Assembly: GCA_959347315.1 (NCBI GenBank)
Contig: OY365807.1
Span: 30,423,128 to 30,487,127 of the forward strand
Reading direction: 5' to 3'
DNA: 64,000 nt
DNA from: Bimastos eiseni
Lineage: Eukaryota > Annelida > Clitellata > Crassiclitellata > Lumbricidae
Below, in pieces: positions 1-64,000 of this stretch. Within the stretch, counting starts at the first letter, position 1. Each line of letters begins with the position of its first letter. The notes beneath the pieces were generated by a model. It did not search any database. It saw only the letters and a list, made by a program, of their open reading frames with translations, and was not told the origin of the DNA. A program made the position numbers and the translations under genes.

Positions 1-174
1 TGCGAAAAAAAATGACGTGCAGTCACCCAAAAAATTTTTTATAGGACACAATCTAAAATCTTAATTATATAAATGAATGTAAAAAATGGAAATTTTAAGT
101 TTCATATCAGATTCCAGAGTTTTTGCACAAGCAATATTTTCATTTTTCAATAATTGAACAAAAGGTGCCGGTGT
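1..174. other. AT-rich unique flank
   Basis: AT-rich sequence before the first CCTAGG repeat. It has no coding potential and I see no repeat structure. Confidence 0.5.
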
Positions 175-1195
175 AGGAGGCTAAATGAACTCCCCTAATA
201 AATTAACTCCGGGAGTGTATTGTACCTAGGATATATTGACTCAGGGGTTAATTGTTCCTAGGATAAACACACTCCCCCTGCGAATAAACACTCCCGGGGA
301 GTAAATTCAACCTAGGACAAACTGACTCCCGGTGAGTTAATACTTCCTAGGATAAATTGACTCCCATCTCTAATGCAATAGGGGAGTTAATTTTACCTAG
401 GACAAATTGACTCCCGGGGAGTTAATTCTACCTAGGATAAATTGATCCACATATGTAACGCAATAGGGGAGTTAATTCTACCTAGGACAAACTGACTCCC
501 GGGGAGTTAATTCTTCCTAGGAAAAATTGATTCTCTAATCTAATGCAATGGGGAAGTTAATTCTACCTAGGACAAACTGACTGCCGGGGAGTTAATTCTT
601 CCTAGGATAAACTGACTCCCGGGGAGTTAATTCTAACAAGGATAAATTGATCCTCTTATGTAATACAATGGGAGAGTTAATTCTACCTAGGATAAACTTA
701 ATCTCGGGGTGTAAATTCCTCCTAGGAAAAATTGATTCCCAAATTTAATGCAATAGGGGAGTTAATTCTACCTAGGACAAACTGACTCCTGGGGAGTTAA
801 TTCTTCATTAGGATAAATTGATCCTCCTTTGTAATACAATAGGGAAGTTATTTCTACCTAGGACAAACTTACTCCCGGGGAATTAATTCCTCCTAGAAAA
901 ATTGATTCCCTAATTTAATGCAATAGGGGAGTTAATTCTTCCTAGGACAAATTGATCCAGAGGAGTTAATTCTTCCTAGGACAAATTGACTCCCACACCA
1001 AATGCAATAGGTGAGGTAATTCGACCTAGGTCAAACTGACTCCCGGAGAGTTAATTCTTCCAAGGATAAATTGTCTCCCTAATCTAATGCAATAGGGGAG
1101 TTAATTCTACCTAGGACAAACTGACTCCCGGGGATTCCTACTAGGAAAAATTGACTCCCACACCGAATGCAGTAGGGGAGTTAATTCTTCCTGTA
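175..1195. repeat. Left arm: CCTAGG tandem repeats (35 and 50 bp units)
   Basis: Two unit types alternate. A ~35-bp unit runs CCTAGGACAAACTGACTCCC then GGGGAGTTAATTCTT, and a ~50-bp unit inserts an ATGCAATAGG-like segment, giving a composite period of about 85 bp. Each unit holds short palindromes (CCTAGG, CCCGGG, TTAATT-like). Divergence between units is moderate, about 5-15% by eye. Confidence 0.85.
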
Positions 1196-2900
1196 CGAAT
1201 CGACACCAGCAACAACAACAACAATAATAATAATAATAAAAATATTAATAATAATAATAATAACAATAATAATAATATGAACAATAATAGCAACAACAAT
1301 AACAATAAAAATAGCAATAACGATCACAGTGACAATGGCAAGGGCAATGACAATAATAATAGCAATAGCAGCAACAGAAGCGAAAGCAGTGGCAACAACA
1401 ATAACAGCAATAAAAATAACAATATCAATTGCAATAACAATTGCAAAAACAATAACAGTAACAGCAAAAACAGCAATAACAGCAATCACAAAAACAATAA
1501 AACATAACGATAACAATGACAATAACAATGACAATAATACTAGCAATAACAACAAAAACAATAACAATAGCAATAACTCTAACAATAACAATAGCAATAA
1601 CTCTAACAATAACAATAGCAATAACTCTAACAATAACAATAATAACAATAGCAAAACCAGCGATAACAGTAATAACAGCAATAACAATAACACTAGCAAT
1701 GGCAATAATAATAACTGCAATAACAATAACAGCAATGACAATAACAGCAATAACATTAACATGAAAAAAAAATAACAAACAACAATAGCAATGGCAAAAA
1801 CAACAACAGCAACAACAATAGCAATAAGAACAAAAGCAACAACAATATCAATAACAACAACAATAGCAATAACAGTAATGACAGAAACAACAATGACAAT
1901 AGCTATGGCAACAACAATAATAGCAATAACAATAACATCAATAACAATAACAGCAATAACAACAATAACAATAGCAACAGCAATAGCAATAACGATAACA
2001 ATAACAGCAATAACAAAAACAATAATAGCAATAACAAAAACAATAATAGCAGTAACAATAGCAATAATCTAATAACAATAACAATAATAGCAATAACAAC
2101 AATAGCAAAAGCAACAACAAAAACAAAAATAATAGCAATTACAATAGCAATAGCAATAGTAATGACCATAAAATTATATGAACAATAACAACTATAACAA
2201 TAGAAATCATTTTTATTGTTATTGTCATTGTTGTTGCTATTGTCATCATGATTTTTATCATTATTGATATTACTCTTGCTATTGTTATTGTTAATATCAC
2301 TGTTATTGTTGCTGTTGTTATTGCTGTTATTGCTATTATTGTTATTGTTGTTGCTATTGCTTTTGCTTTGGTCATTGTTGCTTTTGTTATTGCTGTTATT
2401 GTTATTGCTATTGTTGTTGTTTGTGCTGTCATTGCTGTTTTTGTTATTGTTAGTGATATTGCCATTGTTATTGTTTTTGTTGTTGTTATTATTGTAATTA
2501 CTATTGTTATTGCTATTGTTTTTGGTGTTATTGTTGTTATTATTGTTATTATTATTGTTATTGATATTACTATCGCAATTGTTTTTATTGCTGTTTTGTT
2601 ATTGCTGTTATTGTTTTTGCTGTTATTATTACTCGTATTGTGTTTGTTATAAATTGTTGTTATTGTCATTGTCATCATCAGTATTGTTATTGCCATTGTT
2701 ATTGTTTATATTGCTATTGCTGTTATTGTTATCGTTATCGATATTGTCATCGTTATTGTTATAGTTGTTGCTGTTGCTAATGTTGTCGTTTTTGTCATTG
2801 CCATTGTCATCGTCCTTGTTATTCTTTATTGTTAATGTTATTGTTGTTGTTGTCTTTATTGTCATTATTATTATTGTTATTATTGTTGTTGGTGTCGATT
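1196..2900. repeat. Palindrome core: AAC/AAT arm then GTT/ATT arm
   Basis: From about 1200 to 2190 the plus strand is nearly pure (AAC/AAT/AGC)n. From about 2215 to 2895 it is the complement (GTT/ATT/GCT)n. Trinucleotide structure leaves every frame open, so long poly-Asn, poly-Leu or Thr/Ile reading frames occur on both strands. They are composition artefacts, not genes. Confidence 0.9.
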
Positions 2901-4165
2901 CGTCCTAGGAAATACTAACTCCCCTACCGCATTAGGTATAGGAGTCCACTATTCCTTGGAGAAATTAACTCCCCGGTAGTCAGTTTGTCCTAGGCAGAAT
3001 TAACTCCCCTATTGCATTCGATATGGGAGTCCATTTATCCTAGGATGAATTAACTCCTCGGGAGTCAGTTTGTTCTAGGTAGAATTAACTCCCCTACTGC
3101 ATTAGATATGGGAGTCAATTTATCCTATTAAGAATTAACTCCCTGGGAGTCAGTTCGTCCTAGGTAGAATTAACTTCCATATTGCATTAGATTAGGGAAT
3201 CAATTTTTCCTAGGAGGAATTAACTCCTCTGGATCAATTTGTCATAGGTAGAATTAACTCCCCTATTGCATTAGATATGGGAGTCATTTGTTTTTGGAAG
3301 AATTAACTTCCCGGGAATTGGTATGTCCTAGGTAGAATTAACTCCCTTATGGCATTAGATTAGATTATAGGGATTTGGGAGTCAATTTTTCGTAGGAAGA
3401 ATTAATTACCCGGGAGTCAGTTTGTCCATAGTAGAATTAACTCCCCTATTGCATTACATATGTGGATCAATTTATCCTAGGAAGAATTAACTCCCTGGGA
3501 GTCAGTTTGTCCTAGATAGAATTACCTTCTCTATTGCATTAGATTAGGATATCAATTTATCCTAGGAGGAATTAACTCCCCGGGAGTCAGTTTGTCCTAG
3601 GTAGAATTAACTCCCCTATAGCACTAGACAAGGGAATCAATTTTTCCTAGGAGGAATTAACTCCCCTCGATCAATTTGTCCTAGGTAGAATTAACTCCCC
3701 TATTGCATTAGATATGGGAATCAATTTTTCCTAGGAAGGATTAACTCCCTGGAAGTCAGTTTGTCCTAGGTAGAATTAACTCCCCTATAACACTAGACTA
3801 GGGAATCAATTTTTCCTAGGAGGAATTAACTCCTCTGGATCAATTTGTCCTAGGTAGAATTAACTCCCCTTTTGCATTAGATTAGGGAATCATTATTTCC
3901 TAGGAGGAATTAACTCCCCGGGAGTCAGTTTGTCCTAGGTAGAATTAACTCCCCTATTGCATTGGAGATCCTAGGATGAATTAACTCCCCTGGAGTAAAT
4001 TGATCCTAGGAAGAATTAACTCCACGAGTCCACGGGAATGTCTATTCAGCGGGAGTGTGGATGTCCTAGGTACAATGCACTCCACTGCTCAATTGTTCCT
4101 TGGAGGAATTAACTCCCGGGTCAATTTAGTCAATTTATCCTAGGATAAATTGACCCGGGAATGTT
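2900..4165. repeat. Right arm: inverted CCTAGG tandem repeats
   Basis: Units such as CCTAGGTAGAATTAACTCCC and TATTGCATTAGATATGGGAG are the reverse complement of the left-arm units with their own substitutions. Right-arm units share changes not seen on the left (GTAGAATTAAC versus GTCAGTTTGTC phasing), which points to amplification within each arm after the inversion formed. Confidence 0.85.
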
Positions 4166-6284
4166 TAAGACGGGTTGTGTATTTGGCCTACTACACTCTC
4201 ATGAGCGTTCCGCCGTTTCGGTGCGTTCCGCCAGAAAAAAGAACTGTGTCTACGTTATCGGATACATAATAAAGTTCTACATGAACTCCGCCACTGCCTG
4301 TAGTCCCGAAGTGACAGCCCCAAGTCTGGATAAAGGAGGAGGGCGACACTAATCATCTTTCTCAAGGTACAGTGTCGCTAAAGTTCTCACATATGTGTAT
4401 AAAAAGTCTGTCAATTTATTCACCTGACTTTATCAAAAAATACGCTGCCATTATCTGCATACGTCTTGTTCACAAAGGGTCCTAATAAAGCGCCGTCTCC
4501 CCTCTGCATGCATGAGTGTATACCATTTAAACCAAGTGAACTGGTTAGTTTTATGATTAACTTGAATCTTTGTTTATTTTAGAGCCAGCAAACGACGAGA
4601 ATTATGAGGGAGAAAGAACTCTGTGCTCGTTTATATAATATCTCTGTTTAGTTAGATATGCATGTCAAGTATTGTCTACTGGTTCGTATCGACTTTATGT
4701 AACTGTGCGAAGTGAATCCCACTCTGACTGAGTCTGACCAGCGCCAGATGTCTATACTGTAGTATAGTGATTAATGTTCAGTCTTCATTCGGCTTCGGCC
4801 TGATGCAATTTGGTTTGAATTATCATTGCAGGATATCAACCATGTATTCATAAGCTGGGCGCAAATGTTATGAGAGCCGCAAATTCACTGGAGATTCGTT
4901 AACAGATGCAGTGAAAGACCGGTTACGTTTCGGTCGCAGCTGGTTCTGAAAGTAAGTAAGTACTGCGTCTGCAGAGACAGACGTGCATTAAAACTTGGCT
5001 CGTGGGATAGCTGCAGGCATAAATAAAGAAATATACTGACGGACGTACAGACACACGGACGGGCGGGCGGGTGGATGGGTGAAGATGGAGATTGAGAGAG
5101 AAAGAGAGTACACATGGAAGAGGAAAGGAGCCATGTTCTTTCCAATTTAGAAATTCTACGGGGTTGTAATGCGCTTGAGCAGAGTAGGACACAGAGCAGA
5201 ACTCAGATGGGCATGCATGCAGGCGAATAAATCCCCCACCACCCATTGCTCCTCATGTCTAGCTCCTCTTATGATGCGTTGCCATTGGTCACTAGACCTG
5301 CGATACAGAAATTCGCCCAATCTATATAGGTCGTGTGCGTTCTGGTGTTAGCGCTTCAGATCAATACGCAATTAATACTAAACAAGAGAGGAGATGGCAA
5401 CAAATATTTTTATAGATAATGCAGAGGGATAGAAACAACAGAGAAGTAACATATGCTTGAATAGCCTTCTCAGAATTTTACGATATTCTTACCAATTTAA
5501 AAGTTCTGTTAATATCTTAACACATACTTGCAAATACGTCGCTTCACTGCCTACAATTTCAGTATACTCTGAATCTGGCTGTCACTGTTTTATTATATGG
5601 CATCCATAGTAGACTTGCTTTCCTCTCCATCTGACACCACATACATTATACGAGCAGCTGTCCTTTTGTAAGATTGCTGTAGTCGTCTTTTGCCGCATGC
5701 AGCCAAATGAAATATTTCGACCATGGCATATATATCGCACCGAAGAGGTTCTATACTACCTATAGATATGGGACATGTTATTATATATGTGCTGCCTGTA
5801 TCTTACCGATGCAGGATGTAATTACATCTAAGATATAGATAAAGAATAATGCTCGACCTATTCGTGCGCATAAAAACACATACCCACGCCTAAAAACAGA
5901 CATATATACACGCACAGACAAACAGGCATAGACACATTGCAGCATATAGGTTATATATGCTGGTGAGTATACGACCATCTTAGAGGATTCTCTGACGTCC
6001 AGTGGCTGTTTGTCAATTGGATGTCAGTTTTAGTGAACCATTTCGCTTATCGATATGCTTCCTAATCCACAACTTATATTTCTAATTTAAAGCTTCGCAT
6101 ATATGTTTATGTAATGAAAGACCATCAATATGAAGTAATACGTCTGAACATGATCATCCACCATTATATATATATATATATATATGGGTCTTCTAGGAAA
6201 CTATCTGTATCCAAATCTAAACATATGTATTTATGTGCTTATTTAGATAGAGAGACTTAGACGAGGTCGCATATATGCAGATGA

Positions 6285-6329
<45 letters not shown>

Positions 6330-8100
6330 GTGTGTGCATATTTCGATGAATGGGAGAGAGGGAATAGAAGAGGAGAGAAAGAAGGACAGACAAGGAAAGA
6401 AATACTGCAGAGCGAGTTGAGATGAGAAAGGGAGCACGATATATTTACACGCATATGGGGAGAGGAAGGTGATAAAAAGGCCAAAGAGACCAAGACAGTG
6501 AGAGAAGGAAAGATATAAAAACAAACTTACGAACTTACAGAGAATGAGACAAAGATCGCGCGCGATAGAGAAAGACTGAGAGGAGGTGACGTCGATAGAG
6601 AGACAGACATACAGACAGACAGATAGAAAGACAGAGAGACAGAATTGTATAGCAAAGATGACGGATTCTAATGATAATAGTGACAAGTGTAGATGCATGG
6701 TTCGTGACTGGATCGATGTATTCGGTGTCATGTACGATTATTTCGGTCTTGGATTGAGTACACGGAGGCCTTTCGTCATCCTTCCCATATCCTGCTGTTT
6801 AATGATTTTGTGGAGATGCTAATTAGAACTGCATCCTTCGTTAAGTCATGTACCTGTGACAGGTACAAATTAGACGATTGACGAGACCGATGCAGGCGAT
6901 ACTCGAAAACAAATAGACGAGATGCACTCTGAAAAGTCACGATCTCACGACTTCGAGATTACATTTCTATGGACAACCATTAAAAAAAGACAAATTCTAT
7001 TAAATAATATGACATAAATGTTAGCTCGCGTTATACGTATATCATAATAATATACTACAAAATGAACAATTTGATATAGCGCCTCTTCAAGAAATCTACT
7101 CTGCACTAGCCAACATGCTGTTAACTGCCATTTCAACGACGGTTTGAACAATTCGCAAAATAGTGGACAATCAGCTAAAAGAGTCACCACACTGGCTGGC
7201 ACACGCACAGGCGTGTAACCAAGCCTCATAGTTGACTTGGATGTTCAGAGTCTCTTGCCCAAGCTGCCCTGCAAGGGTAGAGCGACGACTGCCAAGATCG
7301 ATTCGCGAACACGGGGACGGTGTCGAGGAGTAGTACCTCACAGGTGAAAAATGACCCACGTCCAGATATTCGTCGAAATGCAAGGAGGATGTAGCAGAGG
7401 CATTCGTCGTGTGTTGGTCGGTTGATCGAATAGCCACCCGTGACTTTCGGTAGAGGTCACTCAAATGGCCGCGTCAGCCACCGTCCACTGAAACGAAAAC
7501 GCTCGGCTATAAAGGGCGTAACGGCCGCACGGTTAAGACTCAATGGCATGCAGTCACACGGCCTAGGCAACTTGCAAACAAAATGCCTCTAAACGCACAC
7601 ATTTCTGGTAAAAGCCGACGAAAATGTCCAATATGTTCGAAGTTACTGAGCAAATTCTGCATATAGATTAAAACATTCGTCAAAATGACGCAGACGGCCG
7701 ATAATCGACCAACATGGCCGATCGCATGCGCAGAACCCAATAAATAGTCTACATACATGTATGTACATAACCCCATTGTCTGCTTACACGAATCTGAATT
7801 CAAAAATTGTTTGACTAGTGCATTACCTGTATACCCAAAGTCAGCCAAAACCCACGCTGATGGTGTGCCTGTTAGTAGCACATATCCGTTAATCAGTTCC
7901 TCCTAACTTCGTCACTGTCTCTACTCAGGTAGTACGTGCCAATCTCCAGTCAGGATAGAGAAGGAGGGTGACGATAGATGTCTTTATTATCACACCGCGT
8001 CGCCAAATAGCAAACTATAGACATCCTAATTTTACTTAATCAATCTGTATTTCTGACCTCTTCTGTTCTAATCAAAATATGTTATAACGCATTGTAAGAT
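4166..8100. other. Noncoding stretch with small (TA)n tracts
   Basis: Reading frames are short and compositionally random. Notable only for (TA)n tracts at about 6163-6184 and 6283-6327, a GA-rich tract near 6350-6660 and scattered GACA repeats. I found no supported gene. Confidence 0.5.
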
Positions 8101-8120
8101 GTCTTCGCTGAAATCAATGC

Positions 8121-8182
8121 AACTCATGCAATGCAAGTCATGCAGTGCAAGTCATGCAGTGCAAGTCATGCAATGCAAGTCA
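8121..8182. repeat. 14-bp tandem repeat, about 4 copies
   Basis: The unit AAGTCATGCAGTGC is repeated about 4.4 times with A/G variation in the GCAATGC/GCAGTGC part. Confidence 0.85.
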
Positions 8183-8849
8183 CTTTAGTATACGATTGCT
8201 GTCAACGGCATGCGAATAGATGTCAAATAAGACAAGACATTTGAATGACACGCGATGTTCTATAGACTCGATCTCTGCCGAGTCTACTCCTTTAGAATTG
8301 AATTTGAATTCATATGAATTCAATACAGCGCCTCTTCAAGACGACTACTTAGAGGCGCTCCCGAACCAGGCCCGAGCAAAAAGAAGTCTTGAGGTGTCGA
8401 TGAACTGTATCAGAGGGTGTCCTAGGAAGGAAGTGTATGACCGGAGAGAGGCCAATCCGCGCTGTGGGCCAGCAATGTCGAATGCCTTAGACTGTGTCTG
8501 ATAGAATGCTCTCACTGAGTCCACATGGAACCCAAGTTCCTACCTAGAACCCTCATGAAACCCAAGTCTCCACATGAGCGTCAACGAAGGTTCCACGAAT
8601 GCTCATGAAATTGCTGACAGGGTTCATTAAACGACATCGCTCTCTATAAACGATACTCCAGACTACGAATGAATGTCTTTCTACAATAATTGCCATCATC
8701 ATCATCCGGTGCTTTTAGCGACGTCACGCGACTAATATTTTCTCGCAATTAGAATCAACTTCTCTTCCTTCTCCGACGACCACATCCGGGGCTTTCCACA
8801 TTGGGCAGAAACGTCTCGATTTGCGTCAATCTTCAGACGAGGCTCTTAT

Positions 8850-8922
8850 GTCTGCCTGCCTGCCTGCCAACCTGCCTGCCTGTCTGCCTGCCTGCCAACT
8901 TGCCTGCCTTCCTGCCTGCCAT
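8850..8922. repeat. (TGCC)n microsatellite
   Basis: Imperfect tetranucleotide CCTG/TGCC repeat of about 70 bp, interrupted by AAC and TTC triplets. Confidence 0.85.
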
Positions 8923-9400
8923 AGGCTGCTCTGTCTCTGCCTTTGGATACTAGCTATCCATTGACCGAATCTCTTGTCCTCGTCTTCGCAAGAATTAGGA
9001 TCGATGTGAAATAACTGTCCTCTTGGTCCGAGCGTAGAACCAATGGCAGCAGTCAGACGGTGTACTGCAGTGTGAGTGCCATAGATTAGGCTTGATAGAT
9101 GAGGACTTGCAACGCCCCACCGACCGAGCATGCACTTGCCCTGCTCGTCCTGTTGCACTCAAAGAGTGACCGCCGTTCGTTCCTGGCAGACGACGTTTGT
9201 CGTCTGTCTCAAGGGATTTGACAGAGAGAGAGAGACGAAATGCACCTCACGACGACGACGACGACGACGTCGCAACAAATGGAAAAGAGACGGACGACGG
9301 TCGTCTGCTTCTGTCTAATGTAAGGATCGTTGGCTGGCATTTCCAAGGAAGTTATACAGGACATTGAAGCAGCGGCATCGACGAAAATATTAAAAATAAT
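8923..9400. other. Noncoding stretch
   Basis: Contains a short (ACG)n tract at about 9248-9270. No supported gene. It ends at the (AAT)n tract at 9411-9431 that borders retrotransposon copy A. Confidence 0.4.
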
Positions 9401-9430
9401 GACAACAAATAATAATAATAATAATAATAA

Positions 9431-12400
9431 ATATTGAATTTCTACGGTTTGATGGCTTTGAAGGCAGTCGACGGATTTATCTATCCTAGAATTATACAGT
9501 TTTTTTAAGTAGTGAGAGTTCGTCAGCGCACGATTGTTATAAAATTACGTTTCAATTGAGGCCAGGATAAGAGATTTTTATATATTATCTAATAATACTA
9601 AAGAGATTTTTCAGGATTTTAAATCAAAATGTGTAACCTATGCAAATGGTAACCAGAATTTAACTCCATAATATTCACCGTTGAGCAGTTATAACATCCC
9701 ACGACGTCATAATACGTATTGCTATGGCAACGCAGTAGAGACGTTCATCTTTTAACATTTGAAACCGAATTTGTATACATCTGGTTCCATTCAACCCACT
9801 TCATGTATCTTCATTCCCTTCCCCTTCTCTTATCCATGTATCTTAACAACAAAGACCCGTCACGACCCTCTCCGAGTCGGAAGACCATATCACGCAGCTG
9901 GATGGCTTCTTCATACAACAAACAACCCCAGACCGTTGACTCACAAGAGGGACCAAGGCCCAAACAAAAGGGGATTTGCGGAGCATGCCACAGCGAATGG
10001 AAACTGCACAACAAGAATGGCCTCGTGCACAGACATGCACCCAGAGACAACCCGTGCCCAGGTTCTCACAAACCACCAATAGGTCTCCGTGTTCCGACAG
10101 AAGAACCTCCCGATACAAGGACACAACAGCCAGCAACATCTCTGGGTACAAATGAGATAAATGTAGTCAATTCCATTCCTCATCCATGCTTGACTGCCAG
10201 TCTGATGAAACACATACCCAAAGCAACCAGACCAGGTTTGAGCGCCTTGTTAACCACAATTATAGGACGGATTCTCCGAGATCCATGCTCATTGGCTCAA
10301 TGGAGGCAGCTTTTCGCCTTTGGTGCACTGACATTAGCCAAGCCTACAAGAGGAGGCAGACGCCATAACATGACCATAAAAATCAAACAAAGATCTAGCG
10401 ATTTCCTGGCCAGAAGCTCCAAGGACATTGACTGACTCTTTAACGGCCAAGAGGGATCAGAACACAGAAAGAAAGAAGAAAAGCAAGTGGAACAAACGAG
10501 GGCCTCAGCCGTGGCCTCTAACTTGGAAGATGGGAATATCCGAGCAGCAGCTAGGATTCTGAGCTCGGACGACAAGCCAATTCCAATTAACGAGACCACA
10601 TGGAAAGAGCTCAAAACAAAACATCCGCCCCCACCTCAGAGCCAGGAGCCAGTGCCCGGGCCACCGGATGCCGCCCCGCTTCAGATGACCGAGGAGAACG
10701 TAATCAGATGCATTCGCAACTTCCCGGCGGGATCAGCCGGTGGGCCAGACGGCCTACGCCCCCAGCACATCCTAGAGTTAGTCAGCCAACCAGACTCGGG
10801 CCCAACTCTGCTAGCCGCCATTACGGCTATGGTAAACTTGCTTCTCGCAGGAGAATGCCCTTCTGGTATTCGAGCAACCCTTTTCGGTGGAACTCTCGTC
10901 GCCCTTAGGAAAAGCACGGGAGGTCTGAGGCCCATTGTCATTGGTTACTACTGGCGCAGACTGACAGCCAAATGTGCCAGCTCTTATGCGGCGCCTAAAG
11001 TTGCTGAATACCTCTTTCCCAGACAAGTCGGAGTTGGTGTACCAGGACGATGTGAGGCAGCAGTACACGCAACAAAACGATTTTTGAACAGTTTAGACAA
11101 CGAAACAATCATAGCCAAAATAGATTTCTCCAACGCATTCAACAGCCTGTACAGACTTGAAATGTTGACAGCATTATATAAAATTCTTCCTGAACTGGCA
11201 CCTTTTTGCAATCTAGCTTACTTGGAGCACTCACATCTTAAATACGGTCGATACTGTGTCTTGTCCCAAGTGGGGCCCCAACAAGGCGACCCTTTGGGTC
11301 CCTCACTCTTCTGTCTACCTCTACAGCCCATCCTCATCCAAATGAAATCGCCGCTCACAGTAGGTTTTCTGGACGACCTAACACTAGGTGGCAGAGCGGA
11401 AGAGGTTGCGAAAGATAAAAACAGACTCGAAACCGATGGCGAAAAACTCGGCCTTTTCCTAAATCGAACAAAATGCGAGATCATTTCGACTTCTGCAGAT
11501 ATCCAGAGAGACTTAGAACCATTAAGACAGTTCAGATGGACTAACCCTTCAGAGGCCACACTCCAAGGCACACCTCTGTCAACGGATACGGCCTTGACGA
11601 ACACTTTGAATGCGCGCACAGTGGAGCTAATGCGCATGATGGAAAAACTAACGTCCATCGCCACACACGACGCCCTCATCTTGCTCCGATACTCGCTGAG
11701 TGCCACCCGACTATTATATACCCTCAGAAGCTGCCCATGCGAAGGCCACAAAGGACTGGAGGAGTATGACAAGGCCTTGAGGGTGGGCCTCGCTGAGGTG
11801 CTCAATCTTGTTCTCACCGACGAGGGATGGCTCCAAGCCACCCTGCCCATCAAAAGAGGAGGAATGGGCATTCGATCAGTGGTTTTGCTGGCACTTCCAG
11901 CCTTCTTGGCATCGGCCGCAGCCACTGATATACTCCAGATAAGGATTCTGTGAGGAAAGCCTAAAAAGGACCCTGCCCTGGAGATCCTTCAGGCCAAATG
12001 GAGGGAAACCAGCGGAGTACCAGAGCCGGAAGAAGCTTGGGCTCACAAATAATCGAGATGGGACGACCCTTTGATCGAGATCGGAGTGGCAGACATCGCC
12101 TCCAGAATGCCTGATTCCCAGAATCAGGCACGTCTTAGAGCAGCGGCAGCACCACACGCAGGCGACTGGCTCTTAGCCCTACCGATTACTAACTGCGGGC
12201 TGAGACTTGACGATGAGTCCCTGAGGGTGGCGGTGGGTTACAGACTTGGATTACCTGTCTGTTTACCTCATTCCTGCCCATGCGGTGCCCTGGTCGAGAG
12301 AAACGGATATCACGGTCTCTCATGTGGCCTGGGCCTGGGACGCTGGCCCAGACACGCGGCCCTGAACGACCTTATTTGTAGAAGTTTAATCCGTGCAGGG

Positions 12401-12885
12401 ATCCCACTGTCAAAGAGCCGGTGGGATTGACCCGATCTGATGGTAAAAGACCAGACGGTTTCATTCATATACCATGGCGGGCGGGGCGGTGTTTGATATG
12501 GGACGCGACAGTCTCAGATACAATGGCAACGTCGTATCTGCCAGAAACATCACAAAGAGCGGGCGCTGCGGCCGAGAGGGCGGCGAACCTCAAAACTCAG
12601 AAATATGCCGAGCTAGCCTCCACGTACGTGTTCACACCGGTGGCATTCGAAACCTTTGGCCCCATCAATTCCGAAGGCCAAAGCTTCCTTTCAGAAATGG
12701 GACACAGACTGAGCGCCGTCACTGGGGAGCAGAGGGAGACGACTTTTCTATACCAGCGCATCTCGATGATTATTTAATGCTACAACGCAGTTGCTTTCAA
12801 GGGAACTTTCGCTGCTCAGGAGTCCAACGAGCAGGGCTACTCCGGACGACATCACCATTAAATAGATGAAATCAACTCATAATAA
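9431..12885 (+). mobile_element. R4/Dong-like RLE non-LTR retrotransposon, copy A (nearly full length)
   Basis: A single-ORF non-LTR retrotransposon of about 3.45 kb bracketed by TAA-type repeats: (AAT)n at 9411-9431 upstream and TAATAATAATAATT at about 12880 downstream. Domain order is Cys/His finger, reverse transcriptase, CCHC motif, then a restriction-like endonuclease; this is the R2/R4 architecture. Dong, of the R4 clade, is known to insert into TAA repeats, which fits these flanks. The exact 5' end is inferred, because no repeat-independent boundary is visible. Confidence 0.7.
9902..12777 (+). pseudogene. Retrotransposon polyprotein (zinc finger-RT-CCHC-RLE), copy A, broken
   Basis: The N-terminal finger is at about 9976-10065 (CGAC...H.H...NPCPGS). 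The reverse transcriptase at about 10500-11950 has motif A AKIDFSNAF, motif B QQGDPLGP, motif C GFLDDLTLGG and motif D KLGLFLNRTKCE. Next come a CCHC motif (CPCGALVERNGYHGLSC, about 12277-12327) and the endonuclease (KRPDG ... IWDATV, about 12442-12510). The frame is shared from start to about 12415 but interrupted by TGA at 10433, TGA at 11951 and TAA at 12050. A one-base shift near 12415-12420 then moves the endonuclease to another frame. RT catalytic residues are intact, so inactivation is recent to moderate. The Met at 9902 is the most plausible start; an open frame extends up to 9719. Confidence 0.75.
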
Positions 12886-12975
12886 TAATAATTCAATAAT
12901 AAAATAATATTAGTAATTATACTTCGATTTGTCAGTTTGAAGTTAAACAAAAATTATGATTATTATTATTATTGC

Positions 12976-13025
<50 letters not shown>

Positions 13026-13063
13026 GTAATAATAATAATAATAATAATTATAATAATAATACA
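12885..13063. repeat. (AAT)n / (TTA)n microsatellite cluster between copies A and B1
   Basis: AATAAT-rich tail of copy A, then (TTA)n at about 12958-13024 switching to (TAA)n at 13026-13063. The switch forms an inverted pair able to fold. Confidence 0.85.
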
Positions 13064-14385
13064 GGCAGCGGACATGGTGGACGGATAATTTGTAATGTCC
13101 GACTATTTAACAAAATACCGCGTAACGAGTAATCGTCAGAGTTTGTTTTTAGCATCGTCTAATGGATTAACAACTCGTGACCCGATTGATTATATTCACC
13201 ACATCTTATTCGCCAAGACCACAACACGATTGGTTTGTCAAACTTTCGTTTCAACCTATATGTAGCCGTGCATTTGAATTGATGGCCGCTTGCCATGCTT
13301 TAAGGCCAGCGACGTCAACGTTGCCAATGGCAACGATTACTGTTTAAATGGCGGCGCATTTGAAAACAAACCGAATTGAAACTAAGATGAGTCAAAAACC
13401 TTGTAAGGGCCAGGGGGTTTGTCCTTCAAAACCCATGCCTCTGATGGCACGATGCACCGGCAGGGTCCTCGAACCGCCCCTTGTCCAGGTTCTGACCAGC
13501 CACCGGCGGACGGCCCTTTAAAGCATAATACCACAAGACAGTTGTCTTCCACCACTAGTGTGCAGATCTCTTTCTCACGGGTTCTGTCAACGGACGTTGG
13601 GCAGATCGCTTCTCACCTCTCACATCCTGCTTCACCCGGTCTTCTCATTAAGAGAATCCCAAATGCAGCAAGGCCATCTTGTGCTGCTCTCCTGGCCGAT
13701 ATAATCCAAGCAATTGTAAGAGAACCAAATTACGTTGCAAAATGGTTCGATTTGCTGGCCTTCGGTGGAACTGTACTAGTGAAGTCAAGAAGAGGTGGAC
13801 GAAAGCTCAATATGACCAAGTTGATTTTGTCCCGCATTACTGAATGGGGACTGCAGGGGCCAGACCAGTCGACTAACGATGAATTGCCATCGACGTCAAG
13901 TCGTACGCTTAAGTCCGCTAAATGCGACCACGCCAGGTATTTAGTCTCAACAGTTGCAAGCAAGCTGGAGGAAGGCAATTTCAAAGCAGCCATCCGTCTC
14001 ATCTGCAGCGAGGATAAGCCGGCGCTGGACACACCGGAAAGTCTGGCCGCGCTTAAGAAAAAGCACCCGCCTGCGCCAGTGGACAGGAGAACACCGTGGA
14101 CCTTGGCGATGACCGTTGGCTCCAGGTTTCTTTGCCGGTGAGAGATGGTGGTCTGGGAGTTCGTTGTGCATTTACGCTGGCACTTTCTGCCTTTCTGGCT
14201 TCTGCTGCTAGTACAAGCGGACTCCAGGCATGCATCCTACCAACAGAGTCTGCTGAGGAACCATATGAATTTGCTAGTTCAACAATCAACGTATCTCGGT
14301 TGTTCTTCAACGTGGGAACGCCGTCTGCCGCTTCGGGACATTGCCACCACTCACTTAGCTCACCCACATGGGCGATAATAGCATA
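13064..14385 (+). mobile_element. RLE retrotransposon copy B1 (internally deleted)
   Basis: Starts immediately after (TAA)n at 13026-13063 and ends in (TAA)n from about 14387. It keeps the 5' part, a short piece of RT C-terminus and the 3' terminal segment. The RT core and the endonuclease are gone. It is diverged from copy A, so it is a distinct subfamily or older copy. Confidence 0.65.
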
Positions 14386-14386
14386 A
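13419..14386 (+). pseudogene. Copy B1 polyprotein remnant: N-terminal finger joined to RT tail
   Basis: The N-terminal part resembles copy A: HRQGPRTAPCPGS near 13453 for the finger, ARPSCAALLADIIQAI near 13670, and KLEEGNFKAAIRL near 13962. At about 14085-14095 it jumps from the pre-RT linker (KKKHPPAPV) to the RT C-terminal segment (GDDRWLQVSLPVRDGGLGVR). That corresponds to the copy A region near 11830, so about 1.2 kb is deleted, including all RT catalytic motifs. The junction also changes frame. A second jump at about 14280 goes straight to the element's 3' end, removing the endonuclease. Confidence 0.65.
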
Positions 14387-14418
14387 TATAATAATAATAA
14401 TAATAATAAAAATAATAA

Positions 14419-14449
<31 letters not shown>

Positions 14450-14741
14450 AATAATAAGAAGAAGAAGAAGAAGAAGAAAAAGAAGAAGAAGAAGAAGAAG
14501 TATTACCCCATCCAGACAGTTACTGTCAACACGTCACTAGGCTCAAAGTCCATGGAGAACGAACAACCTCATAAAATATATAATTTATATAATTTAATAT
14601 ATAATATATAAAATTATATATATTTTATATATAAAATATATATAATAATAATATTACAATAACAATGATAATGATAAAAATGATAATGATAAAAATAATA
14701 ATAATAATAATAACAATAATAATAAAAATAATAATAATAAT
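14385..14741. repeat. (AAT)n, (AAG)n and (TA)n microsatellites between copies B1 and B2
   Basis: (TAA)n at 14387-14455, (AAG)n at 14457-14500, a TA-rich palindromic tract at about 14574-14640, then (AAT/GATAAT)n to 14741. Confidence 0.85.
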
Positions 14742-15648
14742 GCATCCTACCAACAGAGTCTTCTGAGGAACCATATGGACTTGCGAGTTCAGCACTCAAC
14801 GCTTGAAAGACCCTGACAGATGCAGAACCACCAACAGGAGCAGCGAGTCATCGCCAGAAAGAATGGGACCTCCGATTCACAGACAAGGCATGGAAAGGTT
14901 TGCTGGAGTCCAATAACAATCCATGTGACCGTGCTCGCCTGTTGGCCTCACGAGCACCTCATTCTGGAGACTGGATGCTAGCGTCCCCTGTGACTGCCCT
15001 AGGCCTGCGCCTCTCAAACGAGAATGTACGAATGGCAGCCGGGTTGAGGCTAGGAACGACGCTCTGCGAGCCACATTTGTGTCACCAATGTCAAGAGAGC
15101 GTCGAAGCAAAACGGCTCCATGGACTAATTTGTAGAAGAGGCAGCGGAAAACATCAACGACATAGCATGTTGAACGATGTCATCTGGAGAGCTCATGGCA
15201 GAGCGAAGATTCCAGCGCAAAAGGAACCTCTCGGCTTGGTAAGAGAAGATGGAAAGCGACGGACGGCGTCACGCTCATTCCTTGGACACGTGGTCGATGT
15301 CTGGCATGGGATGTGACAGTGCCCGACACCTACGCCAAGTCACATCTTGTCGACACATCTATCAGAGCTGGCGAAGCAGCCGAACGCGCAGCTAAGACGA
15401 ATAGGATCAAGTATTCCACCCTAACCAACACCCACGACTTCGTAGCCCTCTCCTTGGAATCCGGCGGCGCTTGGAGCAGTGAAGGACTGCAGTTCATCTC
15501 AGAGTTGGGTAGTCGAACGAGTGCTGCAACCCACGATCCAATGGAGACGTCATTTCTGTTCCAACGTATCTCGGTTGTTCTTCAGCGTGGGAACCCCGCC
15601 TGCCTCTTTGGGACATTGCCACCACTCACTTAGCTCACCCACATCTAT
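14742..15648 (+). mobile_element. RLE retrotransposon copy B2 (5'-truncated)
   Basis: Begins abruptly at the end of the (AAT)n array with GCATCCTACCAACAGAGTC, the same stretch found at 14229 in copy B1, and runs to the 3' end (CACTTAGCTCACCCACAT) shared with B1. The 5' truncation abutting a TAA array is what truncated target-primed reverse transcription into such an array would leave. A single element split by microsatellite expansion and duplication is the alternative. Confidence 0.6.
14745..15633 (+). pseudogene. Copy B2 RT C-terminus, CCHC and restriction-like endonuclease remnant
   Basis: Coding similarity to copy A: SRAPHSGDWMLASPVTALGLRLS (about 14952-15020, matching AAAPHAGDWLLALPITNCGLRL), CCHC (CHQCQESVEAKRLHGLICRR, about 15080-15138), LNDVIWRAHGRAKIP, the endonuclease segment KEPLGLVREDGKRR (about 15223-15262), and WDVTVPDTYAKS around 15307-15335, where the frame changes. 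The PDG of the PD-D nuclease motif reads as RTAS or is frameshifted here, so the nuclease is dead. It ends with SELGSRTSAATHDPMETSFL and the 3' UTR. Confidence 0.65.
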
Positions 15649-15776
15649 ATCTGATTAAACGTGTGTACAATACCGTACATATACATTATATACATGTTCA
15701 TGAGTGTATTGTGTGTGTATGCGTGTGTGTTTATGGGTGTGTATGTGTGTATGTGTGTGTTATTGTGTGTATACAG

Positions 15777-15892
15777 TTCTTCCATTACGGAATCTATGCT
15801 CTGGAGTCTTTAGTCTACGTGATATGAAAAGGCGGAATCATCCAGTCATTGTTCCTGAGGGAGATGCAGTGGATCTTGTTCCTGTTCATCAG
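15777..15892 (+). other. Candidate internal host exon (116 bp)
   Basis: Preceded by a (GT)n-rich, pyrimidine-leaning tract ending in TATACAG and followed by CATCAG|GTATTA. The open frame between reads LPLRNLCSGVFSLRDMKRR then NHPVIVPEGDAVDLVPVHQ, with a balanced protein-like composition. I recognise no family. It could be a chance open frame. Confidence 0.25.
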
Positions 15893-16489
15893 GTATTATA
15901 CACAGATCGCCTAATGAGCCACAATAGACTCGTACGGACATTGCTTGCGTTGAACTTCTCCATTGTTGGTTACAATGGTTATAAATCACTATAGATGCTG
16001 TAATTAAGGTTTCATATATGTTATGGACAAATTCTGTTGAGAAGAGTTGGAATAACAATCAGATGCAAACATCTTAGACGATAGGTCACACACAATGTCT
16101 GTCTTTTGAACTCTTTTCTGCTGTTGTCCGACAGCGGGCGCCAATCTGGCTTGTCTTGTGTTTCATCCAATATCTGCAAATTTTGTAATACTAGTGTTTA
16201 CCTGTTCTGATCTTTGGCGTGCTCAGCTCTTTTTGCCCGAGTCTCATTTTGCCCGTGTCATTCTCTTTCTTTTCTCTTTACTGGCAATATTTTTGTATAT
16301 CTTCCTCTCTTCGTCGCTTTCATCGTCATCGTCATTCTTATCGTCATACTCATACATCTTTATCGCCATTGTATTTCTCATCCATCAAGTCAACCCAGGA
16401 CTCAAAGGGAAGCCCGACAAGTATCGAGCTACGGTAATCGATTCCACCATGCAGGGTCGAAGTTGTAGACTACGACTGCGACCGCATCA

Positions 16490-16512
16490 TGAGAGAGAGA
16501 GAAAGAGAGAGA

Positions 16513-16572
<60 letters not shown>
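16490..16572. repeat. (GA)n/(GT)n compound microsatellite
   Basis: GAGAGA and GTGTGT tracts flanking each other over about 80 bp. Confidence 0.9.
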
Positions 16573-16573
<1 letters not shown>

Positions 16574-16614
16574 ATAGAGACAGAGGGAGATCACCAGACG
16601 CTAACGAAGTTGTA

Positions 16615-16835
16615 TTAACAGGAGCTTCGAGCGACTAGGTTCCCATGTTTTGAGAAACTTAATTCCTTGTCAAGTTCCAGGTTCGTGGCCTGGAAAGTGT
16701 ATTCAAGGTCATCCAAGAGGAAAGAACCTTCACAGTGAGGCACATCTGACTTAAATACAGCGGTCAAATTTGCATCCGATGAACGGGAGTGGATGTAGAC
16801 CTGCACATCATCCTTAGAAGTTGGTGGAAAAGCTC
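16615..16835 (-). other. Candidate terminal host exon
   Basis: On the minus strand a pyrimidine-rich acceptor (CTTTGCTTTCGTCTTAG) ends at 16836. It is followed by an open frame of about 73 codons containing GAFPPTSKDDVQVYIHSR, VPHCEGSFLLDDLEYTF and ELSFSKHGNLVARSSC, then a stop at 16615. Composition is protein-like with no low complexity, which is unusual in this region. No family is recognised and upstream exons were not found. Confidence 0.35.
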
Positions 16836-16839
16836 CTAA

Positions 16840-17700
16840 GACGAAAGCAAAGGACTGACAGAATACAGAATAGACAAAAATATATCATAACAAAGAAAAA
16901 CTACGAATTTTGCTCATATTATAATCTATGAGATGGAGTGACACGAAAACACCGAGAGTCGACTGATGAATCGTTCGCAGGAAGACTGAGAGAAGCGTGG
17001 TTCAAACACGTCCTGAAGTCGACTGGACTTTTGATCCTGGCTTAATGAAGCCCACTGAGACAGAAAACATTGGGCACTGACTGTCCAAGCGACGATCGCG
17101 ATGTGAAATGACTAGACATAGAAGTCTAGGAATAATTGTGCTTTTTCACAGTGTTATATTGGTCATGACCTCTAAAGTATTGGACTTCGTCTTGAATCAA
17201 AGGTCTTGGTATTCAAAATCTTGACTTTGATCTTGGTCTTGAGGCTCCAGGTCTAGACAGCTAGACTGGTCTCATCCTTTTCGCCCATCCTCCTATACAT
17301 CATCGTCTTGCATACGTCTTTATTCTTCCTCTTTGTCGTCTTATCTCTGTTTACGATTTGCATAATTAGTACCCCACCCCTGTACAGCAGCTTCGTCAGC
17401 GCCTTTGCGGTCTCTTCGACCGGAGACAGCGAGCTGAATCCTGTTCTTTTGTCGGCTTGTCTCGTTAATTATGAATAGGAGCATCCGTTCTGAAACAAGC
17501 GCAGAAGAAGCAGTCGGCGTGTTTTGATTAACGGAAGACCTAGTTGGAAGTTGCGGGAGGGAAGAAGATGGTGTCAGGAGTCCACTGCTTAACAAACGAT
17601 GACGTCTCTTGTTAGCGAGTAAGACATATTACAGAAGATACAAAAATGGGTTTGGCATCGGTCCTGAGGGAGTGTGAGAGAGGGACAGAAAGAGAAAGAG
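16840..17700. other. Noncoding stretch
   Basis: Contains short GGTCTTGGTATT/CTTGGTCTTGAG-like imperfect repeats near 17200-17260 and no supported gene. Confidence 0.4.
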
Positions 17701-17719
17701 AAACACAGAGAGAGAGATG

Positions 17720-17761
17720 GTTAGATAGATAGATAGTAGATTGTGGATAAATGGATAGATG

Positions 17762-17792
<31 letters not shown>

Positions 17793-17802
17793 GATAGATG
17801 AT
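17720..17802. repeat. (GATA)n leading into satellite
   Basis: TAGATAGATAGA and GGATAGATAGATAGAT tracts, then two ATAGATG units that bridge into the heptamer array. Confidence 0.9.
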
Positions 17803-18621
17803 AGATGATGGATGATGGATGATGGATGATGGATGATGGATGATGGATGATGGATGATGGATGATGGATGATGGATGATGGATGATGGATGATGGATGAT
17901 GGATGATGGATGATGGATGATGGATGATGGATGATGGATGATGGATGATGGATGATGGATGATGGATGATGGATGATGGATGATGGATGATGGATGATGG
18001 ATGATGGATGATGGATGATGGATGATGGATGATGGATGATGGATGATGGATGATGGATGATGGATGATGGATGATGGATGATGGATGATGGATGATGGAT
18101 GATGGATGATGGATGATGGATGATGGATGATGGATGATGGATGATGGATGATGGATGATGGATGATGGATGATGGATGATGGATGATGGATGATGGATGA
18201 TGGATGATGGATGATGGATGATGGATGATGGATGATGGATGATGGATGATGGATGATGGATGATGGATGATGGATGATGGATGATGGATGATGGATGATG
18301 GATGATGGATGATGGATGATGGATGATGGATGATGGATGATGGATGATGGATGATGGATGATGGATGATGGATGATGGATGATGGATGATGGATGATGGA
18401 TGATGGATGATGGATGATGGATGATGGATGATGGATGATGGATGATGGATGATGGATGATGGATGATGGATGATGGATGATGGATGATGGATGATGGATG
18501 ATGGATGATGGATGATGGATGATGGATGATGGATGATGGATGATGGATGATGGATGATGGATGATGGATGATGGATGATGGATGATGGATGATGGATGAT
18601 GGATGATGGATGATGGATGAT
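17803..18621. repeat. (ATGATGG)n heptamer satellite, about 117 copies
   Basis: About 819 bp of an almost perfectly homogeneous 7-bp unit. Because 7 is not a multiple of 3 the array stays open in some frames, giving a false Ile-Ile-His-His-Pro-Ser-Ser protein on the minus strand. Confidence 0.97.
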
Positions 18622-19154
18622 GGATGGATGGATGGATGGATGGATGGATGGATGGATGGATGGATGGATGGATGGATGGATGGATGGATGGATGGATGGA
18701 TGGATGGATGGATGGATGGATGGATGGATGGATGGATGGATGGATGGATGGATGGATGGATGGATGGATGGATGGATGGATGGATGGATGGATGGATGGA
18801 TGGATGGATGGATGGATGGATGGATGGATGGATGGATGGATGGATGGATGGATGGATGGATGGATGGATGGATGGATGGATGGATGGATGGATGGATGGA
18901 TGGATGGATGGATGGATGGATGGATGGATGGATGGATGGATGGATGGATGGATGGATGGATGGATGGATGGATGGATGGATGGATGGATGGATGGATGGA
19001 TGGATGGATGGATGGATGGATGGATGGATGGATGGATGGATGGATGGATGGATGGATGGATGGATGGATGGATGGATGGATGGATGGATGGATGGATGGA
19101 TGGATGGATGGATGGATGGATGGATGGATGGATGGATGGATGGATGGATGGATG
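18622..19154. repeat. (ATGG)n tetramer satellite, about 133 copies
   Basis: About 533 bp of a perfect GGAT/ATGG tetranucleotide, directly continuous with the heptamer array. The heptamer is the tetramer plus ATG, so the two arrays are related. Minus-strand open frames read (IHPS)n and plus-strand frames (MDGW)n; these are not genes. Confidence 0.97.
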
Positions 19155-21200
19155 GGATGTATTAGGTCTTTGTCGCAGGATAGAGTCAATCAGAACTTGA
19201 CACTAGATCAGGTGTCGATACCATGAAATTTGAATGCGGATTGAATGAAAGAGAAAAAAGGTCACAAGGTCAACTCTCTGCATGCCATAAAATTATTGTT
19301 CGCCATAGACGGAATAAATGACAACTGAGTTTTCAAGCAAGGAAACTATCTACTCTTGCCTTCCCATATAAATTATAAAGGTTAAAAGCAAGAAGAGCTG
19401 AGAATAGGAAGAAGCAGAACCAAGACTGAAGGACAATTTTAACTGTTTGACAACTTTTCTATTAACGCATTGCCTGTCTCGCCAACTAATCTACAATGTC
19501 ACAAAAGTTTCACAAACTGCGCTCTTTTTCAAAACCTGGATACATGCATGGGTAAAGCCTAAAACCCCAATCTACAGTTATGTCACTAAACCAATTGGAG
19601 ACCATTGCAGAGCAGGAGATAGTAGAGCTAAAGAGAACACTGCATAGCGGAACAAAACAGATTAAGACAAAACATGGCAGATCATAAAACGGCAGAACAA
19701 AACACTGATCAGAGCGGAGCAGACAAAATAGGAGACGCAATTTTCTAGTGTACATTGAAGAAGAAATAATAATTGTGTGGCTAGTAAACCAAACCAGTTT
19801 CTTTGTCTTAGTCAAGGAAAGCTTTTATAACCTAGTGTATTTTTTTCTGCTGCTAATTACACCACCATATTTTTACACCACCGTATTTTTCTATGAACAA
19901 TGCTAACGAAACCAAGAAACACTTTCCACATTGCAGGCGAACTAAATCATAATTTTCATTAATAGCCATTCAAGTCGAAAACATTCATTTCCATATATAA
20001 AAATTTATATAAATCATTAATGGCTATATGTATATAGTCATATAGGTATAATGACTATAATAATAATTATAATAACGCTGTTACGGTAGGCCCATTGGAA
20101 GTAAGTCGCAGTAGTCTATAGGCGAGAACAGACAAAAGCATGAGCTGTATATATGTAACTATATATATATATATAATAGTTATACTTATATGGCTATATA
20201 TATGTGCAGTGCGTTTTTATGCTGCCGTCTAGACTACTGCAGCTCACTTCCTCAACGTATCTCCTTTTCAGTCGGTACTAAGTGCCTCGGATATCTCACT
20301 CTTTAAATGCGTTTATTTTTCCACGAGGTTTTCGTGCAGTGATAATTAGGGCTAATGATATATATTATGTAAATAAAAAAATACGATACGATGCGGTATA
20401 TATACACATGTATATGTACATGTATTTTTATATACGCAAAATTACGCATACATTATTTGCACTTTATCATTTTAGTCGTTATAATATAAGCATATTAAAT
20501 AGATGCCCACAATTGTCATTCACAGCGTTTCATATATCTACAATTCGACAATTGACACGCATTAGGTCGAATGCTCCATCAGGTTCTCTGTGTTTCTCAT
20601 TTAAAATCTCCTTACTCTAGTATATATACGCTTTCTGCGTCATTTACTGACTGACAGAATTTCAGAATGTTGATGATGGTGAGAAACCACGCAATTATAG
20701 TGGGCCTATATATATACTATATATATATATACATTCGTAATAATTGGCTATTATCACGATACTTTTATTGTATTTCGCGCATATATTTGTGCCACGCATT
20801 GCATGATTAAAGTTTACACACGTTCGTAATGAATGCTATATGGAAAGAAATAATTGGTAAATCAAAAGCTCAGTGGAACCATATCTTTGCGCTGTTCTTC
20901 GCAGTTTTTAAATTAGATATTAGGCCAAAAGGCTTCTTCAGCGAGTAATGGGGAGCGCAGAGTAATGGATGAGACACTGTTTGCAGAGCTGAGTGAGCGC
21001 GTTCAATTCTAGGGTTGACAAATCCTTCTTTGCGACGGCGTTGTCTAAGTCAAATGTGTAATGGGCGTCGTGCATGGCTGCCGACAGCTAATTTTGACTC
21101 CTGTAAATTCCTGTCAACATCCATTCATTTTAAAGTACCTAATTGTAATCATTAGTTTGAAATAAAACGAAGAAATTATAATTAATTGCAATTGTTTTAT
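19155..21200. other. Noncoding AT-rich stretch
   Basis: Holds TA-rich palindromic tracts at about 20152-20200 and 20705-20735. No supported gene. Confidence 0.45.
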
Positions 21201-21300
21201 TATTGTTATTTCTATTTATTTATTTATTTAGCATGCATTATGTCGACGTAAAGCAAATGGTGTTCCCATGCAGACTAGACAGCACCGAGAGTCGTTGAAA

Positions 21301-21358
21301 TAAGAAGCTCATCATCATCATCATCGTCGTCATCATCAGCATCATCATAATCATCATC

Positions 21359-21393
<35 letters not shown>

Positions 21394-21565
21394 CATCTTC
21401 ATCATAATCGTCATCGTCATCGTCATGGTCGTCATCGTCGTCGTCGCCGTCGTTATCATTATCGTCAGCATCAGCATCATCATCGTTCTCGTCATCGGCG
21501 TCGTCGTCGCTATCGCCGTCGTCGTCGTCATCATCATCATCATTATTATTACTATTATTATTATT
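21301..21565. repeat. (CAT/CGT)n and (AAT)n trinucleotide repeats
   Basis: CATCAT/CGTCAT repeats, an (AAT)n block at about 21360-21392, then further CGT/CAT repeats ending in ATTATT. Poly-Asp, Met and Thr reading frames across it are artefacts. Confidence 0.9.
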
Positions 21566-21569
21566 GGTA

Positions 21570-24282
21570 TTACTCATAGTATTACTAATCCGATCGTTGG
21601 ACTGACAGATCTTTTGGACGAACGATAAGCAACACCAGATCGCGATTCAACAACAGAAAGACCTTATGCACTGAATCATCTATCAACAACGATTGTCAAT
21701 CTGCAATTCAAAGTCGCTGTAGTTATGGAAACTCGTATCGTGTCATCGTTGAACGCTTCCTCTAGTGCCAATACACTACACGCACTCAGACGTCATCAGA
21801 TGTCATTGAAACAAGTTTCGATCGAGGAGAATCATATTTCATCGACCCCGTTCGCATTTGATAAGTTGTTCGCAGTGATCAGTCTACTAGCTTACAGTCA
21901 CGTGGCAGCCGTTTAGTTTCCACATCACAGAGGGAATAGATCCGACTTTTTCCAATTGTAAGCGGGATACAAAATTCCCGCTGTTCGCTTGAGATCAAGA
22001 AATCGACAGTTCAATGAGACGGGTTTTGGTTGTCGGCATTCACACTTCATTCAATCCAACCTACACATTTTTTTCAATTCTCGTTCATTCCTTCCAGGGA
22101 TGTTTTGATGCAAGTGCACAATTGATAAACGGATGATTGAGAATATCATATATAATTTGACAATGTCCGTAATCGACTATCAGTAGACGATAGATTGCAC
22201 GTCTCTTTATTAACTTCTGGTTTATGAATGCTCTTTTGTCGCCTGTAGACACAAGATGTCTACAAGATACGAAAGGTGCTATAATATGACATCAATAATG
22301 CCGTCATTATGCGACACTTTATTGCAGCTGGGATGGTTGTTATATATGGTCATAATTATGATGCTGCATTTCTACCTCTTACAGACTTGGAGAGGGTCTC
22401 GAGCGGCGCTATATAATCGGCATAAATTCAAGGATACATGAACCGATACTGTTTTCCAGCTTCTGATCTAGAAACTACTTGACAACGCTACTAGATATTT
22501 GCGAACAGTTCATCCGAAACGTCGTGTGCCATAAATAAATGCGCTTCAGAAATGAGCAGTTGCGTCACGTCTGTTGAATTACATCCGACGGATTCATTGG
22601 TCGCTCGACATAGAGACGAGCAACGGACGCCCACTCTCGTTGGTCCATTCGTGGCACACATGCTGCGGAAGCAGGACACACAAAGCGATGACCGATGGCA
22701 GCGGAACATGTTGTTTGTCGAATGATCGAGACGACGCAGAGCGCAGCAGGCGACATTCTAGCGCGTCTCCAGTTTATATAACCCTTTGTTTCGACTCGAA
22801 TTCCCGCCACGGTTAGCATAGTATGCACGTATATAAATGCATAATAAATGCAGGCTTAATGGCTTTAGGACAATTCAGCTAAAACACCATGCGTCATTAA
22901 TAAAAGCGCTTTGTCAATGGTCATTGCTACTAGATCAATACCATGTTAATGGCATAGACCGTTCGGAATGCCTAGAGACTGTGGTGAACGAAGACAAGAA
23001 GAAACAATAGGAGGTGAAAATCTATGTTGAGTAGCCTATATATCCGCTAAAGTCACGGGCATAAGCCGCGGGTGACGTTTAGTCCTTTGTCTTTACGGAA
23101 CAGAATTATTTAATTTTAAAGTCACTCACTAACTGATCATACGTGAGTTGCATATTATGTATTAGTAGCAATCTTTGTGATCTCTTACCTTTTGATGTTA
23201 GTTCAGAGCGTTCTGTACAAAGGGCAATGACCTTTGCCCTTCTGTCACTGTTTGGTTAGTGTCCAGTGCTGACCTTTGTTAGTCCAGTTGTGAGAATCAA
23301 GTCGAGTGAACTGCTTTGGCCTTGGCCCATTGTGTGGTTGGAAATGATATATAGAGTTAATTTATGAGAATACTTCATTTACTATTTACTATTCCACTCC
23401 GCTTGATGCGGCCTTCATTTCAGTTTTCTGCCACCGAGGGGTTATATTGTCCACAATTTTCCGCAGCTACTCCACTCCATCGCTACTTATTCTGCCCTGT
23501 CCTGCCTTGCCCTGCCCTTTGCCTTCTCTTCCAAAGCGTCCAATAGTTTGACCGCCTTTACGTAGCAAGTGCCCAGCGTATAAAACGGCTTTGGCAGGAA
23601 ACTGCAAGAAACGGATTCATCGACAACTAATTCGTTCCCTTCGAATAAGCGAGATCGTCAAGCGTCAGTTCACTTTCTATCGTCTGTGTATCCCTTCACG
23701 AAACAGTCGGCTTATAACTAGGCAGCTGCAGCCTCAGCATTACGCTGCTCTTCGAGCGCTGACAACGTCCGAAAACACGGCGCATGCGTCCATAGGATAC
23801 ACGGGACCGTCAACACATCGCCATCATCGTCCTTCTCTTTGCTCAGCCTCCTCCTCCTCTCCTCCTCCTCCTCCTCCTCCTCAGCCTCTGATTTATCCAC
23901 CGTCGTCCGGCGCTGCAGTCATCCAGCAACGGCTGCTAATGCCACCACTGCCGCTGCAAATGCTGTCGTCGACTCAGCGCCGCAGTTCATTCTCTCGCCT
24001 GCTTCGCCGCCGATCCATATACATCCCACCGACCGACCGACCGACTGAGCGACGAACCGACGGACCGACCGACCGACTGATCAAGCGTGGGATGCGTCTC
24101 ATTCCGGCGGACAACACGAAGTGAGAGCTACGCCGCCGCCACCGCATGCACTCTGCCGTGCTCAGAAATGCAACTTTTCTGTTTATAATTATACGATACA
24201 TGTAAATACATACACATGTGTAGTATGTATAGTATATTTGTATACATAGGCCCATACACGCTGCCATTTCGAAAATGTATAT
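21570..24282. other. Noncoding stretch with (CTC)n and (CCGA)n tracts
   Basis: (CTC/TCC)n at about 23846-23882 and (CCGA)n at about 24029-24080. Short open frames here are biased by these tracts. I found no supported gene. Confidence 0.45.
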
Positions 24283-24344
24283 TGCATGGAGTTTCCATTT
24301 TTACAGCATTCTTTTATTTGCTGAACACATCTCTAATCTCTCTC
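24283..24344 (+). mobile_element. Left half of a non-LTR retrotransposon split by the Polinton
   Basis: The last bases before the Polinton can be read as LFAEHISNLS (about 24314-24344), matching the segment just before the YYHLRRLR region of CR1/Jockey-type reverse transcriptases. It continues directly in the right flank at 35526. A one-base indel lies just upstream, near 24310. Confidence 0.6.
24339..24344. repeat. Polinton target-site duplication, left (TCTCTC)
   Basis: A 6-bp direct repeat identical to 35520-35525. Six base pairs is the expected size for Polinton integrase. Confidence 0.9.
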
Positions 24345-24611
24345 AGTAGTAAGAAAGTGAATAAACTAGGACAATTGACCAACATTATGGTCAATTCACC
24401 ACCTAATAGCTTATAAAACCTAATATTAACCTATAATTAGGTTACAAAATCACCAAAATTCACAACAATCCACATCATGGTTCTAATACCAACCAAATAG
24501 GCCACCATAAAATTGAAAAATGAGCCAAAATTCGTGCACAAACCATGGTCAAAACGTCCGCCAATAGGTCAAAAGTCACGGGAATTTTCAATAGTTTTGA
24601 TGATGAGTCAT
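24345..24611 (+). repeat. Polinton left terminal inverted repeat
   Basis: About 267 bp matching the reverse complement of 35254-35519 with roughly 90% identity by eye. It contains AT-rich internal palindromes such as GACCAACATTATGGTC and AACCTATAATTAGGTT. Confidence 0.93.
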
Positions 24612-24706
24612 TCATTGCTCAACAAACAAAAAAACATTCTTTCATATGTAAAATGAATGAAAATATTTTTCTTTTTTCACTTAAAGGAATACCAACACAA
24701 TATAAA

Positions 24707-27700
24707 ATGGAATACACAAAAAAGACTGTTATTGAATTAAGAAAAATTGCGAAACAGAGCGGAATTGTAGGTTATACACGACTACGAAAAGCGGATTTGA
24801 TTGCTAAAATTGAAGCTCAAACACTCATCCCCTCATATTTTGCTCCAATCTCATCCACTGCTAGCTTGATGGACGCACCCGTTCCCGACATTAGAGTTCC
24901 AACACTCGTTCCCATGCCAGCTACGACAGCACGAAAAATATTCGCTAAGACTAAGTCTGCTATTAATACATTCGCAAAGTGGATTGAAGGGTACATACCT
25001 GAAGAACCAAGGAGAAATGTGAACGAGAATATAGAAGCACTGAAAACTAAAGTGAATTCTATATTCGGTCAAATTCTTATGAAAACACGCGAAATAAAAG
25101 AGGCGACCACAGCTATCAAGGACTTCACGAAACAATACACGGTCGAAGGAGCAAACGGAATTGACGCCACATCTTTTCTTGACACTGTTCGAGCAGAGGC
25201 GGTAGACTTGTTGACTAAAAATCGACAGACTAAGGTTAATTTCATCCTTACCTGCACAACGGAGCGTATTGATATGAAATCCGGGCAAGTAGATACCGAG
25301 GATTTTCCGTTTCGTTCAAAGACTGAGATGGTTCTAGACTCCACCGACACGTGCGAAATTTACAACAATGCCAAAGATAAAATCCTAGAGTCTATGGCAG
25401 CCTTCCAGATGCGAGGTAGTAACTGGAGACTTAGAGCGGCTAAAAAATTAGAAATCAACACGGTTGCTTATAAACCCCTGAAGGGTAGTTCTTATATTCC
25501 ACTACCGAAATGTCTAGCGATTAAAAAGGCTATTGTTAATATGAAGAACGAAGACGAAGAATGCTTCAATTGGTGTGTAACGAGAGCCTTAAACCCTGTT
25601 GACGAACATTTGGAAAGAATAACGAAAGAATTAATCAAACAGTCTGAGGAACTTGATTGGTTCAGCATTGAATTCCCAGTCGCAGCGGATGCTAACGTGA
25701 TAAGTAAGTTTGAGAGAAATAATAATATTAGTATTAATGTTTTCGGTCACGAGAAAGATGTTTACCTATTACCACTATATTTATCGAGGCACGAGAGCGA
25801 TATCGGTGTAGATCTATTACTCATTTCTGATGGAGAAAAGAAGCATTATTGTTAGATAAAGAACTTTAACAGATTGATGGCGATTCATAGAGAAAACTCA
25901 TACACTTCGATGCACTATTGTAAAAGATGTTTGATTGGATTCAGTAGAATAGATTCGCTACACAAGCACACCAAATACTGTTCCCAAAACGCCGTTCAAA
26001 AGATAGAACTTCCAGAACCAGGAACTATGTTGAGTTTTAAAAATTATTATCGAAAGATGAGAGATCTCTTTGTCGTGTACGCTGATTTTGAATCTTTCAT
26101 AAAACCTATAGACACCTGTCAACCAGATCCCAACATGTCTTACACCAACAGATATCAAAAACACGTTCCAAGTTCTTTCTGCTAATATATAAAGTGTTTT
26201 GACGATGACCTATATTCGCATGCTCCTGTGACGTTCACAGCAAAGAGCGAAGACGATGATGTAGCTCAGATATTCGTAGACAGTCTTATAGTGAACATAA
26301 AAGATACCTATGATCGATTTAAATTTCCAAAGAGAATGAAATTTGGAAAGAAAGAACATGCGCTATTCGATTCCACTATCGTTTGTCAAATATGCGAAGG
26401 CGAACTGGGTAAAGATCGAGTTAGAGACCATTTCCATTTAACTGGAAAATTTGGAGGCGCCGCTCATAAGATTTGTAATCTAAATTATATAGTTCCCAAG
26501 TTTTTCCCAGTATTGTTCCATAATCTATCCGGTTACGACAGTCATCTATTCGTAAAAAAATTACGAGGTGATGATAACGAAAAGATTAATTGCAATCCTA
26601 GCAACGAAGAAAAGTACATCTCGTTCAGTAGAGAAGTCGTAGTTGATAATTTTATAGAGGAAGAAAATAAGTTAAAAACTGTCAAACGAAAATTACGTTT
26701 CATCGATAGTTTTAGATTCATGGCATCGAGTCTCGACGCCTCATCGAAGAACCTGAGCAAAGATCAGTGTGAGAATATAAGCAAACACTATTCTGGTAAT
26801 CAGCTCGATCTCTGGCTCAGAAAAGGATTATATCCTTACGATTATGTTGATTCCGTCGAGCGACTGAACGAAACAGAACTACCACCAAAGTCAGCATTCT
26901 ACTCAATACTTAACGACTCAGGTATTAGTGAGGAAGACTACAACCATGCACAGATGGCATGGAAAGAATTCGGATTCAAGACGTTGAGAAAATACCACGA
27001 TTTATATAAATGTGACTGATGTTCTCCTGCTTGCTGATGTATTTGTGAATTTTAGAGATGCATGCAGTGAGAACTATGGCCTAGATCCCGCCTGGTATTA
27101 TACTTCACCAGGTCTTGCTTGGGACGCGGCATTGAAGTTGACAGGAGTAAAGTTGGAGTTGTTGAGCGACTATGATATGATACTAATGGTTAAGCATGGG
27201 GTAAGGGGAGGTGTTAGCAACATTTCACACTGGTATGGACAGGCAAACAATAAGTATATGGGAGAAGCGTTTGACGATAGCAAGCCTTCAATATTTATAA
27301 CCTATTTAGACGCGAACAACCTGTACGGATAGGCAATGTGTAAGAATCTACCAACTCATGGGTTCCAGTGAATGGGCAATGATGAGCTAAACGATTGGAG
27401 ATCTACACCATGTATATTAGAAGTCGACTTGGAATATCCTAGAGAATTGCACGATCTTCACAACGACTATCCTTTTGCTCCAGAGAGTGTTAAAGCCAAA
27501 GAATCGGATGTGTCAAAACTCATTCCAAACCTGTGTAATAAAGTAAAGTATATGGTCCATTACGAAAATTTAAAGCAGTATGAAAGTTTGGGTTTGAAGA
27601 TAATGAAAATTCATCTGGGAATTAAATTTGAAGAAAGTGCTTGGCTGAAAAAGTATATAGATCTAAATACTAATCTGAGGACCAGAGCCACCAACGATTT

Positions 27701-28495
27701 AGAAAATGACTTTTCAAACTAATGAACAATAGTGTGTTTGGCAAGACGTCTGAGAATATTGAGAATCGTGTAGACATAAAATTGGTGTGTAGTAAGAAGG
27801 AAGCTATTAAGCTAGCAGCGAGAACGAGTTACGACACTCGAACTATTTTTGATGAAAACCTAATCACCATTCACCTGAAACGGACGAAGCTATGTTACAG
27901 CAAGCCTATATATCTTGGTATGTGTATTTTGGTCTTGAGTAAAACTATAATGTACGATTTTCATTTTAATTATATCAAGAAAAGGTTTGAAGATAGAGCA
28001 AAGTTACTTTTTACAGATACGGATTCTTTTGCTTATGAAATTAAGACCGAAGACTTCTACGCCGATATAGCACCCGACATTAGAAGTAGGTTCGACACTA
28101 GCGACTATCCTAAAGACCCTCCCTCTGGTATAGAAACTGGCATCAACAAAAAGGTAATTGGCATGTTCAAAGCTGAAGCAGCCGGTAAACAGATCAAAGA
28201 GTTTGTAGGTTTAAGATCGAAACCTTATTCGTACAAGATGGCCGGAGTAGAGCACAAGAAATGTATAGGTGTCAGGAAGAATGTCGTTAAGAAATCAATC
28301 AATCACGAAAATAACAAAGACTGCTTGTTCACCAAGAGAAAACAATTGAGAAAGATGAATGTCATTCGATCGCATCTTCACGGCATCCACACCGAAGAAA
28401 TGAACAATGTAGCTCTCTCAGCAGACGATGATAAACGAGTGATTCAGAAAGATGGAATTCACACTTTAGCATATGGACATTATTCTCTTATATAA
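24707..28495 (+). pseudogene. PolB: Protein-primed family B DNA polymerase (Polinton), broken
   Basis: Would replicate the element by protein priming. An SAP-like N-terminus (KTVIELRKIAKQSG) is followed by exonuclease motif VVYADFESF (about 26072), an endonuclease-VII-like Cys/His insert (CQICEGEL ... AAHKICN, about 26389-26480), the exonuclease HNLSGYDSHLF and YHDLY-MTDVLLLAD motifs, palm motif A TYLDANNLYG (about 27300), motif B KLMNNSVFGKT (about 27717) and motif C FTDTDS (about 28013). Lesions: TAG at 25853, TAA at 26183, a frameshift near 27010, TAG at 27330 (Trp expected after NNLYG), TGA at 27369 (Trp expected after GFQ), and a one-base loss near 27715. Start chosen at the Met of MEYTKKTV, just inside the left repeat; the frame is open back to 24545. 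Confidence 0.93.
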
Positions 28496-28496
28496 A

Positions 28497-28857
28497 ATGG
28501 GTGTTAAACAAATCGAAAACTAAATATAAATAATTTCAGAGGAGTTTTTCTAAGAGACGAGTTGCCGAAGAGGCCAAAAGCGAACGAATGTGACATCCTT
28601 AATCTCGATGATTCTGACGGCAAAGGAACGCATTGGACGTGTTGGATCAAGCGCACCAATGATAAGATTTATTTCGGCAGTTATGGGCTACCTTCACCTA
28701 CGGATTTGATAAACTATCTACAAAAACCGCTATTCTACAACAGCGAACGAATACAGCCTAAAGGTGAAGTGTATTGCGGTCATTTGTGTTTGTATGTATT
28801 GAAGAAGACGATCAACGATGATTGTAAATCTCAAGAAGTCGTAAACGAATTGTATTA

Positions 28858-28858
<1 letters not shown>
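28497..28858 (+). pseudogene. Adenain-like capsid maturation cysteine protease
   Basis: Cleaves capsid proteins during virion maturation in adenoviruses and related viruses. Visible motifs: NFRGVFLRDELP, the catalytic His in GTHWTCWIK, FGSYG, and the catalytic Cys in YCGHLCLYVLKK. From 28562 the frame is clean to the TAA at 28856. The N-terminus is damaged: the only upstream Met (28497, MGVKQIEN) is one frame off and closes after eight codons, while the protease frame is open from 28508 without a Met. A one-base indel near 28515 is inferred, so the catalytic part is intact but the start is lost. Lies directly after PolB. Confidence 0.85.

Positions 28859-28859
<1 letters not shown>

Positions 28860-28901
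<42 letters not shown>
28860..28901. repeat. (TA)n tract between protease and fibre-like gene
   Basis: About 20 TA units ending two bases before the ATG at 28903. It occupies the whole promoter position of the next gene, so it probably expanded after insertion. Confidence 0.9.
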
Positions 28902-28902
<1 letters not shown>

Positions 28903-29727
28903 ATGCCTGCTGATAAATTTGGACGAACTGGTACTGGATCAACTCAAAGAATAATTTCTGGAGGTATTACTCTATCTCAAGCGAGTAATACATTTCTAAA
29001 AAGAGATGGAACGAACGCAATGGAGGGTGATTTGGAAATGAGCGGCAACTCGATAAAAGATTTACCGACTGACATTCATCCACCAGTCTTAGCCAGCCAG
29101 GCTGCGAGCTTTGGACAAGTCAAAGCCTTAGTCAACCAAGCGATAACGAATAATTCTTCCAGCGACTACCTGAGATCATTCGTGACAGCGGCTCCAACCA
29201 TGACTTCTGATACAACGATAATAAACGGTTTAACTTACGAAGCTAGTGCTAGCAGTTTTCGCAGTGTGCACGGTCATGAGTTCGGTCCATGGAGGGCTTT
29301 TCAAAACGCTTCTCACTACCCCGACATTTGGGTCTCTGAAACAACCGCAAATGTTTGGATACAGATGAAGTACCCCATTCCTCTATCAATGTCGGGATTT
29401 TACATCATCGCTGGCCGTTCTGATAATGAAGAAATTACTAGTTGGAAAGTCCAAGCTAGTAACGACGGAATAGTATTTACAGATATCCTAACCTCTCAAA
29501 CGAATGTCCTCCATTTTGGAGTTTTTATAAAGTTTGCATTTCCCCCTTCAACTAATTACGCGTATTGGAGATTGCATGTTATATCCACGAGTCCTGGTGC
29601 TGAAACAGCCGCCGTCTGCATGCTACAGTGGAAACCAACGCTGGCCGATCTCGCACGAGGAAGAAAATGTTACGTCTGTTACGTGTTACATCATCGCCAT
29701 CGGCGTAAAAGGTTCCATCCGCTTTAG
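28903..29727 (+). pseudogene. Fibre-like protein with discoidin (F5/8C)-like domain, 3' end fused to antisense capsid DNA
   Basis: The first 60 residues (FLKRDGTNAMEGDLEMSGN, then SIKDL) resemble the repeat seen in phage and adenovirus-like fibre shafts. Residues about 85-245 fit a jelly-roll discoidin/F5-8C domain: GPWRAFQN, WVSETTANVWIQMKYP, MSGFYIIAGR, SWKVQASNDG, YWRLHVIS. Such a domain would suggest glycan or receptor binding on the virion. The last ~16 residues are translated from the opposite strand of the truncated capsid gene, so the natural C-terminus is lost. Function is inferred from fold-like features; a cellular discoidin protein is an alternative origin. Confidence 0.65.
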
Positions 29728-29918
29728 TCAGTCTGCCTTCGAAAAGCAGGTATGACTCAGCTGGATGGCTGAAAAGATCTTGAAGTTCGATGTTCACGCG
29801 AATTTCCCCTGGGGCTGTTAAGATTCGCCCCCGCCACTGGTTCGTACTTGTGCCATTCGTATCTCTCGACTGTTTCATCTGTAGTATTTTCAATAAATCT
29901 TAGAATATCCGACTGCAT
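29680..29918 (-). pseudogene. MCP: Major capsid protein (double jelly-roll), N-terminal remnant
   Basis: Starts at the ATG 29916-29918 (MQSDILRFIENTTDE). It carries the conserved opening of Polinton capsid proteins: APGEIRVNIELQDLF, PAESYLLFEGRLTKADG and YADGDDVT. A frameshift near 29815 splits it. Only about 80 of some 450-600 residues remain, because the gene runs into the tail of the convergent fibre-like gene at about 29640-29690. Most of both jelly-rolls is deleted and no capsid could be made. Confidence 0.75.
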
Positions 29919-29943
29919 TTTTTAAATATAGCGATAAATTATT

Positions 29944-30360
29944 TTAAGCCAACTTCATTCCATATCCACGCACCAGATCTTGGATCGACGCGGCGCCACC
30001 GTTACCGGATAGTAAATTATTTATATTCGTATTTCCGTTGGGGTATATTAAACCCTTTAACGCTTCCTTGCTCTGTTGGCTGAGTACGGCTGATTGCGGC
30101 GGTGGTGGATTAAACATCTTTGCCGCTGCTTTATCCACCAATCGCTTTCCAACATAGATAGCAACGGTCTTATCAACAGCTATAGCCTTTTTTCCAATCT
30201 CCGTTGCAGCGTCTTTCCCAGCACTTAATGCGGTTGTTGATACCTGTCTCGCCGCATTCGAGGATAACATTCTTTTGAAAAATTCTGATACCGTATCAAA
30301 TATTCCAGAGCCTCCTACGACGTATCTTTTAGTAAATCTTCTCTTAGTTATGACAATCAT
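29944..30360 (-). CDS. Conserved Polinton small protein (138 aa)
   Basis: Open from ATG 30360 to 29944. The basic N-terminus (KRRFTKRYVVGGSG) is followed by an Ala-rich helix region (SSNAARQVSTTALSAGKDAA) and a C-terminal SIQDLVRGYGMKLA motif. I recall similar small proteins next to the capsid gene in other Polintons, but no activity is established. A DNA-binding or core-like minor virion protein is a reasonable guess. It overlaps the upstream gene by four bases (ATGA), a compact viral arrangement that implies shared transcription or reinitiation. Confidence 0.6.
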   Translation of the reverse strand: MIVITKRRFTKRYVVGGSGIFDTVSEFFKRMLSSNAARQVSTTALSAGKDAATEIGKKAIAVDKTVAIYVGKRLVDKAAAKMFNPPPPQSAVLSQQSKEALKGLIYPNGNTNINNLLSGNGGAASIQDLVRGYGMKLA

Positions 30361-31244
30361 TTTATAATTGTAATCATTAAATTTTTATACTCTAACGCAT
30401 TTATCACATTTTGTCGAAGTAACTCATCGCAGATACCGACTATCTCGTTTCTTAATCCCATATTTTCCGCTTTGAAGCTAGCGAATCGAAGAGTTAACAT
30501 ATTCACCAGCGCATTAGGATCTTGCGGAAGAACTACGACTCCTTCGCCCGTTGAGATACTCCCTCCCCATATCGGCTTAATGATTTCCATATATTTTTCG
30601 CTTCTAGACGACTTGGGTTTGTTCAGATTCTCAGGTTGACGGATTGCGTTTGTCACAGTCAAATCCCATTCAAGTCTTTGAGATCGCTTATGTGGTATAT
30701 CGTCTTGTCTGGTTTTGCCCTTGTCAATAACTCCCAAAGTCCCGGAGTTCCCTTATAGGTAACATCTCCGATAGTTATATCATCACCTTCGATCGTGACT
30801 GAGCTGTCCTCGATGTGAAGTCGACCATCTTTAGAGCATATTCCGAAGGTCGTATCCGTCGACTTCTTGTTTGTAGCTTATTCTTTTAAATATTTTATTG
30901 CTATATCACCTAATTCCAAAATTCTAATATCTGAAACGGGATCATCCTCGAACACATCTATCGATGGATATTGTGGGAATTAAATCGCTTTCAACGATGT
31001 CGATGTCGATGCTGGCAATGCTCGCAGTTGTTGCCATAGAGTTCTCTTTTATAGTACCTAATTCTTTGGATATTCCCGACTGAAAGTCGATTATCGGTTT
31101 GTACGCCTTTATCAATTCTCGCTGAAGTCCATTGTCCCCTATATTCTCGGATAACTAGTCTTGTCTAATATTTTGCTTCGTCTTGAGGAAGTTCTCAACG
31201 ATAAAATCACGTTTGGCTGGGTGTTTGATTTTTAGAAACGACAT
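30357..31244 (-). pseudogene. Conserved Polinton capsid-associated protein, broken
   Basis: Starts with MSFLKIKHPAKRDFIVENFL at 31244 and continues LIKAYKPIIDFQSGISKE, a helical opening typical of this Polinton family. A middle segment at about 30720-30860 carries TTFGICSKDGRLHIEDSS and GTPGLWELLTRAKPDKT. The C-terminal part (30357 to about 30665) has KPSSRSEKY-like, GEGVVVLPQDPNAL and NEIVGICDELLRQ motifs. Lesions: TAG at 31155-31157, loss of frame near 30890-30960, and a one-base shift near 30665. The open frame that appears to start at 30737 therefore has a false N-terminus. Role unknown; a virion-associated coiled-coil is inferred. Confidence 0.65.
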
Positions 31245-31341
31245 TTTGAACATGGGAACATAATATTTAAACGTAAAAACATAATATTTAAACGTAAAAA
31301 CGTAAAACGTAAAACATAAAACGTAAAACGTAAATTTACGT

Positions 31342-31820
31342 TCACTTTGTATTCAATTCGTTTTGTCTAATGAGCGATTGTTTCGTCGCTTCATCTATGT
31401 TGGCATTGCTTTTACTTCTAACCTCTTCCTTCATTTCAATAAATTTCTCTAATTCACTTAGAATAACAGAATATTCCGAGTGTGAGATATTATTATCATC
31501 TAAGGCTTTCGAAACAAGGTCGCTGATCGAATTGAGTTTCCCGTCGCCTATTGTCTTGATCTTTGAAGGTTTACTTGCCGCGGCGATAGAAGTCGGCAGC
31601 CTTGAGCAGATATCAAACACAATGGTACTTAGAAAAGTTACGCCTAATGCGGCGAGTCCTGAAGATGTAAGGGTTAACAAACCTCCCAACGCCTCGATTA
31701 CTTTAACACTCTTTTGATATTTTTACAAATTATTTCTCTCTTTTCACGTTCTCGTAATATTTCCTGCTGAATTTCAGATATTTTCTGAAGGCGATAGGTG
31801 TATGCTTTATTCAATTCCAT
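31342..31820 (-). pseudogene. Conserved helical Polinton protein, one frameshift
   Basis: Begins with MELNKAYTYRLQKISEIQQE (31820), a charged coiled-coil. This is followed by a hydrophobic Gly/Ala segment (LTLTSSGLAALGVTFLS) and a C-terminal helical region with KLNSISDLVSKALDDN, ISHSEYSVILSELEKF and EEVRSK. The 5' and 3' parts are in different frames, with the shift near 31710. The same order of coiled-coil, hydrophobic core and SDLVSKAL helix is found in other Polintons, where it is unannotated. A membrane-active minor capsid role is a guess. Confidence 0.55.
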
Positions 31821-31861
31821 TTTATAATATCAAAGAATATTCTTAAAATGGAATTCAAGTT

Positions 31862-32146
31862 TTATTCGTTGACGCGGTAATCGACATAACATAACGAATC
31901 TCCTTCGTTTATGGTGACAGTTCCAAGATCTCTGAAATTCTTAATATCGAGTAAAATTTCTTCCGTGACTCCAGTAACGGTATCGCTTAGCAGGCGACAA
32001 CCCGCTTCTATAAATTCCGGATGGAGCGAAACTTTACACGATCCTTTCGTCATTCGGACACCTAAGCCTAAGGGTAAAACAATCGTCTCATGAGAATGAA
32101 TAGTTATTGTAGATTGAGCAAAAAACTCCCATCTTAAACCACCCAT
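31862..32146 (-). CDS. dUTPase-like small beta-barrel protein (94 aa)
   Basis: WEFFAQSTITIHSHETIVL, then PLGLGVRMTKG, follows the start of trimeric dUTPases, and the C-terminal GTVTINEGDSLCYVDY corresponds to their V.x.GDrIaQ motif. The Ser-rich phosphate-binding motif (SRSGLA-type) and the usual aromatic/catalytic Asp motif are not evident, so enzymatic activity is doubtful. A structural use of the fold is possible. The frame is intact, unlike most neighbours. Assignment rests on sequence pattern only. Confidence 0.45.
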   Translation of the reverse strand: MGGLRWEFFAQSTITIHSHETIVLPLGLGVRMTKGSCKVSLHPEFIEAGCRLLSDTVTGVTEEILLDIKNFRDLGTVTINEGDSLCYVDYRVNE

Positions 32147-32335
32147 TTGTCTTTGCGGCCTATACTTGACATCCTACATACCTTCACACGCCTTCCACGT
32201 GACGGAGCTCGGTTGTGTTCTCGTAGATTTTTCAGTTTTGGGTTTTGTCTACCCCATTTTGTGAATCGGATAAAGATATTATTTTATATTGAAATGACTT
32301 TTTATTTAAGCTGAGATAAGAAGAAAATTATAGTA

Positions 32336-33000
32336 ACAATCCGAGAAGTGGAATGTTTTTAAACGGTGAATCTGGTCCAAGGGTAAGTCCTTCGCCGTTT
32401 ACGAATCCAGGGCCTGTTTTCAGTTACAGACCTTCTCTCACACCATCAAGTCCAGAACCTTGCCATGGCTTCAGGTAAAGACCATTCCCTTGTTGCACTA
32501 TCTTGTAGTTTCTACCTCGACTAATTGAGATATATTGCACCACCCGATCCGGTGACTTTGTCTATGACTTTTGATCCAGCCGCTGCACCTATTCCTGTTA
32601 ATGCACCCGTTGCTAAGCTCGGTAATACGCTCGATAGCAGAAATTTGCCCGCAGTTGCTAAAAATGGTAACATGGCGCCGATAAAGTCGCCTTCGACTTT
32701 GGCATTATGTATCAATTGCGTTTTACTCATTTTTATAGTCGCACCCATTCCAACATGATACGCCTTAGTCAACTTAGTTTTTGTTAGTCTCATCGATGTT
32801 TGGGAATGAAAAAAATATGTTTCCAGATTGACAAGAGCCATCTCGTACTTTTTGTTTTTATCGAACTGAATCAACGGATTGAATCGAGTCCTTATTCGCG
32901 ACCTCTTATCACTCAATAATATGTAAAACGATGACTTTGACTCTGTGTAACGAGCGATCCTTTCCGTGTAGTCTGCAATCTTTTGTAACAGCGATTCCAT
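32336..33000 (-). pseudogene. Penton-like minor capsid N-terminus fused by deletion to pX-like hydrophobic protein
   Basis: From Met 33000 (MESLLQKIADYTERIARYTE) the frame shows RFNPLIQFDKNKKYEMALVN and LETYF, the opening of the Polinton penton-like minor capsid protein. It then switches abruptly, near 32790, to GMGATIKMSKTQLIHN followed by a hydrophobic stretch (GAMLPFLATAGKFLLSSVLP, then ALTGIGAAAG). That pattern belongs to a separate pVI/pX-like gene. The rest of the penton jelly-roll is therefore deleted. Past the stop at 32521 the reading continues in another frame (KIVQQGNGLYLKPWQG, SPFKNIPLLGLLL) to about 32336, with a further stop near 32432. The open frame extends upstream to 33045, but Met 33000 matches relatives better. 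Confidence 0.65.
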
Positions 33001-33022
33001 TTTTATAATATAAAAGACTTTT

Positions 33023-33800
33023 TTATAATGGAATGTTGAATTCATCGAAACCGCATCTATACTTGCCGTTATTCTTATTACTAGTCTGATCTATCACTAC
33101 AAATCCATGAGGTTGCTTCCAGGCTGTTTCACATAGTTGCTTAAACTCATCCTTAGACATGTCTGTACTTACGTGATGGTGGTAAATGTGATTAATATTT
33201 TTCTGGTCTTGAGGAAACAAGCAGATAAAGTTTGCATTCTCTCTGATCGCCTGTGTAGGTAGTTTGAAATAATTTTGAGCGAGGTAGAAGCAATCAACGT
33301 TACTATGCCTTACCCGGATGTAGTAGGTCTCACATTTATTTTGCTTTTCTAACTGTAAATCATCGAAAATCATCAAGTTTTTGTTTTCACGATTCAAGTC
33401 TCTCGGGTCTGGCACATCTTCGGATGATTCAAAGAACTTACAGCAGATATCAGATTTTTTATACAAGTGTTTAGCCATTGCCTCAACTACTAAGGCCGGC
33501 GGAACATTTAGTCTCATGGTCTCGTCTTGGCAATTGAATAGCCCGATGATGGATTCTTTCAGTTTTTTCTTCTTCAAATGCTTGATTGAGTATTTCATAC
33601 TCTGGTTGAAAGAGAAATCTTCCGAATACTTGCAGATTGTCGTAGTCTAGCCATCCAGGTCTTAGAAGTAGGTTCAACAATAAAGTCGTCTTACCGCATC
33701 CGGACTTTACTACGATTAACCCTCTTATACTTCTAGGTAAAAGAGGGTTATTGAATTTCTTAGATAATACGTCGTTCCACGATAAATCTTTGACTTCCAT
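33023..33800 (-). pseudogene. FtsK/HerA-type genome packaging ATPase, one frameshift
   Basis: Pumps the element's DNA into capsids in related viruses. From ATG 33800: MEVKDLSWNDVL, then a Walker A region KSGCGKTTLLLN. The first Gly of the usual GxxGxGKT is Val here (VVKSGCGKT), which is itself likely damaging. The frame changes near 33560 (after FEEEK) and resumes as ESIIGLFNCQDE. Walker B is NLMIFDDL (about 33362), followed by the arginine-containing YIRVRHSNVDCFYLAQNY. The 3' end overlaps the next gene's longest frame at 33023-33045. It is divergently arranged with the phospholipase gene, sharing about 30 bp. Confidence 0.85.
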
Positions 33801-33830
33801 TTTAAATATATCTAATTGTATTTAAAAAGG
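33801..33830. promoter_or_regulatory. Divergent intergenic gap between packaging ATPase and phospholipase
   Basis: Thirty bases of A/T-rich sequence (TTTAAATATATCTAATTGTA) separate two divergent start codons. It is the only place for a shared bidirectional promoter. No specific element is recognised beyond the TA-rich core. Confidence 0.3.
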
Positions 33831-34364
33831 ATGTATTGCGTAAAGTGTAAAACTCGTACTGAAACTAAAAATATTCAAAATGTTACAACGAAGAACGGAA
33901 GGTCAATGCCTAGAGGTACATGTGATATATGTGGAAAAACAAAGACACAATTCGTGAAGTCTTCTGAAGGTGGTGATTTAGTTGGATCTTTAAATTTGGT
34001 TACCGGCGGTATTAAGCTGCCGTGGGCTAAATATCCAGGTGAGATGCACTTGCCGGGACATTCGTTTACTGGTCCTGGTACTAGACTTGATTTGAGACTG
34101 AATTGCGATGGAACTCCTAAGGATTGGTCGAAGCCCGTCAATGGAGTCGACGACGCTGCATATCATCACGATTTAGCTTACGGCCAGCACTCCGATACAT
34201 CTTCTAGGAATGTCGCCGATAGAACGATGATTAATGAGTTGAATAATATTCCTAATCCTAGTTTACGGGAGCGAATAGAAAGAAGTCTTGTCAAACTTAT
34301 ATTATCTACCAAAGCTAGTCTCGGGTTAGGTTTTAAAAAGCCTAAAATTACAATAGACTTATGA
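33831..34364 (+). CDS. Zinc-ribbon phospholipase A2 (parvovirus VP1u-type), intact
   Basis: A 177-residue open frame. The N-terminus is a zinc ribbon (CVKC ... CDIC, residues about 3-40). The C-terminal half is a secreted-type phospholipase A2 as found in parvovirus VP1 and Polintons: calcium loop YPGEMHLPGHSFTGPGT and catalytic HD in YHHDLAYGQHSD. In parvoviruses this activity breaches the endosome during entry; here the role is inferred by homology. Start at 33831 (MYCVKCK) is preferred to an upstream non-ATG extension. It is one of the few element genes without a lesion. Confidence 0.85.
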   Translation: MYCVKCKTRTETKNIQNVTTKNGRSMPRGTCDICGKTKTQFVKSSEGGDLVGSLNLVTGGIKLPWAKYPGEMHLPGHSFTGPGTRLDLRLNCDGTPKDWSKPVNGVDDAAYHHDLAYGQHSDTSSRNVADRTMINELNNIPNPSLRERIERSLVKLILSTKASLGLGFKKPKITIDL

Positions 34365-35254
34365 ACTCGCGGATGAATTGCATAAACCCGTAGTAAGACG
34401 TTTTAGGAAAAGGAAGGTGTACGTTGGTGGAATAGATGAAATATGGGCTGCTGATTTAGTCGATATGGAGAGTTTCGCTAAAGATAACGATGGCGTGAAA
34501 TACTTACTAACCGTAATAGATGTGTTTTCCAAGTACGGTTAGATTGTACCATTAAATGATAAGAGTGGAAAATCTACGGCTAGTGGCATCGTGAAAATAT
34601 TAGAGAGCGGTAGAAGACCAGGCAAGGTTTGGGCGGATAAAGGTAAAGAATTTTACAATAAAGACGTTAAGAAATTAGTCGAGTTGTATTCTAAGGAGAA
34701 CGAAGAAAAGTCGCGCGTTGTTGAGCGTTGGAATAGAACAATGCGTGAAAAAATATTTTACAGCTAATTCAACTAGACGATATATCGATGTGTTGGATGA
34801 ACTGGTTAGTAATTGTAATGAAACTAGGCATTCTTCCATTAAAATGACACCCTCTAAAGCTAGTTTGAAAATGAATGAAAAGGTAGTTTGGATGAACTTA
34901 TACGGTTATGAGATCTCGGAACCTATTATAGCCAGGTTTTCGATGGGTGATAAAGTTAGAATAACGAAGAGGAAGAACATCTTTGAAAAAGGTTTCACAC
35001 CGAGATGGACGGAAGAGATCTTCACAATTTCAAAGATTCAATACACGGATCCACCAACTTATAAGATCACTGATTATAATGGTGAGGAAATACAGGGCTC
35101 ATTTTACGAACAGGAGCTACAGAAGGTTACTCAAGAAATATTTAGAATAGAAAAAGTTATCAGGAAACGGGGAAACAAGTCGCTGGTGAAATGGCTTGGT
35201 TATCCTGAGTTATTTAATTCATGGATTGATAATGAAGACTTGGTGGCCACGTGA
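34361..35254 (+). pseudogene. INT: Retroviral-type integrase with chromodomain (Polinton), broken
   Basis: Inserts the element. The DDE core is visible: first Asp in IWAADLVDM (about 34440), second in VWADKGKEFYN (about 34630), Glu in NEEKSRVVERWNRTM (about 34700). Then come TRHSSIKMTPSKA, an SH3-like region (FSMGDKVRITKRKNIFEKGF, about 34935) and a C-terminal chromodomain (RIEKVIRKRGNKSLVKWLGY ... NSWIDNEDL, about 35145-35245), which would target modified histones. Lesions: TAG at 34540 in place of an aromatic residue after SKYG, and a frameshift near 34755. The start is uncertain and seems to overlap the phospholipase end. The stop coincides with the inner edge of the right terminal repeat. 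Confidence 0.92.
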
Positions 35255-35519
35255 TGACTCATCATCGAAACTATTGGAAATTCCCGTGACTTTTGACCTA
35301 TTGGCGGACGTTTTGACCAGGGTTGTGTATGAATTGTGGCTCATTTTTCAATTTTATGGTGGCCTGTTTGGTTGGTAATAGAACCATGATGTGGGTTGTT
35401 GTGATTTTTGGTGATTTTGTAACCTAATTATAGGTTGATAATAGGTTTTATAACCTATTAGGTGGTGAATTGACCATAAAATTGGTCAATTGTCCTAGTT
35501 TATTGAATTTCCTACTACT
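35254..35519 (-). repeat. Polinton right terminal inverted repeat
   Basis: Inverted partner of 24345-24611. Scattered single-base differences show independent decay since insertion. Confidence 0.93.
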
Positions 35520-35525
35520 TCTCTC
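35520..35525. repeat. Polinton target-site duplication, right (TCTCTC)
   Basis: Identical to 24339-24344. Confidence 0.9.
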
Positions 35526-36140
35526 GGTCTAGTTACTACCACCTGCGACGACTTCGAGCTGTCAGGCGATTTGTTCCCTCATCCGTTTTTACCACTGTGG
35601 TTCATGTTTCTGTCTGCTCCCGCATTGATTACTGTAACTCGCTTCCTATTGGTCTTCCGAAATCTTGCCGGTCACCTCTTCAATTTTTACTAAATGCAAC
35701 TTCCCGTCTGATCGCCCGCCTTCCTCGCTACTCTCACATCTCTACCTTCATAACTGAGCACTTACACTGGAATCCGCTCATAGCCCGCATTCGATTTATA
35801 GTTCTTATCTTTACAACCAGAGTGTTTTTGGGTGAGGCTCCACGCTATCTTTGTGACCTTATCCGCCGTCCTATTTCGGTTTCCTCTCGTCGTCCTCTTT
35901 GTTCCTTAGATCGACATGATCTCTTGGTCATTCGGACTCGGACGGTTATCGCTTAACTTCGTGCTCATACGTCTGTTGGTCCTTTGCTTTGGGATGATTA
36001 GCCCTACATAGCTTGTTCTTCGATTTTAGCTCGTGGTGCATCTGCTTCTGCCCGCATTCTTAAGATTGTTCTTTTCCCATGGGAGTTTTCGCACTGAGGG
36101 CGTCTCTGATTAGGTTGTACTGGGAGAGGCGCTACAGGAA
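35526..36140 (+). mobile_element. Right half of a non-LTR retrotransposon (CR1/Jockey/RTE-like RT 3' region)
   Basis: Coding similarity to the C-terminal part of many marine-invertebrate LINE reverse transcriptases: SSYYHLRRLRAVRRF right at the junction, then SRIDYCNSLPIGLP, NATSRLIARLPR, HISTFITEHLHWNPLIARIR and EAPRYLCDLIRR. Stops appear after about 35956. Its 5' neighbour is at 24283-24344, so the Polinton inserted into this older element. The 3' end is not sharply defined. Confidence 0.75.
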
Positions 36141-37600
36141 TACGTAAATACAATACTATATACAACACAATACAATTCTTGCGTATTATTTGTGTTAGTT
36201 ACAAATGAGTGCAAATGACAAACTATACATTATATACATAACGCGTACATTTGGACAATATGTTTTAACATAATGTGGCGTACACATTATGATAGAACTA
36301 TCAAGGCAAATATTAATACAAAATTGTGTATTACATACCAAATATATTGCATGATCCAACTTTTTGCATGTGTTTTGCTGGTTCATGAATGGAGTGTATA
36401 GATATTTACTTATGGGGTGTGCAAGTTTTGGTGTGGTTCTATGTTTGCTCACGTAACACTATGATTGAAAAGTTATAGTTCTGCACCTACGGTTAGGATG
36501 ATCTATTCCAATCATTAAACAGAAAAAAGTTAATCCACATGACGTCATACAAGAGTGCGAATCAAAGGCTAGTCAGTCATCCGATGAAGACCAGTCACAA
36601 GTACATCCAGATGTTCAAAATCCAGCGAGCAATAATTGGTTTCAAACGTATCATAGAGTTCGAGCATTGCATCAACATTGATTTATGTCGATTTTTCATT
36701 CCATGTCTTGGAGAATAGAGACATGGAGCCACATGAGCCACGATATCTCTGCATTGTGGCTTAGTCGAAATTCCTTTCATTGGAGATTACAGACTGGGTA
36801 AAATAGTGGTAAGGATCTATCAACGGTGGAAGGTAGGTGAGTCTACTTATTGTAAGGGTCTTATTGGTTCCTCGTCTTCTTCGTCATGAAGTCCATGGAT
36901 CGCAGACTCGTGAGTGTTCAATGCAATCCTGGTTTCCGCTGCAAACTCCCTGAGTCTAAAGACCCGTATATGGTGTCTACGGCCACCCTGACATCTATTA
37001 CCAGAGTTTTCAGTATGTTTTGCATTGACATTATCTGCACCCATTCGACCGAATCTACTCTTGTTTTTAGCCTGGAGACTGACGTTGGTGTTGGGCGGTA
37101 TCAGAGGCAACGTAGCGATTTGACATCATAGTTTAACTTCTCCTATCCCTTCTCCTCTCCAGAGGTACATGTACCCACTGGGCAGTGGGAACCAGGTTTA
37201 TTGTGATGGTGACTCGCCCTGCCACAATTCCGTCAATGAGTATGTGCATTTTTTAGAAGGAAGGTGGTGTCGCCACTCATCACCCCACTGCACCCTGGTG
37301 GAGTTGCAGCTGTTGGTCCGCGACTGCTTATTCTTCGGCGACAAACCCCGCCTGTTTCGCAGCCACCTTCATGCTGAAGGGCATTCTACCATCCGCCACC
37401 TGTGGATTTGCTGGGTTGCAGTACAGCTCCGCTTAACCACAATTTATTGGCTGCAGATACCAAGCTAATTAAAACGAGCGCCTGCAAATCGTTTGTGGCT
37501 GTCTGAAGCGAAAATGATTAGGATATCAGAAGAAAATAATCCCGTACAAAACCGATTTTAATCAACTCTTAAAAAACAGAAAATTATAACAGACAGAATA
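36141..37600. other. Noncoding stretch
   Basis: No coding exon or repeat family recognised. Open frames on both strands at 36847-37131 and 37169-37468 have no family features. Confidence 0.4.
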
Positions 37601-38000
37601 GGTTAGAAAGACCGAGTGACAGACAGACAGACATACAGACAGACAAACAGGCAGACAGACGTATATGTCCATAGGTCGATTGACACACCGACATACATAC
37701 GCAGACGAACAAAAGCTCATGCAGGTGCAGGCGTGTACATGTGCATGCAGCTAATCGGAAAGAAAGACAAGTGAACAAAGAGTCAAGCAGGCAGGCAAAC
37801 AGACACACAGGCCGACAAGTGACCATATATAGATTCTATTATTTGTCAGCAACAGACTATTATAACAAAAGACAGGAGGAAGACAGAGAAACGGAAATAT
37901 ATGCTGGCAAGCAGATAGGAAGACAGAATTCAAAAACAACAGAAAGACAAACTTTCGAGAAGACACCAGGCAGACGGAGAGATATAAATAGGAGGCATAA
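37601..38000. repeat. GACA/CAGA-rich degenerate microsatellite
   Basis: Loose (GACA)n-like sequence (GACAGACAGACATACAGACA and similar) with decaying units to about 38000. Confidence 0.6.
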
Positions 38001-38145
38001 TAGATAGATAGAAGGGACGAGAGCTAGGGGAAGAAATGACCGCCAGCGATGTCACTAGTTTTGGATTGATGAAGAAAACGACAACGATGAGTCTCTGGAT
38101 GCTGTGTTCAAATACATCACTTGACATTATTCTCTGATTCAGTCT

Positions 38146-38312
38146 GCAAAGATAATTCGCAAGAGATACATATAGTCCAAGGATAATTCGCAAGAGATAG
38201 CCTAAAGAAAATTCGCAAGAGATAGCTTTAAAATAATTCGCAAGAGATAGCTAAGATAATTCGCAAGAGATAGCTAAGATAATTCGCAAGAGATAGCCTA
38301 AAGATAATTTAC
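38146..38312. repeat. ~24-28 bp tandem repeat, about 6 copies
   Basis: Unit core AATTCGCAAGAGATAGC, followed by TAAGAT or CTAAAGA spacers of variable length. Confidence 0.9.
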
Positions 38313-41300
38313 AAAGATAAACGCCAATTTCTTAAACGCCGCAATTATGTGTCCACCTATATAACGTTAAAGAAACATTTTAAACACAATGCAACGGTTA
38401 CTGGCGTGGGTCTGTCACGATAGCCAATAGATCTATTTATTTCGTATTATTGACTCGGAACACAAATCTTTTCAGTTTTACTGCCATAGGCCTATCTGCC
38501 AATATCAATTTTGTTTGACTGCATATTATACCGAGCGAATTCTATGTTCGCATTTTCTGACCAAGATGTGTAGTGGTAAACGCAAAACATGTACACGGTA
38601 CAGTAGCCGACCATCCCAGAGGACCCAGACAGTATACAGGATATTTTCCTAGTAGCGGTCAAATAATTAGACGTGAGTAGATGCTGTATAACAGCGCACA
38701 TACTCTGGTCTACGGCCCTGTTTCTAACGTTGGCCCTAATTAGCCGAGAGATTGTCAACCTGTAAACCAAGACAATGTGCAATGTGAACAAATTTAACCA
38801 AACATGGGCTTCGGCAGACCTGAGACCACAAATGAACGACGCACTAGAAGAATAATTGCCGCTAAAATACACTGACGGATTGAGTGGGCCGACAGATAAG
38901 TAATAAACTACAAACTGTAATTAATTGCAGCACAAGAAATGCCAAATGGCGATCGGTTCTAGGAGAAGATTTCAGACAAGGAGACTGGTTGACAGATTTT
39001 AAAATCAGCAGACGTGTCGATATGGTCACGTTCTGCCACCTCACACTACTATATATATATAGTAATATATATATATGTCCCAAAGAGGAAATTATGACGT
39101 AAAGCACAGCCAAGAGCATGGATTCTATTGAGTAAAAGTCAAGGTATGCGAACTGAAATGAGTAGATTAATTTGCGAAATTATTGGCGGATTTGATTAAG
39201 ATTGCATACAAGTTGCATACAATATCGCGAATGCGTTAGAAACTATAGCTTATTAATGTGAATGCTGTGTTTTCAAAGAGATAGGCCTACTACGTCTTCC
39301 CGCTGTAGACTGTGGTGGTGAAATTGCTTTCAAATCGAAAGTACATAACTTACCTTAGTGTAACCCGCGGCAGTCTTTCATCGCCATGGAAAGATCCTCC
39401 ATTCATCATCGTCTATTTTCTGCCAGCGGCAACTCCGCCTCATTCTAGTTGTCGAAATACAAGTAGGTGGTTCCTGTGACCTATTCCATGTGACAACGTA
39501 TTTGGACTCTTCCGTCTATTATGAACTTCCCTGCGGTCGATCGGCTACCGTTTTCCCATCCGTCTTCTGCACCGCCTCTGGGGAAGCGCATCACCTAGCC
39601 CCCACTCCAACAACAAAGGGTTCGTTGGTGGACGACAGCAGCTCATTAGACACATCCTGATGATGGATGCATGATTAAGCAATCCACACTCCAGATCTGA
39701 TCATTGTCAAACTGGGTACAAGATGTACAATTGTATGCTTATATGAAGGCACAAGACATTCCGGTAAGGTTTCAGATATTGGGTTTTATATGCCTCTAAT
39801 GTCGCACATTCACAGTTACTTCGGTCAATGGTGGATTGGTGAATAGAGGGACTAAAAAAGGATTTAAAAATGGATGGATAGACTGAAGGGCAAATTGATG
39901 GAAGGAAGGATGAAGAATCGATTGATATGTAGATAGATATAGATGGATATCGATGGATATCGATGAATGGACGAATTCATTCAGAATGTTTGTGTCACCT
40001 CTCTTATATATATTTTCGATCAACTAACTCAACTTATTCCTCTACTAATAATTATGAATGACTACACTCTGGTAGTTACTGTAATCTACGCCATTTGACA
40101 TTCAATCCGTTCGAAGTTTTCAAATATTTCTGTAACTGAACGGCTAAGTCCGATTTTTTTTATTGTTCGTCGCATTATATTCATGGCGACTGGCAGTTGA
40201 GGGTAGCTTCGAGAAACCAGATTGGTAGAAGTTTGAGAGTCACTTTGATGTAGCCTAAATAGCCAATGACTCGAGCAACCGGTTGTTTTGGAGACGAAAG
40301 ACAAACTCTAGAGATGGATAATTGTTTGAACGGATTTCATTGTCAAGTGATGCTTTTTTGAATGACGAGGGACAAAATGGTGTTTCAAAAGAGGGAATCG
40401 TTTTCAGTAGGTAAGGAAAGGTTGTTGACGATGGGAACAAAGATAGATGCGCTGTCTTCATAGAGGAGTGTCACACTGAATCAAGTTCCATCTGTGTGTC
40501 GGGAAGAGTTTCGATCTGTGGATTACAGGAAAGGTTAGGTCTCTGCTCTGGCTGGAATGCAGATGATGAGGATCAAAACAAAGAAGATGGACATTCTTGA
40601 TCCGAGGAAGGAGTGTCATCAGAAGGATTGTTGGTAGCATAGGAAAGGAATGATTGAAAAAATCAAAGACAGAGGTCATGGTAATTCTGTCAGTAAGGGC
40701 AGAACCCTCGGACTCAGCTCCTGCAGACGAGGAAGATGAAAGAAAATGTGAAAGTGGGCAATGTAATGTAATCAGTTAAATAGCGACCCTTAAAGACATC
40801 TCCATCTACTAAGTGCTCCACCAGCTGCGTGTTGGGAAGAGATTCGACGGATGGAAAATAATTGAGTTTAGGCTGTCTATTATCATGACTATATGCCATT
40901 TAATACTGATTATATGCAATATAATTATATATGACTTAATAATATGTATTTTTTTATCCTCACTATCGCGTGTTAAATATAAAATTTTCTTTGCACATTA
41001 ATTGACCTCCCTTGCTCTTTGGCACTTATTGTCTTGACGTTGCGATCAGTGACTTCTGCGATTTCAGTTCAAATCCGCCTCTTAGTAGAAACGCTATTTC
41101 AATTTTCAGAAATGAAAATAAATAGACAAATAAAGTAACAAACGAGGGCTCATACATAATACTATTATGGTGTCTTCGTAGTCTGAGCGCCTCACGAGTC
41201 GTGACCCCTTCTCACCGACCTTCTCTTTTCTCTGTTACCATTCTCTTCTCTCTGGCTCGTTGCCTATATCTGATTCTCTGTCTCTGCCTGACTCTCTCTG

Positions 41301-42240
41301 CCTGTATCTGCCTGTCTGTATGTCTATCTATCCTTGTGTGTGTGTCTCTCTCTCTCTTTGTGTCTATCTGTATCTATCTATCTGCCAATCTCCACCGCCG
41401 ACTGTCAGTTAATGCTTTCCAGGAATAAGAGAGATTTAAGTGCAGAACTACATGGACATGCACTAAGGAAGACACATCTACGTGTGAAATTTTTTAATTA
41501 ATGAGGTTTATATGTATATATGTGCAAATATGTTTCAAACCAGAACACATTGGAAATGTCGATCAGCATTAAACAGAAACTTAGCCGAGCGTGTTCTGTT
41601 TCCTGTTAATGGTGACTATTTTTTTATACCGATTTCGGAGATGAACAGAGACAGACAGATCGATGATGTCCTTTGCTTTACAATAAAATCCCCAGATTCG
41701 ATTAAATCCTCTATAGTCAGCGTAATTTTAACAGAGATCATTGCCTTCCCTGGTTTCTGCAATGCATCAGACATCACCTGCGTCCATACAATCCAAACAG
41801 TGTCAACTTACACCAGTTCTAAACCGAGTCTCTCGTAGCTTGCTCGATACTAAGCCTGGTCTGCAATCCAACGATTGATGGCTACGGCCTGCTGGGCGTG
41901 CTCAGTAAAAGGATCCTGGAGAGAGAACATTTGTCTTGGACGTCGCTTACTCAATATAGGTGCACGCAATGCGAGCAATAAATAAATATAATCAAAGGAG
42001 CTGCTTTTAAATAAGCTCGTTTTGAAAGTTTAATGACGTTCTCGATTATACACAATCATGTTATCAAAGCTCTTTGACTGATAGACAAACGTTGAAGAAT
42101 TTATTTTTAAATGTGCGTTTTTAAATTTGCCTTTATTTTCTAACTGATATCAACGTAATATAAGTACAAGTACAGCTTGAACGAATGATGACAAGTTATT
42201 ACAGGAGTCGAATTTAACTGTCGGCAGCCATGCAAATACC
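38313..42240. other. Noncoding stretch
   Basis: Features only a short TA palindrome at about 39047-39075 and (CT/TGTC)n-like runs at 41215-41395. No supported gene. Open frames are short and unstructured. Confidence 0.4.
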
Positions 42241-42242
42241 TC

Positions 42243-42768
42243 TAATCATGTGACCAACGCCGCCACGCGCCGAAATAACGCCTTACAGGGGATTCGAATA
42301 TCGAACTCGTTCTGCGACTGCGCCGCAGTATCAGTATGTAATCTAATAAGCTTACTATACGGCTCCTTTTTGGTTGCCGAAAGTATTCATCGTTTCCACA
42401 TGGTATCCACCGAACGGACGCCGGTCCTTTGTGGTTGGTCTTCGTCATCATCTGCTCCGATGCTTCACCGCTGACCATGTTGTCCCTGTCCTCACCAACA
42501 GTGGTAGTACCACTGCCTCTACCACTTCCCCCTGTGCTCGGTCCATCGGTTGTTATAGGCTCACCAGTTGTAATAGACTCACTGGCAGTTTCAGACCAAC
42601 CAGTCGTGATTGGCTGACTATCTTGTGATGGGCTGATGACGTCTGGACCGTTTGATGACGGTCGTTTTGTGCTGGGTTTGGCTGTGTATTCGGGTTGCGT
42701 AGTCGGTTCAGGATGGGTCACTGGTGGCCGTACCTCTCGACTGCAGGACACAGATAAATCTACTTCAG
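42243..42768 (-). other. Candidate host exon: Ser/Thr/Pro-rich (mucin-like) extracellular segment
   Basis: On the minus strand a strong acceptor (TTGCTTTTGTTTCAG) precedes a frame running APEVDLSVSCSREVRPPVTH, then a long Thr/Ser/Pro/Gly-rich stretch (SITTGEPITTDGPSTGGSGR), to about 42400. A possible donor (GTAAGC) lies near 42346-42351, and beyond it the frame looks random. Such linkers are common in secreted or membrane glycoproteins. Paired with the CUB-like exon upstream at 43256-43880. Confidence 0.4.
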
Positions 42769-43255
42769 GGGCGGCTGAAACAAAAGCAACACTCAGAAAC
42801 TACATCCTGGTACTTTGGAAGCCTACGTACATAATTAAAACAGTTCACGATTGAAAAGATTAATTGTATTGCAGAATTGAGCTTATAAAATTATTCGTTA
42901 AACATCGATATTTTTGCGCGACCTTATTGACGTAAGCCCTATCCGCGCATAATCACCCGCAAATTTTAAATTAGACACACGACAAGTCGGGTAATCCAGA
43001 ATTTCTGAAACGACTTCCTTGGTGAGAAAGCAAGTTTGAAGAGGCGAATCTTACATTTAGACATCAAACAACGAACGGAATGAACAGAACTTTGACAGCG
43101 AATTGAAACGTTTTGATGGACCAGCATCGGAGAGCGCAGCTCAATTAGGAAGCAGCAGCATTCATTGAGTAATACATTGAGACTCTTATAGATTAACTAA
43201 ACGTTATTTTGTTACTGTCGTTGCTACTACTTCATGTTGACCACAGTCATTCAGC

Positions 43256-43880
43256 CTAACGGACATGTAGGCCTACATGCGATTGGATGCAACAGAGACC
43301 GAGCTTCAACTCACTGTGTATCGAAAGAATAAATGTAGCGACGACAGGGTCTTCCGTTGAAGGCAGTTCTTCTCTGCGAAACTCAATAACGACGAATGCT
43401 TCTGATGTCCTGCTGAGGGCATAGGTCACGAGTTCCTCCTCCTTTAGGTTCATCAGTGAACAAAGCAGGAGATCGGTCTTATTGGGGGCTGATGATGATG
43501 ATGACGATAGTGATGAGAAGGAGGTGGAAGAGGGGGAGGAGGAGGATGTGGACAACGATGCCCAACATCGTTCTGGATCAGCTCGCAATTTGTCTAAGAT
43601 AAGGACAGTGGCCCGGACGCTAACGTTAACAGCAGTAACACGATTGGCTAGCTTTGTGCCGTTAGAGGAACTGTTATCAGCGGTTAATGCTGCTGAAACT
43701 TTGCAGCTGCAGTTCATGTTTGAATTGACCATAGGCTTCGGATGGTTTGGACTGACGATGAGCAATCTATTGTGTGCAGTGATCTTCGGCCAACCATGTC
43801 CCATGCAGATATCGATTGTGGCGTCGTCTGCATAAGTAACAATGTCGGAACGATCAATCAATCTATCAATTCATTCTGGA
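43256..43880 (-). other. Candidate host exon: CUB-like extracellular domain
   Basis: A minus-strand open frame of about 200 codons follows an acceptor-like TAATATTTCCAG at about 43880. Text such as NRLLIVSPNHPKPMVNSNMN, CSCKVSA and ATVLILDKLRAD resembles the start of CUB domains (SPNYP ... NC.W.I). A Ser-rich loop and EAFVVIEFRREELPSTEDPV then follow. With the downstream Ser/Thr-rich exon this suggests one secreted or surface glycoprotein gene. The donor site is not obvious. Assignment is tentative. Confidence 0.4.
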
Positions 43881-44114
43881 AATATTAAAATAACCCAACA
43901 GTAGGCCTATGAAACTTTACATTGTCACTTACACTGTCACTTACATTGTCACTTGCATTGTTACACATCCTTTCTGTTGTCTATAGATCAGATTAAAACA
44001 CTGTTTTGAACAATTGAGGCTATTGACAGGTCATGCAAATTGAGCCATTAGTGTTGCAATCGAGAAACGGGAATCAATCTGATATTAAGTAACACTTTGT
44101 TGGGGGAATATTCG

Positions 44115-44440
44115 GCTTCAGAAGTCGGGTCGGATTGGGAAGTTGGACCCGTGGACAACTCTGATCCATATGCATATGCTTGAGGCATAAAAACATTATG
44201 TAATTGTGTATGTATATATGCATTATTTAAATGCATTATTTATATGCCTTATTTATATGCATTTATATGGTCTTAGAGGCACCCGAAAGACATCAGTTCG
44301 GAGAAGCTTCTCAGAGTTGCCTTTGGGTCCAATTTTCATGAGCCGACCCAACCCAAACCATCAAAAATGGATTCGACCCGACCCGACTTCTACAGCCAAA
44401 CATCTCACCCGACCCGACCGTACATGACCCGAAGGTAGTG
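44115..44440. repeat. Small inverted-repeat element with GGGTCGG motifs
   Basis: Left GAAGTCGGGTCGGATTGGG (about 44119) and right ACCCGACCCGACTTC / CACCCGACCCGACCG (about 44375-44420) are inverted. The ~300 bp size and iterated ACCCG units suggest a MITE. No target duplication was verified. Confidence 0.45.
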
Positions 44441-44847
44441 CTAATTTTACTAATATTATTTATCGTCAAATTCTAATGTCGTAAAAACGCAGCCCAGTCA
44501 GACCGTCAATACGATCATAATATTGATTTGTGAGGACGTATCAGGAAAGATACCCTTCGTTTCATTCCATTTAATTTGGCCTACAACTTACTTTCGCCAT
44601 AAATATATGCAAACAAATTTAGAATATTCTTGGATACGTAAGAGTCCGGTTCGCATGTCCCAACGTTTGACAAAATGGTCTGCTAAAAATGACACCTAAA
44701 AAGCGACTCTAAATAGCTAGTTCCGCGAGAGGAGCTATATAAATTCTCAAATACGATACGATGTCTGTATGCAGGTATGAACATATGTATGCATATGTAT
44801 GTATGTGTGTATGTATGTGATATAAAGATAGACATATTCAAAGAGGG

Positions 44848-45389
44848 GCACTTTTAACTACTGTAGTTATTAACCAGTAGTTATAACTACTATAGAGGCA
44901 GTTGCCTAGTAGTTATAACTAGTTTTAAAGAAGTAGTTAAAAGTAGTCATAACTCCTTTATCAAGTAGTTTTAAGTTAACTACAATATTTCACATTAACT
45001 AGACTCAACATTTTTCGTATTTACTAGATCCGTCTTACAGGTATTTCTCTGTTATTTCACGACAAACATGGACGCTGCCCATAATAATCTCATAAGTAAA
45101 TTCGCTATGAAAATCATTTAATTAAAATTTGCACATACTAATGTGAAGAAGTGGGTTCCTCTCAGAACTACAGAGAAAGCCTAAGGCATTATGCCTGTTT
45201 AATGGCATACCAATGTACCGTGACATAACATTAGTAAAGTAGTCTTAAATGTAGTTAACTACTTATGTGATCGTTACAACAGTAGTTATAACTACTTGTC
45301 ATCTAAAGCAGTTAAGTAGTAGTTACAACTACATATCTTGAAAGTAGTTTGGAAGTAGTTTTAACAACTAGTAGAGTAATTGGGAGTGC
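44848..45389. mobile_element. MITE with iterated GTAGTTATAACTAC palindromes (542 bp)
   Basis: The ends pair imperfectly: left GCACTTTTAACTACTGTAG, right (reverse complement) GCACTCCCAATTACTCTAC. Internally the palindrome GTAGTTATAACTAC and its variants recur at least six times on both sides. It has no coding capacity. End structure is hAT-like by analogy with the other two MITEs here, but no clean target duplication is seen. Confidence 0.6.
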
Positions 45390-45394
45390 AGGAC

Positions 45395-46240
45395 ATAATG
45401 TTATGCCCTCCGGACATTTGCCTCCGGACATTTGTCCCACCCGACTAGGACAATAGCCCCCTCAGTGTAAACAATAAGCTCACCTAAATTATATATTCGT
45501 GCTTGTATGTGTGTACATATGATGCGTGTTACTAAACCTGTTAATATCTATTTTTAGAGGATTGACATGTTGCGTTGGTTTCAGAATCTGTTAATAATTA
45601 CTACTCTCCGTGTTCGGTTCCAATACTTGCAAAGTTTGTTGACGAATCAGTTTGATACCACGTGATTATATAATGTCTGCACTAAATAATGAGTGTTTAA
45701 AGGGGCCATATGAGGTGTGCATGTTAGAAGTCTTTGTTTTGTAGGCACACATTTCTGAGATTTTCATCTATAGCTGTCTTCACCCACTCTCACTGTAACC
45801 CAATTGTAAGCATAGTTACTAGCTGACCTTCACCGCTTATATTCTGAGATCGTTATCTATATAGAGGTAATCACCCACTCTCACTCTTATTAACGGGAGA
45901 TGACCATCGCGTATCACTGACGGTTTGCTAACCAACAGTAGCTGCTTACTAGCTGACTTTCACCGATTATTAAGGCGTTTCACAGACTGTATGCAGTATT
46001 TATGCATCCAGCAAGATAAATAAAGATTCAGAACTGGACTCACTTTGTCTCCTGTACGACACAATAATTAGTTGCTTGTTTCATATATTTTACATAATGA
46101 CAGTTAAATATATAACTTGTCATCATCCGTTCCTACTTAACACTGGGGGGGGGGGGGTAATTGTCTGGGGGCAAATGGGAGGGGGAGATGTCCGGGGGCA
46201 ATTGTCCGGGAGGCAAATGTCCGTTCTCCGTAGTTGGTGC
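45395..46240 (-). mobile_element. Short non-autonomous TIR element with GGACATTTGCC subterminal repeats
   Basis: Both ends carry inverted arrays of (C)CGGACATTTGCC / GGGGGCAATTGTCC. The outer ~280 bp on the left matches the reverse complement of about 57190-57560, and the right part matches the reverse complement of about 53600-54000. This is therefore an internally deleted relative, in opposite orientation, of the 4 kb element at 53600-57560. Contains a 13-G run at 46145-46157. Confidence 0.65.
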
Positions 46241-46904
46241 CCATCACTGGACATATTATTATACTCATACAGTGTTAATGCATGCGTAAAAGTACATTTA
46301 TGTATACATAGGCCTATATACAAAATCTACATGCCTACACATGCATCCGCACATGCTGATGTACTAATAAATAGGCGTATACCTTCGAGCCCTGAAGATC
46401 CTCCTAAAAGAAGCCATACTGCAACTGCAGACGTCAAAGCGGTTAGCATTGCGAATGCGCTGAATGTCTGCAATAAAAATAATTCGCAATATTAATCAGT
46501 TAATCATCATAACTTTCACAGCGAGCCCTACTCAATGCATGCGAATGAGAGTAATTCAAATGTTGAAAGGTGTGATAGTAGGTTCCAGCCAGAAAGTTAA
46601 GTTCTCGAAGAAGGACAGTAGTATTGCAAGTGATGGTATTTTTACTTTGACCTAGTCACGTGACCTCCTATGACGTCATCCACTGTCTCGCTTTGTCTCC
46701 GAGCGTTCGGCTGCTATGGGTGAATTTCAATCATAATTATCAAATCGTTCCACTCTCCTAACCAAGTGGTACTAACCAAGTGGCACTCCGTACTTTCATT
46801 CGTAATAGACATTTTAGAATCGTTCTCATCTAGTTTATTGTTATATTGGAATTAATTAATTAATTATCGTTGGCAGGACCAATGAGTTTTATTCAAGGCC
46901 ACAC
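46241..46904. other. Noncoding stretch
   Basis: The ~50 bp around 46655-46705 (GTGACCTCCTATGACGTCAT) recurs inverted at about 50230-50280. Otherwise nothing is recognised. Confidence 0.4.
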
Positions 46905-47550
46905 GAACACACGCGCGCGCACACACAAATACACACGCACATGCACAGACATACCCAACACAACACAAGTATTAACAGTTATCTAAGACGCGTGTTTCGA
47001 CTGCAGCTACCTCGCTTACTCTTATTAGTTCTTCAGTATATATGCTGCGTTCGCAAGGATGTACACGTTGACGACGCTGTGACAATCATTAACCTATGCG
47101 CATCGAGGGTTTAAAAGCAATTGACATTCACGTTAACTTACGCACATTTTTATTTATTACTAGTATTTTTATTATTATCTTTTTATTGCCCCGACGTATA
47201 CATGATCTCTCAAAGAACTAGAATATTAATTAGAATAAGAAAATGTAGTCTGGAACTAGTCGTTCTCGCACGTGCCGAAAGAGCCTTTGAGTATTGCGCT
47301 AAAGCGCTGTTTGGTGACAGAGAGTCGCTAGAATAGAAAGGATGACGTCTCCCACTTTTCCCCAGACACGACGGTTCAGTCCATTCCCGAGATCCGTCAA
47401 GAACTCCAGGGCCTTGCACATACGTATAACAAGATTGGAACAAACTGCTAATCAGCAACTATATAAATTTATGTATAAATTCAATATTAAATTATTACCT
47501 TCGATTATTTTACCGCTATTTTTGACCCATATCCAACATTCACTCATATA
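46905..47550 (+). repeat. Inverted segmental duplication, copy 1 (empty site)
   Basis: Matches the reverse complement of about 58195-59325. Shared landmarks are the (AC)n tract at 46905, GACGCGTGTTTCGACTGCAG, the region around 47200-47350, and CCATATCCAACAT at about 47528. This copy lacks the 488-bp MITE found in copy 2, preserving the unoccupied target near 47325-47332. Confidence 0.75.
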
Positions 47551-47725
47551 CCCTACGCTCCTCCGACAATTATAGACCTGTCTATGGCAGCAAGTTCTCA
47601 GTTGAGAATGTTCTGGTTCAAATGCATGAAATGAAATCCAAAATGGCATACGGGTTGCAAATAGTATCAGTACTTTTAATAGACAATTGATAAAAATTGC
47701 CTGCTAATAATTTCGCTTTAACGAC

Positions 47726-47870
47726 ATGAAAGTAAGTAAGTAAGTAAGTAAGAATATTCTTTATTAGACTACCAGCAAACGCAAAGTAGCTTTAAAAATG
47801 TATAAATAATAGTATCAAATTTAAACAAGGTCAAAGAACATTCTCGTATTGAAAGTACTCTTGACAAATA
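47726..47870 (-). mobile_element. LINE 3' end with (TTAC)n tail, copy 1
   Basis: Read on the minus strand it ends in GAATATTCTTACTTAC(TTAC)n at 47726-47750. The preceding ~120 bp is homologous to the 3' end at 48022-48130. The coding remnant is too decayed to read. Confidence 0.5.
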
Positions 47871-48021
47871 TACCAATACTGACAGAAATTGCAAATAGAC
47901 AAAACGTGTCAGCAATAGGATTCTAACAAACCAGTCCCTTTTAGTCTCTTATACAAAGAAATCTGGATAACGCAGTTCAATGTGTGTCTAAAAATATAAG
48001 TCTCATGTGTGTTTTGTAATT

Positions 48022-48296
48022 TAAGTAAGTGAGTAAGAATATTCTATATTAGACTACCAGCAAATGCATGATAGCTTAAAATTTCAAGCAAAGTCAAATA
48101 ACATTCGCATGATGAAAGATCTCTTTTCAAAGGTATCAGCTCTAAGTAGGATGAGGTCATGTGGCCTGGGTCGCATGTTGTAATGGGTGATCTTACGAGG
48201 AGGGAGCAGGTCATTAAGGACGTGACATGGATTCAACAGAGCCGAGCGGAAGAGAAGTGTGCACAGATCGTTTCTTATTTCACTAGTGATGTTAAC
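48022..48296 (-). mobile_element. LINE 3' end with reverse-transcriptase C-terminus and (TTAC)n tail, copy 2
   Basis: On the minus strand, about 48290 down to the stop at 48084 encodes HVLNDLLPPRKITHYNMRPR and RADTFEKRSFIMRMLFDFA, the typical C-terminal end of invertebrate CR1/RTE/Jockey-type ORF2 (LLPPR...YNLR...F..RML). A short 3' UTR and an imperfect TTAC/CTCACTTAC tail follow to 48022. The upstream part is cut by the MITE at 48297. Confidence 0.7.
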
Positions 48297-48810
48297 CAGT
48301 GCTGGGTAAACTCAGACAAGAAATGAGTTAAATCAAAACTCAACTCATGCACCTCAAAATGAGTCAAAACTCAAACTCAAATCTTCCTACATAGATGAGT
48401 TAACTCAAACGCTGTTGTTAAATGAGTTAAATCATCACCTCACACATGTCTCATAATGGCACGTATCACCAGTTCATTGCTACTAATTTACTAGTATTAC
48501 TATTATTATTATTATTATTAATGAATAAATCAGGTTATAATTGTGGAGTAAAAGTAAGCACCTCAGTCCATATGTCTAGCATCTCAAACATGACTGGCAT
48601 CAGCTTGTTTCAACAAAATAAGTGCTGAGTGCCAAATAGTGAGTGTTGATTTTTAAATTGACAGTTATAACTCAAACTCACAGAAATTATGAATTAAATC
48701 AAACTCTTAACTCACACATTTTGAGGTGAGTTAACTCAAACTCATAAATCAAAGCAAGTGAGTTAATTCGTGAGTTTAAATTCATCTGAGTTAACTCATA
48801 CCCAACACTA
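48297..48810. mobile_element. hAT-like MITE with iterated GAGTTAACTC motifs (514 bp)
   Basis: Termini CAGTGCTGGGTAAACTCA and (reverse complement) TAGTGTTGGGTATGAGTTAA pair well. The body is packed with GAGTTAA/TTAACTCA and AACTCAAACTCA units on both arms around a short (ATT)n centre. No coding capacity, and target duplications are not recognisable. It sits inside LINE copy 2: the sequence right of it (about 48812-48860) could continue that LINE's frame. Confidence 0.7.
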
Positions 48811-48860
48811 CGTCAAAGAGCGCAATTGATTACACTATAAGAGTTAGCAATTGGATGGGT

Positions 48861-50900
48861 ACACAGACAGCAATTAAAACAAAGTATATACAGTAGGATA
48901 GGTAGGAACGGAGTCATTTGGCGGCGATGGAAGCGAAGGAATTATCTCAAATAATCTGCTGATGCTGGAAAGTTGCTCATGCTGCTGCTAAAACTACTAC
49001 TACAACAGCAACAACAACTAATAACAATTAAAAAATAACATTAATAATAATAGTTTTAATAGTAATAATAATTATAATAATAGTAAAAATGATGACAATA
49101 ATATTACCGTACCACTACCACTCCTACTATTACAACTACTACAACTGCTACTTGTATTGATATCATAATCATCATCATCATTGTCATCATTATCATCCTC
49201 ATTATTATCAGCTATTTATTTATTGTAATTCATTGCCACATTCTGAATTGTAAGCCGATTGGCCTGGTAGGACTTGGACTATGGTGACGATGACGACGAC
49301 GGCGATAGTGAAACACAATTGATAGCATATTGAAAGTTCTGAGTCATTATATTAAGAACATGTACACGGGTTACTTTAGCCCAACCAGAAAACCCTTCTG
49401 GCGACTGTACATTACACAGGGGCGACTGTACGTTACACAGGTTTTTCCTGCGTTAGAATCAGTGGATTTGGAATTGCAATCCTCCTCTGTCTTGGTTTCA
49501 CAGCATTGGGATGAGCTTTCTTTAACCCTATATGGAGCCAAGTGTTTCTCATAATTTTTATAAATTAATTTTTCGTTCGTATAATCGCATGTAAACAACA
49601 CAAAATGAGGTACGCTGAGCAATGACCAATAAATATTGACATATCTATGGCATAAGTCTAGTTGCGCACAGGTGTAAACAATGCACTATAAGCTGAGCTG
49701 CATGGCATATATTCTAAGGGCACACATAGAGCAAATATGCACTTCAGGTCCATAACGGGTTTATTTTTTTATTATATAATATTTTCAATTGAGGATTCCC
49801 ACATCAACCGGTCTGATATTGGCCAAACTTCCAAGGAACTACGTGACCTCATTAGCTTGTATGTTTGTCTGCTTGCATGCTATATGGTGGCAGGCGATAG
49901 CAATGAAGATATTATAATAATACCTGGGTACGCTAGTCTTTGGTTAGATCACTTGTAGTTAGGGTTGATCATAGCGCGAAATAATACAGATGTCATACAT
50001 GTGTCACACCCATGTCAAAGGTAGAACACTTACTTCTGTTACTACTCTACCTTGGTAAAAGTTCTGTACTGCGAGAGCAATGGATGATTGGCAGATGACA
50101 TGTCCACAGCTCACGTCCACAGCTCACTGATAATGCTCCAGATGGACCAGTGCAGCCTTCTCCTTCGCTGGACAACAATGGATGATTGACAGGTTGTTGA
50201 CAGTACAAAGGCAGGGCTATGGTTCACCGCGAGACAATGAATGACGTCATAGGAGGTCAGATGACTAGGCCAAAGTACAAATCTCTTGAACCACGACTAC
50301 CAATACTCCACAGGTCATTTTAGGCAAGAAACTGAAGTCTATAGAAAGGCAATTGTAGTAAATAAAATGATACCCAGAGGAAGCTCAGTTCGGGTAGAAA
50401 ATGTGGATTAACATTGTTGTCCATCTAGGTAGATGGCTAACATAGTAGACCAATGACGCTGTAATTTTTCAACGTCATGTTTTCTGCTCAGAACAAGAAG
50501 CGAAAAGATATACATAATGTGACCTAGATTACAAGCTGTTAGAAGTACTCAGAGCACAAAATAAAGATTCCTAGTGTGTTATACAGTTTCCAAACTCATA
50601 GTTCTCGGTCTTTGGGAAGCCCCTAGTTTGGTTGGAATGCTGCGTAGCCTACTGACACGTAGGCGCAACAGCAAAAATACCTCCTCAAACGATTATACAT
50701 TTTGTAAAATATCTTTGGTTTTGGAAGTTATCCAGGTGACGCCGATTTGATTTCAATGTAAAGATAACTGGTGTCTCTTACAAGGCCTTTGTGCAACGCT
50801 ATGATATTTGGAGAGTAACATTACATTACAACTCGGAAAGACACCTAGCCCATTGATCGCATATCCTTTGTCTATTGAGGTGATACCAACGAAGTACAGA
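48861..50900. other. Noncoding stretch
   Basis: Contains AAC/ACT- and CAT-rich degenerate microsatellites at 48985-49215 and the inverted partner (50230-50280) of the 46655 motif. No supported gene. Confidence 0.4.
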
Positions 50901-51634
50901 ATGATCGCAATTGAAGCTCTAAATAAAAAAAATTAAATTCTGATCTAGGAATTTTGAATCATCTTGTAACGGCGCATCGTGAAGCAAATCCGCAAACTTT
51001 GATTCGCTTACAATATATAGTCGTGTCACGATTGTAAGGTAAGCTATCATTAGAATTCCTTTAGGTTCACCGTTCAGTGGAGCTGAAAACGTGAAACAAT
51101 GTTCAACCAAAATGGTCTTCATTTCTGGCAAATTAGAGACAGAGAAAAACTAGAAGCTTTTGAAGCGCACGAGGCAGACTGTTGTAGAACGAGGCTTGTA
51201 AATCGTAAATCACAAAGAAGTCACCGTGGCGCACTTGACACGATTGGTAATGACTGAAAGACTGACCTTTGCGCGAATCGTCGAATCCACTTCCGGTGTG
51301 CGTGTAGGAACTTGTAGAAGACAATAGTACGGTTGTCGAACTTGGATTGATCGGTCCGGCTGACTGATTATAAATTGATTTAGTGACCCATTCATAACAA
51401 GGATGATATGCCACCCCAACGGCGTCTTATGGGGTCTTTATATGTGCTCATGTCAAGTGGTCAGACAAACCAAGGTTCGAGAAAACGAAGGCAGCCGAGT
51501 GTAACCACTCGCGCTATGCACCGCGAGAAGAATGATTGCTGGAACATAATAGGCCAGGGATACAGAGCAATACAAGTACACTTACCAATTCACATATAAC
51601 CCGGACATAAATAGCAATTTAGATACACGTGTGT

Positions 51635-51665
51635 GTGTTTGTGTGTGTGGTGTGTAGGTGTGTAG

Positions 51666-51702
<37 letters not shown>

Positions 51703-52085
51703 TGCGTTGATATGGGTAAATGCTTGGGTACCAGCGAAGCAAAGTGATCACAGACCCTCTTCCTAGTACAAAGATTACCTTTGAGGTCAAGAAAATTTCC
51801 CCAATCAGCCTTCAACTTAGATCAGCCTTCAGCTTAACACAGCTATGAGTCAATGATGTGTGTGTGTCTGTGTGTGTGTGTGTGTCTGCGTGTGTGTGTG
51901 CGTACCGATCAGAAACCAGCGAAGCAAAGTGATCACAGACCCTCTTCCTAGTACAAAGATTACCTTTGGGGTCAAGAAAATTTCCCCAATCAGCCTTCAG
52001 TGACTTAATGCAGCTTAACATAACTATGAGTCAATGATGTGTGTCTGTGTGTGTGTGTGTGTCTGTGTGTGTGTGCGTACCGATC
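51635..52085. repeat. (GT)n microsatellites with a ~180-bp tandem duplication
   Basis: ACCAGCGAAGCAAAGTGATC through CAATCAGCCTTC... and a (GT)n tract occurs at about 51730-51910 and again at 51915-52085. A shorter relative (GGTCAAGAAAATCCCCCAAA ...) is at about 57767-57830. Confidence 0.85.
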
Positions 52086-52186
52086 AGAAACCTTGCCCCT
52101 TCGAGTGTCTATCTATACTCGCCGGTGACACCGTGTTCTGGCCTTCTCATGACGGTATGTGAATATGTTTACATGTTTATTACCTA

Positions 52187-53572
52187 TGTACGGTGATTCA
52201 TTAAAAAACGTACCCCTAGATATTTAATTGTAACTCCGTCAAATATCGGTTTATGTCAAAAAAATTTTAAGTGAACATAGAGGAATCAGTTCTGAATAGG
52301 AAGAAAGTTACAGTTTATGTTCAAATTGACCCCCTCGGGCAGTAACACACGCGCGAAGACGCCTACGCCACTGCCTGACTGACTCATCAATGATGCGCTG
52401 ATCCATTTCATCCCATACCTCCACAATTCGGTGACGCAACTCGTCGACATCATGTATTCGATTTCTGTAGACTTTATCCTGCATGACGCTCCATATCTTA
52501 TAGTCCACTGGATTCAAATCAGGGCTATTAGGTGGCCAGTAGTTAGGCGGGATGAAATCAGGTGTTTCAGTTTCGAGTAACGCAACGGTCTCCCGAGCTC
52601 TGTGCGCAGGAGCGCTATCCTGCTGGAAGATGAAATACTCCGTTATCTCACGAATGTCAGGCAAGAGACCCTGCATTAGTAGAACATCTCTGTAATATTG
52701 TCCATTAATCTTAACACCTGGTTCGATGAAATGGATGTTCGTACGACCGAGTGCAGATACCCCGACAGATACCATAAGGGACTTGCTGAAAGTTGGTCGA
52801 GTCCGCAAAAGACGATTTGCTGGAACGTCTCTCTTCCTTGTACCGGCTGAGACATAAATACGATCATTCTGACTGTTACTGGGTGCTGCCACAGTAAACA
52901 ATTTCTCATCAGTAAACCAAATGAAATTCACTAAGCTTGCAGGATACAACCTCAGTAGCTGACGGGAACGTGTCAATCTTGCTTGCTTGTTGGCTGCTGT
53001 GAGTTCTTGAGCGTGTCGTTTCTTTAAACATCGCAAATGTAAATCATTCTTGACAATTCTCCAAACTGATGTCTGACTGATTCCTATTTCTCGAGCAATT
53101 TGTCTCTGTGTGCGATGCGTTTGCGGCATATCTTCCTGGCTGAGCACCAGCGATTCAACCTTTTCAGCATTGTCGGTTGTTGCTGCCGTACGCGGGCGGC
53201 CGCTGCCTGGTCGACGATGGAAAGACCCAGTTTTGTCGATCTTTGAAAGTAACGCATTTAATCCACCAAGAGTCCACTCTTTATCAGGAAATTTCTTTAG
53301 AAAACGTTTTGCACTGTACTTTTTATTCTTTCGTAAGAATGTAACAAATTGTTTATCCTCTTCGGTAAACACCATTTTTTCGCGATATTTTCGTGACGTC
53401 ATTAGTTTCGTCAATCGCGTTACGTCATTTTAGCTTGGTGTGTCAAATGATTTATGTAGCACTTGAATAGAATATCAAGCATCATTATTCTGAAATTTCA
53501 TTAAAATTAATGGTCATTTACCTGAGTTATGCTAACCTATGTAAGGTACGTTTTTTAATGAATCACCGTGTA
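52187..53572 (-). mobile_element. Tc1/mariner-superfamily transposon, apparently intact (about 1.39 kb)
   Basis: Terminal inverted repeats of about 25 bp (CGGTGATTCATTAAAAAACG then TACC on both ends, inverted) flank a complete transposase gene. The flanks are TA on each side, as expected for this superfamily; the exact first base is ambiguous by two or three positions. No lesion in the gene and near-identical ends indicate it is the youngest mobile element in the window. Confidence 0.93.
52308..53414 (-). CDS. Mariner-type transposase, DD37D spacing, full length (368 aa)
   Basis: Cuts and pastes the flanking inverted repeats. The N-terminal half holds the paired helix-turn-helix DNA-binding region (TLGGLNALLSKIDKTG; RQIAREIGISQTSVWRIVKN) joined by the GRPR-type hook HRRPGSGRPRTAA. 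The catalytic Asp residues are in IWFTDEKLF (about residue 170), FQQDSAPAHRA, and SPDLNPVDYKIW. I count 37 residues between the second and third Asp, the spacing of the maT-like DD37D branch rather than Tc1 (34E) or mariner (34D). Start: Met at 53414; a second in-frame Met (MVFTEEDKQ) lies 13 codons in and may be the true start. No stop or frameshift. Confidence 0.93.
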   Translation of the reverse strand: MTKLMTSRKYREKMVFTEEDKQFVTFLRKNKKYSAKRFLKKFPDKEWTLGGLNALLSKIDKTGSFHRRPGSGRPRTAATTDNAEKVESLVLSQEDMPQTHRTQRQIAREIGISQTSVWRIVKNDLHLRCLKKRHAQELTAANKQARLTRSRQLLRLYPASLVNFIWFTDEKLFTVAAPSNSQNDRIYVSAGTRKRDVPANRLLRTRPTFSKSLMVSVGVSALGRTNIHFIEPGVKINGQYYRDVLLMQGLLPDIREITEYFIFQQDSAPAHRARETVALLETETPDFIPPNYWPPNSPDLNPVDYKIWSVMQDKVYRNRIHDVDELRHRIVEVWDEMDQRIIDESVRQWRRRLRACVTARGGQFEHKL

Positions 53573-53599
53573 TAAGTGGTCTGGACCATGATGTAGGCT

Positions 53600-56500
53600 A
53601 CTCTAATCGGGGAACGGACATTTGGCCCCCGGACAAAAGCCCCCAGATTTTGGGTAAGATATTTGACCCCAGACAATTGCCCCTCCCCTATTGTGAAGTA
53701 TGAACGGATGATGACAAGTTATATATTTAACTGCCATTATGTAAAATATATGAAAACAAGCAACAAATTATTATCGTGTCGTATAGGAGACAAAGTGAGA
53801 CAGTGAGTCTAGTTCTGAATCTTTATCTTACTGGATGCACAAAAAACTGCATACAGTCCGTGATACGCCTTAATAAGCGGTGAAGGTCAGCTATAGCAAG
53901 CAGCTACAGCTGGTCAGCAAATCGTCAATAATCATCTCCCGTTAGTAAGAGTGAGAGTGGGTGAATACCTATACATTGATGATAATCTCAGAATATAAGC
54001 CATGAGAATGTCAATGTCGCATAAAAACACTCATTATTTACTGCAGCCATTATATGTGGCGTTCTGCCGCCCGAGCGCCTGCCTAACGCTAACGGACGGT
54101 GTCGACTCCAGCTTGCAAACACGTCTGGAGTCGCCCGAGTCACTTCTGTATAAAATCTCAATGCCAAATGGTTGCTCTCTATATCTACCAGGATGTTCGC
54201 TCTCACCAGTATAGATTAAGGACGGGCCTCTTCTCCAGGAAAGGTAACGCGGTTCAAATTAGTAACGAGGTCTGACTCTGCCTATTCCGCGGTCGCCGGA
54301 TGGGCAATGTTCTGAGGATGGCCGTACCCAAAACAGGGTTCGTAATCATACCGGCAGGAGTATTTCTCGCCTTGTCTACCTTCCCAGTTACTAGCCTCTT
54401 CTTCCTGTCTGCCTGATTTCGTACCATTCAGCATCTTGTGACTCTGAAACTATCGCCAATAAGGGACACCAAACGTTCTCTTAAGTTACGAGGTTCAGAT
54501 ACACTTGAAACAAGTCCCTAAGTCATATCTGCCTAGACAATTATACACTTCGGGAAAACGGGAGGAGTATCTATGACCAAAGTAGGTAACAAACAAGAGT
54601 ATATATCGATCAATTCTTGGGCTACTGGTCTACTTGTTATCTTTAATCTGGGTCTCCGACTACCCAGACTTTCACGTGCCTCTTGGTCCATTTGCGTGTG
54701 TGACATACCGACCTCACACGTATAAGTTATCATGTACACGATTGGCCGTCCTCTGCGTTGGCAATTGTCCGCCAACACCATAATATATTCTTAGCCTTGT
54801 GAAACCGGAAGGAGTAACTATGACCAACGTAGGTAACGATCAAGAGTATTTACCGAAAGACCATAAAACCATCAAGAGGAGTTATTTGAGCTGCAACCTG
54901 AAGATATCAATCGGCACCAGTGTTTTCTCTTGTTTGTAACGTGCCACTTTAACGTGTTCACCCTCCACGTGTATTTCCAGCGGGTCCTTCGGGGATTTCC
55001 CGGTATTTCTATCGAACGGCCACCCGAACTCATTCACGGTTTGTACCACTCTCGGCCATCGGGGCCTCTCTGACTCTATGCGATCGCTAATCCTGGAACT
55101 TAGATAGTCTGCATCTATCACGGCCAACCCGAATGTTAACGATCTCGGCTACCCGAACTTCAACGGTCTCCAACAACCCAAGTGCTGCCGGAAAGCCCCG
55201 AGAGTAACTATGACCACGTTAGGTTGCCATGTATATATATTATCGAAACCGTACAGGAAAAAGAATATGCGGAAACACCCGCAATTATTGAGGTCTTCGG
55301 CACCAGTCACGACCGTTTCTTGTAATCGTCGAACGCATCAACGAGATCACCCTCACCGTATTTTATCGATCGTATCAACTGGCGAACTTTCCCCGTATGT
55401 GCCAACGCTCCACCGGCAGTTCTCTCTCGGTTACGGCTGATACTCCGAGAATCTACCCGGTTTGCATCTCTTGCGGCCAATCGAACTTTCTCGGTCTCGG
55501 CCACAAGAACTTCTACGATTGCGGCCACCCGAATTTTCAGGTCTCCGACAACCTGCTGGAAACTGGCAGGAGTAGCTATGACCAAACTAGGTAGCCAACA
55601 GGTATATTTCACGTCCTGCTTTCATCTGTCATATACTTTAGTATCCGATCACTCAGACTTTCACATGTCTGTAACTCTCATCGACTTCGTTTATTCCTTC
55701 CATCGTAGGAACATATTTGTACTCGTCACCTAGTGCTCTGACCAACGGTAATGCACCAACTATCGCAAACTTCGTTTCTGAGTCCTCAGACTCGATTCTC
55801 TCACAGACACCTGAGGTAAGTGTCACCACGTTACCTCTATATTTCACACAGACCTGTATTATTATAATCACTTCTTTCTCTGAGACAACTGTACTCTCTT
55901 ATACACTAGGACGAACCACGGACAGATCTTTCGAGGAAGTCCCAGAAAAGATTATGCAGAAAGAGATTCTGCAAGAAGAGATTCTGCGGCTAGTCCCGCA
56001 AGTAGAAGCCTCGCGGGGAATCCACGAGTCAAGATATTGCAACTAGACACACAAGGAAATAGATTTCTGGAAAACCGAGAGGAGTAACTGTGACCAACAT
56101 AGGTAGCCAGTAAGAATATTTACCGAAAGACCGTAAGACAATCAAGAAGACATACTGCGGGGACACCGCAAGTACAGATATTACGTTGAGTAACTCAAGT
56201 AAAGATATTTGGGGAAACCGCGAGCAAAGACATTGCGATCAGACACGCAAATCAACAGAATGCTGGTAAACGAGGGGAGTAAGTATGACAACGTTAGGTA
56301 GCCAAGTATAGATATTTACGGGAAACCGTAAACAGAAAAGACTATGCGGAGACGCCCGCAATTGATGAGGTTCTCGGCACCAATGGGAACTTTCCCTGTA
56401 TCGAACCCACCAATGGGGTCACCTTCCCCTTATTTATCGAACGTATTTATGTTTCCAAGTATGTGTCAACGGCTTCACCGGTAGAGACCAAGCTCTCTTG

Positions 56501-57560
56501 GTCTGTTTCCAACGGCTTCACGGGGCCGCTCTCCCCGTCTTTTAACTAACGTGTTCACTGGGGGACTTTCCCCGTATGTTGTCTCAACGGCCGCCGAGGC
56601 CTCTCGATATAAACGTTCGGTTCCTCTTTACCCGATCTCTGTTTCTCACGACGGCCACCGACGGGTCACCATCTTCCCCGTATTCCCGTACAGAACTGTC
56701 ATTCATTCATTTATTTCTCTCAATCGGGTCTCTACGCACTCTGGAACGGCACCCAGACCTGTGAGCATTTCTCACGATCGGTCTTTCTCGGTCAGCATGG
56801 TAACCCCTACGATCAGGACACTGTCCGTCTTGCGATCGATGGCAGAGGGGCCCACCCCACCATATCAGCGAAAATCAGCACCGGCCTGACCGCGAGAGGG
56901 GCTGTCACTAGAGGTCGTATTTATATGGCAACACTCAACGATCCCTAGAGCAGAACGAGAACCACTCTACGTATGAAGCAATACGAACCACTGCTCCACA
57001 TATATAGCGATGCACCGTATGTCAGGCTATACTCAAGCCAATTCATGTGTCTGCAACCTATGCAATGAACTAAAAACTGCCGATCGGTCCTCCCTCCTAT
57101 ACCAACGCTGTAAAAAATACACGTTAAAATAACGCTATGGGGAGCCGATTATTTACAACTTATTTACAATAAAATCTTCCTTCATGCCCTGTGACCTGTC
57201 CGCCACATATATATCACGTGGAATCAAATTGGCTTCTTCCTTCGTCAACAAACTTTGCAGGTATTGGAACCAAAGCAATATGTCAACCTGCTAAAAATAA
57301 ATATTTAAATGGTCTAGTAGCACGTAGCCGACATGGACACATCCATGCACACATACATAATGTGCATCATACGTAATCATGCATCATATGTACTCACGTA
57401 CAAGCATGCATACATAATTTGGGCGAGCTTGTGGTCTACACCAGGTGGGGGGGGGGGAATTGTCCTAGTCGGGAGAGGAAATTGTCCGGTGGGGCAAATG
57501 TCCGGGGACTTTTGTCCGGGGTAGGGGCAAATGTTCCTTGGGGCAAATGTCCTACACTTA
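53600..57560. mobile_element. About 4 kb TIR element with GGACATTTGCC subterminal repeats
   Basis: The left end (GGGGAACGGACATTTGGCCC ... GGACAAAAGCCCCC) and right end (GGGGCAAATGTCC, GGACTTTTGTCCGGGG) are inverted arrays of the same motif. The outer parts match the short element at 45395-46240 in inverse orientation. The interior (about 54200-56940) has no transposase I can recognise; it holds an iterated module instead. Superfamily unassigned; no target duplication confirmed. Confidence 0.6.
54560..56320. repeat. Six-copy iterated module inside the 4 kb element
   Basis: A conserved core (GGAGTAACTATGACCAACGT, then AGGTAGCCA) preceded by a GGAAAACCGG-like box recurs at about 54570, 54815, 55195, 55570, 56080 and 56280. 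Parts of the following sequence (TATGCGGAAACACCCGCAAT, CGGCACCA..., GAACTTTCCCCGTATGTG) also recur, so the unit is a decayed ~200-500 bp tandem repeat. No known gene family is recognised. Confidence 0.75.
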
Positions 57561-58194
57561 CCACAATCTCCTTTTAAAATTCTTTTTTCATTTTCACACT
57601 TGTTCGTTCGTTCGTTCATCCATTCGTTCTTTTATTCATTCATCTATAATTCTTTCATTCAGTCAGTCGTTCGTTCAGTGATAGAATTGTCAGAGGGATT
57701 GGGCAGGTTCAACCCTTCCAGTTCATTTTTCAATCCAGCCAGCTAATTATAAACAATTACGTTTAGGGTCAAGAAAATCCCCCAAATCAGCCTTCAGTCA
57801 CTTAATGCAGCTTAACTCAACTGAGAATCAAGTTCGTGCACGGAAAATCCACTGGTAATCTAGATATTTTAGCCCGTATACCGGTTTCAGGTTCATAAAA
57901 AGTCTGGTTGGGACAAGAGAAAATTTTTCAACCCCAGAGTTGAAATCTCACAATTTGAACCTTGCTTTCATTAATTCGATAATTCACGTTTTTCATTCAT
58001 CTTATAATCTCTTCCAAGGTCCTATTCCTCTCCTCTTTTGTTTCTACATGATTTCCCCTTTTCATCCAATTGTTTATTCTTTCCTCCTCCTGACATATTT
58101 TTCATAAGTACAACCGTCCACATTCTCTTCCTCCTCCTCGTTCTCGTCCTCCTCCTTCTATTCGTATTCGAATCTCACCAGCGATCTCACAAGC

Positions 58195-59325
58195 AATGAT
58201 GTTGTATATGGGTCAAAAATAGCGATAAAAATAATCGAAGGTAATAATTTAATATTGAATTTATACATAAATTTATATAGTTGCTGATTAGCAGTTTGTT
58301 CCAGTCTTGTTATACGTATGTGCAAGGCCCTGGAGTTCTTGACGGATCTCGGGAATGGACTGAACCGTCGTGTCCGGGGTAAAGTGGGAGATGTCATATT
58401 CTAACCAGTGTTATATGCAAGACTTGAAACTTCAAGACCAAGTCTCGACTGAGACAGTGAGATGCCGAGACCAAGACCTAGACCGAGACAGTGAGGTACC
58501 AAGACCGAGACCGAGACACTAGGTTCAAGACAGTACGAGACAGTTCGAGACAATAAAAGACAAGTGATCCTATATAAAATGCTGTGAAATGCTGATGTAT
58601 CAGTTTTCGTGAATAATGTTTATTTGTAATTTTAATTTGAAACTTATAATGTATATAGTACAAATTCCTGCGAACAGTTTTTATGTTGCCGCGCAAGATT
58701 TTAAGACAGTTCACGCGAAACTTATCGAGACCGCTTGTTCGAGACAAAAGAAGACATTCACTTCAAGACAGTTTCTAAAAATTGGAGACACTACCTCGAG
58801 ACCGAGACAGCAAGCTTCCTAGACCGAGACACTAAAAAAACTGTCTCGAGACGTCTCGAGACCGAGACACTGCCTCGAGACCATACAACTCTAATTCTAA
58901 CGACTCTCTGTCACCATACAACGCTTTTTAACGCAATAGCGTTCAAAGGCTCTTTCACCACGTGTGAGAACGACGGGTTCCAGACTATGTACATTTTCTT
59001 ATTCTAATTAATATTCTCGTTCTTTGAGAGATCATGTATAAAAAAAGACAATAATAGAAATGCTGATAATAGCAACAATAGTACTATAGTAGTGTGCGTA
59101 AAGTTAATGTGAAGGTCCACTACTTTGAAACCCTCAATGCCCATAGGTTAATGATTTTCACAGCGTCATCAACGTGTACATCCTTACGGACGCAGCTTAT
59201 AATTATACTGAAGAACTAATAGAGGAAGCGAGGAGCTGCAGTGGAAACACGCGTCGTAGATGATTGTTAAGACTTGTGTTGTGTGCGCGTGTGCATGTTT
59301 GTGTGTGTGTTCGTGTGTGGTGATT
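58195..59325 (-). repeat. Inverted segmental duplication, copy 2 (carries MITE)
   Basis: Reverse-complement homologue of 46905-47550, extended by the 488-bp insertion at 58406-58893. It ends in the same (GT)n/(AC)n tract at about 59280-59320. Confidence 0.75.
58406..58893. mobile_element. hAT-type MITE with GAGACCGAGACA iterons (488 bp)
   Basis: Flanked by a perfect 8-bp duplication ATTCTAAC (58398-58405 and 58894-58901), the hAT signature size. Ends CAGTGTTATATGCAAGAC and (reverse complement) TAGAGTTGTATGGTCTCG pair imperfectly. Both arms are arrays of GACCGAGACA / CTCGAGAC units, with an AT-rich centre at 58570-58720. The homologous empty site is visible in copy 1 of the duplication (near 47325-47332). 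Confidence 0.88.
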
Positions 59326-59329
59326 GACC

Positions 59330-61800
59330 TGATGATGGTCTATGTTGTCCTCCTCGTTAGTCACACAATGACCGATTGTGGCCTCACGATATGATAGGTC
59401 ATCAACGACGACCGACGTTTCCTACATTATCATGCATTATGACCAGGGTATACCTTTACATATAAGAACTATGTCGCAATATGATATTATATATATACAG
59501 AGTAGGTGTACAGATTTGTATGCACATGTATATAATTTATACTATGAGGTTATATAGGTCGGCTATATAATGAATAAAATATTATGTTGCACCACATTAT
59601 TTTGGTTGTAAGTCGAATTTGCATCCATATGCATACAAGCTCAATATTTGTGAGGTCATGCTTGCATATTCAGTTCCTAGCAGGATACTCTGCAACTTTC
59701 TACTTTGTATGAGGCGGCCATTTTGATAGCCCAATAATACAGAGGAAACCATTAAAATGGCTGCCATAGTAACAACTCATCGTAGCCTTTGTATGTTTAT
59801 TTGCATTCGATCTATTAAAGACTATTATTACGGAGCGCCAAAAAGCGCCTGTAACTAATCGCTTCAGCTGCTGGTCCTCTTTCCACCCCTCCACATAAGT
59901 TTCGCTTCCCTGTCGTGATTTCATCATGACGAATAATGCGAAAACAGGCGATGATGATGAGGAGATGGATGTGGGCGAATCTTCTACATTCTGCGCATAA
60001 AAACCTCATTTAAGAAGTAAATGAAGTATCATATATCATCATAATATGTTTCCGTACTCACAAACAAACCTACCTACATGCACATTCACGCACACATGTT
60101 AATGCATAGACATAGAAATACATAAATTATGTACCTACATGCATTTACATGCAATCTACACCTGTATGCATACAAACAAGCATCCTGCATTTAGAGGCGA
60201 TGATTATTTAAATAGATAGCATAGATAATTGAGGTCAACAAAAAACAAACACTGGCTGTTAAAGATCACAACAAATGGCTCGTAGCGGCCGTTCAGGAAG
60301 CCAATACTACAACTGATAATTGTACCGTAATATTAATTAGATCTACAACTACATTAAAACAAATTTTTATTGAATTAATAAGGCAATAATAACCAGATAC
60401 TAATTCTACTTGGATATCCTACAGGTCAACATTATCATCTGTGCAGAACAGCCGTCGTCATTCCGATGGTTGGTTACGGAACATAATCCTATTTGTCGGC
60501 TGAAATAACCTTAAGACCCTGCATGGTTCGCCAATGCCTCGCTGAGGTCGGGATTTGGAACTGGATTACGGCGCTTATATACTTCGATCCTCGGTCATTT
60601 TGGGATGGTAAGCGATCGTCCGTTTGGAAATGACCCACTCTCATTTTGGTTTTCTATGCGTCAAAACACAGAACAAAAAGCAGATGATACAAAATAAATC
60701 TAAAAAAATTAATGAGGATCAAAGATTTGAGTACAATAGACGAACGAAGATGAATTACTGAGCCGATTCTACAGAGTACTTTCCCGACAAAAAGACCGAT
60801 CGTTTCAACAAGAGCCTGTCACGTGGTCTTCACCGACATCTGTCGAGTACAGGTATTTGCAAAGAAAGCCAACAATAATATCAACATTAACAAGGATAAT
60901 AACAATGATAGCGATGCTGGTAGTTTAATATTATATTTAGAGAGAATATTATTGATTGTGATATTGGTATCCATGAATGTATCTGTACCTGCAGCCTGCC
61001 TGAGTGTCTTTTGTCCGTCTGTGTTTGTCTGTGTGTGTGTTTTGTCGATTCGATGGACGCGGTTGGTTGGTTTGCGTCATTGTTCAGCGGGGCGTGTGAT
61101 TTAGTAGGTTCCGCTACTAAGACCGGCGCAGTGTAACGTAACATTTGTTTTCGTTACAGTGTCCTGCCTTCGGTGCCGGTTTCTTGCCGGCGTAATGTAT
61201 ATCGTCTTTTACAACTAACGCTATAACATTCGCACGCTTGGGGAGCGCTAATAAAATGGAAACGTCTGAAGGACGCATTGGCTAGGTCGGTAACAGCTTC
61301 GTTTTATGCTGTCATTATTGTTCCCAATGTGATTGAGCAAGTGCGCACGTGCATATCTTATGCTAGGTTATTACGCATGCGTTGCAGTAACCCAGCATAT
61401 GGTAGACATGACTTGACTACGAATTAGTGTATGTATACATCATGACACGCCGTGATTTGAACGCAGATGTATAGACCCACAATGTAAGGATGAGTATAAC
61501 AAGCATTGGGGATTTGCAACTCTGTATTCTGGGGTTTATACAATCATGTACTAATAAAGCAAGACAACGCAGTATCCGTTGTCTTGCTTTATGAACAAAT
61601 CTGTCTTTCAATGAAGACACAGAATGAGAAGACACAGTGAGACCACGTCTCTCATCATGTATAAGCCTACACAGTGAGAAAGATGGAATGAAGAAATCGG
61701 TCACCGATGAGATATTAGATCGGAAGGAACGACAACGTCGTCGACATTTAGCGAAGGTTTTAACACGACCATAAGGTGTTCGGATTGATTTGTGTTCAGT
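59330..61800. other. Noncoding stretch
   Basis: No supported gene. Contains the hairpin listed separately and scattered short (TG)n tracts. Confidence 0.4.
61554..61592. other. Perfect 16-bp hairpin with 7-nt loop
   Basis: Stem ATAAAGCAAGACAACG (61554-61569), loop CAGTATC, and reverse-complement stem 61577-61592. It is non-AT-rich and exact, so unlikely to be simple-sequence noise. No function known. Confidence 0.8.
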
Positions 61801-61837
61801 ATAGTGTATGTTATTGTTCAGTCTTCTCTGCTCCATA

Positions 61838-61894
61838 ATAATAATAATGATGATGATGACGACGACGACGACGATGACGATGATGATGATGATG

Positions 61895-61932
<38 letters not shown>
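61838..61932. repeat. (AAT)n, (GAT/GAC)n compound microsatellite
   Basis: ATAATAATAATGATGATG, then GACGAC/GATGAC repeats, then (AAT)n. Confidence 0.92.
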
Positions 61933-63780
61933 GACAATTTATATGGCGCCGTAACACAGCCATGCCGCTACAAGGGCGCCATGTCTTCTTCTGACATCTG
62001 CTCAGTGCTCATGCAGCTGTCCTAACTCGTCTTATAGTCACCTTTCCTCTTATAAGGTCCTGTCGTGTTTCACCCTGTGTTCTGTGCGTTGCAGTATCCT
62101 GGTCTGCACTCTCGTGTCCTCTCCTTTAGTCTGTTCAGTCTTTGGAGTGGTCTCTCTGTAGTCCACTTCTGTTCAGGCAAGTCCGGTCTTGTCCCCTTCT
62201 CTTCTATACCGTCTCTATTTCCCTACACTCTCTCTTTACCTGTCTATCTTTACAATGCATCACGTGATACTGTCCTTCGATGTTGATGATTCGTTCATCT
62301 CGAAACTAGTTAGTCAAGTGTGTAAAGAGGCTTTGAAAACATGACGATTCGTTTGACTTAGAAGACTCCGAAAGCCTTTTGAAACACAGCACGTGACAGT
62401 GGCACTCATGGATCAATATCACCTTATTACGGTTTCAACCGATCTGCACTTGGATTGGAAAGTATCGTCTACCTGTAGGCCTACCTGATCAAAAGCAGGT
62501 TGTAGAACTAACAGCTCTGTACAGAGAACCAGACATTGGGCTGTGGTGATGAACGGGTTAAATCGACCGTAGAGTACTTATCAGTATCAGTCATCGATTC
62601 AACAGATCTATTTTACCCATACGTGACAATCACGACGGTATAGCAACGGGTTCTGTCTATTTGTCTGTGTTTATGTCGAATATGGTCAGCATTTTCGACA
62701 CTGGAAGACCAGAAGCTTCGGTCAGTGATACTTACTGTCCGCAACTTTTGACATTAAAGGAACATGTTTTTGGGTGCATGCATCCTCTGGAATGGGCTAA
62801 CGCGTTGATGGTCTGCTTGGAAGCTGGAGACTGGAAAGTTATCCATTTATCCAAAGAAGATGTTGTTGGCATGACTCAAAAAAATCACGGAATAAGGACT
62901 TTCGGGATTTTCGGAGAGCTGCAGAAGGTCTTCTTAGTCTCCATGAAAAATCGTCTAATGCCTAGCAAGATATAGCACGCTCTGATCCGTCTCAATCTCA
63001 AACGGTGCCAATTTCCATGTCTTTGGTCGTCACTTCCGACTAATAGAGAACGGTTGCTTTAGAAACGCAATTGTTGGTATTACGGTGATGACATACAAGC
63101 ATCATTCATCGTATTCTTAGATGGCATCATAATTACCGCCACTAGAGCCGCAAAATATGATCGCATTTGGAACATTTTTCAAAGGATTAGACGATGAGGG
63201 CCTCACGTTCGGTCGACGATCTTTTAGGATCTATCGCCTCCGAGGACCGGTGACAAGTTTAAAAGAATAGTGAGTGCCTTTCAAAAGCAGAACTTCAGGC
63301 TTTTTTCTACCGAGGGAATGAACGTATGACACACAACCCAGAAGGTAAAACGCCTCAAGGCACCGCAAACTCGGTTCGCATTGTCTTATGATAACCTTTG
63401 CAGACATTGCAATCAAGAAGACGGTCTCGTTTCGAGGTAATTGATCGATGGCCGCGGCGTCTGACGATGAAGTATTTCTTGGTGTTACAGAGTCGGTCGT
63501 TCCGCAGTCGATCGATCAATTAGGATCGAAGGAACACATCTCTCGTGTGGAACAGTCGCTGCACAACTCGATCATGATCATGTCCCTGTCAGATGCTAAA
63601 CGATCATCGAATTAGACGGAGCGAAGAAGCATCCGGGGTAAGAGAGGTAGAATCAGGAGAGAAGGAGAGACAGCATGCAGTGGGTGGAAGAGACGGAGCA
63701 ACAGTAGCTGGAGAATGGAGGAGAGCAACAGAAGAAAGATGCGAATGGAAGATTCCTATGTGCGATGACGATTTTCCATC
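61933..63780. other. Noncoding stretch with one unassigned open frame
   Basis: An open frame at 62661-62975 (+) has protein-like text (HPLEWANALMVCLEAGDWKV, IHLSKEDVVGM) but no recognisable family and no clear splice sites. It could be a host exon remnant. Nothing else is supported. Confidence 0.25.
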
Positions 63781-63804
63781 CGTCAATATTATTTTGATGA
63801 CGGC

Positions 63805-63884
63805 ATCGATGAGGAATGATGACATGATGATGAGTGATGATGAGTGATGATGAGTGATGATGAGTGATGATGAGTGATGATGAG

Positions 63885-63932
<48 letters not shown>

Positions 63933-63965
63933 CGATGACGATGAAGGTTAGTGATGAGTGATGAT
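63805..63965. repeat. (GATGAGT)n and (GAT)n microsatellite
   Basis: TGATGATGAGTGATGATGAG 10-mer-like units, then pure (GAT)n to about 63930 with GAC interruptions. Confidence 0.92.
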
Positions 63966-64000
63966 GGCGTCGTAGTCATCAAGGTACATGTTGGTGATGT

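What the first reader, a model, noticed from the sequence alone, without database searches (positions are those of the whole stretch)
24339..35525. Complete-length Polinton with perfect 6-bp target duplication
Both ends, about 266-bp terminal repeats, TCTCTC duplications and the full ordered gene complement can be assigned from sequence alone. This gives an exact boundary for a fossil Polinton/adintovirus-like genome in this host.
Basis: partly seen in the sequence, partly recalled or inferred. Interest (0 to 1): 0.75.

Follow-up and report, generated by a model that had tools for sequence, protein, structure and literature searches.

The report
Decayed Polinton copy missing capsid genes
This is one old, broken copy of a virus-like jumping element (a Polinton) with its exact ends still visible; it has lost most of its main coat-protein gene, while many related copies, at least one much younger, sit in the same genome.

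Summary
The boundaries are right. Inverted repeats of 267/266 bp (24345-24611, 35254-35519; 248/266 identical) end in AGTAGTA/TACTACT and abut perfect TCTCTC duplications. The 660-Mb host genome holds at least 149 other integrase places and 39 other terminal repeats. In all 29 sibling repeat loci read, the best match starts within 3 bp of 24345. Of 10 sibling end pairs, 6 have identical 6-bp duplications.

"Complete-length" with the "full gene complement" is wrong. Against sibling stretches the copy lacks about 2.2 kb at 29686 and 0.75 kb at 32775, plus about 64 and 55 bp. About 340 of 428 residues of the double-jelly-roll major capsid protein are gone, with the fibre C-terminus and the middle of a putative minor capsid gene. 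It is 11,175 bp; 8 of 10 sibling pairs span 12.1-14.3 kb. Its arms are the most diverged of 11 pairs; one sibling's are identical.

Verdict: a decayed member of a known kind, Polinton/Maverick, from a large family with recent insertion. "Adintovirus-like" is not established.

The parts
24339..24344 (.). left target-site duplication TCTCTC
24345..24611 (+). left terminal inverted repeat, 267 bp, starts AGTAGTA
   Evidence: sibling starts
24527..28492 (+). family B DNA polymerase gene (organellar/viral type), broken into pieces (at least three in-frame stops and two frame changes by the ORF lists); Rho_N-like N-terminal stretch, EndoVII-like stretch
   Evidence: DNA_pol_B_2 on piece 27372-27719 E 1.5e-5 (24.5 bits, cut-off 25.8); Rho_N E 3.4e-9; sibling piece L063:2066-2854 DNA_pol_B_2 E 0.0017 and Endonuclease_7 above cut-off
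28516..28517 (.). small deletion relative to siblings, about 64 bp
   Evidence: L054, L055, L056; L063 spans it with 54 gap columns
28508..28855 (+). putative adenain-like cysteine protease piece (recalled motifs only)
   Evidence: no Pfam hit; PDB no significant hit in the window piece, African swine fever protease S273R at E 0.85 for the sibling piece
28903..29685 (+). fibre-like protein with F5/8 type C (discoidin) domain; C-terminal part with a second repeat lost in the deletion
   Evidence: searches (E 5.3e-6, 27.0 bits vs cut-off 28.2; phage tail PHROG 4.3e-9), sibling frames
29686..29686 (.). junction of a deletion of about 2.2 kb (2231 bp against L055, 2174 bp against L056)
   Evidence: spanned by 0 of 17 sibling loci with sequence near it
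29657..29918 (-). stub of the double-jelly-roll major capsid gene, residues 1 to about 90 of 428, in two frames
29944..32173 (-). several unassigned reading frames (29944-30384, 30357-30752, 31342-31722, 31862-32173); about 55 bp missing at 31624 relative to siblings L057 and L059
32524..33006 (-). putative minor-capsid (penton-like) gene, middle lost in a deletion of about 0.75 kb at 32775
   Evidence: name recalled, no library hit
33026..33800 (-). A32/FtsK-type packaging ATPase, nearly full length in two frames
   Evidence: residues 1-78 and 82-258 of the 258 of P0001, 83 and 81% identical
33831..34361 (+). DUF5679 + parvovirus-type phospholipase A2 protein, open frame
   Evidence: residues 1-170 of 177 of P0121
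34357..35254 (+). rve integrase with chromodomain-like C-terminus; one in-frame stop, one frame change
   Evidence: 149 other scored places in the host genome; open sibling frame L021: rve E 3e-6 (27.9 bits, cut-off 32.6) and Chromo E 3.4e-4
35254..35519 (-). right terminal inverted repeat, 266 bp, ends TACTACT
35520..35525 (.). right target-site duplication TCTCTC

Best explanation
24345-35519 is one integrated, decayed copy of a Polinton/Maverick, a virus-like self-synthesising element, in an unnamed 660-Mb genome (animal by its content, not identified). Shown: both ends, the 6-bp duplication, the gene remnants, and at least 149 other integrase places. Also shown: loss here, against sibling stretches, of most of the major capsid gene, the fibre C-terminus and the middle of a putative minor capsid gene. 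Inferred from the known family: a linear genome was copied by its own PolB; the rve integrase joined its AGTAGT ends to a 6-bp staggered cut; the virion module (DJR capsid, A32 ATPase, protease) packaged DNA; the discoidin fibre and PLA2 served attachment and membrane passage. This copy gathered stops, frame changes and at least four deletions and can no longer encode a virion; that these came after integration is inferred. The family itself kept inserting: one sibling has identical terminal repeats.
For: Ends and duplication. Same ends in siblings. Matching 6-bp duplications in 6 of 10 sibling pairs. Genes: and sibling frames. Deletions against siblings; junctions not shared. Arm-to-arm divergence K2P 0.071 against 0 to 0.067 in ten sibling pairs. 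Length 11,175 bp against 7.9-14.3 kb, 8 of 10 at 12.1-14.3 kb.
Against: TCTCTC is simple sequence, so alone it is weak. Two of 10 sibling pairs match at only 4 and 2 of 6 bases, and 3 of 7 right ends are diverged. The right flank starts with a LINE-like frame that the left flank does not visibly continue. Protease and minor-capsid names rest on recalled motifs. On the broken window pieces, PolB, rve, chromodomain and discoidin matches fall just or well under Pfam cut-offs; on the sibling integrase frame rve and Chromo are still under cut-off.
Confidence: 0.93

Rival explanations
1. The copy is complete and carries the full gene set.
For: Both ends and the duplication are intact, and remnants of most genes appear in a sensible order.
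Against: About 3.1 kb missing relative to siblings; major capsid residues beyond about 107 have no match in the window at E <= 1e-3 for any of 36 relatives.
Confidence: 0.02
2. The deletions came first: this is a capsid-less derivative that was replicated and integrated in trans by intact relatives, a non-autonomous Polinton.
For: Ends are intact; other short TIR-bounded copies exist (7,935 bp with a perfect duplication, and 9,339 bp with a 5-of-6 match).
Against: No sibling locus held spans either large junction: 0 of 17 with sequence near 29686, 0 of 8 near 32775. Frame breaks elsewhere fit ordinary decay. The genome-wide junction search did not complete.
Confidence: 0.08
3. It is an adintovirus proper (Eupolintoviridae, Alpha- or Betadintovirus) with an adenovirus-like hexon.
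For: rve integrase with chromodomain-like tail, PolB; definition read in PMC11071296 section 16.
Against: The major capsid relative is about 428 aa, has Pfam DJR-like_dom, and its low-confidence model matches PBCV-1, iridovirus, Sputnik and mavirus capsids, with no hexon in the 50 rows listed. No OTU hit on the N-terminal PolB piece.
Confidence: 0.3
4. Chance inverted repeats plus a low-complexity duplication around unrelated sequence.
For: TCTCTC occurs 28 times on the + strand of the window.
Against: Arms 92-96% identical to the left one recur at 39 other scored places, and the sibling ends read have their own outside sequence and often their own duplication.
Confidence: 0.001

Closest known systems
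Polinton/Maverick elements (vertebrate Mavericks of Barreat and Katzourakis 2021, PMC8097293; sections 6 and 7 and search passages read)
   Same: 6-bp target duplications, (AGT)2//(ACT)2 end motif, TIR length in the reported 46-1,447 bp range, PolB, rve integrase, ATPase, DJR major capsid; most copies degraded, as that paper reports for 96% of its loci.
   Different: This copy (11,175 bp) is below their intact range of 12,723-24,620 bp, through deletions. Gene order here is PolB, putative protease and fibre on +, capsid genes and ATPase on -, PLA2 and integrase on +, not their two modules pointing to the centre. PLA2 and discoidin fibre are not in their core set.
Adintoviruses (NCBI now Eupolintoviridae; PMC11071296 section 16 read; the 2021 defining paper is not held)
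   Same: PolB and rve integrase with chromodomain-like C-terminus.
   Different: Capsid relative looks more like virophage/NCLDV DJR capsids than hexon in a weak model; OTU domain not found; named reference sequences not available here.
Mavirus virophage
   Same: rve integrase and PolB kind (PMC3671162, passages read); mavirus capsid among the Foldseek matches.
   Different: Endogenous family with at least 149 other integrase places in one genome, with PLA2 and discoidin fibre; no tree made.

Membership tests
Polinton/Maverick | 6-bp target-site duplication | tested here: met
   TCTCTC both sides; sibling pairs: 6 of 10 perfect, 2 at 5 of 6 bases, 1 at 4 of 6, 1 at 2 of 6
Polinton/Maverick | long terminal inverted repeats with AG...CT ends | tested here: met
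   267/266 bp, AGTAGTA...TACTACT; same motif as in PMC8097293 section 7
Polinton/Maverick | family B DNA polymerase of the protein-primed kind | tested here: met
   DNA_pol_B_2 on one window piece, E 1.5e-5, 24.5 bits just under the 25.8 cut-off, and on a sibling piece E 0.0017; that it is protein-primed is recalled, not tested
Polinton/Maverick | rve-family integrase | tested here: met
   open sibling frame beside a TIR: rve E 3e-6, 27.9 bits, under the 32.6 cut-off; window piece only E 0.028; no PDB match for the sibling frame at E 1e-3
Polinton/Maverick | A32/FtsK packaging ATPase | tested here: met
   relative P0001 above the PF04665 cut-off
Polinton/Maverick | adenain-like cysteine protease | tested here: inconclusive
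   recalled motifs only; no Pfam support in window or sibling; sibling piece E 0.85 to protease S273R
Polinton/Maverick | double-jelly-roll major capsid protein, intact | tested here: not met
   only residues 1 to about 90 of 428 remain; 15 of 17 sibling loci with capsid matches extend past residue 110, several with gaps of their own. Absence in a decayed copy lowers 'complete', not 'Polinton'
Polinton/Maverick | minor (single-jelly-roll) capsid protein | tested here: inconclusive
   putative gene with about 0.75 kb lost; no library hit in window or sibling
Adintovirus (Eupolintoviridae) | integrase with C-terminal chromodomain | tested here: met
   Pfam Chromo E 2.1e-4 in the window (21.6 bits, cut-off 25.1) and 3.4e-4 in a sibling, both under cut-off; HP1 and CBX7 chains E 0.003-0.008
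Adintovirus (Eupolintoviridae) | PolB with N-terminal OTU-like domain | tested here: inconclusive
   no OTU family on the 442-aa N-terminal piece in Pfam, PHROGs or NCBIfam
Adintovirus (Eupolintoviridae) | hexon recognisable by BLASTP to reference adintoviruses | not tested
   no named adintovirus sequences at hand; model of relative P0241 resembles PBCV-1, iridovirus and virophage capsids (mean pLDDT 50)

The most novel reading that the evidence does not exclude
The host carries a large, very recently inserting Polinton lineage that combines an adintovirus-style integrase with a virophage/NCLDV-like major capsid, a parvovirus-type PLA2 and a two-repeat discoidin fibre. Copies with identical arms may still be mobile or infectious, while capsid-deleted copies such as this one, and the 7.9- and 9.3-kb ones, include derivatives mobilised in trans.
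Probability: 0.15. Interest if true: 0.55.

Novelty: new member of a known kind. Interest (0 to 1): 0.3.

Why it matters
It fixes the termini of an abundant Polinton family in this genome, so copies can be dated from their two arms and screened for insertion polymorphism. It also warns that intact ends and a duplication do not imply an intact gene set. That one sibling has arms without a difference makes recent activity of this family directly testable.

Tried and rejected
No relatives of the ATPase or major capsid protein were confirmed in IMG/VR or GTDB contigs, nor of the single PLA2 protein in IMG/VR. The PLA2 alignment found five 3.3-3.5-kb viral contigs at 34-41% identity, not used further. 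Phage records: no match at E 1e-3 for a PolB piece or the fibre. PDB by sequence: no match for 31865-32173, fibre or major capsid profile at the limits used, nor at E 1e-3 for the sibling integrase. A dUTPase-like reading of 31862-32173 was an idea from eye only and got no support, so it is dropped. Rfam and tRNA scans of the window were empty. Host identity was not determined. A PolB or integrase tree against named animal Polintons was not made: no named references, and PolB would have to be read through. A second copy with the capsid deletion was looked for only in the sibling loci held and not found.
Full report
Observation. The claimed boundaries are exact. Direct reading and repeat search give TCTCTC at 24339-24344 and 35520-35525 and inverted repeats 24345-24611 and 35254-35519. 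Aligned, the arms are 267 and 266 bp with 248 of 266 positions identical, one gap and K2P 0.071. The ends read AGTAGTA...TACTACT, the (AGT)2//(ACT)2 motif that PMC8097293 gives as the commonest for vertebrate Mavericks (section 7 read). TCTCTC by itself is weak evidence, being simple sequence (28 occurrences on the + strand).

Test of the ends by other copies. After several busy replies the host genome (660,451,143 bases, 118 contigs) answered two searches. The integrase piece gave 150 scored places, the window's own included, out of 1,717 first-look candidates; the others are 79-91% identical. The left terminal repeat gave 40 scored places, the window's own included, out of 980 candidates; the others are 92-96% identical. 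Both counts are lower bounds by the tool's own note. I read 29 of the 39 other repeat loci: the best match begins exactly at 24345 in 19 of 29 and within 3 bp in 29 of 29. Two loci have a second match, one starting at 24343 and one at 24356. In the 14 outside bases printed, flanks differ except that two loci on C14 share theirs. Of 7 sibling right ends, homology reaches 35519-35520 in 2 and stops at 35475-35498 in 5; by eye 4 of 7 show ACTACT at the corresponding place and 3 belong to a diverged repeat type. I put together 10 left/right end pairs from hits that could be paired, not a random sample. The six outside bases match perfectly in 6 of 10, at 5 of 6 in 2, at 4 of 6 in 1 and at 2 of 6 in 1; the last two have altered terminal bases at one end.

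Genes. On the + strand from the left: PolB in pieces, with DNA_pol_B_2 on one piece just under its cut-off and on a sibling piece at E 0.0017; a protease-like frame identified by recalled motifs (no Pfam hit; best PDB match of a sibling piece is African swine fever protease S273R at a non-significant E 0.85); and a fibre-like protein with a discoidin domain. On the - strand: a capsid stub, several unassigned frames, a putative minor-capsid gene and an A32-type ATPase. On the + strand again: a DUF5679 plus PLA2 protein with an open frame and a broken integrase with a chromodomain-like end. An open sibling integrase frame gives rve at E 3e-6 and Chromo at 3.4e-4, both below the curated cut-offs, and no PDB match at E 1e-3. 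The capsid stub was identified by its relatives: 36 proteins, 29 of them 415-447 aa, all with PF21738 in the search listing; a scan of two of them found the double-jelly-roll domain. A model of one relative is of low confidence (mean pLDDT 50), but its best PDB matches are PBCV-1, iridovirus, Sputnik and mavirus major capsid proteins.

What is missing. At E <= 1e-3 all 36 capsid relatives match the window only at about 29627-29921, ending at residue 74-107, most often 88 (20 of 36). Sibling stretches explain this. In L055 and L056 homology runs to 29685, leaves out 2,231 and 2,174 bp, and resumes at 29687; L053 and L054 carry about 2.7 and 2.2 kb extra there but are rearranged themselves. That stretch holds the rest of the capsid gene, a region with a NUMOD1 frame, and the fibre C-terminus with a second discoidin-like repeat. 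In L058 and L059 a further 764 and 747 bp lie at 32775, inside the putative minor-capsid gene, and about 0.6 kb in the weaker alignment of L060. About 64 bp at 28516 (L054, L055, L056) and 55 bp at 31624 (L057, L059) are also missing here. The sum, about 3.1 kb, would bring 11,175 bp to about 14.3 kb, the length of one sibling pair (14,299 bp). I held 78 sibling loci: 17 have sequence near 29686, 14 of them reaching within 12 bp of it, 4 from both sides with extra DNA between, and none spans it; of 8 near 32775 none spans it; of 8 near 28516 one (L063) spans it, with 54 gap columns. Some loci may come from the same copy. Of 17 sibling loci with capsid matches 15 extend beyond residue 110, and several have capsid gaps of their own, so capsid decay is common in the family. 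The losses described are private to this copy as far as sampled.

Age and activity. Arm-to-arm K2P in ten sibling pairs is 0, 0.015, 0.039, 0.043, 0.043, 0.044, 0.047, 0.054, 0.064 and 0.067; this copy, at 0.071, is the most diverged of 11. The pair with no differences in 266 aligned bases (C2:23047544-23061842, AATATA on both sides) shows recent insertion. Turning these into years needs a host mutation rate, which I do not have.

How it works. Inferred from known Polintons rather than shown here: protein-primed copying of a linear genome, integrase joining of the AGT ends to a 6-bp staggered site, and a virion module with DJR capsid, packaging ATPase and protease. PLA2 and a discoidin fibre plausibly serve membrane passage and attachment. 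A PLA2 domain is named in the Figure 1 legend of PMC3671162 (passages read), and discoidin-bearing proteins are reported in polinton-like viruses of protists (PMC12220804, passages read). One search for Polinton, DUF5679 and phospholipase A2 listed no paper with DUF5679 among its 7, which says little.

Known or new. It is a member of a known kind. 'Adintovirus-like' is left open: PMC11071296 (section 16 read) defines adintoviruses by an OTU-bearing PolB, a hexon recognisable by BLASTP and an integrase with chromodomain; only the last was met here, and that below Pfam's cut-off. The value lies in the exact ends, the proof that this copy is not complete, and the demonstration that the family is large and has at least one very recent insertion.

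Noticed in passing
35507-35956: A LINE-like reverse-transcriptase tail frame begins almost exactly at the right duplication, but the left flank does not look like its continuation; judged by eye, no Pfam hit.
   Followed up: partly
52311-53429 (-): Uninterrupted 373-aa frame of an IS630/Tc1-mariner-type transposase (DDE_3).
   Followed up: partly
47342-47511 and 58228-58397: 170-bp inverted repeats, 98% complementary, 10.7 kb apart; the ends were read but no terminal motif or duplication was tested.
   Followed up: partly
17786-19154: Satellite of about 186 copies of GATGGAT, 99% matches.
   Followed up: no
296-1192 and 2902-4023: 85-bp repeat arrays in opposite orientation around long imperfect hexamer arrays.
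   Followed up: no
10436-11950 (+): 505-aa open frame with RVT_1 (LINE reverse transcriptase).
   Followed up: no
26186-27016 (+): Weak endonuclease VII (HNH-like) match inside the PolB gene; above cut-off in sibling piece L063:2066-2854.
   Followed up: partly
L027 and L028 (C14:25645469 and C14:25051004): Two sibling ends share the same outside bases, suggesting that one copy was duplicated together with its flank.
   Followed up: no
L007, L009, L010 right ends: A second terminal-repeat type with diverged last bases, so perhaps two subfamilies.
   Followed up: no
L056:2619-2804 (+): NUMOD1-domain frame (above cut-off) between capsid and fibre genes of a sibling, lying in the stretch that the window copy lacks.
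   Followed up: no
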